From Quercus robur (lineage: Eukaryota; Streptophyta; Magnoliopsida; Fagales; Fagaceae): a stretch of 64,000 nt of DNA. Each line of letters starts with the position of its first letter. Within the stretch, counting starts at the first letter, position 1. This document shows, in pieces, positions 1 through 64,000 of this stretch. Location: positions 23,400,782-23,464,781 of the forward strand of contig NC_065535.1 of the NCBI RefSeq assembly GCF_932294415.1. Reading direction: 5' to 3'. The notes beneath the pieces were generated by a model. That model did not search any database and was not told the origin of the DNA. It saw only the letters and a program-made list of their open reading frames with translations. Both the position numbers and the translations under genes were made by a program.

Positions 1-1018
1 CTTGCAAAGTTTTTTAAGAGTTTGTGTTAGGATAGATTTTATTGTATTCAACAAATGAATATGAGTTAAGTGATTTATGACTTCTCTCATATTTTATTTG
101 TTTGTTATGGTTTTTTCACGAATTGCCAAAGGGGAAGATTGTTAGGACATATGTGGAACATGTTTAGAACATATGTCATTTAGAATTGGCTAATCCTTTG
201 ACAAAACGCACTTTATTTGTAATTGGGTAGATCTAGGATGTATTTAATATTTCAAGGAACAAGAATTCAAGTTCAAGTATTGAAACCATGCAAATATGTC
301 CAAGAATCAAGTGAAGAAGTGTTGTTCTTTAAAACTTGACGGATGTATCTATCGAGATATAAAATGTGAAGCTTGACAGCTGTATCTATCGAGAATTACG
401 AAAATCAGTTTTTCAAATTTGATTTCACACATATCTATGTGTATTGATATAGGGTTTCTTTTCTTACAACTTTAAATATATATAAGGATTATTTTAAAGG
501 CCGTCTCATTTGATAAAACTTGATGCAAAGGTTTTATGCAAGCATATTGTGACTGGAGACATATGCCTGAATTCATCTTTCTCTTGAAGAAGTTACTGCG
601 TTTGTACGTCGTAGGGTTTTGTAACCAAGAAGTTTCTTGATCTTCATCGTGTGGATGAACTAAAGAACTTTGCAGCCAACATCCTTCTCAAGTTGGTGTG
701 TTAGTCACATGGTTAGATCTGTGCATCGATTAGTTAGTTACGTACTGGGAGCTGTGCATTGAAAAAGAGAGATTGTCACTACATTACAAGTCCAATTATG
801 TATTGGGGTAAAGGTTCAACTATAGGTTGGTATAAGGTACTAAGATTCCTTTACTTGTAACCATTTGCTTTGATTATAGTGGATTCTCGGGAGTGGTGAC
901 CTTAAATTCACCCGGTAAGGTTTTGCCTAGATGATTTTCTCCATTCGTAAACAAATCACCCATGTCAAATTTAATTTCTGTTGCATTTAGTTTATTTGGT
1001 GATTTGTTTGTGCTAACA
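1..1018 (+). mobile_element. 3' end of a Ty1/copia-like LTR retrotransposon (internal tail, PPT and 3' LTR)
   Basis: A purine-rich polypurine-tract-like run (GCCAAAGGGGAAGAT, ending at 139) is followed directly by TGTTAGGACATATG, which looks like an LTR start at 140. The matching terminus GCTAACA ends at 1018, giving TGTTAG/CTAACA inverted ends and an LTR of about 879 bp. A TATA-like stretch (AAATATATATAAGG) near 474-487 would fit the LTR promoter. Positions 1-139 would be the non-coding end of the internal region; the rest lies left of the window, so no target duplication can be checked. The copia assignment rests on general resemblance of PPT and LTR. The LTR end could instead lie near 1108, at a later CA. 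Confidence 0.55.
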
Positions 1019-1548
1019 CGCTTATTGCATGTAATTGAATCTAATCAATTAACTTTACTAATTAATTACTTAATTTACCAAAAGGATCAATACATTCTTG
1101 ATCTATCATTTAGGTAGTGGATAGTAGGTGGGAGTGGAGCTTCCTAGAAGCTTCATTAAATATCTCAAATTCCCAAGATATTCATTCATTTACAAAAGAA
1201 CTTAAATCTGAATTTTTTTTTAAAAAAAAAACAGTCTAATCCCCTTTATTAAAATTTTATCTTTAAATCACAATATTAAATTCATAACATTGATATAGAC
1301 CGTTAACAACACAATCAAGCAACAATCATCCTCTAACATCCGAAGTTACATTCCGTACATATACTCCTTTCAGAATTTCGAGGAAACTATATATGTTGAT
1401 TCAATCATTGTAACGATATGAAACGCAGAGGAGTTTTGGTCCATAAAAATGTTATATCCTGCATGTGATTCAGAATAAGTTCATAGATAAAATAGATTAA
1501 GTAACAAGAAGAAGGACAAGACGAACGAGAAGAAGAGGAACAACATAC
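1019..1548. other. Intergenic, AT-rich
   Basis: No coding or structural feature is evident. It would contain the 3' UTR of the EG45-like gene on the minus strand. There are short A/T runs around 1207-1230. Confidence 0.5.
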
Positions 1549-2286
1549 TTACTGGATATATTCGACATTAATTTTTGCTTTCGGAGAGTGTGAGATGGCT
1601 GCAAAAGCATTACTCGACATGAGGAGGGTAGAAGGGCACGGCGATTGTGGGCAGTAATCCACCACCTTAACATCAATGGTACCGTCCTTACATGGTTTGT
1701 TATTTCCACTTAAGCACCTCAGCCTATAACGCCTCCCACAAGCAGCACCATTATCCCACAATCCCTCACTCACTGCCACAAAAAGATTTCCCGGAGGGAA
1801 CTGTTCTTGTTGATTTCCATTGCACCTTGTAGCTGTATTAAGATATTCTAATGAGCATTTTAATTAGCTGTACTACAAAGCAAACTAGGCATTACGCGCA
1901 TGCTTTGACCTAAAGGAAATGCAAAAAGTATATTGCCTATTCAATACTCCTAAAAGTTTATCCCTGCGAGTTACCAGAAAGAAAAAATTTTAAGTTCTAA
2001 AATCTTTTCCCATTATGTACTACTTGAGATCGATGTATGGAGCATCAAGAGCCCAGTAACTTATTAGTGGCTTTATTTGCTCTTCTTTATGAGTGAACCA
2101 AAATTGAAGTCTCTCTCTTGTTATTGCAACTATCGAATTATATTATATGAAAAATATATATATGAGCAAAAACTGCGTAGTATACTTACGCATATATGGA
2201 GGACCATAAGAAGCAGCTGTGCATATGTCCCCAAGAACTCGGCTTATTAAGCCAAACACAATTGCCATGATCACCAAGTGCCTCAT
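1549..2286 (-). CDS. EG45-like domain / plant natriuretic peptide-like secreted protein, 2 exons, 126 aa
   Basis: Exon 1 is 2190-2286 and exon 2 is 1549-1832; the intron has GTAAGT and TACAG borders and the split codon restores proline. The predicted protein has a hydrophobic signal peptide (about residues 1-19, ending VLG), then DICTAASYGPPYMPTRCNG and an expansin-like EG45 core with VSEGLWDNGAACGRRY, CKDGTIDVKVVDYC and INVEYIQ at the C terminus. Cysteine spacing and length match plant natriuretic peptides and blight-associated p12-type proteins (about 125-131 aa). The family is apoplastic, adopts a double-psi beta-barrel fold and is linked to water and ion homeostasis and stress; this role is inferred from family. 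The stop codon overlaps a good splice donor (CAGTAAGT), so an alternative short third exon is possible. Confidence 0.88.
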
Positions 2287-2350
2287 ATATAATTAGCAAA
2301 GGAAAACATCAAATAAGTTTTGCTCTACAATACATTTGCTTCGTGTCAAA

Positions 2351-2358
2351 TTTATATA
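2351..2358 (-). promoter_or_regulatory. TATA box candidate for the EG45-like gene
   Basis: On the minus strand TATATAAA lies about 65-72 nt upstream of the start codon at 2286, a normal plant spacing if the 5' UTR is about 35-40 nt. A second TATA-like stretch lies near 2400. No other promoter evidence is available. Confidence 0.45.
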
Positions 2359-2718
2359 GCTGGGATCTTACAATTAATTAAATAATTTTCCATGAACCTT
2401 TATAAATAGACCCCACCCTCTTTTGTTCAAAATATACTGATAATAATTGCTTTCTAAAAAGAATTATATTGAAGTAGCGAATCATTGCCCTCTTAGCTGT
2501 AAAATTGGCCACTCATCATAATGTCTCATTTGTTTAATTTGAAGGAGATTTAAAATCTGTGATTGACAGATCTGCAGTACCATCCTTCCATTATCCCAAA
2601 TTTTCTATTGAAAGTTACGCCCTATGGCCCTTTACTTCTTTTTCTTTTTTTCTTTCTTTTCTTTTTACCTTTTTTTTCCTAGATAGAATTTTTATTCCAC
2701 CTTAATTTAAGTATAGAT
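2359..2718. other. Intergenic region upstream of the EG45-like gene
   Basis: AT-rich, with a T-rich tract around 2637-2680. No coding potential is evident. Distal promoter elements of the EG45-like gene would be here. Confidence 0.4.
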
Positions 2719-3506
2719 TGTTGGGTGCACTGCATCATGGTCGAGCTCACACTTTATCTTAGCTTATTAAATGAGTTTATTGAAAAATTGGCAAGAAGTC
2801 AACAAAGCAAATTGAATTTGCTGGAGAAGCTTGTCCGAAAGAGAAGAATTGGGTTCATCTTTTCCTCTCTAATTATGTACAAAATTTCAACAGCATTTAT
2901 GAAGGGATGTACAAAAGTCAAGCCACATAAATGAATATGTGATGTTAAACCTGTGAGACACGTTGGAAGGAAGAAAGAAAAGAAAAAGCAAAAGGCAAGG
3001 GTCATTCGACTAAAGGAGAGCTGAAGAAAAGAAATTGGTTGAAACAAAGTCAAGATAAGTTAGCTTGTATTTATTGTGATTTGATGTGAAGAGTATGAAA
3101 GAGAGAAAAGAAGGAAAAGATGAAGAAATAAAAGGAGAGGCCATTCGGCCATTTGAAAAAGTGAAGAGAAGAAGTGAAGTTCCAAAGTGTAAGGACTGGT
3201 ACAGTCTTGAAGACCTGCATGAGTGAGAGCAAGCAAAAGAAAAGAGAAAAATAGAGAGGGTAAGAGAAAATACACAGTGAGGAAGAGAACTGTGAGTGAA
3301 AAGAAAAAGAGAGTTTTTCTTTATTTAAGTAGTATCTCTAAGTGTTGTAATCTCTATTTAATATAGTGAAATTATTCACAATTTGTCCCGTGATTTTTCC
3401 CTTCAAGGAGAAAGGGTTTCCACATAAATCTTTGTGTTCTTGTATGGTTGTGCTTCCGCTATGCTTGCTGAAATTTATTCACAGTTATAAAGAATTTTTC
3501 CCAACA
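2719..3506 (+). mobile_element. Probable solo LTR, copia-like (788 bp)
   Basis: The segment starts TGTTGGGTG and ends TTTCCCAACA, giving a 7-bp terminal inverted repeat (TGTTGGG/CCCAACA). The flanking pentamers TAGAT (2714-2718) and TATAT (3507-3511) match at 4 of 5 positions, as expected for an aged target duplication. The inner sequence has the LTR-like arrangement of a purine-rich left half, a short TTTAAGTAG-type promoter region and a tail with GTGAAATTATTCAC and TTTTTCCC. No internal retrotransposon sequence sits on either side, hence solo LTR. Short open frames here are not supported as genes. Confidence 0.55.
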
Positions 3507-4467
3507 TATATGTGTGTGAAGCTCTCTCTTAAAGACTTGAATTTCAGTCCTTGCCCCCCACACCCGACAAATACTTATATTTGTGGAGTGACCATTGCAC
3601 TAAAGGTGTGCGATGGTTTTACTTCTTCTTAAAAATCCCCATTTTACTTAGAAATTATGCTTTGTATTCAATGACCTTAATTAATTTGCTCACAACTTAG
3701 CTTATTAGGCTTCTTTTGTAAATGGGATGGGCCTGTAGTCATTTCTTCTTTTCTTAATTGGTTCTCTTACCCATTATTTAGAGATGGACATGGGTCCTCT
3801 CCCTCTCCTTTCTTTTAATATAATCCTTATTTATTTGTTTAAAAAAAATTATTTATACACTATTTTTCCTATCTCTTGCAAGGACTCTAAAATATTAAAT
3901 CAATAGAAACTCAACAAAATTGAAATCACAAATTGTTTAACAAAAATATTGTAAATGTGTAGCATGATCAACTTCCCCTAACAACTTGAGACTTTAATTT
4001 TTGTAAATCAATATCCTAAATGGTAGATTGTCAAAATTAGTCACCTAATCTCCCACATGACTACACACTAAATAATCTATATCTCTCTTAACACGAAAAA
4101 TTAGATTACAACTTTACTTGTTCCATGCATTTCCTTTTCTTTCTTCTTCTTTTTTTTTTTTTTTTTTTTGAAACCAAGTAAAGAGATTTTTTTTTTTTTT
4201 TAAATACCAAGTAAAGAGGTTTAAACTGAACACATCACAAAATTAGGAGTTTGTCTTGCTGACACAGTGAGCATCATTTTGTTTTTAATTTTTATGTTTG
4301 AATGATGATATTTGATTCACTATATGAAATTAATATTGGTTTTGTTAATATTAAATAAATTTTATTTAATTGATTTTTTGATTGTATAAGGACATACTTA
4401 AATTTATTCCTTAGGAGTTTGTGAGAGACTACGACCTCAGCCCACTAAAGGTTTCATTGGCCAAATC
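3507..4467. other. Intergenic, no gene seen
   Basis: AT-rich sequence with two T-homopolymer tracts near 4150-4170 and 4187-4201. No convincing coding frame, RNA gene or repeat borders were found. Confidence 0.4.
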
Positions 4468-4472
4468 CATGT

Positions 4473-5103
4473 TGATGGTGTCACAGAATCCCCAAACCCA
4501 TGACTCGTCCATATGTCTCGTCCAACGAAAGAAGCAACAATAGGCGGAGTATTGCAACCATACCAGCAACCCTCGTCCGTATATGGACGGGCTTAATACC
4601 TCAAGATCTACTCGTCATTTATGGACGACAAGCCTTCCAAGATGATCTCGTCCGTCTTTCACTAAAAGTGGACGAGATCATCCTGGAGGTCTCGTCCATC
4701 CTCATTATGGATGGACTAAACGTGGACGAGCTACTCATGAAGGTCTCGTCCATCTTCATTATGAATGGACGAGTTCATCGGCCGTCCGACCTAAGTAACT
4801 TCCACAGCGGTTACTCCCAATTCTCCGGACTCCTCGACACTGGGAACGGTTACCAAATAGATAACCGTTCCACACATTATATAAGGCTTCTTCGATGAAG
4901 GAAAAAGGTATTCAGACACTTTCTTACTTTTAAGAGAACACTTCTTCGTTACAGAGAGTTCCAAATAACTAACTTGATCATCGGAGGATTTTTGGGCCGG
5001 TCGACACCGGTCCCCTCTGATTCTGTGTCTTTGGTATTACAGGAGATAGCCCGAAGATCAACGTTCAAGTCTTATCAACCCACTGATAACCAAGGAATCA
5101 TCA
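4473..5103 (+). repeat. 5' LTR of element 1 (631 bp)
   Basis: Begins TGATGGTGTCACAG and ends GGAATCATCA, so the tips are TGATG/CATCA. It contains about a dozen CGTCC/GGACG units between 4506 and 4793, in both orientations. A 132-codon open frame is present in both LTRs, but only because the LTRs are identical copies. Confidence 0.95.
4878..4884 (+). promoter_or_regulatory. TATA box of the element 1 5' LTR
   Basis: TATATAA within CACATTATATAAGGC, about 220 nt before the LTR end. This is the likely start region (U3/R border) for genomic RNA. It is present at the same place in the 3' LTR (about 14203-14209). Confidence 0.6.
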
Positions 5104-5105
5104 GT

Positions 5106-5123
5106 TGGCGCCGTCTGTGGGAA
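5106..5123 (+). other. Primer-binding site of element 1
   Basis: TGGCGCCGTCTGTGGGAA starts 2 nt after the LTR. The leading TGG pairs with the tRNA CCA end. The same 18-mer is found in element 2. The exact tRNA species was not determined here. Confidence 0.8.
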
Positions 5124-5162
5124 CGATTGTTTCACAATTTGTTTCTTCGTGACAAAGGGTTG

Positions 5163-8100
5163 ATGGTTCGGACTAGATCACGGGCTACTAGCCCAGGCCA
5201 TCAGGGTAGCAGCAACCCGCATCGCGATCGCCAGTCTGCGCCGGTCATGCAGTCATCTGCCCAACAAGCACAATCTATGGCAGACGCTATGGCGGAGTTG
5301 ACTCGCCAAAACCAAGAATTGCGAATGGAGATTAATATGAGGAGGCAAACACAAGAAGAACGTAAAGGAAGACAAACAGATAGTCACGGTGGAAGAGAGA
5401 ACACCGAAGTTGGAAGTCAGTTCAGAGGCACCACTTCACGAACGGTACCATACTTGAAGGAAGAAATGGACCAAATGAAGAGAGTTATGGAGGAAATGAA
5501 GGAGAATATGAAAAAGGCGAATCCGATAGAAGACTTGGTTCACAGGACAGATTCTCCCTTTACGGCTTCCATCAACGGTCACCCACTACCATCAAAGTTC
5601 AAGTTGCCTTCTCTGGATTCATATGATGGAACACGTGACCCGTTTGATCATATAGCCACTTTCAAAACCACCATGCATCTTCAAGGAGTGCCTGATGAAA
5701 TAATGTGTAGGGCCTTCCCAACCACCCTTAAGGGTTCGGCGCGAGTTTGGTTTAGCAAACTACCTCCGAATTCGGTGAGTTCTTTTGAAGAGTTGAGCAA
5801 GTTATTTGTTAACAATTTCATTGGAGGACAAAGGCACAAGCGTTCCTCGTCCAGTTTGTTGACAATAGAGCAGGGAGAGAACGAAAGCCTTCGGTCATTT
5901 ATCACCCGTTTTAACAGAGAAGCTCTCAGTGTGGACGAAGCAGATGATAAGCTTCTACTGGCAGCCTTCCACAATGGGGTGAATTCAGATCTGTTTATAC
6001 ACAAGCTCTATGAAAAAGAGCCCCAGTCCATGGCCGAACTCGTCCATTCGGCTCAGAATTTTATGAATGCAGAAGATGCAATCATTGCTAAGAAGAGGAA
6101 GAGGTCCGAGAGAATGGACGCAAATCCCAGTCGTCAGCATGAGCAAGGTACTCGTCCAAAGAAGGGACGGATGGAGGAAAGGAGAGATCGAGAAAGTAAG
6201 AAGCCAGGCCCTCCAGTACGGAACCAGCAGTATACCCCTTTAAACGCCCCACTTGAGCAAGTCCTTATGCAAATCAAGGATGATCCTTCCTTGAAGTGGC
6301 CAGAGAAGATGAAGGGTGATCCCAATAAGCGCAACAGGAACAAGTATTGTCGCTTCCATAGGGATCATGGTCATGACACGGACGAGTGTTTTGACTTGAA
6401 GCAGCAAATTGAAAATCTCATAAGGCAAGGGAAGTTAAGGGGTTTCCTTGGACGAGACCAGAGGGACGAGAAACAGAAGGGAAAGATGGAAGATTCATCG
6501 CGACCACCACTCGGGGAGATAAGAGTCATCATTGGAGGAAGTACAACTGGCCAGTCGTCCAAGTCCAAGAAAGCATACTTGAAGGTAGTACAGAGCGTCC
6601 AACTTTCTGGACGATCACCAAGAGCAAGATCCACGGACGAGCGGGCAATCACTTTTACGGACGAGGACGCCAACAGAATTCATCACCCTCATGATGATGC
6701 CCTCGTCATCTCTTTACTAATTGCAAACTACACAACCAGAAGAGTGCTTGTGGACAATGGAAGCTCAGCAGACATTTTGTATTATCCAGCCTTTCAGCAG
6801 ATGAGATTAGGACGAGACCAGCTCCGTCCAGTGAACTCCCCCCTAGTAGGCTTTGGGGGGATGAAGGTGCAACCAGTGGGTACCATTTCCCTATCCGTGG
6901 TAGTGGGGGCATATCCACAACAGATTACCAAGGATGTGAACTTCCTTGTGGTAGATTGTCCATCCTCTTACAATGCCATCATTGGGAGGCCAACTTTGAA
7001 TAGTTGGAAAGCTGTTACCTCTACTTACCACTTATCAGTCAAGTTTCCAACAGAACACGGGGTAGGACGGGTACAAGGTGACCAACTGGCAGCAAGAGAG
7101 TGTTACTTGGCCATGCTGGCCATGGATGAACAAGTTCAAGCAATGAACATTGAAGAAAAGAGGGTTGTAGCAGAACCTACTGAAGCATTGGAAGATATTT
7201 CCTTGGATGAAGATAACCCTGAGAGGTGTACCAGGGTGGGAGCAGATTTAGAAGAGAAGATTAAGACAGACCTCGTCCAGTTTTTGAAGAAAAACATCGA
7301 CGTGTTTGCGTGGAGTCACGAGGATATGCCGGGTATAGACCCTAGTGTCATTACCCACCGTTTGAATGTATGTCCTTCCTCCAAGCCTGTGCGGCAAAAG
7401 AAGAGGGTGTTTGCCCCTGAGAGAGATAATGCAATCAAGGACGAGGTTCAAAAGCTGATGGTAGCAAAGTTCATTCGGGAGGTGTACTACCCGGATTGGT
7501 TGGCCAATGTAGTAATGGTCAAAAAAGCGAATGGCAAGTGGAGAATGTGCGTGGACTTCACTGATCTGAACAAGGCTTGCCCAAAGGACAGCTATCCGTT
7601 ACCGCGCATTGACCAGTTAGTAGACTCAACTGCAGGCCACAAATTGCTTAGCTTCATGGATGCCTTTTCAAGATATAATCAGATAAGAATGGACGAGGCT
7701 GATCAAGAGAAGACATCTTTTGTCACCAGTCAAGGCTTATTCTGCTATAAAGTGATGCCGTTTGGTTTAAAGAATGCAGGGGCGACATACCAGAGGTTGG
7801 TCAACCACATGTTCCGTCCGCAGATTGGGCGGAATGTGGAAGTCTATGTAGATGACATGCTGGTGAAAAGCCAGGACGAAGGAAGACATCTAGATGACCT
7901 GCAGGAGACATTTGAGACGTTGAGGCAGTATCACATGAAGCTGAATCCTAGCAAATGTGCCTTTGGAGTATCGTCAGGGAAATTCCTTGGCTTTATGGTA
8001 TCCCATAGGGGAATTGAAGCGAATCCAGATAAAATTCATGCAATACTGGACATGAAGCCACCGCAAAATACCAAGGAAATTCAATCCCTCACTGGACGAG

Positions 8101-10367
8101 TCGCTGCGCTTAACAGGTTTGTCTCTAAGGCTACTGACAAATGTTTGCCATTTTTTAAGGTTCTCAAAAAAGCATTTGAATGGACCGACGACTGTCAGAG
8201 AGCTTTCGAAGATTTGAAGGTATACCTTACCATGGCACCGCTGCTGAGTCCATCAGTGGAAGGAGAGGAACTATATTTGTACCTAGCGGTAACACCACAT
8301 GCAGTGAGCTCAGCATTGATAAGAGAGGAAGATAAAGTACAAAGACCTGTGTATTATACAAGCAAGGCATTGAAAGGAGCGGAAGGACGATATCCACAAA
8401 TGGAGAAGTTGGCCTTTGCACTAATCACAGCTTCAAGGAAGCTGAGGCATTATTTCCAAGCACATGTCATTAATGTTATGACAGATCATCCTCTCAAAAA
8501 GGCAATGAATAGACTGGATGCTGCAGGACGATTAATCCAGTGGGCTGTGGAGCTAAGTGAGTTTGATATCAGATATCAACCAAGGCATGCCATAAAAGCT
8601 CAAGCCCTAGCAGATTTTATTGCAGAGTTTACCCCAAGTCATAACGAGGCAGAGGACAGCAAGAGATGGATCGTCCACGTGGATGGTTCGTCTACACGGC
8701 ATGCAGGAGGAATTGGTGTGGTCCTGCAGTCCCCGGAGGGAGACAAGCTGAAACATAAAGTCCGTCTACAATACCAAACGACAAACAATGAAGTCGAATA
8801 TGAAGCCCTCCTCAAAGGGCTAGAATTGGCGAAGTCCGTGGAAGCCAAGTCCATACGTGTCATGGGAGATTCCCAACTGATCATGGGGCAAGTGAATGGG
8901 ATGTATGAAGCGAAGGAAGGACGAATGAAGAAATACCTTGGTAGGGTGATGCGCCTTGTGAAAAGGTTTGAAAAAGCTGACTTCGTTCAAATCCCCAGGG
9001 AGGAGAACGTGGAAGCTGATACTATAGCAAAAGAGGCCCCAGCAGATGAATCATTAGAGAAGTCAGATGAAGTTCAGTATATGCCAAGTATAGATGCCCA
9101 GGAAGTACAGCAGGTAGATAACAAAGAGGATTGGATGACTCCCATTATATCATATTTGAAAGATGGACGATTACCAGAAGAAAAGGACGAAGCCAGAAAG
9201 GTGAGGGTGAGATCAGCTAGATACGTCCTTATGAATGAAGTGTTATACAAGAGAGGTTTCTCACAACCTTACCTTAGGTGCCTAGCTCCGGACGAAGCAA
9301 ACTACGTGCTGAGAGAAGTTCACGAAGGGGCCTGTGGCAATCACTCAGGAGCCAGATCACTTGTCCACAAGATCGTCCGTGCAGGATATTACTGGCCGAA
9401 CATGCAAGCTGATGCAAAAGCATATGTTAAAGTCTGCGACCAATGCCAGCGATTTAGCAATGTCCCCAGGCAACCGTCGGAATACCTCACCCCAATGGTA
9501 GCACCGTGGCCCTTCGCACAATGGGGATTGGATATCTTGGGTCCCTTCCCTTTGGGAGTAAGGCAGATGAAGTTTTTAGTTGTGGGCATCGATTACTTCA
9601 CCAAATGGGTGGAGGCAGAACCGTTGGCAAATATCACACAACAGAATGTTAAAAACTTCGTGTGGAAGAACATTGTTTGCAGATTTGGAGTGCCGAGGGT
9701 ATTGGTGTCTGACAACGGACGGCAATTTGACAATGCACTCTTCAAGGACTTTTGCTTACACTTTGGAATTCAGAACCATTACTCCTCACCTGCACACCCC
9801 CAAGCCAACGGCCAAGCTGAAGTAGCAAACCGATCCTTGTTGAAAATCATCAAAACTCGGCTTGAGGGGGCAAAGGGAATATGGCCAGATGAATTACCAG
9901 GAGTTTTATGGGCATACAGGACCACTGTGAGGACCCCTACAGGGGAGACTCCTTTCAAGTTGGCCTATGGAAGCGATGCAGTCATACCTGCAGAAGTGCA
10001 TATGGCTAATCACAGGGTGATGACGTATCAAGACAAGGATAATGAGGACCAGCTTCGTCTGAACCTCGATCTAATAGACGAGGTAAGGGCAAACGCAGAA
10101 TACAGGGCAGCAAAGTATAAGAACCTCATGGCTAAGCAGTATGATGCGATGGTGAAGCCTAGGCGTTTCCATATAGGAGATCTCGTCCTGAGAAAGGTCT
10201 CTTTGTCAACCAAGAACCCAGCCCATGGGAAGTTGGGCCCAAACTGGGAAGGACCCTATAGAATAATCAACTGTAAAAGGTAAGGATCCTACTACCTGGA
10301 GGCCCTGGACGGGAGAAAATTGGAACATCCTTGGAATGTGGAGCACCTGAGGAGGTACTACCAGTAA
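5163..10367 (+). pseudogene. gag-pol: Ty3/gypsy Tat-type gag-pol polyprotein with one premature stop
   Basis: A single frame of 1734 codons starts at ATG 5163 (MVRTRS..., matching MVLTRS in element 2) and is open except for TAA at 10281-10283, 27 codons before the shared end motif HLRRYYQ. Domains in order (approximate residues): gag with LKGSARVWFSKLPPNS (190-210) and zinc-knuckle-like CRFHRDHGHDTDEC (400); aspartic protease with VDNGSS (530); reverse transcriptase with CVDFTDLNKACPKDSYPLP and YVDD (895); Ty3-type RNase H (1035-1150); a second archaeal-type RNase H with HVDGSS, a YEALLKGLELA helix and GDSQL (1170-1290); integrase with HHCC finger (1385-1430) and D-D-E core (DILGPF, SDNGRQF, QANGQAEV; 1455-1555). 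RT reads AFSRYNQI where element 2 reads AFSGYNQI, a glycine-to-arginine change in a conserved motif. The product would copy and integrate the element. The stop removes only the extreme C terminus, so partial function is conceivable. Confidence 0.95.
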
Positions 10368-11194
10368 GAGTTAACCTATGGACGAGACTTGGGTCTTATT
10401 TGTCTACTAGCGTACTATTATGAGTGATGCTGTTTGATACTACTATGTTTGGTATTGTTTGTGTGTGAAGTTTGAAACTATGATTTACTTTTTATAGTTG
10501 TGTTGTGGTTATGGACGAAGTCATGAAGTATGTATTTATTAAATAAAAAGGCATCAGTGTGCATATGCCTTGTCTGTAAACAATATTTATGTTATGTACA
10601 AAATATTGTGTGAATTCTCCATGATATTATCGTCCAATTCAATCCTCAAGAGGGTTGAAAGATCCAAGACGAACAAAATCTCTGGACGCAGAGATGTAAC
10701 GTCTAAATTTTCTTGAATAAAAGAAACCACATCCATACTCGTCCAACTCATGGACGAGGTAAAGCCAACTGAAACAATCCAAATTCTGGACGAGACAAAA
10801 AGTTGGCAAAATAAGTAGACGGTATGAAAAATTAGTTTGCAAGTCTTAAGACGAATCAAGCTAATTAAAAATACTACCTGCTAAGACGAGTTAGACTACA
10901 AGAAAAATATGTATTCTCGACATGGACGAGCTAAGAATAAAATAGCTTAGCAGCATCCGTCCATGCAAAGAAAATGAAATCACTCGTCCATTCAAAGAAA
11001 ATGAAATCATTTATCCATGCAAAGAAAATAAAACTTCATTCAAAGGGTGGACATCCTACGTCCAAAAACCCTTGATTAGTTTGAAAAGTAGAAATAGTAT
11101 ACTTAAAAAACCCGTCCTAAAACCATGGACGAGTATAATGTATTCTTGTTACATAAAGAAGGTCCAAAAACAAAGGACCAAACACAAAAGTTAC

Positions 11195-11226
<32 letters not shown>

Positions 11227-11268
11227 AGAAGAAAGAAAAAGCAAAGCTACAAAGTTTAAAATCCCGTC
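10368..11268 (+). other. Spacer between pol and the antisense gene, element 1
   Basis: Non-coding, rich in GGACGAG/CTCGTCC units, with a run of 29 A at 11195-11223 about 50 nt from the antisense stop codon. The equivalent spot in element 2 also carries a homopolymer that is A-rich on the element's sense strand. Confidence 0.6.
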
Positions 11269-13443
11269 CTAAGAAGGGGGAGCATTCACTGTAGGCTCGT
11301 CCTGAGGAGGCTGAGTGCTGGCGTCGTCTTCCACGTTGACATCATCAGAGCCAGTCTGGAGGAGAGAGCTTGTGGCAGCAGCAAGGTTAAGCTTGATTGT
11401 GCTGAAGTCAACTTCAGGAAAGTTTTCAACAGCGTCCATTCTGAAATCTTCAAAACCAGCTGCATAATTGCGATCCAAAGTGTCTGTATACTCTTTGGAC
11501 GACTTGAACTCAGCCACAGCGTCCTCTCTTGCCTTGGAAAGACGAGCATTCAACTCATTGTTCACCTGTTGTAAGTGATCAATGCGCGTCTCCTTCTCCA
11601 ATGCATCCGTCCTTAGCTCCTCAATCAGCTTGTTATGCTCTTTGACCTCGTCCTTAGCTTTTTCAGCAAACCCAGCCCATTTCTTACAGTCAGCGTTCAC
11701 CTCCTGAATCCTCGTCTCCAACAAGACTCTCGTCTTGTCCAGCTCCGTTGCCTGTCTAGACGCTGCTATAAACTTCGACATGGCCTGTGAACAGAGAACA
11801 ACATAGAATGATTAAATGAGGAAAATTTAATAACTAAACAAGGACGAGGGATACTGGCATACCTTGAAAAGGTCATGGACGCCTGAATGCTCAAATTCCT
11901 TCAAGCCCATGTTATAGCACATGTTTATATCCTCGTCCTTGACGGCCATCTGGAACCGTTCCCAAGCCAGGTCTTCATTTGCAATAATATTCATAGAAGG
12001 CTGGGACGAGCCAGGCATGGTAGATCTGGCCACAGGAGTTCTGGGAGGAGTCTTGGACGGGGTGGACTCAACTGGAGTGGACGAGTCCACATCAACTATT
12101 TGGACGGCAGGCTGAGACGAGGGTGGTTTGGACTTGACCACCTTGGACGAGCTTTGTTTAACCCTTTTATCTCTTCGACTGGAGAGCCCATCCAGATCAA
12201 TGTTCTTAGGCAAGAACTTTCTTTTGTCCCCAGCCGTTGGACGATCCTGGGCTTGACCCTCAGGACGTTTCCCCTCTCCTGCGATCTCTTTTCCTCGGTT
12301 CTCTTTCATTGTTGACATTCCTAGGACGAGATGAACAAATGAGGAATGTATACATAAAAAAGAAAAAAGAAAGGAAGGTTAAGTTAAAAACTTACTTTTT
12401 CGCACAGTGACTTCGTGGGCTATAGCTTCGTCTGAAGGCTCGGGACCTAAACCCCACTTGGCCAGACGCCTAAGCGTGACAAGGGAATGGAAGCTCCTGT
12501 CTGCGTGTAGACGGGCCCTGTGGACGCGGTCACGGTGAAATTTGCTCAAGGACGGACGTTTGGCAGCTACAAAACAATGAACAAACAAAGGTTAGAAATT
12601 GTAAATGTACTACATAGAAGAATAAAAGTAGACGAGGGGAAGGGACGTACCTTCTGGACGAAGGTTCCCCAGGTCCCCAGTGTAAGGAGGAAAGGGATCC
12701 CTGCCAACGTCCACAGGGTTCCCAGCCCAGAAGCCTGAAATAAAAATAAACTCCGTCTTCCACTTCCTATCAGACGAAGCTAGGGACTTGATCAACCTAC
12801 AATCATTCCCTCTAGCAGTAAATTGGTAAAAACCTTCAGACTGGCTTATGGCAGAAGGTTTATAACAATAAAGGAACTCGTCCACTGTAAGAGGACGGTC
12901 CCTACCAAAAACTTCCCTCCACAAAATTTGCATGGAGATAATTAATCTCCATGCGTTGGGATTGAATTGACAAACACCTAGACCTAATTTGACTAGTAAC
13001 TCCCTAGCAAAGGCATTTAAAGGAAACCTAAGGCCACCTAGGAAGTAAGATTCATAGACGCCTATTCCAAAACGGGGCTCACAACACCATTCTCCACGGA
13101 CGGGTAGCCTAGGGTTAAACTCGTCTGGGATTTGATACCAGGACCTAAGGTTACCTAACCTCTGTTCGTCCGTCTTAGAATGGACGCCTACAGCGCAACT
13201 GAAGACGGTTTCTACCTCGTCCGTTGGATTGGACGGAGAACCAGCTTGAGAGCCAGAAGCTCTCCTAAGCTGTTCTTGGACGACTTCAATAGGGAGCCCA
13301 GGGGCCCCAGAAGAGTAGTTCTCGTCCGTGCTTCCTCCACTCTCATCACTAGCACTGCTAGAGCTAGACCTATCACTAGTATTATCACAATACTCGTCTA
13401 TAACCTTATCAAGGCTATCTGTGGACGAGGAAGCAACAGACAT
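11269..13443 (-). CDS. Intact four-exon antisense gene carried by element 1 (putative gypsy-type transposon protein, 645 aa)
   Basis: Exons: 12651-13443, 12396-12566, 11863-12320, 11269-11784. Introns of 84, 75 and 78 nt have GTACGT, GTAAGT and GTATGC donors and AG acceptors; phases 1, 1, 0 keep the frame open to the stop. The N terminus (about 1-90) is serine- and acid-rich. Residues about 100-265 carry RSWYQIPDEFNPRLP, NAWRLIISMQILW and LTVDEFLYCYKPS, which resemble the plant 'putative gypsy type transposon' (Transposase_28, PF04195) domain. Exon 3 has a basic nuclear-signal-like stretch (SSRRDKRVKQSSSK), and exon 4 a long coiled coil (about 475-575) and an acidic tail. It corresponds to the antisense extra ORFs reported between pol and the 3' LTR in Tat elements. 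The molecular role is unknown. An isolated TATA-like box lies about 160 nt upstream. Alternative: a captured host gene. Confidence 0.85.
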
Positions 13444-13602
13444 CCCTAAGAAGAAACTTAAACCTAAAGACGAGAAAAAGAAGAGTACCTGGCTCTAGAC
13501 GGAAGAAGACTCTAGACGCAGAGAACTCTTAGACGAGGCTCTAGACGATGGATGTCAAGGAAGAAAATTTCTGGAATGAGGAGGGTCAAGGGAGGCATTC
13601 CA

Positions 13603-13611
13603 CTATTTATA
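13603..13611 (-). promoter_or_regulatory. TATA box of the antisense gene, element 1
   Basis: The minus strand reads CCTATAAATAGTGG, close to the plant TATA consensus, 160 nt upstream of the antisense start codon and between that gene and the 3' LTR. Element 2 has an equivalent TATATAAA at the corresponding site. Confidence 0.6.
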
Positions 13612-13783
13612 GGATGCTGACCTGGGTAATCGAAACGACCCAACCAATACAGAAGCAACATGTGGCATCAATCTTGGAAAAATAAATCGACAGAATCAGT
13701 CTCTAATAAGAAAAGGACACGTGGTACAATAATTGTTAACCAATTGTGCCCAAGAACGTTCAACCTTTTGGACGACCCACATG

Positions 13784-13797
13784 GACGAGGGGGCAAC
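13784..13797 (+). other. Polypurine tract of element 1
   Basis: GACGAGGGGGCAAC directly precedes the 3' LTR. Element 2 has TAGGGGGCAAA in the same place, so GGGGGCAA is the shared core that would prime plus-strand synthesis. Confidence 0.7.
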
Positions 13798-14428
13798 TGA
13801 TGGTGTCACAGAATCCCCAAACCCATGACTCGTCCATATGTCTCGTCCAACGAAAGAAGCAACAATAGGCGGAGTATTGCAACCATACCAGCAACCCTCG
13901 TCCGTATATGGACGGGCTTAATACCTCAAGATCTACTCGTCATTTATGGACGACAAGCCTTCCAAGATGATCTCGTCCGTCTTTCACTAAAAGTGGACGA
14001 GATCATCCTGGAGGTCTCGTCCATCCTCATTATGGATGGACTAAACGTGGACGAGCTACTCATGAAGGTCTCGTCCATCTTCATTATGAATGGACGAGTT
14101 CATCGGCCGTCCGACCTAAGTAACTTCCACAGCGGTTACTCCCAATTCTCCGGACTCCTCGACACTGGGAACGGTTACCAAATAGATAACCGTTCCACAC
14201 ATTATATAAGGCTTCTTCGATGAAGGAAAAAGGTATTCAGACACTTTCTTACTTTTAAGAGAACACTTCTTCGTTACAGAGAGTTCCAAATAACTAACTT
14301 GATCATCGGAGGATTTTTGGGCCGGTCGACACCGGTCCCCTCTGATTCTGTGTCTTTGGTATTACAGGAGATAGCCCGAAGATCAACGTTCAAGTCTTAT
14401 CAACCCACTGATAACCAAGGAATCATCA
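13798..14428 (+). repeat. 3' LTR of element 1 (631 bp)
   Basis: Same length as the 5' LTR and no difference found by eye. It is followed by the second CATGT target copy at 14429-14433. Confidence 0.95.
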
Positions 14429-14433
14429 CATGT

Positions 14434-14697
14434 GAATGAGTGAAACCGTGTTATTGTCTCAAAATGGTAATTAGAATAATGCTACTGTTCCCCCTAAATG
14501 CAGGGTTTTACATTTGGAGTTGCCACTTATTTTAATTAAAGAAAAAATAATAATAATAATAAGAAACCCACAATGAAAAATAAATTAGACCTTTTATTAA
14601 TTGAATTGAAAATTTACATTTGATAGAAAGATAAAAAGAAATACATTGCATTGGTCCTAAATACAGTCTAAGATTATACATGAGTTTGATTCCTAGT
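14434..14697. other. Short non-coding stretch between element 1 and the MULE
   Basis: AT-rich with a short AAT/AAC-type repeat near 14546-14562. No gene is seen. With element 1 removed, it continues from the sequence ending at 4472. Confidence 0.4.
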
Positions 14698-14706
14698 TAC
14701 ATTCTA

Positions 14707-17459
14707 GGCGCAAATACTATTTTACTCCTTACATTTTGGGGTCACAGTCAATTTAGTCCCTACATTTTTGTAGTAGTCAATTTAATATCTGTTATTTTCA
14801 ACTTACAATTAATTTGGTCTCTACCGTTAACTCACTAACAGAAAATACCTATGTGGCAAAATAGTTTGTGTTGTTGGCACACAATAGCTATAATAATAAT
14901 AATATAAAATCATATAATTAAACATTAAAAGAGCCACCTAAGCATTTTAGTGAAGAAAAAAAAAAGTCATATCAATTTTTATAAGGCGTAAATGCACTTT
15001 TAGTCCCTACATTTTGGCTTTTTTCTATTTTGGTCATTACATTTTTATTTTATCACTTTTAGTCTCTAAACCAATTAACGCGTGATATTTAAATCCTTAC
15101 CGTCACCCAACTAACAGAAAAAGCTGACGTGGCTGACAGAAGAATTAAAATATTATTAAAAATCCATCTAGCACTTATCCCTCATGCCACATGAGCTTCC
15201 CGCCCTTTTAGTTCACAGTAATTTATATATAAAAAAAAGCCACGTTAGATAAAATAATAAAAAAAATTATAACCTTCTTATTTTTTTAAAAAGAAAAGAA
15301 AAGAATTAAATTAATTTTGTTTCTTCTCTTTTTTTTTTTTGGGAAGAATATGAAGAACCCAGAAACTTCTAACCCGTCAATCCCTCCAACCTTCAAAAAT
15401 TTAAAACACCTTCAACAAACCCAAAGTCCTTACATAATTAGAATCTCTCATTCTCATTACAAACCCAAATTTACCCAAAATAACAATTGGAATCTCTCAA
15501 GCTCTCTCTCTACGGGCTGACTGAAGGTGAGCACTCTCTTTAAATCCATTACTGAAATGACGAAGCCTTTGGTGGTGAGGTTTGTGAAGTCGGGTGTGAT
15601 GAGTTTGATCTGGGTTTGAGATAGAAAGAGGCTGAGATCGACTTGATCTGGGTTAGAGAGATGCTGTGATCAGTTGCTAACGGCGGTATGGCCGGCGACA
15701 GCGCGACGCAGGGCTAGTGACAGTGAAGCTCGATGGTGGAGTCGAATTTGATCGGTTCGATCTCGAAGATTTTTCGATGCGAGACGTCTCGGTCTGCCAC
15801 ATGGCGAATGTGGTGAGAGAAGGGAGGGACCTGGAGAGCTGTGGTGGAGGTCATTGTTCAATGGAGGTCTAGGTTTGGAGGTTTCAGATTGTTAGGTTTT
15901 GTTGATGGGTTTCAGATCTGGGATTCGAGTTTGGTTGTTCAAATCTATGATTTGGCGGTTTCGGATCTAGTTTTGGTGGTGGGTTTTGTGTTTGGTTTCT
16001 CTGGTTCAACACTTCAGCATTTCGATTTTGCTTCCACTAGAATTGATTACTCATACCTTTGGTTTAGGATTTGGGTTTAGTTATTGGGTTTTCTTCATTT
16101 GAGCTTGTTTGTACTAGGAGTTTGTGTAGATGGAGGTAAGCGAATTGGGTTGTTGCTGGTTTTGCTGAAGATGGATTGATGGGTTTGTGTTTGTATTCTT
16201 ACTGGATTTGTCTGCATTTGTGTTTGTGGTTGTGTTCTTGCTTAATCTTGTGTTTGTTTTCTAAGAAAAAAAAAAGAGAAAATGTCAAATTAAGGAAAAT
16301 GTTCTTATTCTTAAATCTGGATTTGTGTTTTTATTGTTCTTATTTAAGGTAAGGACTTAAATATCACATATTAATTGGTTTAGAGACTAAAAATTGTAAA
16401 ATAAAAATGTAGGAACCAAAATAGAAAAAAACCAAAATGTAGAGATTAAAAATGTATTTAAGTTTTTTTATAAAATATATGAAAAAACTAATTGAAAGAA
16501 AAAATTAAAGAAAATGAATTTTTAAAAATCCTTAATTTCTTTTATTTTCTTTTGTATTCTTCCACTTTCTTAAGTACCATTGCCCAGCAAGAAACACAAC
16601 AATATATCTGTGATTTGCACTGTGCACACACACTAAAAACAATAGACTGAAGACAATAGGATAGCAAAAATTGTTTTTCTCTAGTTCACACTTTGCCCAC
16701 ATGGGAATCCCGCTGTTCTAATTCAAAACGCCGCTGTCACCATCACCATGCTACCACCACAACCACCACCATCAGATCACAGTAGCACCCAACACATCCT
16801 GGCTCCGTTTGCATCAGATCAGCCAAAACAATAGTAGAGAGGACAATATGCGGCTGCTGTGTTGTGAGGAGGGCTAAGGCGTTGAAGAAGAAGAAGACTG
16901 TATTAATCTATATTATTCTAGCTGAATGTACCCATCAGCCATTGTTAGTTGATTTTGCTAATAAATGCTCAATTAGCTTCTTCTATATATATGACAAAGA
17001 AAAATATATGCTTCTTGTTTGGATCTGTGTATGATTTTGATAACGGTGTGAATGTTTGATTAGTGTCTAGTTTCAGATTATTTTGTTGTTTTCTGGGTAA
17101 TGTGTTCAGCAGCTAAGAAAGTACGAGAATACAAATAGATATTTAGAATTTTTTTTTTTTAATTTCTTTCAATTAATTTTTTCAGAATTTTTTTTTTTTT
17201 CAATTTGACATGGCTTTTTATTTTTCATTAATATGTTTAGGTGGCTTTTTTAATGTTAATTACATGATTTTATATTGTTATTATAATTATGTGTGCACCA
17301 ACAATGTAAATTGTTTTACCACATAGGCATTTTCCGTTAATGGGTTAACGATAAAAACCAAATTAATTGCAAGTTGAAAATAACAGTGACCGCTACCAAA
17401 ATATAGGGACCAAATTAACCGTGACCCTAAAATGTAAAGACCAAAATAGTATTTTCGCC
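14707..17459. mobile_element. Non-autonomous Mutator-like element (outer MULE), 2753 bp including a nested MULE
   Basis: The left end GGCGCAAATACTATTTT and the right end AAAATAGTATTTTCGCC are inverted, and the inverted similarity runs about 270 bp inward (for example GGTCACAGTCAATTTAG against its partner near 17410-17430). A perfect 9-bp target duplication TACATTCTA sits at 14698-14706 and 17460-17468, diagnostic of Mutator-like elements. No transposase is present. The interior outside the nested element (about 16530-17140) has a modest GC-richer part near 16690-16880 of unknown origin. Confidence 0.88.
14985..16464. mobile_element. Nested Mutator-like element (inner MULE), 1480 bp
   Basis: The left end GGCGTAAATGCACTTTTAG and the right end CTAAAAATGTATTTAAGTT (about 16446-16464) are imperfect inverted repeats extending about 130 bp. 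The 9-bp duplication TTTTTATAA is at 14976-14984 and 16465-16473. It lies inside the left terminal inverted repeat of the outer MULE, whose similarity resumes after 16473 (AAAAAACTAATTGAAAG). The interior 15500-16150 is clearly GC-richer than its surroundings and could be captured gene sequence (Pack-MULE), but I do not recognise the source and no long frame is intact. Confidence 0.82.
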
Positions 17460-17468
17460 TACATTCTA

Positions 17469-18555
17469 AAACATGAAAATTACATGGATAAAGCTAGATC
17501 TATGAACCATTGATCTAAGATCAGAAGTCAAGTTACAAAGTAAGAACATTCACCTTGTCCGATGGACCGATCTTCAAGAATGCAGCAGCCATGGATTCAT
17601 GTCATGCAATCAAAACATCCAAACATGTCATAGAAATAAGAAAATAGCTTGTTATTGTGTGAAAACAAATAGAAAGATTAGGGTTTTTGGAAGAGAGAGA
17701 GAGTTTTAAGCATGTGAGTTTATTTCATATACCCTAGGTAAATCTAGCATGTTCGAAGGTTCATCCCCTATCATCAATCACAAACAACATAGTATATCAT
17801 AGATCTAAATTTCTAGGATCTAAACTACTCGGTTATAAGTTTATACCCTCATGCGATATTGGATTTCAAGGGTGGCTTTGAACATTCTTGAGGCTTAAAT
17901 TGTGTGCAACATGTTCTTCCTTCAAGCTTAGAATTTAGGTAGCACTTTGAGTTGATTTGATTCCTTAATTTAGATCAAGGCTATTGGATGGGATGGGTGG
18001 CACCTCCTTGGACTGTATCTTGGATGGACTGCACCTCATTGGATTAGATTGGATAAAACCTCCTTTTGTTTTTTTAGTTTTCTTGCTCTTCGTGTTCTTC
18101 AAAATTTTGGGCAGAGTGGTAGCAAATCATCGAATTAGGAAGCAATCTTTGATTTGGTTACTATTGAGAAGCTCATGAATTGATTGAAATGATTAGCAAC
18201 CACCTTTGTGGCTTTCTCCAAGAACTTTCAAAGGATTTCAATGTGCTTTGTGAATAAAGGGGTCTCCTCAATTTATAGAAGGAATAGAAGGCCTTGGGGA
18301 AGAGTTAGGACTGTGCAATATAAGTTGGAATTAAAAAAAAAAAAAAATTGCATGAAAAACAAATTTGGCGGGAACTTGGGCTTTGAATTCGGCCTCTAAG
18401 TGCCAATAGGCACTCGGCGCCCTCATCCAAGTGCTGATTCGGCACTTGGACCCAGTTTTCGCCTCTATTGTTAATTCAAGTTTTGACAAATATTTTTCTC
18501 TTGTAGATGAGTATTTAAACTAATTTTTTACTTTAATCCTAAATTTTATCCTCAT
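17469..18555. other. Intergenic, no gene seen
   Basis: Moderately AT-rich sequence without a supported coding frame. A GC-richer patch near 18395-18465 contains short self-complementary repeats (AAGTGCC/GGCACTT and similar). Confidence 0.35.
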
Positions 18556-18581
18556 AAAGCATTAGCATTAGGGGTTGTAAA

Positions 18582-18601
18582 CCCCCCCCCCCCCCCCCCC
18601 C
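18582..18601. repeat. C20 homopolymer
   Basis: Twenty consecutive C, unusual in an AT-rich plant genome. Its length is likely to be unreliable. Confidence 0.7.
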
Positions 18602-20325
18602 AAATTGTTATTTTATAACCCACAAACACTAAAACTCACCTTTACTCGGGCTTATAAAAGCACCCACAACAGATGTTGCAAAAAAAAAATGTCATTTTGC
18701 CACACCAAAAGCCTACTTTATTATTTTATCACATTATTTTACAATATCTCATTTATCAGATGTTCTATCATTCAATTTTATACATTAAAATAATATTTAC
18801 TACACATTAAAATAATATATTATCTCCTCCTTGTCATCACCATCAATAACAACAACGACACATCGACCACTGCCACAACAACATCGACCAGCCACCACCA
18901 GCACAACCACCACTTCGCCACCACGCATGCCCAGCAAGGTAACAACCACCACCACCCCACCATCACACACACCCCAGCAAGGCAGAAACCACCAACAAAA
19001 CAGGGGGAAAAAAAAAAAACCAATCATCAAGCACAACCACCACCCAAATGCCAAACCACCACCGATTCAGCACCAATTCAACTAAACAAATAGCCACCAA
19101 TTCAAACAAACAAACACAGCCATCGATTCATCATTTCATCAAACAAACACCAACAGCAACCTTCACCGATCTAGCCACCGTTTCAAACAGACAAACACCA
19201 ACAATAACCATCACCGATCCAGCCACCAAGAAACCACAAAACCACAAACCAATCAAAACCCACTCACCTCTGCCGTGAGTCCGTGACCCACCTCGCCACA
19301 ACCCAGGTTGCCACAACCCACCTCACAACGACCCACCTCACCACGACCCACCACGCCACCATACCCACGACCCACACCGTCACCTGACCCACGCATAGAG
19401 CCCACGCCAGAATATATATCCAGATCGGAACCCATCCTTCACTAGAGAGAGGGCGATTAGACAGAGAAAGAGGAGAGAGAGCAGGATCCGGAGAAGTGAT
19501 AAAGTGGCTCAAAGTGGGATGAGAGGAAGGAGAAAAGAGGATGGGCACTAACAGAGATGGAGTGGCGGAGAAAGAAAAAGAAAAAGAAAGAGAGAGAAGA
19601 AAGAAAGTCAAAAAGGATGAGAGAGAATGAATAAAAAACTTTTTTTTTTTAGCATTCTCATCCGTACCATTGCAAAATGCAACGGTACTGTTCATATGTG
19701 ACAAAAATTATGAGATTTAGAACATCTGATAAAGGGGGTTTTTTGGTGTTTGGTGTGTCAAATGTGCCAAATATTTGACATCTAGTGTGGATACTCTAAA
19801 CCTAAAAAATTTTACAACTCTCCTACAATGATCTCTTACTTCTAGAACTCACTGTTCATGTGCTCTAAACATAAATTCTTATAATTTATTCAAATCTCTC
19901 TTTCTATCTGTCTGTCTGTCTCTCTGTCTCTCTCTCTCTCTCCTCCGTTGCTTTAGTTCTCTCTCTTGACCTCTGTTGCTTCTCTCTCTTGGCCAAACAA
20001 AAATCTCTCTCTAGTAGGTGCCGGCAGCTTTGAGGACAAAAGGTGAAGGTGTGGTGGGCTTGAATCAATGGTTAAAGGTGTAAATAAGCTGGTTGCTAGG
20101 CTAGTTTCCTTAAGTTTCAATGGTTGTTACTAGGGCTTTGTTTGATTTTCGATTGCTGGGGGTTTTGTGGGTCATTTGGTTGACAGAGGTGGTGGTGGTA
20201 ATAGGTTGAGGTTTTGTGGATCATTTAATTAGGTTGTGGATTTTATTGTGTGGTGGTGTTGGGTGGCTGTGGCAATGGTGGGTTTGATGAGTGTAGGTGT
20301 AGGTGTGGCTAGGTTTGTGACTGAT

Positions 20326-20362
20326 GTGGTGGTGGTGGTGGTGGTGGTGGTGGTGGTGGTGG
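20326..20362 (+). repeat. (GGT)n microsatellite
   Basis: About 12 uninterrupted GGT units within a wider G/T-rich region (20230-20690), followed by a T tract of about 29 at 20693-20721. Confidence 0.85.
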
Positions 20363-20690
20363 GGGGTTGCTATGGTGGTAGGGGTGGGTTTCACATTGGG
20401 TTAGCTGTTGTGGCAGTGGATTTTTGCTGTGGGTCAAGTTCAAGGTAGTGGTAGAGGGTTGTTGTGGTGGTGGGGGTGGGTTTCACTATGGGTTTGCGGT
20501 GGTGGCTTGTTTCCTGCAATTTGTTTTAGTTTTTGTTGCTGGGGGGTTTTGGGTTTGTTTACGGTGATGATGGTGGTGGTAGGTGGTTTTTGGGTTTTAT
20601 TTAGGTATTGGCTCACGGTGGGCTTGCTACTTGGTTCTTGGGTCACGGTGGGTTTGTTGTGATGGTGGGTTTGCTGCTTTGTTCTTGGTT

Positions 20691-20725
<35 letters not shown>

Positions 20726-21018
20726 GGCTGGGTTGGTGATGGTTAAATAATGGGTTTTGGTGTGGTGTTGCCTTTGTCGTTGGTGGTGGTATGGTTGAGA
20801 GAATGAGGCAGTGATAGAAAGTGACAGAAATTAGAGATAGAAGAGAGACAGATAATTTTAAATTATTTTATTGTATAATTTATATTATTTTAATGTGTTG
20901 TATGTTAAAATAAAAGTTGGAATGTTGGATGTATTGTAAAATGGTATTGTATAATAGATAAATTAACTTTTAAGAGTGTAAAATGGGATATTATTTAGAA
21001 GTCCAGATGCTAATGCTC

Positions 21019-21905
21019 TTTTAAAGTCCAAATTCATTTTGTAGAATATTATTCACTTTTAAACACATAATTAATTAGATATAATTTATAGTTTTGTTAA
21101 TCTCATGGACTTTATAATTATCTCACACTCTTAAAGTTTATTGCATGCATGCATTCTTACAATTATTTTCATGAAAGTCCAATCAATTTATGCCATGCAA
21201 TCAATTATTTTTAATCTTTTTACATACCAATTATAATTGATTAGTGATAATCACGTGTTTAACCTTGATTCACTGAAAATTGTATGTTAACCATCAAAAC
21301 TTTATCCAATTATAACTTTTAATCCGCAAGCCGGATTTGTGTGTGCTCGATATATCATTTTGATAGTTACAACTTCAAGATTTTAAAATGATGCATTAAA
21401 AGATCATACAGTCAAAATTATGATTTTTCCCTTAAGTTGCAAAATGATCAAAAACTCTATTTGTTTCGCTAAAAAACTTTTAGTAAAAATAACTTTTCAC
21501 ATTTTTCAGTGTTTGATAGGAAAAAAAAAAAAACTAGAATCGCCAAAAAATAGATTGTTATGCTAACTCAAACTCATATTTTTACAATTTAAACCACTTT
21601 ACACACTTTTTCACCCACACAAATTTCAAAAAATGATAAAAAAAAAAAAACTACAAAAATCTCATCTCAAACTGCTCTACCGAACAACCCCTCTAGAGTA
21701 TCTACAACCTCAAGAGTCAAGAGCCACCTAAAAATTTAATAAGGTATTAGTTGTGGATTCTATCGTTCTTTTAGTAATTATTAATTAAATCACAAAAAGT
21801 AACGATACTGCCACTTTTTTGATGGAACACATAAGAACACTTTTACATTCAAATGCTCTACCACTTTCTAGCTAGCTAGGTTTTATTTTTTAAGATGACA
21901 TGCTT
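21019..21905. other. Intergenic, AT-rich
   Basis: No coding or RNA feature recognised. Confidence 0.35.
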
Positions 21906-22822
21906 AGCATTAGCATTAGGAAATGCTACTCTATCCTATTTTACTATTTTAAAAAGTTACTTTATCAATTATACTATATTATTTTACAACACACCTAATA
22001 TCCCAAAATTCTATTTTAGCATACTACACATTAAAATAATATAAAGTAAAATAAAAATAATATAAAAATATTCTCACTACAACCACGACTCAGTAAGCCC
22101 AAATATCCGCCGGCGATTCGTACTCATTGTGATTAACTAATTTCGTCGGTGATTCGTTACTCTCTTTTTGTTTTTCTTTTTTTGCAAGTCCAAAATTGAT
22201 GATTTTGATTTTCCCATTGTCGAACATGAGGATATTCTGAAGCTTCAAGTCATAGTGAACAAACCCTTTAATCAAATAGAAGAAGCCAACAAGATTTGTA
22301 ACCCTCCACAACCAAATCCGTCTCACTCCCTCTCTCTGCTATCTCTGATTCTCTCTCTCGTCTCAGCCATGGCCGAACCCATGGTCTTGTTGGTTTCTAG
22401 GGGTGACAAAACCATCATCGATCTCCGTAACCCATGCCAATCTCCACCAAACCCATCACCAATCTCCGACCCAAACACTAGCGATCTCCAACCCAAATAC
22501 TGGCGATCTTCCTTTAAGCACTGATCATAGCACAAAAAAAAAAAAAAAAAAAAAAAAAAGAGAGAGAAGGAGAGAGCAGATGGAGAAACAGAGAAGGAAG
22601 AGAGAGAAGAGAACTGAAATAATGAGATAGAGGAGAGAGAAATTTCGGGGGAAAAATGTGGAATAAAATATTATTATTATTTTTAGAATACTGCTACTAT
22701 AGCAGTATTGCAAAAAAAAATTGCAATAGTTGGGTTTAGAATTCCCTAATGCAGAGCACTTTGGAGCTTAAAATGCCAAAATTCTCCTTACATTTGGCAT
22801 TAACATTCTCCAATGTTGATGC
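21906..22822. mobile_element. Non-autonomous TIR element carrying a kinase gene fragment
   Basis: The left end AGCATTAGCATTAGGAAATG pairs imperfectly with the inverted right end AGCATCAACATTGGAGAATG. The left subterminal part repeats the AT-rich block (TACACATTAAAATAATAT) seen in the 18.5-21 kb composite, so they are probably one family. No clear target duplication was found because another MITE abuts on the right. The cargo is the kinase fragment plus a CT-rich, 5'-UTR-like stretch near 22320-22400. Confidence 0.5.
22090..22300 (-). pseudogene. Fragment of a MAPKKK-like (MAPKKK17/18 type) protein kinase
   Basis: The minus strand encodes GFVHYDLKLQNILMFDNG, then KIKIINFGLAKK and NHNEYESPADIWAY. 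These are the catalytic loop, activation segment and sub-domain VIII-IX of a plant MAPKKK of the 17/18 group. Only about 65-70 residues of the kinase domain remain, with no N-lobe or C-lobe. Two catalytic signatures are changed: HRD/HCD is HYD and DFG is NFG, so no activity is expected. Segments expected between NFG and the ESPADIWA motif are shortened. It lies inside a TIR element and is best read as captured gene sequence. An alternative, an independent kinase relic unrelated to transposition, cannot be excluded. Confidence 0.7.
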
Positions 22823-22824
22823 TA

Positions 22825-23224
22825 GAGCATTCACATTAAAGATGTGAAAAATGCTAAATCATAATTTTAGCTCTTATCCCTGTAATATATCATCCACATC
22901 AAGTATGTTATTCTTAAAATTTTTGACATCTTTGTTACAGTAGAGTGTCATCCTTGACACCCTACTGTAGCAAGTTGCTGGAATTTTTTATTATATTTTT
23001 TCTTTTTCTCTCTCTCACTCTTTCTTGTGCTGTTTCTCTCTCTCTTATTGGATAAAAAAAAGGAATTATAAATAGTAAATAAATAATATTTTAATGAAGT
23101 GTGGTAAAAAAATAAATAAAACTTTTAATGTTGAGTGTATTATAAAGTGAAGTGTTAAAATAGATGAAGTAATGTTTTGAGATGCTAAATGCTATATTTT
23201 TTGACATGTTTGATGAGAATGCTC
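22825..23224. mobile_element. MITE, 400 bp, TA-flanked
   Basis: The left end GAGCATTCACATTAAAGATG and the inverted right end GAGCATTCTCATCAAACATG are imperfect repeats, flanked by TA on both sides (22823-22824, 23225-23226). It is AT-rich and has no coding capacity. Confidence 0.6.
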
Positions 23225-23226
23225 TA

Positions 23227-24561
23227 CATGTGCATTTTTTTTTGTTAAAAGGCTTTATTCTATCCAATGCGTTATAGGAAGCCGCCATGCCCTGCATGAA
23301 TATTCATGTGAAAATTTACTAGTCCAACCTAGTTAAGTAATCTAGTCATAACATTATGTATTAATTATTTACTGATTATTATCCTTTTCTTACCCCCTAA
23401 ATCTTGTTTCACACTTTTTCTTGTACATTTATACATATTTCTTATAAAATTTTGTTTTAAAAACATAATTTTACAATTAATTCACGTGACAGTGTATGTT
23501 TGATAAATATACAATAGCCCGTACATAATAATCACTGCTCTTAATTTTACATGATTGATCACGAGTGAGACATAACTTTTTAACTTTTCGAAGCCATGGG
23601 TTTATCATGTAATTTAGGAGAGGTTTGTGAACGTTAGGCCGATGCATGCAATGATCACAGAGCAATCCATTGTTTTTTGGATAAGTTTAGCAATCCATTC
23701 TTTGATTCACCATAGTTAAGTTGGAAACGTGGCTGATTCTCACGATCTAGAAGAAAAGATTGGCAATGTGGCTTAGGCCCAAAAACAGAGAAAAAGCTTA
23801 ACAAGGGCCCAAAAGCACAGAGCGATCCATTCTTTTTTTGAAAATAGGTAACTAAGCTCATGAAAGCCATCATCAGTTTTGGTGGTCCTATTTCTTTGGA
23901 TCCTCTGTCCATACTAATAGCGTCAAATATATCTTTCGGTGATTGGAGAACAGATACATCTTCCAACCTAATGCAGTTAGCGGGCCGATAACATTACAAC
24001 TCTTAAGTTCTCATAAGATCCATAAGATTTTGCGTTCCTAATGTCTAGCCAGCTTCTTGTAATTAGCTTATGTATTGGACAAGTACTACTCACATCTGGT
24101 GCTCAAAGAAGTTTGAACACCTACGACAGAAAAATTAATAAAAATAAAAAGAAGAGTGGACCTATCACTTAATGACCCTCCAAAGTTGAACAACAATAAA
24201 ATTTAACTTGGGCCTGTGAAGGCTGAAAGTGTCCGGTCTATTAGCCCAATCAGATCTCTCCTATTGTCTTTCTCCACCAAACTCAAAACCCATTTTCGGC
24301 CTTTTAGTATTGTGTGTATGCAGTGTGTGATAGTATCAATAGACACTGCCTCACACACACATACATAAAACTCAAAAGAAAATAAATTTTTATAGGTTTA
24401 CACTTTACATTGTACTAGTAATGTAAACTTACATTATAAACACACAAAAATTATAATAAATATTGTATACATTTACAAAAAAAAAAAAAAAAAAAAAAAA
24501 AATGTACCATATAAACTAATACAATATAAACTAAGAATTTTCCCAAAAAAAAAAAAAAAAT
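23227..24561. other. Intergenic, no gene recognised
   Basis: AT-rich, with A homopolymers at about 24477-24502 and 24545-24560. A 103-codon minus-strand frame at 23655-23966 has no recognisable family or support. Confidence 0.35.
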
Positions 24562-26821
24562 TTGTACAGAATGATGAATATTCCTATATTCCATTGCATA
24601 CTAGTTTGACATGTGTAGGTTCTTTTTTTAGCACACATGAAATAAAGATCCTGGGCCCAATACTTATTGTTTTAAGAGACTGGATTTGGTTCACCGCAAC
24701 TAAATTGGATTGATTTCGAACTAGGTTTTGCCCAGAGCACGAATCCTACAACATATACATGCTAACAGACAAGAAATATATGCATTGAACAACAAGAAAC
24801 AGTAAAAGAACGAAATTGATGAAGAAAGAACAAGAAATAAAGCATTAGGGATCTTAAAATAATGCAAAATACTTTATTACTTTCTTGATTGTGCAATACA
24901 CTATGCTCACTAAGACATGTTATAATGTCCAAATAAGTTCAAAAAACACAGACTTAGATGGCTCTTCAGACCTCTAAGACTTGCAAAGTTTGAATCCCTT
25001 TGAATCTAAGTGTGTTCTCTAGTGGCTGTTTGAGGATATCAGACGGTATTTCCCTACTTTTTTTCTCTCTTTTTGAATTCTAACAAAGTTTTCTTAGTGA
25101 TTTTTACTCTAATTCACTGTTGCTGAATGTCTTTCACTGTTAGCTACTTCCCCTTTTATAGTGCCATCCCAGGATTTCTAGGATATCACTGTTTCCTTCT
25201 ATTTGCTCTTCAGGGTACCAGAACCAATGTTGTGTCAGCAAAATTGGTGGTTGGTCCCTTCCTCATTTTCCATTATTTCCTCCTTTTGAGATTTTCTCTT
25301 CAAAAGACTCTAGTTGACCTTCCCATTCTGGGGTGTTCTAGAGAGCTAACCTTTGGTCTTTCTTCTTTCAAAACTTCTAGATTCCACCTTTTCAGACCTA
25401 ACTCTTAGCTGCTTTTCCTTTTGTCATTTTCCCAAATGAGCTGATTCCTTCTTGCCAGGCTGAAAGATCCCCAGCCACATTCCCTTATGGCTCTTCTTCC
25501 TAGGTTCTCCGAGGTACCAGGCCTTTACTCTTGAGTTATTGGTTCTTAAGTCTTCTGACCCCTTTCTACATCATTGGATGGTTGATAGGGACATATCTAT
25601 TCTAGTTCCTTGTGTTTCTTGGTATCCACCCTAAACTTTCTTAATCCCAACCTAGCTTTGCTGCATGTCCCGAGGATCCTAGACTCCTAGAAATTCCCAA
25701 GTATCCTGGCCTAGTTATTTTCCCGGACTCCCCAACGATTTTCTGACCTTTAAGGGCTAGGCTGGGCTTTTTTCCTTCCTTTATTTTATAGGGCCAAAAC
25801 TTGCCCACTCATGGATTTGGGTCTTTCCTTATGGACCCTTAATGGGTTTGGACCTCTCCTCTTTCTTATTGGAAGCTCAAATGCTTTATTTTTCCTAGGT
25901 TTCAATCATTTGCTTTGTTTTGGGTCTTGGTATAACATTGTGATTTTTTGGACCTCAACAACATGTCAAAGAAATGAGATTTTAAAGATACATGTCAACA
26001 AATTACACTACTCAACGTGAGAGAAGATCACTAAAATGTGCTTGTTTTCGGATTACTCTTTTTTATCTGCTGTCTAGTGGAACTTGAGAAATGACTCTGG
26101 TTCTTTTCTTGTGCTTAAATTCATAGGCCAAAAGTGTTCAAATCTGCAATTGGAGTAATTTTCTTCCAGATAATTATTATTCAACGGAGCACTGTCCAAC
26201 CATGCTAAACAAGGTATGAAAGGAATGTACTCGTGCACTCCATCCTCAGAATCTAGAATAACTCCGATCTTCTTCCATTCTTTCAACCTCATTATACAAA
26301 TGAATTTCTTTCACTACTCCTAGGTTCTGCAAAACAATCAACTCCTCGTCAAAAAAGATTGGAGAAAACTCTCTCCTTCGTGGCCAAGAATTTATTTCAA
26401 TCATAACATGCCCCCAAGAATTTTCATCTAGGTAATCATGGAGCACCAAAATGACCACCTCTGTCAATGAAATATATAGGCTCACTTGGTATCCTATATA
26501 TTTCAATGACACAGATGGTCATTTTGGTGCTCCATGATTACCTATAAAATTCTTGGGGGCATGTTATAATCGAAATAAATTCTTGGCCACAAAAGAAAGC
26601 ATTTTCTCCCATCTTTTTTTATGAGGATTTGATTGTTTTGCAGAGCCAAGGAGAAGAGAAAGAAATTCATTTGTATAATATGGAGGGCACGAGTACATTC
26701 CTTTCATACCTTGTTTAGCATGGTTGGACGACAGTGCCCCATTGAATAATGGAGTAATTATCTAGAAGAAAATTACTCCAATAGCGGATTTGAACACTTT
26801 TGGCCTATGTATTTAATTTCT

Positions 26822-26858
<37 letters not shown>

Positions 26859-27021
26859 CAAAGCCATTTCTCAGGTGCCATCAGAGAGTAGATCAAAAAG
26901 GGTAAATCCGAAAACCTGCAAGTTTTAGTGATCTTCTCTAAGGTTGAGTAGTGTAATATGTTGATACGTGTCTTAAAAATCTCATTTTGTTACATGTCAA
27001 ACTAGTATGCAATGAAAATTA
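24562..27021. repeat. Long inverted repeat (two arms of about 520-560 bp, 12-nt loop)
   Basis: The sequence ending at 26480 (AATGAAATATATAGG) is mirrored from 26493 (CCTATATATTTCAATGAC); the loop is CTCACTTGGTAT. Arms 25961-26480 and 26493-26997 match throughout with scattered mismatches. The similarity continues outside two insertions: left-arm sequence resumes at about 24562-24613 beyond a solo LTR, and right-arm sequence resumes at 37273-37295 beyond element 2. The minus strand of the left arm reads protein-like: ILVLHDYLDENSWGH, FFDEELIVL and, in a shifted frame, HEYIPFIPCLAWL. This distantly resembles the C-terminal region of plant F-box proteins, with low certainty. The right arm also has an inserted A tract at 26822-26854. 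Confidence 0.85.
24614..25960 (+). mobile_element. Solo LTR, 1347 bp
   Basis: Starts TGTAGG and ends CCTCAACA, flanked by a perfect 5-bp duplication ACATG (24609-24613 and 25961-25965). It sits exactly where the left arm of the inverted repeat is interrupted relative to the right arm, which supports both borders independently. No internal region remains. Class (copia or gypsy) was not determined; the strand is by convention. Confidence 0.8.
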
Positions 27022-27026
27022 GGAAT

Positions 27027-27696
27027 TGATGATACTGAAAACAATACCACCAATGAGTCGCACGCTCCTCACTCGATCGCAAATGGCACCTACACAACGA
27101 AAAGGAATAACCTAGCAGAGAGCACCGGTGTGGTACCGGCCGAATACCCTCCGAAGGTCAAGTTAGAACTATTCTCACTGCTCTAGAGTGCTAGAGAGGG
27201 TAAAATTACGCGTACCTTGGTTTGTGAGGGTGCTTGGGTTTTTATAGTAGAGAGGGCTGACCCTCTTTTCCTTGGAGTAGAAGTCTTTTCCTTATCGGAG
27301 TCTTCTTGGGCGTATTTTACGGGATCCTTTCCATATAGGAGTCCTTAGGTTCCATGAAACGTGGGGAGCAAGTTATTTATTTGTACATGTAAACGTGCGG
27401 AATAGGCATTTCATAGACTGACGCCGTCAGTCTATGTTATCCCGTCAGTCTACACTTATCCCGTGACCTTCAGGATGTTCGGCTTTATGTGTTCTTTTGC
27501 CTTAGGTCACCGTCAGCCTCGAAGGTATGCTGACGGCAAGACCGTCTAGTCACCCTTGTTAAGTCTGCATCTTCACCATTGCAAGGCATGCACCGTCGCC
27601 CTTGTTAAGTATGTGCCGTCACCCTTTTTAGGTCTTCACCGTCGCTCTTGTCAGTTATGTACCGTCACGCTGGCCAGCATAATTTTATCCTCATCA
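27027..27696 (-). repeat. 3' LTR of element 2 (670 bp)
   Basis: On the plus strand it runs from TGATGATACTG to ATCCTCATCA. It has about nine CCGTC/GACGG-type units, mostly between 27420 and 27670. Confidence 0.94.
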
Positions 27697-27710
27697 TTTG
27701 CCCCCTACTC
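27697..27710 (-). other. Polypurine tract of element 2
   Basis: The minus strand reads GAGTAGGGGGCAAA immediately before the 3' LTR, sharing GGGGGCAA with element 1. Confidence 0.7.
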
Positions 27711-27877
27711 CATAACTCCGTCACCTTCTGTACTGACGGGCTATGGAGTTTGTTTTCAAAAGAGGCAGAAACATTGTTTGCGTGGATCTGAGCATTTAAT
27801 GCCTTGGACAGGTGGCTCGTTCCCATTGGCCTCACTTCTGACGAGACGTCGCTTCGTCTTCCGCGCCATTTTTTCCA

Positions 27878-27885
27878 TATATAAA
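27878..27885 (+). promoter_or_regulatory. TATA box of the antisense gene, element 2
   Basis: CATATATAAACAG lies 240 nt before the antisense start codon. A possible 5'-UTR intron (28020-28124, CCGGTAAGT donor, GTCAG acceptor) would lie between. The position corresponds to the TATA box of the element 1 antisense gene. Confidence 0.55.
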
Positions 27886-28124
27886 CAGCGTTTCCAGTCA
27901 TTTTTTCACTATTTCATCCTTGCTGAACTTGTGGAGAGACAGACCGTCGCTCACCTTCCGTCAGCTTCACTTCCGTCAGTTTATCCGTTGCTGTAGCCGT
28001 CCAGAAGGCTTCCATACCGGTAAGTTTTCATCCTCTCTCCTTCCTTCTTCTTTTTATTTTTGCCTCATTAGTGAGGCCGTCAGCCTAGGTACTTAGTTTG
28101 AACCCGTCACTTGTAGGTAGTCAG

Positions 28125-30334
28125 ATGTCGAGTGACGCGTCTTATGACGAGTCGTCAGTCCGCGAAGGAGCGGGCTACGACGAGACCTTTGGTTCTGGAA
28201 ACGAGTCAGACTTCTCCCTCCCGTCAGAGAGAGAGTCGTCAGCCCAATCTCCTGACGGCAATGAGAGTTTTGCTGAGGGAGATGATGAGGGAAGAGGGGA
28301 TGAAAATGACGGGGGTGGAATGGATATTGACGGAGAGAATAGTGACGGGGAGGAGAGATCCAATGAAGGAACCTCGGAGGGTACCGTAGATAACCGTCCC
28401 TTCATTCTTCCTGAGGATTGGGCCGTCAACAGATTTTTGCCTGGGATGAGTGGTTAAGTTTTTAGGGAGTTACGGATCCGTTATCAAATCCCAGACCACA
28501 TCCCCCTCCGTCTCCCTAGAGAGGGTGAGAGGTGTTACTCCGGGCGGACAGCGGACGTCGGCATGTATGACGCCATGTTTGCTGCCGGCCTGAGGTTACC
28601 GTTGACGGCTCTGCACCGTCAACTAGCTGACTTCCTTGGAATATCCGTCACCCAGGTTGCCCCAAATGCCTGGAGGACTTTTATAGGAGCTGAAATCCTG
28701 TGGGGCAGCTTTAGTGGAGGGCACCGTCAGCTTACACTCGGAGAATTCTTTTATTGCTATAGGCCTCATCACATTGCCTCGTCTAAGGGGACTTATCATT
28801 TTAATGCCCGAGAGAAAGGGCTACGGTTAGTGTCAGATATGCCTGACTCAAATAGGAACTGGAAGAGTAGGTATTTTTTCGTTGAAGGGACGGACTGGGT
28901 GTGCCGTCAGGAGGAGTGGGCGACGATGCCCAGTGGTTACTTTGACAATACCTGGGCCTTTGTCAAGGATTCAGGTTAATCCCGTCACCCATGAGGCTCG
29001 TGCGTTTTTTTGAAGTGACGGTGCTAACACTTGTTATTTTTTTCTTTTTCCAGCTTATACCCGTCCGCATATAACTGACGAGCAGGAGGAGTTCATCCAT
29101 CGGATTCTAGAAATTCCTTTGGAGGACCGTAAGTGCAGGGATTTGATCACCCTTGACACCCTCTATTTATACTGTGGGGGCCCAGATCCGTCAGCGGAAG
29201 CTCGTAGGTTGGAGGAGTTTGCGCGACGACGTAAGTAGACTTTTATTTTGCCGTCAGTTTCATTCTTTCCGTCACTTTTCTAAAGTGTTTTCTTTGTGTT
29301 GTAGAGATGGAATCTGCGAAGCAAAGGATACGGGCTGCCGCAGCTCGTCAGAAGGAGGAGAGGAAGGCCAAGGAAGCAGGGGGGGAAGCCTCGTCAACCC
29401 CCACTGTCGTCGCCAAAGTGGCGAAGAGGAAACCTGACGGGAGTGACGGCCGTCCCTCAAAAAAGCCTGCCGTCACTCCGTCAGTCGAACCATTGAAGGA
29501 AAAGTCCCCTCCGACGTCTGGCCATGGTGCGGGAAAGGGGGTGATGACTTCCACTGGTCCCGTCACTGAGGGTCCGTGCCGTCTCCTAACCCACAAAGAA
29601 TATGCCGTCGGGGAGGTTGAATCCCTGATAAAACCGACGGACATGGAGCCCTGTGATCAAGTAGGGACGGAGGATTTAGGGGCGTCGGCCCTCTTTGATC
29701 TCTCCAGGGTAAGTTTCTCACATTTTTGGGTTGAACATGCCGTATCTTGTTTTGGCGTACTTTTTATCTGACGGATACGCTCTTTCAAGCCTTGGTTCGT
29801 GTCAAAGCCCTCCGTGACCGTTGTGTGGCGAAGGAGGGGGTCGTCAGTCGAGTTCGCAGCCATAACAAGAACTTGCTGAATCAGCAGGCTCAGTATAAGG
29901 AAGCCGTCCGTCTCCTTAACCAGGAGCTGCAGGAAGTTAAGGAGAAACTGACGACGGTCAGTGGCGAGAACGTCAAGCTCCAAGGAGAGGTGACGGCTCT
30001 GGAGGAGAAGTTACAGACGGCGGGGGCTGACGCGATTGGAGACTTCAAAACGTCGCAGTCATTTATCGACTCATGTGGTCAATATTACGGCACTGGGTTC
30101 GATGACTGCCTTCGACAGGTCGCGTCGGCCTTCCCGGAGCTGGACTTATCTGGGATTTCAATGGATGATGGAGACGACGTCTCTCTTCAGCCAGAACCTA
30201 CTCCGGAGCATGACGGCTCGGTAGTCCTGGCTCAGCCTGCTGCTAATCCTACAGCTTCAGATTCTCCAACCGTTATCGTGGATGTCGAAGACCATCAGGC
30301 TGACGGAAACCCTGCTGACGCTCCTGCTGCTTAA
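28125..30334 (+). pseudogene. Decayed four-exon antisense gene carried by element 2
   Basis: Exons by comparison with element 1: 28125-28974, 29054-29230, 29305-29708 and about 29790-30334; introns 79, 74 and 81 nt. Phases 1, 1, 0 match element 1. Exon 1 is acid- and serine-rich at first, then has the Transposase_28-like part (RYQIPDHIPLRLP, NAWRTFIGAEILW, LTLGEFFYCYRPH). Exon 2 has DLITLDTLYLYCGGPDPSAE, matching SLVTLRRLAKWGLGPEPSDE of element 1. Exon 3 has basic KKPA/KRKPDG stretches and exon 4 a coiled coil (LLNQELQEVKEKL and following). Defects: TAA at 28455-28457 inside exon 1; the first donor is weak (GTTAAT); and the exon 4 acceptor is one base short of the phase needed. The function is unknown. 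It is nested head-to-head against pol transcription. Confidence 0.82.
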
Positions 30335-30349
30335 TTATGGCTATGTAAA

Positions 30350-30375
30350 TTTTTTTTTTTTTTTTTTTTTTTTTT
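30350..30375 (+). repeat. T26 homopolymer after the antisense stop, element 2
   Basis: The run begins about 15 nt downstream of the antisense stop codon. On the element's sense strand it is an A tract, as at 11195-11223 in element 1. Confidence 0.8.
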
Positions 30376-30592
30376 GAAAATAGTTGTAATCTTTAGACGG
30401 TCTTTTGGAGAACAGTTGTAATTTTTTAAACAGTTGTAGTTTTAAACAGTTGTAATGTTTAAGTGCCCTCGTCGTTTATGTTCGTATTTCATTTCCGTCG
30501 CTTTTATCTCTTTATTTTATACGAAATTGTTGGAAATTCCCGTCTGCTTGGAATACGTCAGCTCTTTAACCTGTTGAAAACCCCGTCGGTTT

Positions 30593-30868
30593 TTTGACCG
30601 TCGGTTTACAATTGTTGTCTTTTTGACTTCTTTGTCGATCCGTCAGTTTTGAGGATCTTGTCCCTAAGATGGTTATTCCATCATGTTGCATCGTTAGCCT
30701 TTTGGCCTTTTTGGGCCGTCAGCCTTTTTTTTGACCGTCGGTTTACAATTGTTGTCTTTTTGACTTCTTTGTCGATCCGTCAGTTTTGAGGATCTTGTCC
30801 CTAAGATGGTTATTCCATCATGTTGCATCGTTTAGCCTTTTGGCCTTTTCGGGCTGTCAGCCTCTTTG
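30593..30868. repeat. Tandem duplication of a 138-bp unit in the element 2 spacer
   Basis: TTGACCGTCGGTTTACAATT recurs at 30593 and 30731, and the sequence that follows is nearly identical (differences include GTTAGCC/GTTTAGCC and TTTTGGG/TTTCGGG). The rest of the spacer 30376-31302 is also rich in CCGTC units and holds no gene. Confidence 0.85.
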
Positions 30869-31302
30869 GCCGTGGCCTTGGATGTTTTTTGACATCGTTC
30901 TAGCCCGTCAGTTTTTAGGCGTTGATGTCTTTTGACATCTTTGTCGATCCGTCGGCCTTTTAGCTTAGCCTTTTCGGACCGTTGTTTCTTTGGCTTTTTA
31001 GCCTTGGTGTTTTCTTTTACATCTTCATTGGTCCGTCAGGTTTTTCTTTAGTCCGTGTGTTATGGACTTTGTCGTTTTCGGGCCGCAAACTTAGCGGACC
31101 ATCGGAAAAAATACACTTCAGCAATTTCTGAATAAAACTCCTCTTATTGCCATGTATTTAAATAAAAGTAATTAAAACCAAATTCTGCCCCTTGGGCTAA
31201 AAAAGTAATGGTGCGAAAAAACTGGAATAAATGATAAATCTGAGGAGTTAAACTATAATTTGCTGAAAAATAAAAAAGAAGTTGGTCTTCATGCTGCTGC
31301 TC

Positions 31303-34300
31303 CTATTGGTAGTACTTCCGAAGGTGCTCGGTGTTCCATGGATGTGGTAGTTTCTGTCCCTCCAATGTTTCAAGGTGGTAAGTACCTTTTCTCTGCCACG
31401 ACGAAACTCGGTAAGGACCTTCCCAGTTGGGGCCGAGTTTCCCTTGGGTAGGGTCCCTAGCGGCGCCCATGACCTTTCTAAGAACAAGGTCTCCGACTTG
31501 GAAGTCTCTGTGTCGGACCCGAGAGTTGTAGTATTTGGCCATGCGATCCTGGTACCTAGCGAGCCTTTGTTCTGCTGCTGCCCGGATCTCGTCCACTAGG
31601 TCAAGCTGTAGTCGCGTAGCCTCATCGTTTTTGCTCTCATCGTGGTTGTGTACCCTGTAACTTGCGAGTCCAACTTCGGCCGGGATGACTGCTTCGCTTC
31701 CGTACGTCAGGCGGAACGGAGTCTCTCCTGTGGGTGTTCTTGCCGTCGTCCTGTATGCCCATAGTACACTTGGCAATTCTTCGGGCCATATACCTTTTGC
31801 CCCCTCGAGCCGAGTCTTGATGATCTTGAGCAAGGATCGGTTCGTGACTTCGACCTGTCCATTAGCTTGAGGGTGGGCGGGGGAGGAGTAGTGGTTCTTT
31901 ATTCCCAACTGTGAGCAAAAGTCCCGGAAATGATCGTTGTCGAACTGTCTCCCGTTGTCCGAGACAAAGACTCTAGGAATGCCAAACCTGCATACGATGC
32001 ATCTCCAGACGAAGCTCCAAACGTTTTTTTCAGTAATCGTGGCTAAAGCTTCAGCTTCCACCCATTTCGTGAAATAGTCGATGCCTACTACCAGGAATTT
32101 CAGCTGCCGCATAGCTGTAGGGAACGGTCCCATAATGTCTAACCCCCATTGTGCGAACGGCCTCGGGGCCGTCATCGGGGTCAGCTCTTCGGTTGGTTGT
32201 CTAATGATATTGCTGAACCTTTGGCATTTGTCACAGGCCCGGACGTAGGCTTCGGCGTCCTTCTGCATGGTGGGCCAATAGTAACCCGCTCGCACAAGCT
32301 TGTGTACCAGCGATCTGGACCCTGAGTGGTTTCCGCAGATTCCTTCATGCACTTCCCTCATCACGTAGTCTGCCTCTTCCGTACCCAAGCATCTTAGATA
32401 TGGTCGGGAGAAACCTCTCTTGTACAGGACGTCTTTTATCAGGACGAACCTCGCCGCCTGAACTTTAAGTTTTCTTGCGGCTTCCTTCTCGTCTGGTAAG
32501 ATGCCGTCTTTTAGGTACGCGACTAACGGCGCTGTCCAGCTGCTGTCGGAGTATATTTCCTGCACGTCACCGATATCTATCAGCGGGGAAAGCTGTACGA
32601 AGGAGAGTACATTACCAGGGACGACCATTCGTTCTGCTGAGGCGGCCTTGGCGAGACGGTCTGCTCGCTCGTTTTCCTCTCTGGGAATCTGGATGATTTT
32701 GGCTTCTAGGTCGCCTACTCTTGCTCTTACTTCATCAAGGTACTTCTTCATTTTTTCGCTCTTGCACTCGTAGTCTCCATTTATCTGGTTGGTGATGACC
32801 TGTGAATCGCAGTAGACGACTACCCTTGCGGCTCCTGCTGCTTTGGCGAGGTCGAGTCCTGCTATCAGTGCCTCATATTCTGATTCATTGTTGGTGGCGG
32901 GAAAGTTTAGACGGACCATACATTCAATGGTGTCTCCTTCAGGTGATAGTAACACAATGCCGGCCCCTGCGGCTTGCCTGTTGGATGATCCGTCCGTATG
33001 TATGCTCCATTGAGGGGACTCTGCTGCCCCCTGGTCCTCGTCATGGGTGAACTCAGCTATAAAGTCGGCGACAGCCTGTCCCTTGATGGCGGTCCGCGGA
33101 CGATACTAAATGTCAAATTCGCTCAGTTCGATCGCCCATAATGCCAGTCGGCCCGCGGCCTCGGGGCTGCTCATTGCTCGCCGTAAAGGCTTGTCAGTCA
33201 GGACATTTACCGTGTGAGCTTGGAAGTACGGTTTGAGCTTTCGGGCTGCCGTAACCAATGCGAAGGCAAGTTTTTCCATCGGCGGGTATCTTTCCTCGGC
33301 ACCGCGAAGCGCTCGGCTTGCGTAGTATACGGGCTTTTGCACTCTTTCTTCTTCTCTCATCAGGGCTGCGCTAATAGCTGCGGGGGAGACGGCCAGATAG
33401 AGAAAAAGCTCTTCTCCCGGCTGCGACGGGCTCAACAATGGTGGAGAGGAGAGGTAAATCTTCAATTCTTCGAACGCTTGCTGGCATTCGTTGGTCCATT
33501 CAAAGGATTTTTTCAGTGTCCGGAAGAAGGGCAAACATTTGTCCGTTGCTCTCGACACGAACCTGTTAAGTGCCACTATTTTTCCATTTAGGCTCTGCAC
33601 CTCCTTTATACTTCTTGGCGGTGTCATTTCCATAATGGCTCGGATCTTATCCGGGTTCGCCTCGACTCCTCTTTGAGACACCATGAATCCCAAGAATTTT
33701 CCTGCCGTTACTCCAAAGGCGCACTTCCCTGGGTTGAGCTTCATATTGTAGGAGCGGAGTGTATCAAATGTTTCTTTGAGATCTCCTAGATGATCTTCCT
33801 CCCTCCGGCTCTTAACTAGCATGTCGTCCACGTAGACCTGGACATTCCTCCCAATCTGTTGTGCGAACATTTTGTTCATGAGCCTTTGGTATGTTGCGCC
33901 TGCGTTCTTTAAGCCGAAGGGCATGACCTTGTAACAGAATAGGCCTTGGCTGGTTATGAACGACGTTTTCTCCTGGTCGGCTTCGTGCATTCGGATTTGG
34001 TTGTATCCCGAGAAAGCGTCCATGAAGCTCAGCAACTGGTGTCGGGCCGTGGAGTCTACTAGGACATCGACCCTGGGTAGGGGGTAGCTATCCTTGGGGC
34101 AAGCTCTGTTAAGGTCGGTGAAGTCCACACACATCCGCCATTTCCCGCTCGCTTTCTTCACCATTACTACATTTGCTAACCAATCGGGATAGTACACTTC
34201 CCTGATGAAGCTTGCTTCCCGTAGCTTTCTGACTTCCTCTGCTATGGCTCGGTCTCGCTCCGGGGCAAACACCCTCTTCTTTTGTCTGACGGGTGAAAAG

Positions 34301-36537
34301 GCGGGCGACACATTCAGCTTATGCACCATGATTGAAGGATCTATTCCTGGCATATCTTCATGACCCCATGCGAATACGTCTTGATTTTGCCTAAGGAATG
34401 TTATGAGCTCTTGACGGGTCGTGGGGTTAGCGAGTGTTCCAATTTTGGTCGTTCGGCCAGGATCGGAACTGTCAAGGGGTATTTCTTCTAGCTTCTCAAC
34501 CGGCTCCATTACCGTCCGGTGCTCTTCTATACTTAAAGTCTGAACCTGATCCTCCATTTCCACCATGGCTATGTAACATTCGCGCGCGGCCATCTGATTC
34601 CCGCGCAACTCCCCTACTCCGTAGTCAGTTGGGAACTTAATCATCAGGTGGTAGGTGGAGGTTACTGCCTTCCATGAGTTGAGCGTGGGTCGCCCGAGGA
34701 TAGCGTTGTAGGCTGATGAGCAATCAACAACCAAGAATGTCACGTCCCTGGCTATCTGTTGGGGGTAATCACCCACAATTACGGATAAGGTGACTGCGCC
34801 CAGTAGGAATACTCGGCTCCCGCCGAAGCCGACAAGCGGGGCATTTGTTGGGATCAGTCGCCCCCTGTCGATCCTCATCTGCTGGAACGCGGTGTAGTAT
34901 AAGATATCTGCTGAACTGCCGTTGTCGACGAGCACCCGGTGCATATTGTAATCTCCTACACGCAAGCTGACGACGAGTGCGTCGTCATGTGGATGGTGAA
35001 GGCGTCGTGCGTCTTCTTCTGAGAATCCGATCACGGGACCTTCTCTTCTTGCTATCTTCGGCACGGCTCCCGTCAGTTGAACATTCTGTATCATCCGGAG
35101 ATAGGTCTTACGGGCCTTCTTGGATGACCCGGCAGCGGTTATCCCTCCTACGATCATCCTTATATCCCCAATTGGGGGCCTTGGTCGCTCATTGTCCCGT
35201 CGGGGGTGCTGGTCTTGTGCGGGGGGATCCGCCCTCTCTTTGCTAACGAATCTCTGCAGCTTTCCTTGTCTAATAAGGGCTTCAATCTGCTGCTTGAGGT
35301 CATAGCAATCTGCTGTGTCGTGGCCGTGGTCGCGGTGGAATCGGCAGTACTTATCTCGTGAACGTTTGTTGGGGTCACTCTTCAGCTTTCCTGGGAACGT
35401 CAGCGATTCCTCGTCCTTGATCTGCATAAGGACTTGATCTATCGGGGCTGTTAGCGGAGTGAAGCTTGTGAACCTTCCCCCCAGGGGCTTAGGGCGTCTT
35501 TCGTCCCTTCGGTCCGCGGTTCTTGCCTTCTTTCGGCTTTGGTCCTGCCGACCGTCTTCCTGCCGTTCTCTTTTTCTAGGCCTCTCTTCCCGAGCTAAGA
35601 GTGCATCTTCAGCGTTCATATACTTTGTGGCACGATAAAGTACTTCTGACATGGTTTTTGGGTCGTTTTTGTATATGGAAAACAAAAACTTGCCCTTCTT
35701 CAAACCATTTGTAAATGCCGCGACAAGTATCTTGTCGTCAGCTTCGTCGATCGAGAGCGCCTCTTTATTGAAACGGGAGATGTAGGCTCTTAGAGTTTCG
35801 TCTTCTCGCTGCTTCATACTCATCAAGCAAGCCGTAGATTTCTTGTACCGATGGCCTCCAATAAAGTGTGCGGTAAACTGAGCGCTGAGTTCCTTGAAGG
35901 TGCTGATGGAGTTTGGGGCCAGTCGACTGAACCAAATTCTTGCCGCGCCCTTTAGCGTTGTAGGGAAGGCCCTACACATGATGGCGTCCGCTACTCCTTG
36001 AAGGTGCATTAGGGTTTTGAAGGTCTCCAGGTGGTCCAGTGGGTCCTTGACCCCGTCATAACTGTCTATCTGCGGCATGCGGAACTTGCTTGGCAACGGG
36101 TAGGAGTTGACGGTAGTGGTGAACGGTGAGTCCGTTCGGTTGACAAGGTCGTCAAGGTCGCTCGATACTCGTCCCTTGAGAGCATTCATCATAACCTCCA
36201 TTTGTTCCTTCATGGCTTGCATCTCCGCGAGAACGAGGGGCGGAGTGGTTTCCGCGAGGGAGGGGATGCTCGTGTTCTGTCATTCAGGTTTGCTCGGGGC
36301 GTTGCTGGCCTGGGGTCCTTCCTGGTTTCTCCTGTCAGCGCTGGTTCCTTCCTGCTCTGCTCCTTGGTTGTTGGGAGCTGCATTCTTCTGTCTCAGTTGC
36401 TCTTCTAGGTCGTGATTTTGCTTTGTGAGGCGCTCCACGGCGGCGGCGAGCGTCCTCACCTGTCTTTCAAGCGCGGTTGTAGGAGTTTCTTCTTCTTGAA
36501 TGTCGTTGTTGGTCGCCATTGAGCGAGTGAGTACCAT
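31303..36537 (-). pseudogene. gag-pol: Ty3/gypsy Tat-type gag-pol polyprotein with two in-frame stops
   Basis: One frame of 1744 codons from ATG 36537 (MVLTRS) to the stop at 31303-31305 is interrupted only by TGA at 36280-36282 (early gag) and TAG at 33106-33108 (after the first RNase H). Domains follow element 1: gag with LKGAARIWFSRLAPNS and CRFHRDHGHDTADC; protease VDNGSS; RT with CVDFTDLNRACPKDSYPLP, AFSGYNQI and YVDD; RNase H ending EFDI; second RNase H with YEALIAGLDLAK; integrase with CDKCQRF, DIMGPF, SDNGRQF and QANGQVEV; and the end HLRKYYQ. The TGA sits where CGA would fit and the TAG where CAG would fit, both one C-to-T change. Without readthrough no full polyprotein is made, so mobility would need a helper element. 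Confidence 0.95.
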
Positions 36538-36577
36538 GTAACTCTCTTGTCTTGAAAGCGAGAACGTGCTAAAGCGA

Positions 36578-36595
36578 TTCCCACAGACGGCGCCA
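36578..36595 (-). other. Primer-binding site of element 2
   Basis: The minus strand TGGCGCCGTCTGTGGGAA is identical to that of element 1 and lies 2 nt from the 5' LTR. Confidence 0.8.
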
Positions 36596-36597
36596 AC

Positions 36598-37267
36598 TGA
36601 TGATACTGAAAACAATACCACCAATGAGTCGCACGCTCCTCACTCGATCGCAAATGGCACCTGCACAACGAAAAGGAATAACCTAGCAGAGAGCACCGGT
36701 GTGGTACCGGCCGAATACCCTCCGAAGGTCAAGTTAGAACTATTCTCACTGCTCTAGAGTGCTAGAGAGGGTAAAATTACGCGTACCTTGGTTTGTGAGG
36801 GTGCTTGGGTTTTTATAGTAGAGAGGGCTGACCCTCTTTTCCTTGGAGTAGAAGTCTTTTCCTTATCGGAGTCTTCTTGGGCGTATTTTACGGGATCCTT
36901 TCCATATAGGAGTCCTTAGGTTCCATGAAACGTGGGGAGCAAGTTATTTATTTGTACATGTAAACGTGCGGAATAGGCATTTCATAGACTGACGCCGTCA
37001 GTCTATGTTATCCCGTCAGTCTACACTTATCCCGTGACCTTCAGGATGTTCGGCTTTATGTGTTCTTTTGCCTTAGGTCACCGTCAGCCTCGAAGGTATG
37101 CTGACGGCAAGACCGTCTAGTCACCCTTGTTAAGTCTGCATCTTCACCATTGCAAGGCATGCACCGTCGCCCTTGTTAAGTATGTGCCGTCAACCTTTTT
37201 AGGTCTTCACCGTCGCTCTTGTCAGTTATGTACCGTCACGCTGGCCAGCATAATTTTATCCTCATCA
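36598..37267 (-). repeat. 5' LTR of element 2 (670 bp)
   Basis: Same length and borders as the copy at 27027-27696. A TATA-like CTATAAAAAC on the minus strand near 36809-36818 is the likely promoter for genomic RNA. Confidence 0.94.
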
Positions 37268-37272
37268 GGAAT

Positions 37273-38026
37273 ATTGCATTATTCTGTGCAAGTTTGAATT
37301 AAATTTGTTCTTTTCCTTTTGTTTTGTGTGTGCTGTTTTAAGGTATAATAACTTAAACCAAAAAAGAAAAAAAAAGGTTAAGCTGAACCTCTTTTTATAT
37401 ATAAATATTAATTAAATAATATAAAAAATATTATAACTAGTATAATGTATTGATAAGTGTGATCGAATGTCACCTAGGGTACTTGACAATCAAGTATGGG
37501 TACTCAACAATCAAGTCAAAGTTGTACAAAGAAGGATGGTGCTAGTGGAAGCAAGAATGACAAGGCAAAGGCCAAGGCCTAGTGCTAGCGAGAAGAAAAC
37601 TAACCTTTTGGTTTGATATTTTGTTTAGTGATATCCGTCCTTTAAGGTAGCGATGGGCCAGTAATTTATATATATACTGTTGTAAAAGTGTAATTATTGA
37701 TTTATTGAATGTCATAATTCATGGTAGCTGAGGAGAACAATTTACTATTTGTAAAGTTTTTGATTTGGTATTTAATCTCTTAATGTAATATTGAAGTGTT
37801 CAAATAAATTAATATTATCTATATTAGTTGAGGGAAATGATAGTCTCCAATTTATACAACTTGTAGTGACTTAGTACAAGCCATGAATTTATATAACTCG
37901 TAGTGATGGGCCAATACACATTTTTTAAAGCTTAATGTATGAATCGAAGGGATCAAATAAGGTAATTTTGACTTGTGCATAGGTTAATTGAAAAAAGGCC
38001 ACAAAGTATTGTAATTAGTGTAATTG

Positions 38027-38067
<41 letters not shown>

Positions 38068-38588
38068 TTTTTAGAAAGAGTAATTGGGCATATGAACCAT
38101 TGTAACTATGGATTGTTACATTAGTACTTTCAGGTATAAACTTTCTCTTGAACTCATAGAATGCCATTAATTTCATATAAGTTGAACATTACATGTATAT
38201 TTCTAAGATTGAGTCTAAATCCTCAAATTTTCTCATAAATTTTTTCACAATTACTTAATTGGTTTGTGCTTAAAGAACTAAAATAAAACACAATAACAAC
38301 AATTGACTGAGTTGGTGGCTTTGGTGGATTGGGTAGAGTCGGTTGTGGAAAAATTTTCATTTGATCAAAACTAGTTTTGAGTATGCTATATAGTTGTTTG
38401 ATGAAATGCCTGAAAGAGATACGGCCAGCATTCTAATAGGTTTTGGTTGTTTGCCGTGATTTTAGATGGGTTTGCAATTTCTTGATGATAATTTTAGGGG
38501 TTGGGGTTTATGTGAGCTTGATTGTTTCGTATAAATTAATGGAAATTGCAAATGAAACAAACATTAAATTTGGAACTTGAAATTATAG
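37273..38588. other. Intergenic, with (TA)n and a short PPR-like relic
   Basis: The first about 23 nt continue the inverted repeat of 24562-27021. (TA)n covers about 38030-38059, followed by T12. The plus frame at about 38395-38440 reads LFDEMPERDTASILIGFG, typical of a pentatricopeptide repeat, then stops; it is too short to name a gene. Confidence 0.4.
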
Positions 38589-38985
38589 TAAAAAAAATTT
38601 AGCTACAAAATTGGTTGCAACTTTAATCTACAACCTTATTCAATATTTTTTTATTAGATGTGAATTTTGAAAAACCCTCCATTGAATTACAATTTCTTCT
38701 TATATCCTTCATACTAGCAAAATTTCTAGAAAATTAAAAATCAATACCTATGTCATTAATAAATTGTTTTAATTGCAAGTTTTTGTAATTTAAAATTATG
38801 CATTTTAAAAAAAAATGTTACAAATCATATAGTAAATAATATTCGATTAACACAAAATTTGACATATATATTAAGAGTATAAAAAAAATGTAACTCAACG
38901 GTTATATTTTCAAAATATGTAATAATGTTTATTTTATCAAGGTTGTAATCTTAAGCAACAACCAAATTTGTAGCTAAACTTTGTC
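38589..38985. mobile_element. MITE, 397 bp
   Basis: The inverted ends contain TTTAGCTACAAAATTGGTTG and its partner AAACCAAATTTG-type mirror near 38960-38980, with similarity over about 50 bp. Flanks AATTATAG (38581-38588) and AATTACAG (38986-38993) agree at 7 of 8. The superfamily is not settled. Confidence 0.6.
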
Positions 38986-39081
38986 AATTACAGTATATAT
39001 ATATCATATGAGGTGATTTTGTTCTCTCGTATGGCATCAGGTCATTCTGTTAATGAATTGCAAAAGAAAATTTGAAAAAGC

Positions 39082-39950
39082 AATGGTTAGATTCTTGTTC
39101 GTATTGGCAATCTAAAGAGCTTAGTGGTTAGATTCTTGTTCGTATTGACAATCTAAACAGGGGCGGAGCTACAGCAAGGCTTGGGGGGGCCATGGCCCCC
39201 CCAAAATTTTAAAAATTTATTTTATATTATGTATAAGTATTAAAAAATTTAAATATTTAGCTAAAAAATAGAAGTTGGCCCTCCCAAATGTTTGAATTAG
39301 TTCAATGATGCTCTTAAAAATCAATAGAAATTTTCAATTGATCTAGTAGTTATAAAAACAAGGTAGTTTTTGTTTTCTCTAATTCGTTTTTTTTACATGT
39401 TTAATATCAAACTAGACAGTTTTTGTATAGTATTGGAGTTTAAAAGATGATAAATTCCCCTAAAAAATTATCTTGCGAATATACAAATGTGAAAGTTATT
39501 AATTTTATATACAATATATTTATAAATTATGACCTACTCTAGTATCAAAATATTAATGTTTATATTTATGTATGTGCGTTTATGCCTGAGTGTGATGGTT
39601 TATCTTGACTCGAAACTAATATATTAGTAACAAAATTTGGCCCCCCCAAACAAAAAATCCTAGCTCCGCCCCTGAATCTAAAGAGCTTAACACAATCTTT
39701 CGCCTGGCGGAAAATAGGCTAACTGGAAATAATCCAGAGAGCCTCTCTGATTGCCAGGAACTTCAGTCACTTGATCTCTGTCTTATAACAATTTGTTTGA
39801 TCCAATATCAAAGCAGATATTTGCATTGACAAATCTTACAAAGGTGTTGCTACTTTCCAATAATCTCCTTGGCTTTGATATAGGTTAATACTCAGTAGCA
39901 ATAGGCTCGGGGCACTATTCCATCGGAGATTGAAAACTGAAAAAGTTTGA
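39082..39950 (+). pseudogene. LRR-type (receptor-like) gene relic, interrupted by a hAT element
   Basis: Short frames read ILVRIGNLKSL (near 39095-39125), then after the insertion FRLAENRLTGNNPESLSDCQ and ELQSLDL (about 39698-39785), and RGTIPSEIEN (about 39908-39936). These are plant extracellular leucine-rich repeats of the LRR receptor kinase type. Frame shifts and stops separate them, no kinase domain follows, and a 38-39-bp unit (GGTTAGATTCTTGTTCGTAT...) is tandemly duplicated at 39084 and 39126 before the insertion. Nothing suggests expression. Confidence 0.6.
39158..39674. mobile_element. Non-autonomous hAT element, 517 bp
   Basis: Ends CAGGGGCGGAGCTA and TAGCTCCGCCCCTG are perfect inverted repeats. 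The 8-bp target duplication AATCTAAA is at 39150-39157 and 39675-39682. G/C-rich subterminal runs (GGGGGGGCCATGGCCCCCCC) flank an AT-rich core without coding capacity. It lies within the LRR relic. Confidence 0.9.
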
Positions 39951-42297
39951 ATTCTTTCATCACATGTGACACAAAGTTTTCCTTTTTTGAATTTGGTGGT
40001 GCAAGTATTAGGTTTACGGTGTTCATTTGTTTCGTTTTGATTTCTAAGTTGTGAATAATCTTTTTTCTTTTTTTTTTTTTCTTTTTTGGTTGCGTAGAAT
40101 TTTCAACTAGGTGGTGTTAGGATGAAGAGAAAGGTACCTTAAGTTCTGGGGACTACGATACGAAAAGTGAAAGAAACCATGAACAGATTCGAGAGCCAAC
40201 AACTTTGGGATCAGAGATGATGGAAGTGATGATTTGATAAAAACGCTTACTTACGCACTTGAACTGGAACAAAGGTTTTGTCGGAGAAATTACCAATAAA
40301 ATAATATATTAATTACAATAAAAATATAAATATAAATATAAACAAACAATGTCAAACTGAGGTACAGAAATCTCACTCTTTTTAAGGAGATTCAAGCCCT
40401 CTGTAGTTGGCAAAGCCTAGAAATTGATGCAGCAGAAATTCACTTTTGACTTGTCCCATCTCGGATACAACAGTCTAACAATTCGTTATATAGCTCAAAC
40501 CAACTCTACATAAGTAGTTGAACTCAAAACTCCACCAAAATAAACATCTTTCTTTGGCCGAAATCTCTTAAGTATTTAAGAGTATTATTAAATTCATGCT
40601 CTCACACAATACTATTTACTTTAACTATTTACCTTCATTCACTCTTGATATCAAATTAGTCCGTAGTATAGCCATACATATAGTCTTTTAATCCTTCTCA
40701 TAACCTACATGTTATTTATTATTTTAGATAACTTTTCTAAATTTATTTAATTTAACTTACATACATATTAACTATTTCTTTAACAAATTCCATGATAACT
40801 CATCCCTTATTAATCTTCAGTTGGTTTAAGATTTAGCGTAATTTTAATTTAAAATGCACTAACAGGTTTGATAGGCAAACGTGAAAGGATTTCAGGAAGG
40901 AGATCGACAGGTATTGTGGCCATGTCCAAGGTTAAGAAGAATAGGAACTAATTGAGTTTTTTAAGAACAGAAGAGACAGAATGAGGAACGAGGTTGCTAG
41001 TTTTATTTGGGAACGATATTTATGATGTAGGATTGGATTTTTATCTTTTATTTTAGTAAAAAAGAGTCAACCATTTTTATTAAACTTATTTTTTTTGTTC
41101 AAATAAATCTAAAATTATGTAAAAGTACAATTATATTTATCCAATGTTGAATTTGGATATTAATAAATTAGTTTATTTCTAAGAATATATAATAAGTCAA
41201 GAACCACAACTTTTCTTTCTTTTTTTTCTTTTCTTTTTTTTTTTAGAAAGAACCACAATTGTTCTCATAAATCTTTTCACAACTATTTAGTAAGTTATTA
41301 ACGAAAGATGATACAGTGATTTTTTATTATATAATTCGGTAATTGGAAAATAAGAGATTTGAACCCTAAACATCTTAGTTGGAAATATTAAGAGGTGTTA
41401 GTTAAATTACAAGACTCTTATCAAATACTAACAAAGAAGTGTTATTAACACGACAATGTGAAAATCAATAACAATATATCATCCAAACCACATAATTAGA
41501 CTAGTAGTGTGTTGATTCAAAAGAGAGAGAGAGAGAGAGAGAGAGACTAGTAGCATGCCTATGCAATGTTATGTTCATTGTAGACACCCAGCCAATATAA
41601 CTTAAGTCTTTATTCCCAATAATAACAAACAAGGGACCCATTACTAATATTATGGCCAAACAATACATAAAAATTCAAAAATTTTCAAATTATTAATTAA
41701 ATAAAAAGGTCTAATTATGCATACAAGGTAAGAAGTTGGTAGAGTTGTTTATCTAAAATTCTTCTCAAAATCAAGAGCAAAGTTGATCCTATATCATTGT
41801 GCAATTTTTGCACTCCGATTGCTAACTATAAAAAGTGCGATGATCCCCTGTCAAAAACACAACCAAGTATCAAGAGAAATACCCATAAAAATCACTATCA
41901 TGATTTTTTAGATTAAATGGAGTTTTTCCATTAAAAACGAAGGATTCTTTTGAATATTATACTTTCTTTTTCTTCGCCACTATTTTTTTTTCCATTGGAT
42001 TTTTCTTTTTCTTTTTTTCATTTTTTCTTTTTTTTCCAAGGTTTAACGAGGCATAATCTCCTTACTTAGTATTGATGTCATATAGTCTTGTGGAAATGGC
42101 TACTCTCCTCGATCTGCTGTCAGTGCCTAATAACGAACCTCCAAGCTGAGGAAAGCAACTGGAAAATTTTAGCCTTTAACAGTAAATTAGTCTGAAAATG
42201 TTGAAGGTACCAGATGATGTGAGAGAGAGAGAGAGAGATCAAAAGAATATAGTTGCGTAATTAGAAGAAACGTCCATGACAACGCTGGAAGAAATTG
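39951..42297. other. Intergenic, no gene seen
   Basis: AT-rich with T-rich tracts (40060-40090, 41210-41245, 41945-42040) and (GA)n at 41523-41546 and 42220-42238. No supported coding frame or element borders. Confidence 0.35.
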
Positions 42298-42305
42298 GGT
42301 CCAGG

Positions 42306-43526
42306 TAGACATGGCAAAACGGGCGGGTCGGGTCGGGTTCGGGTCGGGTCAATCGGGTCACGGGTCAAACGGGTCACGGGTCAAAAACGGGTCATTTTAA
42401 GCGGGTTGAAATCGGGTTCAGGTCAATCGGGTTGCGGATCGGGTCGGGTTGGGTCGAGTTGACCCGTATTTTTCACATGAAATTTTTTATTTTTTATTTT
42501 TTTATTATTTTTTTTTTTTATAAAGAAAACAATATGTATTTGTCATTTGGATAGTTATGCAACATATTACTTGATGTAAAATGCATTATTTTGCATTCAC
42601 TACTTATATCAAGAATAAACTTAGTTAAACTTATTAATATTTATTCAATAATTTTAAAATTATACAAATCCTAACATTGCTATCTAAAACAAAACAACAG
42701 AAAGAGAAGTAAAACAAATATACAAGTTTTATTTTTATACAATATCAACATCCCAAAAAAAATATTACAAATGACTTATTGGATAACTCATTTGATAAAG
42801 AATAAAAACATATAAGAAAGTTACAATTTTAAAAATTAATTTTATAATCTATTATCAATTGTGGTTGACACTCTATTTCAATTTGAGATATACATTAAAG
42901 TTTGATTGCTTACTTATTTATACCTAGTCTTTTTTATGAAGATCATATCACTGTTAAGCAGCACACACTCTAGGAAATATCATAATTTATTTTGAAAAGC
43001 CGTTTATTTTGAACATAAATTGTTAAAAAATAGATCTAAGCATTCATAATTTATGCTAATTTGATACTTTGGCTTTACTATTTTCACACTCGTGAATGTG
43101 TCTCACACATATCTACAATTTTAAATTTGTTTTTAACTTTACTGTAACCAGATTATTTTGGCATGTACTTTGCTATTTGATATCTAAAAATCTTTACTCA
43201 TTACAGAATGCTCAACCATTTATTTTTCAATTAATTTGCATGCAGTTATGTAAATGTATCAATTGTTTCCTTAAAACTCACAATAAACAATTAAACCAAT
43301 GTTGTCTTAATTTCACTATTTTTTTTACCAAAAAAAAAAAAGTTTTAAAAAAAGGTTCGGGTTCGGGTCGGGTCGCGGGTCGGGTCGGGTTGACCCGCAC
43401 AAAACACGGGTCGGGTCACGGGTCAACCCGTTTTTGCTTCGGGTCAAAAAAATCGGGTTCGGGTCAGGTATTTTTCGGGTCGGGTCGGGTCGGGTCAGAA
43501 AATTCTGACCCGTTTTGCCATGTCTA
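42306..43526. mobile_element. Non-autonomous hAT element with CGGGT-type subterminal arrays, 1221 bp
   Basis: Inverted ends TAGACATGGCAAAACGGG and CCCGTTTTGCCATGTCTA, with 8-bp target duplication GGTCCAGG (42298-42305 and 43527-43534). Within about 170 bp of each end are dense repeats of CGGGT/GGGTC/GACCCG; the middle is very AT-rich. hAT transposases bind repeated subterminal motifs, so these arrays are plausible binding sites (inference). The open frame at 43096-43527 is not a credible transposase. Confidence 0.9.
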
Positions 43527-43866
43527 GGTCCAGGGTGACAAAATTGAACGCAGCTTCCCCTCAGCCATTTCAGTCTAACATAACATTCTTTTAACTAAAA
43601 TTTATATAATTTTCAAATTGTAACCTCTGAAAAGGAAAACCAATTCCATTTAAAATGACTTCCAAAAACATCAGTTCTAACCTCACACAAACAAGGCTCC
43701 CTGAACTGAGTAGCAAACAAAAACCAATTGGAGAAAAAATAAAAACACAAGATAATTTAACCCAGTGTATTTAAAAAAAAAAAAAAGCCTGTGTCGGTTC
43801 TTCTCTTCCTCCTTTGTTCCAAGAGAGAAATAAAGTGAGAATTTTCGCTACTTTCAGAAAAAACTC

Positions 43867-45848
43867 CTATGCTTCCTCGTTATCCTCTACCAGTATCCTC
43901 TTGCATGCTTCGTAGCACATGAAAGAAATCCCAGCGGCAGGAACCAGTTTCATGCAGCTAGGACCAAGCCCTCTATACAAACCTTGGATCCCTTCTTTCT
44001 CAAGTATGCTTGCAAGTGCATGGAGGACATTCTTGTATACCTGTCTTCCACTGAGAGCCCCTACCTGCATGTGCTTGCGAGCCACCTCAAGTGGGAAAGT
44101 TGCGCTACTCGAAATAGCCCCAGCAGCTGACCCAATTAAAAGGGTTTCAATGTTGCCAATCTTCTCTTGCTTGAAAATTTTACGATAGGCTTTCCTTAGT
44201 GTGTCATAGGCATAGTAATTGGTGGCAGCATATGGAATTACCCCGATAAGACTAGGTGTAAGGCCTCTGTACAGTTCTGCAGGCCCCTCTTCTCTCACTA
44301 TTTTTAAAAATGCATCAAATAGACCATTGTAAACACCCCTCTGCATAACAGACCACTAAATTAACAACTACATTCATACTGGAGATAGAAAAACAATTTC
44401 TAGTTTAGATCTGTGTACCTCTATGGTCAGTCGGGTCTTGAGTAACTCAAGAGGATATGTGCATATAGTTGAGCTAACTCCAGCACAGGCTCCAGCAACT
44501 AATGATGCAGGAATTGGCAGTTTGGGCTGTTCCCCAGGTTTGGGTGACAAGTTCTTGTTGACTGTATCATAAGCAAAAAGCTGGCAAACACACAGTACTA
44601 CAAACATTTAGATATAAAGGAAAAAAAATAACGTCTTTGGAAATTTATCATACCCTTCATATTCATATATAAGGGTAGGTTTAAGTCCTAATTTACTTCT
44701 CCCAATTGGATTACTGAAGTACCACAGAAGGATGAGCTATTTACAATTGGTTTTCACTCAACAAATCCAGAAAATACCAATTCAGAAATAAGAGAAAAAA
44801 AGGGGAGAACGCCCGCCCGCGGGGGGGGGGGGGGGGGGGGGGGGGGGGGTGGTGTGGGGGGGGGGAACGGGTACAACAGGCTGTTATTAATTGAAAAACT
44901 AATAGTAATGGTAAAATAACTAATAGAATAGTAATTGAAAAACTTATGCTTCTAGGAGGTGTGTCAGCGTTCAACTGCAACCACCCATGGTTTCTACCCT
45001 CAGAAGTGCACTATGCAATCATCTTCTTTAGATTGAAAATGATGTTTACCATACAAAAAGAAATTAACAGTTTTCACTGAACAACCCAAGCTTGTTCTTG
45101 AGGACCGTGTGATGTCCTGCCAAAAGCATCACACTATAAATTAGGAGAATTGATTTTCAGAATGACAAACACAATTAATTCCCCAGTGAGGAGAGTTTGG
45201 ATAATTAGAATGAAATGAAGAATTACTTCTCCAGATTGGTAATGTAGAAGGGTTTGGTCACAGCTATAGGGACAACATTATTAGGGCAGAGGTGCCTGGG
45301 TTTTGCAATCCTCCCAATATCATCAGTTAAAAAAAAAAAAAAAAGGTGTGAATTGAGTCCAAAACAAATTGGCACCCTAATTTTTTTTTTTAAAAGAAGT
45401 TAGTTTTCGAAACTACCACCATTGAGCTATGAGATAGCAGAACATATAGAGGGACAAATTAATCACTAATGATGAAGGAATTGGCATGGTTTGTTCATGG
45501 GGTTTGAGAAAGGCAGGCAGGATGGCAACCAGTTCTTCTGTTCTGTGTAATTAAAACTACAGCAGGATAAGCGCATCAAGAAGTCAAATTTGGATTACAG
45601 AAGCAAAACTAAAATAAGGTCCGCTAAGTCCAAATTCTGTTTATTTATGAAAAACTGTCAAAGATATGCATGCCACAGGAGCTGAAAGAGCATACAAGGC
45701 AACTTTCAAATCAACAATGACCTTCAAATGTCAAACATAAAGTAGATAATTTTTTATTTTGATTAGTAAGAAATACACACATCCAGTAAGTTTTGAACCC
45801 ATGACCTCACCTTCAACATGATTTTTATAAGTGCCGTTTGAGCCAAAG

Positions 45849-45887
<39 letters not shown>

Positions 45888-47553
45888 CATAAAAGCATCA
45901 AATTCATTTAAAAAAGATTGGAAAGCAAGGATGATATTAAAATTTTACTGATAACACATGCAATTATAAACATTCATAATTTCCTATACAGCCAGGACTT
46001 GCAAAAAACGTAGAAATTGTTTCAAAGTGAATATAAGTTAACCTTATGATATATTAACTATGAAAGTATCATAACAAGTAACATGCAGCTTTAGACATAA
46101 AACATCTTTTGAAAAGATAAAGATATTTTAAAAAATAAATAATAAATGGTGGGAACTTAAAGCTTTTTTTAATAAGTTTTGGTTCCATGGGAAGGGGGAA
46201 AGGGGAAAACGAGGGACTCAAACTAATGACCTGTGCTTCATGAGGTGTGGCCCCCAACCAACTGTGCTACCCCAGGGTTAATGAAGCTCTTTTGATGCAT
46301 ACAGAAATGTGCATAATGTGATGAAAAATATATGAAATGAACAAGTTTACAAAAACACCATATCTTGTGAAAGCATGTTAAGCGAAATGAAAGCATAAGT
46401 GAATTAGAGATATCATCAAGCAATAGCAAGTTAATATGTTGAAGATAATTGATTGCTTATCAAGAAATGAGGAGCTGATCATTTGACAATAATTGATATA
46501 ATGTCAATGTATAACACTTTGAATAATCCCAAATTGACCGAAAAATCATTACATGCTTCTTGTAAGTGATCAAATGCAATAAGGGTTTGGTAACACTATT
46601 TGTTTTGTGTTCTTTTATTTTAAAACATATCATTTATAAAAATAAAAAAAATTTTAAAAAATAAAAAAACCTGAAACTACCAAACCAGTCACCACCTCTA
46701 GCAATAAGTGGATAAGCAACTACCAAAAGAAAAAGGGCGATCAATGCAGTTCCCGAATCCAGTCATCTTATTTTCATGTTCTGAGTTATACAAAAAAAAT
46801 AATGATATCAAGGAAGAGTTAAAAGTAAAAATAAGCAACCTAACCAACGGGAATCCATGTCTAAATCAAACTAAGTAAACCAACAAATGAACACAGCAAA
46901 ATGCAAACCAAAGAATCAATCAAGCACCAAAAAAAAAAAACCATTGTAAAACATAGCTCTAAAATTAAAAGGTACCCAATTAGAATCAGTACCTCTATGG
47001 CCTTGCTAGGCGCAACCCGAATGACATTAACCAAATTACCCCTAAACAAACCCTGCCACCCATCAGTCTTTATAATATCATTGAACACCTCAGTAGTAGA
47101 ATGTCCACTACTCCCCACCATCAAATGAGTCCTTATAGTCTCCAATGGCGCCACGGCGGTCCTCGATATTGCCCCAGCTATAGCGCCACTTATCAACCGC
47201 CTAAGTGAAGGGTTTGACACCTTAACTTTCAATTTGAGGCCACCCTTCTTCTTATTCTTCTCAAGCTCCACCACCTCTTCCTTGACAATCCGAAATCCTT
47301 CAATGGATGACATGTACTTGGCGTACATATCACTGTGCGGCACTTTCACGCCGCCATTGTCTCGGGAATCTGATGGATTCGGCGAAACGCCGAAACCCAT
47401 TCCGACCTGACCAACGCTGGCGAATAAGCCTCCTGGGTGAAAGTACGTAGACCCATCTTGGAGATTCCATGGACTTGGAGAACCCAAATCACAAACAGAG
47501 AAAAACCCATCTCGTTTATCATCAAACAGTTGGATTCCTTTCTTCCTACCCAT
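43867..47553 (-). CDS. BT1: BT1-type adenine nucleotide transporter (mitochondrial carrier family), 3 exons, 398 aa
   Basis: Exons: 46993-47553, 44419-44580, 43867-44340, all phase 0 with GT-AG introns (2412 and 78 nt). The protein has the Brittle1-like N-terminal extension starting MGRKKGIQLFDDKRDGFFSV (about 1-110) and then three mitochondrial-carrier repeats, each with its P-x-[DE]-x-x-[RK] signature: PLETIR (136-141), PLELLK (230-235), PLEVAR (324-329). Six membrane helices are expected. Family members exchange adenine nucleotides across plastid and mitochondrial inner membranes; the Arabidopsis homologue is required for normal growth. Start chosen because the N-terminal motif matches BT1 proteins. 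Intron 1 is long and has picked up SINE-like sequences and a G homopolymer. The carrier assignment is firm; BT1 versus a close paralogue is likely but not proven. Confidence 0.95.
44821..44849. repeat. G29 homopolymer in BT1 intron 1
   Basis: Twenty-nine G, followed after GGTGT by another G run and preceded by GCCCGCCCGC. This is extreme for this AT-rich context. Length may be unreliable, and the tract could form G-quadruplexes. Confidence 0.75.
45752..45852 (-). mobile_element. tRNA-derived SINE-like unit in BT1 intron 1
   Basis: On the minus strand TTTGGCTCAAACGGC resembles a Pol III A box, and GGTCATGGGTTCAAAAC a B box about 45 nt later, ending in a TTACTAATC-like tail. A (TA)n tract (45855-45888) abuts it. 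Confidence 0.5.
46165..46285 (-). mobile_element. tRNA-derived SINE-like unit in BT1 intron 1
   Basis: The minus strand has GGGGTAGCACAGTTGGTTGG (A box TAGCACAGTTGG) and, about 35 nt on, AGTTTGAGTCCC (B-box-like). The tRNA-like half is clear; tail and borders are not. Confidence 0.6.
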
Positions 47554-47926
47554 TTATAATCAGAAAATTGTTGGTTTGCTTTGCCTTTTTTGTTTGGGGT
47601 TTTAGTAACCAACAACAGCAGCTAAAGCCATTGTTTTCATGAGCTTAAGCGTTTGCTGGGAGGGAAAGATTCGATTTTGGCCAAATGGGTATTCAAAAAT
47701 TCCATTTTTTTTTCTCAATTTTGAGAGAGAAATTGATAAAAACAAAAAGGGAATAAAGCAATGAAAGAGGATTTTTGAAGAAATGGGTTATGTTATTGGT
47801 TTGGAGACAAAGAAAAAGAGAGAAAGGGAGAGTGAGATGGAAGGGAAATCAAAGTCTCAGGTAGGAGGAAAAACTAGAACAAACAAGTAGAGAGAGAGAG
47901 GGTAGGTGAGTGATGAAAACTGTGTG

Positions 47927-47957
<31 letters not shown>

Positions 47958-48000
47958 TTTGTGTTAATGTTATTAGGTTTTTATATATTATTATAGCCTA
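47554..48000 (-). promoter_or_regulatory. 5' leader and proximal promoter of BT1
   Basis: On the gene strand this is rich in GA repeats (47921-47951 is CT on the plus strand), with further AG runs at 47815-47905. Such GA tracts are common in plant 5' UTRs and can bind BBR/BPC factors. A TATA-like stretch on the minus strand is seen near 47980. Confidence 0.4.
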
Positions 48001-48600
48001 TAGAAGAAGAGTGTTGTTTTAGGTTGCTTTTAACTTTGCTTTGTTTTTCCTGTCTCTCTTGGGTGGGTGGGTGGAGGGGAGGGGAGGGGGTGGGGGAGTA
48101 AGGCGAGGGGTGGCGATTAGGTTGTTGAGGTTATTGTGGAATAAAGCAAAGGAATATATTGTCACTATTTACAAATTAAATTCACACAAGATTTCAGTAT
48201 TGTATTGTATTGTATATTTGTATTCAACATGATAATACATATTTGAAGCAAAAAAAATATGATAATACATATAGATATATGGGTTTTTTGGACTATGGAG
48301 ATTTCGTTGATTAGGTAAAATAATGAATAAAATATTATTATTTTAGCTCATATTACATATATCATATATTATCACTTTTCAATTTGACCCTTTTGAATGT
48401 GGATATAATAAATATATTTTATTTTGATATATTTAGTTAGTTTTGTTAAATATTATTACATAATTGATTAAGTTAATCATTAATTGAATATATTCCAAAT
48501 TTCTAATAAGTATATCTTTTTATATATGTAATTATGTATATATATATATTTTAAATTTTTAAAGTCTTTATGTATCTTTTTTATATATATGATATGATAT
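48001..48600. other. Intergenic, AT-rich
   Basis: A GGGTGGGTGG/GGGGAGG-rich patch at 48060-48115, then very AT-rich sequence with TATATA runs. No gene seen. Confidence 0.35.
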
Positions 48601-48609
48601 TATTTCAAA

Positions 48610-48777
48610 GAGAAATGTTATGTTCACAACATTTTCACAACAAATCATAGGTGGCAAGTTATTAGTTGTTGTTATGAGTAGGCAAAAAAGTAATTTAAAT
48701 TGTGAATTCAAATTAAAATTAATAACAACTTATCACCTATAATTTGTTATGAAAATGTTGTAAACGTAGTATCTCTC
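48610..48777. mobile_element. Small Mutator-like MITE, 168 bp
   Basis: Almost the whole unit is an inverted repeat (ACAACATTTTCACAACAAAT near 48626 against its mirror near 48735-48765). Flanks TATTTCAAA (48601-48609) and TATTTTAAA (48778-48786) match at 8 of 9, fitting a 9-bp duplication. Confidence 0.7.
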
Positions 48778-49184
48778 TATTTTAAAATATAAATTCACGT
48801 TTTGACAATTATAGTTGTTACTGCAATTTTTTTTTTTTTTTTTTCATTTTTGGAAATTTGGTCGTGAATTTCTTTATTTGGAAGGAAGCTATTGGTTTGC
48901 AACGCAGATATAAACAATTTTTGCATTTGCCTTCCCTGATGTCTCATAGACATGATTTGAGACTAGATTCAGACTACAAACTGGCCAAAGCTGTCCTACC
49001 AAAAGTTTACCCAATGTTCATTTTTTCTGTAATAATTAATTATTTTTAAATTTTAAATGTTACTTCCTGATTGACTTTTTTTTTCTGATTATAAGAAGAA
49101 TTGACAAAATTGATTTTTAATTATATGAGTTTGATGACAACATTGATATTTTAGTACAAAAATGTATCCAAGAGTTGAGCTTTT

Positions 49185-49895
49185 TTGAATATACACCATT
49201 GTCAGTTTCTTTAAAACTTTCTCTTCTCTTCCTGTATGTATGTGTGTTAAAATACTTAGTATTCTAAAAAAAAAAAAAAAAACGTAATTGTCTAAACCTC
49301 TTCTTTCTCATTTTTTTTTTTTTAATTTAGAGACAATAAAATTTTTATCCATGTCATTAGATATATAATGATTTATTTTTATCATTAGATTAAAATACCA
49401 ACTCATTTGTAGTGTAGGCAGAGTTTGAGTTCCAAATTTTGAAATACCTTCCTAGTTGAGTTAACTGGAACCCATTGACTATCCATCATTCACAACTTAT
49501 CGTTTCAACAAATTGTAGAAAAAAATTATGTCCTTAACAAAGTTTTTAAAAATAAAGAAAGAAGAAAATTTAGTTTTGCTACTTCTCTTCCCTAATTTTC
49601 TTGTCAAATTCAAGATAAAAATATTTATTTCCCACTCCGTCTTTCCGTTACAAAACCAAGAAGGCAATTACTTGAAAGTAGAAACGAAGAGCCTTCAAAA
49701 AAGAAAAAAAAAAAAAAAAAATAGAAATGAAGAGAACATTAAATTTTATTAATCTCTTACTCACATTCATTTTCCAATGTAGGATTTACCCACCATTTTT
49801 TCTTTTTGAGAATACTAAGTATTTTAACACACACACATATATGGGAAGAAGGAAGAATGTCTTAAAGAAATTGACAATGGTGTATATCTAAAAGG
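49185..49895. repeat. Pair of inverted repeats (about 95 bp each) around an AT-rich core
   Basis: GATATACACCATTGTCA-type sequence at 49190-49205 and TGTTAAAATACTTAGTATTCT at 49245-49266 are mirrored at about 49870-49890 and 49810-49832. No target duplication was found, so it may be a degraded TIR element. Confidence 0.55.
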
Positions 49896-50097
49896 GCCTA
49901 ACTTAACGGTGCAGGCTTTAAATAGACCTTTTATTGACATCACTTTTATTTTTCACAACTCATAACTCACCACTTAAATAAGTTATTGTAATTTATTCTA
50001 TTTTATTAAAACTTGAAAAATAATTTGACCCTATTGTTTCCTTTTCTTTCTTCAAATCAAACCGAATGTCCATTGTGTTAAACAGATAATGTATTTT

Positions 50098-50222
50098 TTT
50101 TTTTTTGAAAAATAATTACAATATGCTACTAACCCCGCAGTTCGAACCATTTCCCCCTTAGACCCCCAAGCACTTTGTGCATGGGGAGGTGCCAATTCAG
50201 CGACAAGGCTTTTGGCAGATAA
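50098..50222 (-). mobile_element. tRNA-derived SINE-like unit
   Basis: The minus strand reads CTGCCAAAAGCCTTGTCGCTGA, then TTGGCACCTCCCC, and a B-box-like ATGGTTCGAACTG at 50138-50150. A T tract ends the unit on the plus-strand left side. Confidence 0.55.
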
Positions 50223-51922
50223 TGTATTTTTTTAATTCCACACTCCACAGCCCATTGCCAGTTGTAAGAGTTAATTAATGGATAGAAAATGGATTTTTTT
50301 TTTTCTTTTTTTTGAGAAACAACAAAAATGAAATTGAGAGCTCCTAAATCAAGAGGGAACTAAGTTAAAATGTTTAGACCACAAGATATAGAAGATGTTA
50401 TTATTTTTGGGACACATTATAGGATCTCTTATTTTATAATAAGACTTTTTTTTTAAAGACTATAATCAGATAATTTATTTGTGAACTCCGTAGTTTTTAG
50501 TAACTTATTTGCACAATATTTATATTATACTATATTTTATATATGTATTGGTAACTTTTATGTTAAATGTGCGACCAAAAATATAGCTAGAAACTAACTT
50601 ATTTTCAAAATAACTAATTTTATTAAATTTAAAAAATAATAATAAAATAAAACAAAATAACTAAGATAAAAAGCTAAAAGCTAAAACTTTTTCCAAACAG
50701 ACATATTGCATAAATTTTACAATTTTCGTGCTAACATTATAACTTTCAAGAAAGAGAAGCGCAATATTAGAGTTAGACTGCAAATTCTTTGTAAACGATT
50801 AAAATCAATCATAATTAAGGTCACTCACAATAACTTGTAGCTATTTGGGTAGCCAATATTTTTCAAAGAATTTTGATAGAAACAAATTTTTAAAACAAAC
50901 ATTATAATTTGGTGCTAGCTTATTCAGGTTGGGGTAATATGGTTCCTATAGTTTTAACTTTCAAATCCCCCACATACCCCCATTTCCCTGACCAAATTTT
51001 GGAGCCCACTGCAAGCTATGGTGAAAATAATTACATTTACAGTGACTCAAAAAAAAATGACAAAAGCAAAGTCAAACAATTTTATTTATATGGGACTTGC
51101 AAACTAGCCATACCTATTTGTCTAGGTTTTTAGGTAACCGATTCTTTTACTACAACAGAAAAGGTATATAATGAAATTGAAAGTTAAGTATTGACAAACC
51201 TCCTTAGATTCAATCCCAAAATCTTACTGTTATGATGGCTACTGCTGAATGTTAGGTTTGCCAACAGCTAATGCATATTCTTTAGGGACTCTCAAAAAAT
51301 GCTGTTTTTTTTTTTTTTTATATGAGAGGGATTTTGCATTTTAAGTTCCAGTTTTTTATTGGATGATACAGTACGTATGTTTAAATTATATGTCATATGC
51401 TGATCAAAGACAAAGAGAAGCACATGCTTATAGCAGTTCAACAACCAACAGCAATATGAAAGACATCTATGATCTGTGTCAATGAAAGTCAAGTAAAATT
51501 TATCCTAGATATGTGCATTTTCGAAGAGGACGTGAAACTAAAAGAGTATTGACTATGACTCATTCTTGTGAGTTGTGACATTCAATACATGTCAAATCTA
51601 GTTCAAAGCTCAACCTGAACATTAATTCCGTTTATTAGTTTCCGTAGGAAATTTTTTTTTTTTTTTTTTTAATTAATAATCGTAGGAAAACTTGAATCTA
51701 TGAGGTAATATGAGATGACAATCATAACTTTTTTTTTAATGATTTAATTGGTTTAGACCCAATTTTGAGAGCCTTCTTATGTGGAAAGGAAAACAGAGAG
51801 TCCACCTATAAATTTTTTATAAAAAAACTAATTATTGACCCACAATTTTAAAAATTTTCTTATAAAGGATCTTAGGTCAACAAACATACTAGGTTTCCCA
51901 TATATTCAAATAAATAAACGTA
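50223..51922. other. Intergenic, no gene seen
   Basis: AT-rich, with T homopolymers (50296-50306, 51304-51319, 51650-51670). No credible coding frame or element borders. Confidence 0.35.
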
Positions 51923-52238
51923 CCAAGTTTCTTCCGTATATTATAAAAATTAATCTTTGTTGTGCATGACTAGCTGCGGACATCCATAATTCCATATACA
52001 CAGTCACTTAAAATCATATCTTGAAAACTAAAACGAAAAAGAATTTCAACATTATAAACGTGATTTCAACCGATGTGATGCATGGGTGTTAAAATCATAT
52101 TTTGAAAACTAAAATGAAAAACAATTTCGTCATTATAAACACGTTTTCAACTGATGTGATGCATTAGTGTGTAATATTCAGGATCTATTATAACACTCAA
52201 CTTTTCTTTTCAAAAAAAAAAATATTATAGCACTCTAA

Positions 52239-52514
52239 GAGCATCCACATTAGAGATGCTATTTTTTTTTTGCTATTTGGGACCACAAAAAGTTACTTTA
52301 TCTATTTTACCTACTTATTTTACAAAACATCCAGCAGAAATAGATCTATTTTAGCTTTCAACACAATAAAATAATATAAACATCACAATAAAATAATATA
52401 TCTACTATAATAAAATAATATATCCACTACAATAAACAACAATCACAACCATCGCAACCATTACCGCTGCCACCACTGCCCCCACCGCTGCTGCCACCGC
52501 CACCGCCACCACCA
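52239..52514 (+). mobile_element. Truncated Tourist-like MITE (left end only)
   Basis: Begins GAGCATCCACATTAGAGATG directly after TAA (52236-52238). It continues with AT-rich sequence carrying ACAATAAAATAATAT repeats and ends in a CCACCGCCACC-rich stretch at the junction with block 2. No right end is present. Confidence 0.5.
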
Positions 52515-52693
52515 CGAAGTTTCTTCCATATATTATAAAAATTAATCTTTGTTGTGCACGACTAGCTGCAGACATCCATATACACAGTCACTTAAAATCA
52601 TATCTTGAAAACTAAAACGAAAAACTATTTCAACATTATAAACGTGATTTCAACTTATGTGATGCATGGGTGTTAAAATCATATTTTGAAAAC

Positions 52694-53456
52694 CAAGGAT
52701 GGACCCACGATAGGGCGAAGGCCCCCCCCCCCCCCCCCCTCTTCTTGAAAAAAATATAGCACTGTATACTTTAAGAAGTCATCCTTTGTAATATTGATGG
52801 AGTCTTGGCTCTTGAATTTGAAAAAAAAGATGGTCAAATAAGAAAAAATGAGATAAAAATAAATATAAAAAATAAAAAGAATAAAAAAACTAGAAATTGG
52901 CAATAAAAAAGTAAAGCCTGTGGGACTGGGAACTATGAATCAAATGTGTGTAGTGGTTAGTAATAAATGTTATTAATTGATAACACTTGTTTGTTGATTT
53001 ATTTTATGAATTATTAAGTATTTTTAGAAAATAATTTATTAACATTAATGTTGTTGTAGCGGGGTATGTTTGTTTGGTTTATTTTTTGGACTAAATTTTG
53101 AAACTATAGAGCTATATAATATGGAAATAATGAAACTTTTATTTGAATGGTTGATGATGGGAAAATTATTTATAATATTTGATTTTTTAAAAGAGAAAAA
53201 ATTACAAATAATTTGAAGTTGATAATGCAGTATTGCCTCTAGTGTTGATATCCCAATTCATGAAAATTTCAAACAAAATTCCAAAAAATTACCACCAATT
53301 AAATTGGTATCAATCCAAATTGTGAAAATATGAGATTATAATGTTAATAAATAGGATGGAATTCAACAAAACTTGAGTAGATGTTAGTTTTGATTTTCAT
53401 AAACTTTTTTGTGTTTATACTTTGCCCCTCAACTTCGAATCATGGTTCCGTCCTTG
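52694..53456. mobile_element. Non-autonomous hAT element, 763 bp
   Basis: Ends CAAGGATGGACCCACGAT and the inverted CAAGGACGGAACCATGAT match at 15 of 18. Perfect 8-bp target duplication TTGAAAAC at 52686-52693 and 53457-53464. A C18 homopolymer lies at 52722-52739. No transposase. Confidence 0.88.
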
Positions 53457-53556
53457 TTGAAAACTAAAATGAAAAACAATTTCGTCATTATAAACACGAT
53501 TTCAACTTATGTGATGAATGGGTGTGTAATAATCAAGATCTATTATAACATTCTAA

Positions 53557-53918
53557 GAGCAACCGCATCAACTCTTCTAAAAGATTCCATCTATTTTATA
53601 CAAAAAACTTACTTTTTTTTATTTTACACTGTCATTTTTAAAAAACACCCACATCAGTTCATCTATTATATACCATATTTTATATAAATAATATTTTTAT
53701 GAGTTGAAGAGAGAGAGAGAGTAAGTGGAAGAGAGAATATGAGGGGAGAGAAAAAAAATACTAAAATACTGTAAAATAAACAATTTTACACAATTTTACA
53801 CCTATACATTTATACACAATTTTATACCCATTGATGTGGGTGTTTTTTTGGTCAAAATGTGTAAAATAAACTACTTTTTATATTTTGCAAGACTTTGCAA
53901 GAAGTAATGTGGTTGCTC
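53557..53918. mobile_element. Tourist-like (PIF/Harbinger) MITE, 362 bp
   Basis: Ends GAGCAACCGCATCA and the inverted GAGCAACCACATTA, flanked by a TAA duplication (53554-53556 and 53919-53921), the 3-bp target pattern of PIF/Harbinger elements. Confidence 0.8.
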
Positions 53919-54517
53919 TAAGAACTTTAAGTATTGAACGTTAGCTAGATGTCATGCTGACCTTAACATTCTCTTTCATTTTTGAAGACCTTCTCATTCT
54001 TTAGTTCAACATCGGCATGCTGTTTGGCACATTTCCTTTTTCTTTTATCTTTTTTTCTTAAGTCAAATCTGTCTTTGGCAAGTGTAAATTAACAGTAAAA
54101 ATTGAAAAAAAGTTCAGCTCCGATTTTCAGTTTAACAGCACCGTCTATTATGGATCTAGGGTCCCAGTTTACGTTTAAACCAATCGCACCACTCAAGAGT
54201 CAAGTCTAAATCAATCTCCATTGCAACCAGTAACCACGGAGGACATAAGATAAGAAACACGCAGTTTGATGATATAAAAGAGAGGACAAAACCATCCAAA
54301 CATTCCAAAACAAGGAGGTGATAACAGTAAACTTGGAAACAAATTTGAATTTGAATAGTAAGGAGGAAGTAGTTTACAAAAATTCCTAGAATAAATATGA
54401 TGACAGCTAGTTAACTTCACAAAACAGTAAGCCAATCTAAGAAACACTACTATAATTTCCATGATAGGACCAACTTAACAGCAAGTGCACCAAAGCTAAA
54501 CTGCAGAACATTTCACT
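53919..54517. other. Intergenic / 3' flank of the Alba gene
   Basis: No separate gene seen. The part nearest 54518 is expected to hold the Alba 3' UTR. Confidence 0.4.
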
Positions 54518-55107
54518 TCAGTTCTGCTCCTCATATTCTAAAGCTGCTTCCTCTTGAGCTGCAGCCATCAACTCGTCAAACTTCTCTGACTTCACCAGCA
54601 ATATTTCAATCTACCAAACAAGATCACACTAATGTCAGAAAATTACAGGTGTTACAATTTCATAAATGAATTAAATTGTAGTTTGGTGACAACTTGATAT
54701 CTCTATTTCACAAATTTTTATAAAGTAAAATACATTTTTCAATTCTTGAGTGTGTTCAACAAGTTTGCAATAAAATCTGTGAAATGCATATTGCATTCTC
54801 ATTCTAATTTTTCTTACATGTGAGCCCCATTTAGATTTTGAGGCCAAATAGCTCTTTTGCACATGGTTTTTTTTTTTCCTCTCTTTGTTTCTCTCTGGGT
54901 TTCCTACACCTCTGTTCGATTTGAGCCAAAACCCCAAACCACATGCATATCTTGTGGGGTCTTTTCAATCAGCATTTCATTAGAGAGCCACTCGATGAGT
55001 ATAACAACAAATACGAAGGCCAAGGCCAAGGCCAAAGTAAAAGCATACATGGCCAAACTCGCTCCAAACCAACCCAAAAAGAGGGAGGGTGAAAGAGAAA
55101 TTGTGTC

Positions 55108-55154
<47 letters not shown>

Positions 55155-57567
55155 CAAAAAGAGAGAACTAGAGAGAGGGCAATAAATTGCAAAGAGAGAG
55201 GCAAAAAGAGAGAACTAGAGAAAATGAGAAAGAAGATGAATTAGTAGGGATATTTTTAGGATAAAATGAGAGAGAGAGAGAGAGAGTAGATAAGAACTGG
55301 GTAAGCTCTAAACCCACACAATCCAAGTTTTAACCTGACTAAACTCAACCCCTATCTCTTTGAGTCAAATCCAAGCCCAATGAGATCCAAATGCACTTTA
55401 AATTAATTCATTACCAAACACAATACATTCAGCATAATTACTTTTTAATGAGATTTTTCATCATAATGTCAAATGCAAATTTTTTAATGACATACATTCT
55501 GCCATAATGCATTAATTAGAATACATTTACTAGACTTCATTCTACTTAAATGCATTTTGACAGTAGAGTTACCAAATACAACCTATGACGATTGACTAGA
55601 AAAGAGATGAAGCAACCCTCCTACCAATATGCTACATCCAAGCCCAAACCTCTAGACACGGAGTGGTCGCTTTATGAGAAGACAACATGTGCAGCTATGA
55701 ATGAGAATAAGACCACAATTGCCAATCATTTTTTTTTTTTGGTTTGACAATTGCCAATCATTATGTCATTAACACCCTCTTTTGGAATCATAGCAATCCA
55801 ATTAGTTGACTAAACCATATGTGACATTGCTTGGAATGTAACTGAATTATCACATACTCCAAGCAAGTCAATAGCAAGGATTAGCCATAAAGATCTTATG
55901 GGTTGGCAATGAAGGAATGGATGACCTCATATTGTGTGGATCTATTCTGTCATGCAATATTACTAGTGTATCTAACAATATATTTTAAAGTTTTCTGGCA
56001 TATATTATAGTCACAATATACCTTCGCTTTTTGAATGGGTCGCCCTCCTGCATCCTCCCTCATGTCAACAGTGGAAGTCATGATCTCTGTATATGTTATA
56101 TTTTTACCATAATTAGATTAAGTATACTAAGTGAAATTTAAAGAAAAAGGATTAGTGGAATAGGTGCAAGAATCTCACTCTTCTCAACTGCCAATCCATT
56201 GTTTTTAAGGATCTCAGCAATGGTAACCACCGTGGCAATAGCTGTAGATATAATATAAAAGTCAATCATTTCAAAAACAAAATTTCCAACAATACAAACA
56301 ATGAGTGTATTTCCCCACTTATGTGATTAAAAAATTACACTAACTCTGCACAATAAATACAAACAGTGAGAACCTTCTACTATTTTTCAAGTACAATAGT
56401 CAACCCATGCTTCAAATGACCATCTTACAGATGGTAGAGCTGGTATATATTAAACCATACAAACTGAAATAAAGAATCTAACATATGTCAAAGTTTAACA
56501 GAACATAGTAAACATGATAATTTAATTCCTAACTTGCATTTAGCAAACTCAACCAATTCCAGTTATCAGCAAGAAAAGGGCTGAATTCTAAAGTATTAAA
56601 TGCAAAAGTAGAGAGAAGACATATTCTTCCGACATGTAAAAGGTATCAATTACCAAAATCAAAACAATGAAATTCATATCATTTTGCTAGAAGTATATAA
56701 TTATAATATGAAACAAGCAAAGGTTAACAAAGAGAATACCCATTCCAAGAGCAGAGAGTTCCACATCATTGTGCTGCTGCATGTACCTCTGCAATGACAA
56801 TTAACAATTACAAAATTATTAAAAAAGGAACACTGAAATACACAAGGACAAGCACCAAACCACCACTACATAAACCAGCCCCCTGTTATATCAAATCCAA
56901 ACATACATACAATGAACATACAGAAAGTTCAAATACATATGAAATATAATTTGGGTATTTCTTTTTTTCGAAAGATTAATCTGCACATGCTATATCAACT
57001 ATCAACTAGTCCTGCAATAATTAAATTCTTCTTTAAATGGTTCCTAGCTTTAGAAATAAATTAAGCCCAACACATTACACAACTATATTTCCCATTTCCA
57101 ACTTTCACAATCTCAGAAACACAAAATCATAACACCCTTTTTTTTCCTGCAACATACACACACACACACAAACTAATATTTCCTCTTATATATTTTATAT
57201 TTTCAAAGCACAATAAGAAAAATCAAAACAATGGTCTATGCTTCAGTCGAGTAATCTCAGCAACAAAATGGAAGCGAACAAATAAAAACCTAAAAAACGA
57301 ATATGAAAAAGAGAGAGAGAAACGCTACAGAGGGAAAGAAATCAGAAATCTTCTCTTATATGTTCTTCTATTTTATTATTTCCTTGTCCTCAATTGCATG
57401 TTTTCTCAGCAACCAAACAGAAACATTAGAGAGGGAGAGAGAGTTACCTTGGCAAGATTGACGTAGAAGAAGAGGGGCTTTTTAGTGTTGGAGACTTGGA
57501 TGCGGTTCTTCTTGTTAGATGAATCGGTGATGTTGAGGTTGTTCACTGCCTCCGTGATTCCCTCCAT
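54518..57567 (-). CDS. Alba DNA/RNA-binding family protein, 5 exons, 129 aa
   Basis: Exons: 57448-57567, 56740-56788, 56179-56241, 56022-56086, 54518-54610; all GT-AG, and phases 0, 1, 1, 0 close. The protein starts MEGITEAVNNLNI and contains KNRIQVSNTKKPLFFYVNLAK, QQHNDVELSALGMAIATVV, NGLAVEKKIMTSTVDM and RPIQKAKIEILLVKSEKF. This is a single Alba domain (about residues 20-110) of the short plant Alba class (Arabidopsis At1g29250/At2g34160 type). The family binds DNA and RNA, dimerises, and in plants has roles in chromatin, R-loops and mRNA handling in nucleus and cytoplasm. The short acidic C terminus EEAALEYEEQN lacks RGG repeats, which separates it from the long Alba class. Intron 4 is 1.4 kb and repeat-rich. 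Confidence 0.95.
55111..55152 (+). repeat. (GA)n microsatellite in Alba intron 4
   Basis: About 20 GA units, with further shorter GA runs to about 55290. The surrounding intron sequence includes duplicated GGCAAAAAGAGAGAACTAGAG units at about 55152 and 55200. Confidence 0.9.
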
Positions 57568-57625
57568 TCTCTCTCTCTCTCTCTCTCTCTGGTTTCGTAT
57601 GGATTCTTTAGCTTTCTAGAGAGAG

Positions 57626-57649
57626 AAAAACCCTAACCCTAACCCCTAA
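57626..57649 (-). promoter_or_regulatory. Telo-box cluster in the Alba promoter/leader
   Basis: The plus strand carries AAAAACCCTAACCCTAACCC, two to three plant telomere-like units, 60-80 nt upstream of the Alba start codon. Telo-boxes (AAACCCTA) are frequent near the transcription start of plant translation-related and cell-cycle genes. A CT/GA tract (57572-57592) lies between it and the ATG. Confidence 0.6.
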
Positions 57650-57659
57650 TACCAACTCT

Positions 57660-58540
57660 AACTCGCTTGCTCTGTCTCTCTCTCTCTCTCTCTATTATTA
57701 TATCGCTGAAGAGACTGGGACGAAGAAGAAGGGTTTTAAAAAAAAGGCTCACAAGCAAAAACCCTTGGAACACCTCAGCTCTGGGTTCGAGGGTTTTTCA
57801 CTATAGATTACGACGCCGTTTTCTAATACATCATATTAGCAACACGGTCTCGTTTTTGTGCCCTTTCCATTGAAATTTCATTGGTTTTTTTTTTTTTTTT
57901 TTTTTTTAATAACTAAAAAAAAGGGCTCACAAGGTAGTCCCTACTTCTGCCACCGCTCATATCCTTGCTATTGTATTATAACGTGGATCACTTAGGTATT
58001 AATCGGATTCACAACTTATAAATGTGATGGGTTACATGGGCATCCAACCACTAAGCCACCTCTTTAAGTGACTCAAATTTTATTGAATTATGCCCTCTCT
58101 AGCAAGTAAGTTGTATCCACAAACATTGTCACCAACTCACTGCTCATCACATGCGTCTTAGAAGAATTGATGTTGACCGTTGGGTTAGGTTTTCAATCGA
58201 ATTTGATTTATTTGTGCTAGAAAAACACAAATCCAACACATAGTAGTTCTCAAAATCAATCAAACTCAACTTATTGGGATTGAGTAGAGTTGTGGATTGA
58301 AATTATTTTGTTAAGCCTGAGAAAAATATGGCAATTTCATAGTTATCTATTATTAAATAAATTATTATAATTTATACATTTGGACAACATTTCCAACTTC
58401 ATTAAAATTAAATCTTAAAATACCAAAATAAAGTGAATTAACAAATGAAATTAAGGCTCATAATCCAAAAAATATATTTTTTTGAAGTATTATTAATAAT
58501 GAGTTTGGTCAAGTCAAATTATTGATTGATGTGAATCTTT
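57660..58540. other. Intergenic with one SINE-like piece
   Basis: CT microsatellite at 57674-57693 and T tract at 57885-57907. At 58044-58059 the minus strand reads GTGGCTTAGTGGTTGG, a good Pol III A box, followed by a poor B box near 58005; this is probably a decayed tRNA-derived SINE (about 57990-58075). No gene. Confidence 0.4.
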
Positions 58541-59610
58541 TAAAAACTGAATATTTCGTTAGAAAAATGACAGTGTGAGAGAAGCCTTATTTTATTTTTT
58601 GTATTTACACAAACCTCAAGAGTGAAAGTTCCTAACAATGACAATATTTTGGGGCATTGAGGTTGGTGTAATTTATCCAAGAATAAATTACTTAAAACTT
58701 TGAAAAGTGAAAATTGATTTGCTAAAACATAAGAGTGCATGAGTAATTTTTTATATCCACATGTATATTAAATATATGATTATTTTCTTGTTCTTTTTTT
58801 TATTGCAATATGATTATTTTCTTTAATGCACATTTTTATTTTCAAGATATGTTATTAATATTTTGCAGGATTGTCTTTTTTTTTTTTTTTTCTTTTTTGG
58901 CTCACAATAAAATGGGGGAGGGTTTTTTTATTATTTATTTATAATTTGATAGTTAGATGAGAGGGGATTTAAACCCATGTTCTCTTCTATAGGAATATTA
59001 GGTAATACCTCTGAGCAAGGCTCTTGGCAACAAAAAAAATAAAAATAAAAATTTAAGTTCTAACATTTTTGGACAATATGATTTTTTTTCTAATTATTTT
59101 TTTTCTTAATTTTAAAAATTATTTTAGAAATTCACTTGTTAAAATTTTGGAATTATCTATAAGTGTAATTACAAAAATGAATTACGAGGGGAAAATGAAA
59201 TTTTTGACATAGAAATATTTACACAAATCTCAAGAGTGAAAATTCCTAACAATGACAATATTTTGGGGCATTGAGGTTGGTGTAATTTATCCAAAAATAA
59301 ATTACTTAAAATTTTGAAAAGTGAAAATTGATTTGCTAAAACATAAGAGTGCATGAGTAAATTTTTTATAGAATTTTTTACTTAGGAATATTGCGTAATA
59401 CCACTGAGCAAGGCTCTTGACAACAAAAATATGTTTAAGTTCTAACATTTTTGGACAATATGATTTTTTTCCAATGATTTTTTTCTTAATTTTAAAAATT
59501 ATTTTAGAAATTCACTTGTTAAAATTTAAAATTTTGGAATTTTCTATAAGTGTAATTACAAAAATGAATTATGAGGGGAAAATGAAAAAATTGACATAGA
59601 AATATTTGAG
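58540..59610. repeat. Imperfect duplication of two adjoining blocks
   Basis: Block A (CAAGAGTGAAAGTTCCTAAC, about 58611-58750) recurs at about 59225-59360. Block B (TAAGTTCTAACATTTTTGGA to ATGAATTACGAGGGGAAAATG, about 59055-59200) recurs at about 59436-59585. Both A copies encode the same spurious minus-strand frame. A SINE-like segment (B-box-like GGGTTTAAATCC at 58967-58978, minus strand; AGCAAGGCTCTTGGCAAC at 59013) lies between and its end is duplicated as well. Confidence 0.8.
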
Positions 59611-61119
59611 TGAGCCGCAGAAAACCAACCTAAACTATGTGATACTTATACTACATCCCAAACTTTGAAATCTTGTAATCAGCAACACAGTTATAATAAA
59701 TATGTCAATAAAAAAAAATTATATATATATATATATGTCAATATGTACTTTACCATCCAATTAAGTGCTTCAAGTTAATCATATGACTATATGAGTTGCA
59801 CATGACTCTAAATGACTCTCAAAAGGCAAAATGATATATTTGCTTTTCAATTACAAAATAATTAAAACTATAATTCTTGTTGCACATCAATGCCTAGCGT
59901 CCATAAGTTTGAAATTGTGTCTTCAACGCACATTTCATTTTTAGTTGTTTATTTGCACACCTGTGTGTCCATACAATATGCAACAATCGCTGCTCTAACT
60001 AAAATGACCTCACCATTTCAAAAAAATTTAGTTTTAATAAAACTTCCCCAAACTCATTCTTCCTAGAAAAGCCAACACATTGCTTTTTGATGTGGCAAAG
60101 TCTTCAATATTTCTAAATTTAATAAATAAGGTATAGCAACAAGTAACAACATCCGGGAATATTCTAAGAATCTACCTGTTGGTGAGGACTGAGGATATTG
60201 CATACATTATCAAGCTGTCGTCAATACTTCCGAGGAGGAAGAATTATCTCATACATTATACACCCATGCATGCATAGGATTTTTAGTGCTAACTGTATTT
60301 GGTCTGAATATAACAGGGCTCTCAATAGGGTAAATTATTGAGTAAAATTTAGATACAGTTCTGTAGGTGCAGTTCATCAAATTTAAGCATATAATTACAT
60401 TATATTGAATTATCCTTGAAAACTATAACATTGTGCTTTATTGATTATTACAACCATGGGTTTCAATATAATTGAGAATTCTAATGAACACACACCTAAG
60501 GAACTGTTTCTTAATTTTGTCCTTCACAAAATTCCCAATTCCTGGTGACCAATCTCTAAAACTTTGCTTCGGTATCAATACAAATGGCAGTTCAGCCTTG
60601 ATATTCATGTCAACATATTAAGAGCCTGTTCTAAGTAAACAGCAAAAGCCTAAATTAAGCATCATTAAAAATTCAGTGCTAATACAGCATGGTAAAATTC
60701 GAATTGCATACAATGACAAAATAGAAAGATGAATAATTCATAACTTAATTTTTAGTCCACCATCATACCAAATAATAATATCTAAGACACCAAAGAATAA
60801 CAAACTTGTTTCTTTTGAAGTACCGTAAGCACTTTGCATAAGTAGTTTCTATATGCTCTTGACAGAATTCATCACAATACTACACAATAATGACAACATC
60901 AGACAACATACAAAAAGAACATACAAAAGGGTTTTCTCTCAGGTCTTGCTCCATCAAACTCGCATACAGAACATAACTTAGATCCTGTAGACAACATTTT
61001 TTTCTTTTATCGTGGGGGGAATCTGTAGAAGATTTTGACACCTGAATTTCTTGTTATGTACACAGCAAGCTTCAATAAGAGAGATGGCATATACCACAAG
61101 AAAATGGTCTGGAAATGAA
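59611..61119. other. Intergenic and CESA1 3' flank
   Basis: AT-rich with (TA)n at 59720-59736. The part from about 60800 is likely the 3' UTR of the CESA1-like gene. No separate gene seen. Confidence 0.4.
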
Positions 61120-63964
61120 CTAACAGTTAATGCCACATTGACCATTCGCGGCAGCCCTTGCTGAGCTAGAGATGAAGGGGTCGATCCGCACCCATAATAA
61201 GGAGAATATGGAAGCAAGAAGTATAGACCAGACAATGACAATTGTTGGGGTACGATTTTGCCTACCCAACAAACCCTTCAAGAATGGATACAGATGGGCA
61301 ATGACCCATATGGCAAAGAACAGCTTGCCGAAAAGAGGACCCCAGGACTGGTAACCACTGTTTATGGCATATGAAACACCAGCAACAATACCTACCAAGT
61401 TGATAATAAGGACTGTGGTTGGAGGGATGAGAAGTGATGTCCATTTGAACACATAAAGCTCCGCAAAGTCCCCATCTTCATCAGATGCCTTTGAAGTGAC
61501 AGTGAAGTTAGTGTCAATCCCAGCAAGCACCTTCAAGAGCCCTTGGAAGACTGCAAAGAGATGAGCTGATGTACCACCAATGACCCAGAATTGTTCATTC
61601 CTCCACCAGTCATCTATACTGACCCCACTCCACCTAAGCTCAAGAATTCCAGTAGCAGCAATGGAGACAAAGAGGAGAATAAACCACATGCTAGCAAAAT
61701 TACTTATCTGCATAAAATAGGCAACAGAAACAAACAAAATTTTAACTTCAAAAATTATCTCCCCCCAAGTCAGCGGATGCAGATATACCAGAAATAAACA
61801 AATGTGATGCTTTGAAAGATTCATCTCACAAATTTGTTATTAGGCTGAACCATCACTTACTTCAGGAATGATGAATTTGTTAGTGAGAAGGCAAAAGGCA
61901 GGAAGCATACAGTACGCAATAAGTGGGATTGAGGTAAGGGGATACACAATAGTATTTATGTATGCCAGTCTCTCCAAAGGCTTCAGTCTCCCATTGTAGC
62001 CATACCATAAGGGGCAATGCCTACTCAGCAAAATCTCAATTGATCCCAAGGCCCATCGAAGAACCTGGTTCAACCGATCAGAAAGATTGATTGGAGCAGA
62101 CCCCTTAAATGCCGGGCGGGGAGGCATGCAATAGATTGAGATCCAACCACGAGCATGCATCTTAAACCCAGTTAAAATATCTTCTGTGACAGAACCATAG
62201 ATCCATCCAATCTGACAGTAAAACAAAAGGCCTAATTAAATAATGCATAAGCACAACAACATCAAATCAGTATCTGACTGCTAGGTTGTATATTGATATA
62301 CTTACCTCTTTTCCCCATTCAGTCTTGTCTTCATATCCACAGCTGATAACATGGATTGCTTCCTTTAAAAGGGTCGCAGGGTTGGTTGAAGGTGGAATGC
62401 CTCCTTGTTCCATGAAGGTGGCTGCAATAAAAACTGGAGACTGACCAAAACGCTTCTCTAAGCTCTTCTGAGACATAAGAAGCGATCTCTCATCATCATA
62501 CCCTGCACAACAAAGGGAATGTGGTCGTGGAGTTAATATTACAAAGCAAGGATTATTGGATTAACAATATTTTTTGTCAAATTAGGGAAAATAGCTTCTA
62601 AAGAAAACCGACCTTCAACACCCTCCTCAATGTCTTCCATATTGAAAATGGGAATAGTGGATTCAGTTCTTTTTACTGCCCTCTTCTTGTCAATGTATTT
62701 CTTATTGCCATTCTTTCCCTTCTTTCTAGAACCACAACAGCTCTTGACAATAATGTTTGGTTCCAAATCTTCCTCGGTTAAAACTGGATCATACCCGTAT
62801 AGAGCTTGCCTGTTGAAACAGCAACCAGTTCCCACATAGACAGGACCCTGGATGCCATCCAGCCCTTTCAAGTTGATCTGCAAAATACAACGAATACAAG
62901 ATTATACTTAAACCAAGCACAAGCACAGTAAAACACTATGAAGAAAGAATTTGCGATCAAACATCCAGTGGAACCTACATCGAAGAAGACGATATTGCGG
63001 TTAGCATATCGATCATGCAAGTCAATGCCATCAAAACGTTGTGGGAACTGTACATAACATGTCTTCTTTCCATAAGCAGGATCCATCATGAAACACATGG
63101 CTTCTTTAAGAGCTTTGCTGTTATTAAAGTAGTGATCACAGTCAACGTTCAGGAGATATGCACCATTGGTTAGGACAGCAGAAACTCGGATCTGAAAAAC
63201 ATTAGATATAACCAAGTCACAAAACATGGATTAAACATCCTTCCTATCACAACAAACCTCCATATCCATCAGGCAACCAATCACATCACTGGCAAACTAT
63301 GGTACAGAGTGGTGGGATGAATATTTACTAAAGATGCAAGAGAAATCTTTTTCATTTAGTTTGTTCTCCATTTTGATTAACATCAGCATCTACGACATAG
63401 CATATGAGCCAAGTTGAAATTGGTCAATGGAACAATGAGGCTCATACTTAAATAAAATTTCTTATGGGCTTATTTAGCCTCCATATGTATGCAATCTATT
63501 TGCAACACCCAACCAATGGACAGTTTCTGTAAATGTCTAAGGCAGTCCATAAACAGCTAAAATTAAAAATTATATGATAATTAATTTTTTTTTCTAATTT
63601 ATGATAATTGAAATCTAGTGTAGTCATAAGAGTTACAAATCACAAGACGGCACCACCTTCAAAGGAATAACTTGATGGTTGTAGATGACTAACCATCAAA
63701 TTTGTACTTCCTCCCATACAAATGAGCAGAGGGCAAGGTCATAAGTTCTAAACCTATTAGGGTGCATGTATAATTTACTAATCAAAATGTGTATTGTAAC
63801 CATCAAATCACTACATTTAAGGCCTGCAGTAGACATACCAATGCATTCATTGCTCCAGCCTTCTTGTGATGCTGGAAGCCAGGTCGCTTTTCACGAGAAA
63901 CATAAACAAGTCGTGGTAGCTCATTCCCATCAGTATCAAGCCCGCCACTGTGGCCTAAGAACAC
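61120..63964 (-). CDS. CESA1: Cellulose synthase A catalytic subunit, CESA1-type, 3' part (579 aa; 5' part outside window)
   Basis: Exons: 63839-63964, 62979-63191, 62613-62877, 62306-62502, 61861-62211, 61120-61707; all GT-AG and in phase. The first listed exon is internal, so the zinc finger, two N-terminal membrane helices and first catalytic aspartate lie beyond the right edge. Present: [20 protein letters not shown], the second aspartate motif [13 protein letters not shown], a class-specific region ([20 protein letters not shown]), [17 protein letters not shown] with the TED catalytic base, the QVLRW chain-binding motif, then about six C-terminal membrane helices ending LLWVRIDPF and QCGINC. 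CESA subunits polymerise glucose from UDP-glucose at the plasma membrane in rosette complexes. The class-specific region is most like CESA1, a primary-wall subunit. No frame defect is seen. Confidence 0.95.
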
Positions 63965-64000
63965 CTGTTCTTCCAGTCAATAGAAAATTAAATCACAGCA

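What the first reader, a model, noticed from the sequence alone, without database searches (positions are those of the whole stretch)
11269..13443. Intact, spliced antisense gene inside a young Tat retrotransposon
Four exons on the strand opposite to gag-pol join with consistent phase into 645 codons without a stop, while the host element's own pol already carries a stop. Because the gene is antisense, its introns are not removed from the genomic RNA, so an intron-bearing gene can pass through reverse transcription unchanged. Antisense extra ORFs are known from Tat elements; an intact four-exon gene with promoter, basic region and coiled coil deserves functional study (inference: regulator, packaging or silencing-suppression factor).
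Basis: partly seen in the sequence, partly recalled or inferred. Interest (0 to 1): 0.85.

Follow-up and report, generated by a model that had tools for sequence, protein, structure and literature searches.

The report
Spliced antisense retrotransposon gene, self-marking motif
A young plant retrotransposon carries, on its reverse strand, a real intron-bearing protein gene that selection has kept intact across many copies, and the element is studded with a short family-specific DNA word that this protein may recognise as a self label.

Summary
Element A (4473-14428, identical 631-bp LTRs) carries on its minus strand a four-exon gene: 645 codons, three GT-AG introns, phases 1-1-0. It is a real gene. 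Of 39 copies in this genome (window plus 38), 39 keep GT-AG at all three introns and 33 are open throughout. dN/dS is 0.11-0.28. Intron phases recur in relatives about 30-45% identical. The kind is known: antisense Transposase_28 (TRP28) ORFs mark Retand elements (PMC11963269). I found no paper that describes introns in them, although key papers were not readable. New here: Retand elements are studded on both strands with a CGTC-core word whose flanks are family-specific (A CTCGTCC, B CCGTCA). CGTC is the most over-represented 4-mer in 17 of 20 TRP28 loci, but in 0 of 10 copia loci, 0 of 12 random pieces and 0 of 12 window bins. This resembles VANC/VANDAL sequence-specific anti-silencing. Best reading: a spliced, self-recognising DNA-binding accessory protein that counters silencing or regulates its own family. 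Gene and motif are shown; expression, splicing, binding and anti-silencing are inferred. Structure prediction was inconclusive.

The parts
4473..14428 (+). Element A: Retand-type LTR retrotransposon with TSD CATGT on both sides
   Evidence: self-BLAST; TSD; gag, RT, RNase H, second RNase H, integrase
4473..5103 (+). 5' LTR, identical to the 3' LTR; 12 CGTCC/GGACG words
5202..10283 (+). gag-pol region (start as searched, ATG not determined), one open frame, ended by an in-frame stop about 28 codons before the homologous end of pol; 35 CGTCC words, more than synonymous shuffles give
10284..11268 (+). end of pol after its stop, and spacer up to the antisense gene; CGTC 7.3-fold over expectation, with a 27-bp tandem repeat (10958-11033) that holds CGTCCA
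12651..13443 (-). exon 1 of the antisense gene (acidic N terminus, Transposase_28 match at aa 130-184)
12567..12650 (-). intron 1, GT-AG, 84 nt, phase 1
12396..12566 (-). exon 2, basic; strongest constraint (between-subfamily pN/pS 0.03)
12321..12395 (-). intron 2, GT-AG, 75 nt, phase 1
11863..12320 (-). exon 3, basic then Ser/Pro-rich; CGTC words kept while synonymous sites diverge
11785..11862 (-). intron 3, GT-AG, 78 nt, phase 0
11269..11784 (-). exon 4, probable coiled coil and C terminus, stop
13606..13611 (-). TATA box of the putative antisense promoter, 168 nt upstream of the ATG
13798..14428 (+). 3' LTR
27024..37267 (-). Element B, a second Retand-type element in reverse orientation (LTRs 3 differences in 673), marked by CCGTCA (54 copies) instead of CTCGTCC (3)
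28125..30334 (+). Element B's antisense gene: exons 28125-28974, 29054-29230, 29305-29708 and exon 4 from about 29790; intron phases 1 and 1 as in A; one in-frame stop at 28455 and intron-3 acceptor one base out of phase

Best explanation
The antisense gene is a long-conserved accessory gene of Retand retrotransposons. It is transcribed from its own promoter inside the element, against gag-pol, and its three introns are spliced out of that antisense mRNA. Because the genomic RNA is the other strand, the introns are carried through reverse transcription unchanged. The protein (acidic N terminus, TRP28 domain, basic middle, probable coiled coil) most likely acts in the nucleus as a DNA-binding protein that recognises a CGTC-core word with which its own family is studded on both strands, including LTR and coding exons. 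Families differ in the bases beside the core, so each protein would mark its own copies. The likeliest use is to counter silencing of the family or regulate its transcription, as VANC proteins do for VANDAL DNA transposons. Shown: gene structure, purifying selection, recurring introns, and a family-specific motif beyond base composition and, in most tests, coding. Inferred: expression, splicing, passage of introns through the genomic RNA, binding of the motif by this protein, anti-silencing.
For: Gene model; copies and dN/dS; intron phases in divergent loci. Motif: CTCGTCC 52 times in A, 3 in B, 0 in 43.8 kb of window outside the elements; CCGTCA 54 in B, 1 in A, 4 outside. CGTC is the first of 88 4-mers in 17 of 20 TRP28 loci, in 0 of 10 copia loci, 0 of 12 random pieces, 0 of 12 window bins. 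Synonymous shuffles: A antisense CDS 30 CGTCC against 7.0, A gag-pol 35 against 12.0, 0 of 500 reach either. Both strands. Flanks go with the family: clade C CGTCC:CGTCA 176:69, clade D 134:201, A 54:2, B 8:54. Synonymous third positions inside CGTC differ less between subfamilies: 0.037 against 0.113 overall, 0.010 against 0.255 in exon 3. Literature: the TRP28 domain is predicted to bind DNA (PMC11963269); Grande gene23 protein is nuclear and has its own promoter (reported in PMC7264820).
Against: No transcript, protein or binding data. Exon 4 shows the reverse: synonymous change inside CGTC 0.101, outside 0.035. Random-placement tests are weak (P 0.02-0.11 in exon 3, 0.01-0.07 over the CDS, for 8 of 16 copies that share history). 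In the exon-1 domain alone 5 of 20 loci show no excess over synonymous shuffles. The motif lies in coding exons too, whereas VANC21 sites are in non-coding DNA. B's gag-rt and rh-int show little CGTC excess (1.3- and 1.5-fold). Two random pieces, L070 and L071, have mild CGTC excess (1.9- and 1.6-fold). Two AlphaFold models are weak (pLDDT 56-57) and match no solved fold. In the tree A groups with B, and clade C with D, so CGTCC and CGTCA each occur on both sides and the match of flank to clade rests on few independent changes. PMC12844716 (passages) names Retand among lineages with rather uniform methylation, which does not suggest copies that escape.
Confidence: 0.5

Rival explanations
1. 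The gene is real, but the CGTC words are read by a host factor, for example a TGA-type bZIP that binds TGACG, which the element uses as enhancers; the antisense protein does something else.
For: The words of B and clade D include TGACG, the TGA/as-1 core (recalled). They lie in the LTRs and, in B, between antisense gene and LTR.
Against: The words of A and clade C are CGTCC, not TGACG; in A they also lie in introns, gag-pol and exons, far from promoters; the flanks change with the family.
Confidence: 0.2
2. The words are a by-product: a mutational or gene-conversion bias, or expansion of short tandem repeats, filled these elements with CGTC without any reader.
For: Some words lie in tandem repeats, and tests of constraint are weak, or reversed in exon 4.
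Against: Most words are dispersed, median spacing 55 nt. They exceed synonymous shuffles in A's two coding regions and in the exon-1 domain of 8 of 20 loci at 0 of 300. Copia loci of the same genome show none.
Confidence: 0.2
3. The protein binds element RNA (packaging or Rev-like export) and the words are RNA signals.
For: Retroviral accessory proteins do so; the middle of the protein is basic.
Against: The words occur on both strands (CGTCC 37 on the gag-pol strand, 60 on the other), which fits double-stranded DNA better than one RNA strand.
Confidence: 0.07
4. The antisense RNA itself is the agent (dsRNA, siRNA regulation) and the reading frame is incidental.
For: Discussed as possible in PMC7264820.
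Against: dN/dS of 0.11-0.28 over 33 copies and 0.04-0.13 in the domain of clades C and D, with mostly frame-preserving exon indels: the protein is under selection.
Confidence: 0.03

Closest known systems
Retand lineage antisense TRP28 ORFs (Vicient 2025, PMC11963269; Silene Retand ORF4; also Grande gene23, RIRE2)
   Same: Same place (between pol and 3' LTR), antisense, Transposase_28, long pol-3'LTR region, tandem repeats there.
   Different: That survey predicted single ORFs; 'intron' does not occur in its text and 'splic-' only in its reference list. Here the gene has three introns whose phases recur across families, and a family-specific dispersed motif is described.
VANC anti-silencing proteins of VANDAL MULE transposons (PMC5735166, PMC10398659)
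   Same: Element-encoded protein; short family-specific word accumulated through the element, partly in tandem repeats; related proteins pair with different words.
   Different: DNA transposon, not retrotransposon; VANC21 sites lie in non-coding regions, here also in exons and gag-pol; binding and demethylation are shown for VANC and untested here; homology between the proteins was not tested.
HBZ of HTLV-1 and APH-2 of HTLV-2
   Same: Antisense accessory genes of retroelements; nuclear proteins (as cited in PMC11963269).
   Different: Unrelated animal viruses; the HTLV antisense promoter lies in the 3' LTR (PMC7264820), here a TATA box lies inside the element; no family-specific dispersed word is known to me.
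Ogre gag-pol intron (PMC6317226, PMC12786077)
   Same: Spliceosomal intron in a Tat-clade retrotransposon.
   Different: That intron is on the sense strand and spliced from only a part of the transcripts; here introns are antisense and so not exposed to splicing in the genomic RNA (inference).

Membership tests
Retand lineage (Tat clade, Ty3/gypsy) | Second RNase H between RNase H and integrase | tested here: met
   RT_RNaseH, then RVT_3/RNase_H, then Integrase_H2C2 and rve; Ogre shares this order (PMC6317226 passages)
Retand lineage (Tat clade, Ty3/gypsy) | Antisense ORF with Transposase_28 between pol and 3' LTR | tested here: met
   A: E 3.2e-5, 24.5 bits, below the 26.2 cut-off; at E up to 1, 16 of 16 domain sequences in alignment A4 match
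Retand lineage (Tat clade, Ty3/gypsy) | Long pol-3'LTR region (2.9-6.6 kb in the survey) | tested here: met
   10284-13797 is about 3.5 kb
Retand lineage (Tat clade, Ty3/gypsy) | RT groups with Retand in a tree | not tested
   no reference RT set was at hand
VANC-type sequence-specific anti-silencing system | Short word enriched and family-specific in the element | tested here: met
VANC-type sequence-specific anti-silencing system | Words in non-coding DNA and not in coding DNA | tested here: not met
   30 CGTCC in the antisense CDS and 35 in gag-pol of A
VANC-type sequence-specific anti-silencing system | Words form tandem repeats | tested here: inconclusive
   LTR 54-bp unit and spacer 27-bp unit of A, LTR units of B, but most words are dispersed
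VANC-type sequence-specific anti-silencing system | The protein binds the word | not testable with these tools
   structure models weak, no fold match
VANC-type sequence-specific anti-silencing system | Protein causes loss of DNA methylation on its family | not testable with these tools
   no methylation data
VANC-type sequence-specific anti-silencing system | Protein homologous to VANC | not tested
   no VANC sequence was fetched or compared; filed as 'works like', not as a member

The most novel reading that the evidence does not exclude
Retand LTR retrotransposons encode a sequence-specific self-recognition and anti-silencing system analogous to VANC/VANDAL, evolved independently: an antisense, spliced TRP28 protein that binds a CGTC-core word with which each family has filled its own DNA, coding exons included, with word and protein diverging together.
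Probability: 0.35. Interest if true: 0.92.

Novelty: new variant of a known kind. Interest (0 to 1): 0.74.

Why it matters
Antisense TRP28 ORFs occur in 97% of the recently active Retand clusters surveyed in PMC11963269, and their function is an open question. A family-specific word gives that question a direct test: does the protein bind its own word and affect only its own family? If so, LTR retrotransposons, which make up much of plant genomes, would have a sequence-specific counter-silencing system of the sort described for VANDAL transposons. The gene also shows how a retroelement could keep spliceosomal introns for a long time: by putting them on the strand that is not the genomic RNA. 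Surveys that look only for single long ORFs would miss or truncate such genes.

Tried and rejected

Limits: copies were chosen by similarity to A's intron 3, so a copy without introns could not be found that way; the spliced-junction search of the whole genome did not complete. L016 was dropped because only exons 3-4 aligned. dN/dS used the 33 open copies only. The 18 TRP28 loci are 18 of 150 scored matches (8 best-scoring, 10 picked for variety); the 10 copia loci are the best-scoring of 150 and may be few families. In one search the exon-2 piece of B was in the wrong frame, so B's 20 against 4.4 is approximate. Searches were script errors, rerun. The Grande gene23 paper and a Steinbauerova paper are not held; the second DOI was recalled and may be wrong. 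A's and B's insertion times were not put in years.

Full report
WHAT IS THERE. The window lies in an unnamed plant genome of 785.7 Mb. Element A spans 4473-14428: two 631-bp LTRs without a difference, target-site duplication CATGT, one gag-pol frame with Retrotrans_gag, RVT_1, RT_RNaseH, a second RNase H (RVT_3), Integrase_H2C2 and rve in that order. The second RNase H before integrase and the antisense Transposase_28 ORF place it in the Tat clade, Retand lineage (criteria from passages of PMC6317226, and parts 1-3 of 5 of PMC11963269); no RT tree was made.

THE GENE. On the minus strand, exons 13443-12651, 12566-12396, 12320-11863 and 11784-11269 join in phases 1, 1, 0 into 645 codons; the introns (84, 75, 78 nt) are GT-AG and T-rich and each holds an in-frame stop when read through. 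A TATA box lies at 13611, 168 nt before the ATG. Pfam gives Transposase_28 at aa 130-184, E 3.2e-5, a little below its curated cut-off. The coiled coil is supported only by weak matches.

IT IS UNDER SELECTION. Intron 3 finds 40 places in the genome, one of them the window itself (a lower bound); I fetched the other 39. One, L016, aligns only in exons 3-4 and was dropped. In the window copy and the other 38, GT-AG is kept at all three introns in 39 of 39; intron lengths move without regard to frame (84/88, 72-76, 78/80), exons by 18 or 12 nt; two copies carry exon frameshifts (L019, L042), four more carry stops; 33 of 39 are open throughout. By Nei-Gojobori counts over these 33, pooled pN/pS is 0.20 within subfamily 1 (136 pairs), 0.28 within subfamily 2 (120 pairs) and 0.13 between them (272 pairs); median dN/dS of pairs with dS over 0.01 is 0.19, 0.27 and 0.11. 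Limiting the set to open copies lowers the ratio somewhat. Differences by codon position between subfamilies are 0.029, 0.026, 0.113. In the TRP28 domain of the two other clades dN/dS is 0.04-0.13, apart from the pair L062/L063 with no amino-acid change; dS reaches 1.7 in clade D. A against B gives 0.23 at dS 2.5, and three further pairs between clades are saturated.

THE INTRONS ARE OLD. Element B in the same window (27024-37267, reverse) has its own antisense gene, 45% identical to A's over aa 99-237. Its introns 1 and 2 lie at the same places in the same phases; its intron 3 acceptor is one base out of phase, and exon 1 has a stop. In 18 further TRP28 loci (L048-L065; 8 best and 10 picked out of 150 scored matches), together with A and B, a splice-site score chose independently wherever neighbouring exons could be anchored: intron 1, phase 1 in 11 of 19 scanned (misses: L048, L054, L056 with no candidate, L057, L058, L062, L063, L064; in L058, L062 and L063 the phase-1 site came second); intron 2, phase 1 in 9 of 9; intron 3, phase 0 in 8 of 9, the exception being B. 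Several of these loci belong to one clade, so they are not all independent. None of the 39 fetched copies holds A's exact exon-exon junction 18-mers, but they had been chosen by an intron.

A WORD THAT MARKS EACH FAMILY. Reading the sequence I saw the same short word again and again. Element A holds CTCGTCC/GGACGAG 52 times, B 3 times, the 43.8 kb outside the elements never; B holds CCGTCA/TGACGG 54 times, A once, the outside 4 times. Over A without its 3' LTR, CGTCC occurs 97 times where dinucleotide shuffles give 9.8. It lies on both strands, in the LTR, gag-pol, spacer, exons and introns. In gag-pol it occurs in five of the six frame-and-strand combinations, and synonymous-codon shuffles do not reach it: antisense CDS 30 against 7.0, gag-pol 35 against 12.0, 0 of 500 each. 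In B the excess of CCGTCA is in the antisense gene, spacer and LTR; of its two gag-pol pieces one has 1 against 0.8 and the other 5 against 1.7 (5 of 500 shuffles reach it).

IT GENERALISES. In 20 TRP28 loci (A, B, 18 others) CGTC is the most over-represented of 88 4-mers in 17, and second or third in L048, L054, L065; the top 6-mer holds CGTC or GACG in 18 of 20, not in L048 and L054. Controls: 0 of 10 copia RVT_2 loci (rank 22-53, z -0.6 to 0.7), 0 of 12 random 4-kb pieces (rank 5-80; highest z 3.4 in L070 and 2.4 in L071), 0 of 12 window bins (rank 5-85, z up to 1.6). The flanking bases go with the family: A T-CGTC-C, B C-CGTC-A, clade C CGTCC:CGTCA 176:69, clade D 134:201. L048 is the one locus of clade D with more CGTCC than CGTCA (6 to 4) and L054 is level (8 to 8). 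A groups with B, and C with D, in the domain tree, so the flank is not simply inherited along that tree. In the exon-1 domain alone, synonymous shuffles reach the observed CGTC count in 0 of 300 for A, B, L048, L058, L060-L063, in 2 to 26 of 300 for seven others, and in 82 to 254 for L049, L052, L054, L056 and L065.

IS THE WORD ITSELF KEPT? Between A's two subfamilies, CGTCC words are retained at 0.906, other CpG words at 0.780, words without CpG at 0.756; in intron 2 the one word is lost. Synonymous third positions differ at 0.037 inside CGTC and 0.113 outside; in exon 3, 0.010 against 0.255; in exons 1-2, 0.013 against 0.092; in exon 4 the reverse, 0.101 against 0.035. Random placement gives P of 0.02-0.11 for exon 3 and 0.01-0.07 for the whole CDS in 8 of the 16 open subfamily-2 copies, which share history. 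I read this as moderate support. Exon 3 is also far more diverged at synonymous sites (pS 0.36) than exon 4 (0.08), and L042 has subfamily-2 lengths of introns 1 and 3 but a different exon 3, so copies are mosaics.

HOW IT PROBABLY WORKS. Shown here: gene, selection, introns, word. From the literature: Grande gene23 has its own promoter and a nuclear product, Retand antisense ORFs are weakly and ubiquitously transcribed (PMC7264820, parts 1-2 of 3), and TRP28 is predicted to bind DNA (PMC11963269). The pattern of a short word, family-specific, partly in tandem repeats, in elements that encode a diverging accessory protein, is that of VANC and VANDAL, where VANC21 binds YAGTATTAY, VANC6 targets are AGTTGTCC/AGTTGTAC, and binding goes with loss of DNA methylation over the element (passages of PMC5735166; abstract of PMC10398659). 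I infer that the TRP28 protein binds its family's word and counters silencing or regulates transcription. A difference is that VANC21 binds non-coding regions; here coding exons carry the word. Whether extra ORFs of the Tork and Athila lineages shape methylation is put as an open matter in PMC12844716, which also names Retand as rather uniform in methylation (passages).

WHAT IS KNOWN AND WHAT IS NEW. The antisense TRP28 ORF is known and typical of Retand. I found no account of introns in it, nor of a family-specific word in Retand elements, in ten searches (listings) and in the parts of papers seen; the Grande gene23 paper and a Steinbauerova paper were not readable and may hold something on splicing. 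Passages of PMC11728184 and PMC12786077 report aORFs and sense introns, not this.

LIMITS. No expression data, no binding data, one genome. The structure predictions failed to give a fold. The whole-genome search for intronless copies did not complete.

Noticed in passing
27024-37267: Second Retand-type element, reverse orientation, LTRs with 3 differences in 673; gag-pol interrupted by stops; its antisense gene has one stop and a shifted intron-3 acceptor. No 5-bp target duplication at the BLAST-defined ends (TTAGG / GGAAT).
   Followed up: partly
10250-10370: Element A's pol carries one in-frame stop about 28 codons before its homologous end although the LTRs are identical.
   Followed up: partly
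L042 and exon 3 of L027-L047: Synonymous divergence jumps from 0.08 in exon 4 to 0.36 in exon 3 between subfamilies, and L042 combines subfamily-2 lengths of introns 1 and 3 with another exon 3: mosaic copies, probably template switching or gene conversion.
   Followed up: partly
11195-11223 and 30350-30375: A run of 29 (A) and 26 (B) T on the antisense gene's coding strand soon after its stop codon. It is not kept at that length among copies of A: of 9 copies found by an exact string, 4 have a run of 8-11 and 5 none of 8 or more.
   Followed up: partly
26291-26679: A 389-bp stretch that is its own reverse complement at 87.5%: a large foldback.
   Followed up: no
14705-17461: Inverted repeats of about 270 bp, 80% identical, 2.2 kb apart: a possible transposon with long terminal inverted repeats next to element A.
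   Followed up: no
43867-47553 and 61120-63230, minus strand: Host genes: exons of a mitochondrial carrier protein (PF00153) and of a cellulose synthase (PF03552).
   Followed up: yes
10958-11033, 4661-4770, 27549-27668: Tandem repeats (27, 54, 23/46 bp units) whose units hold the family's CGTC word, as VANC targets do.
   Followed up: partly
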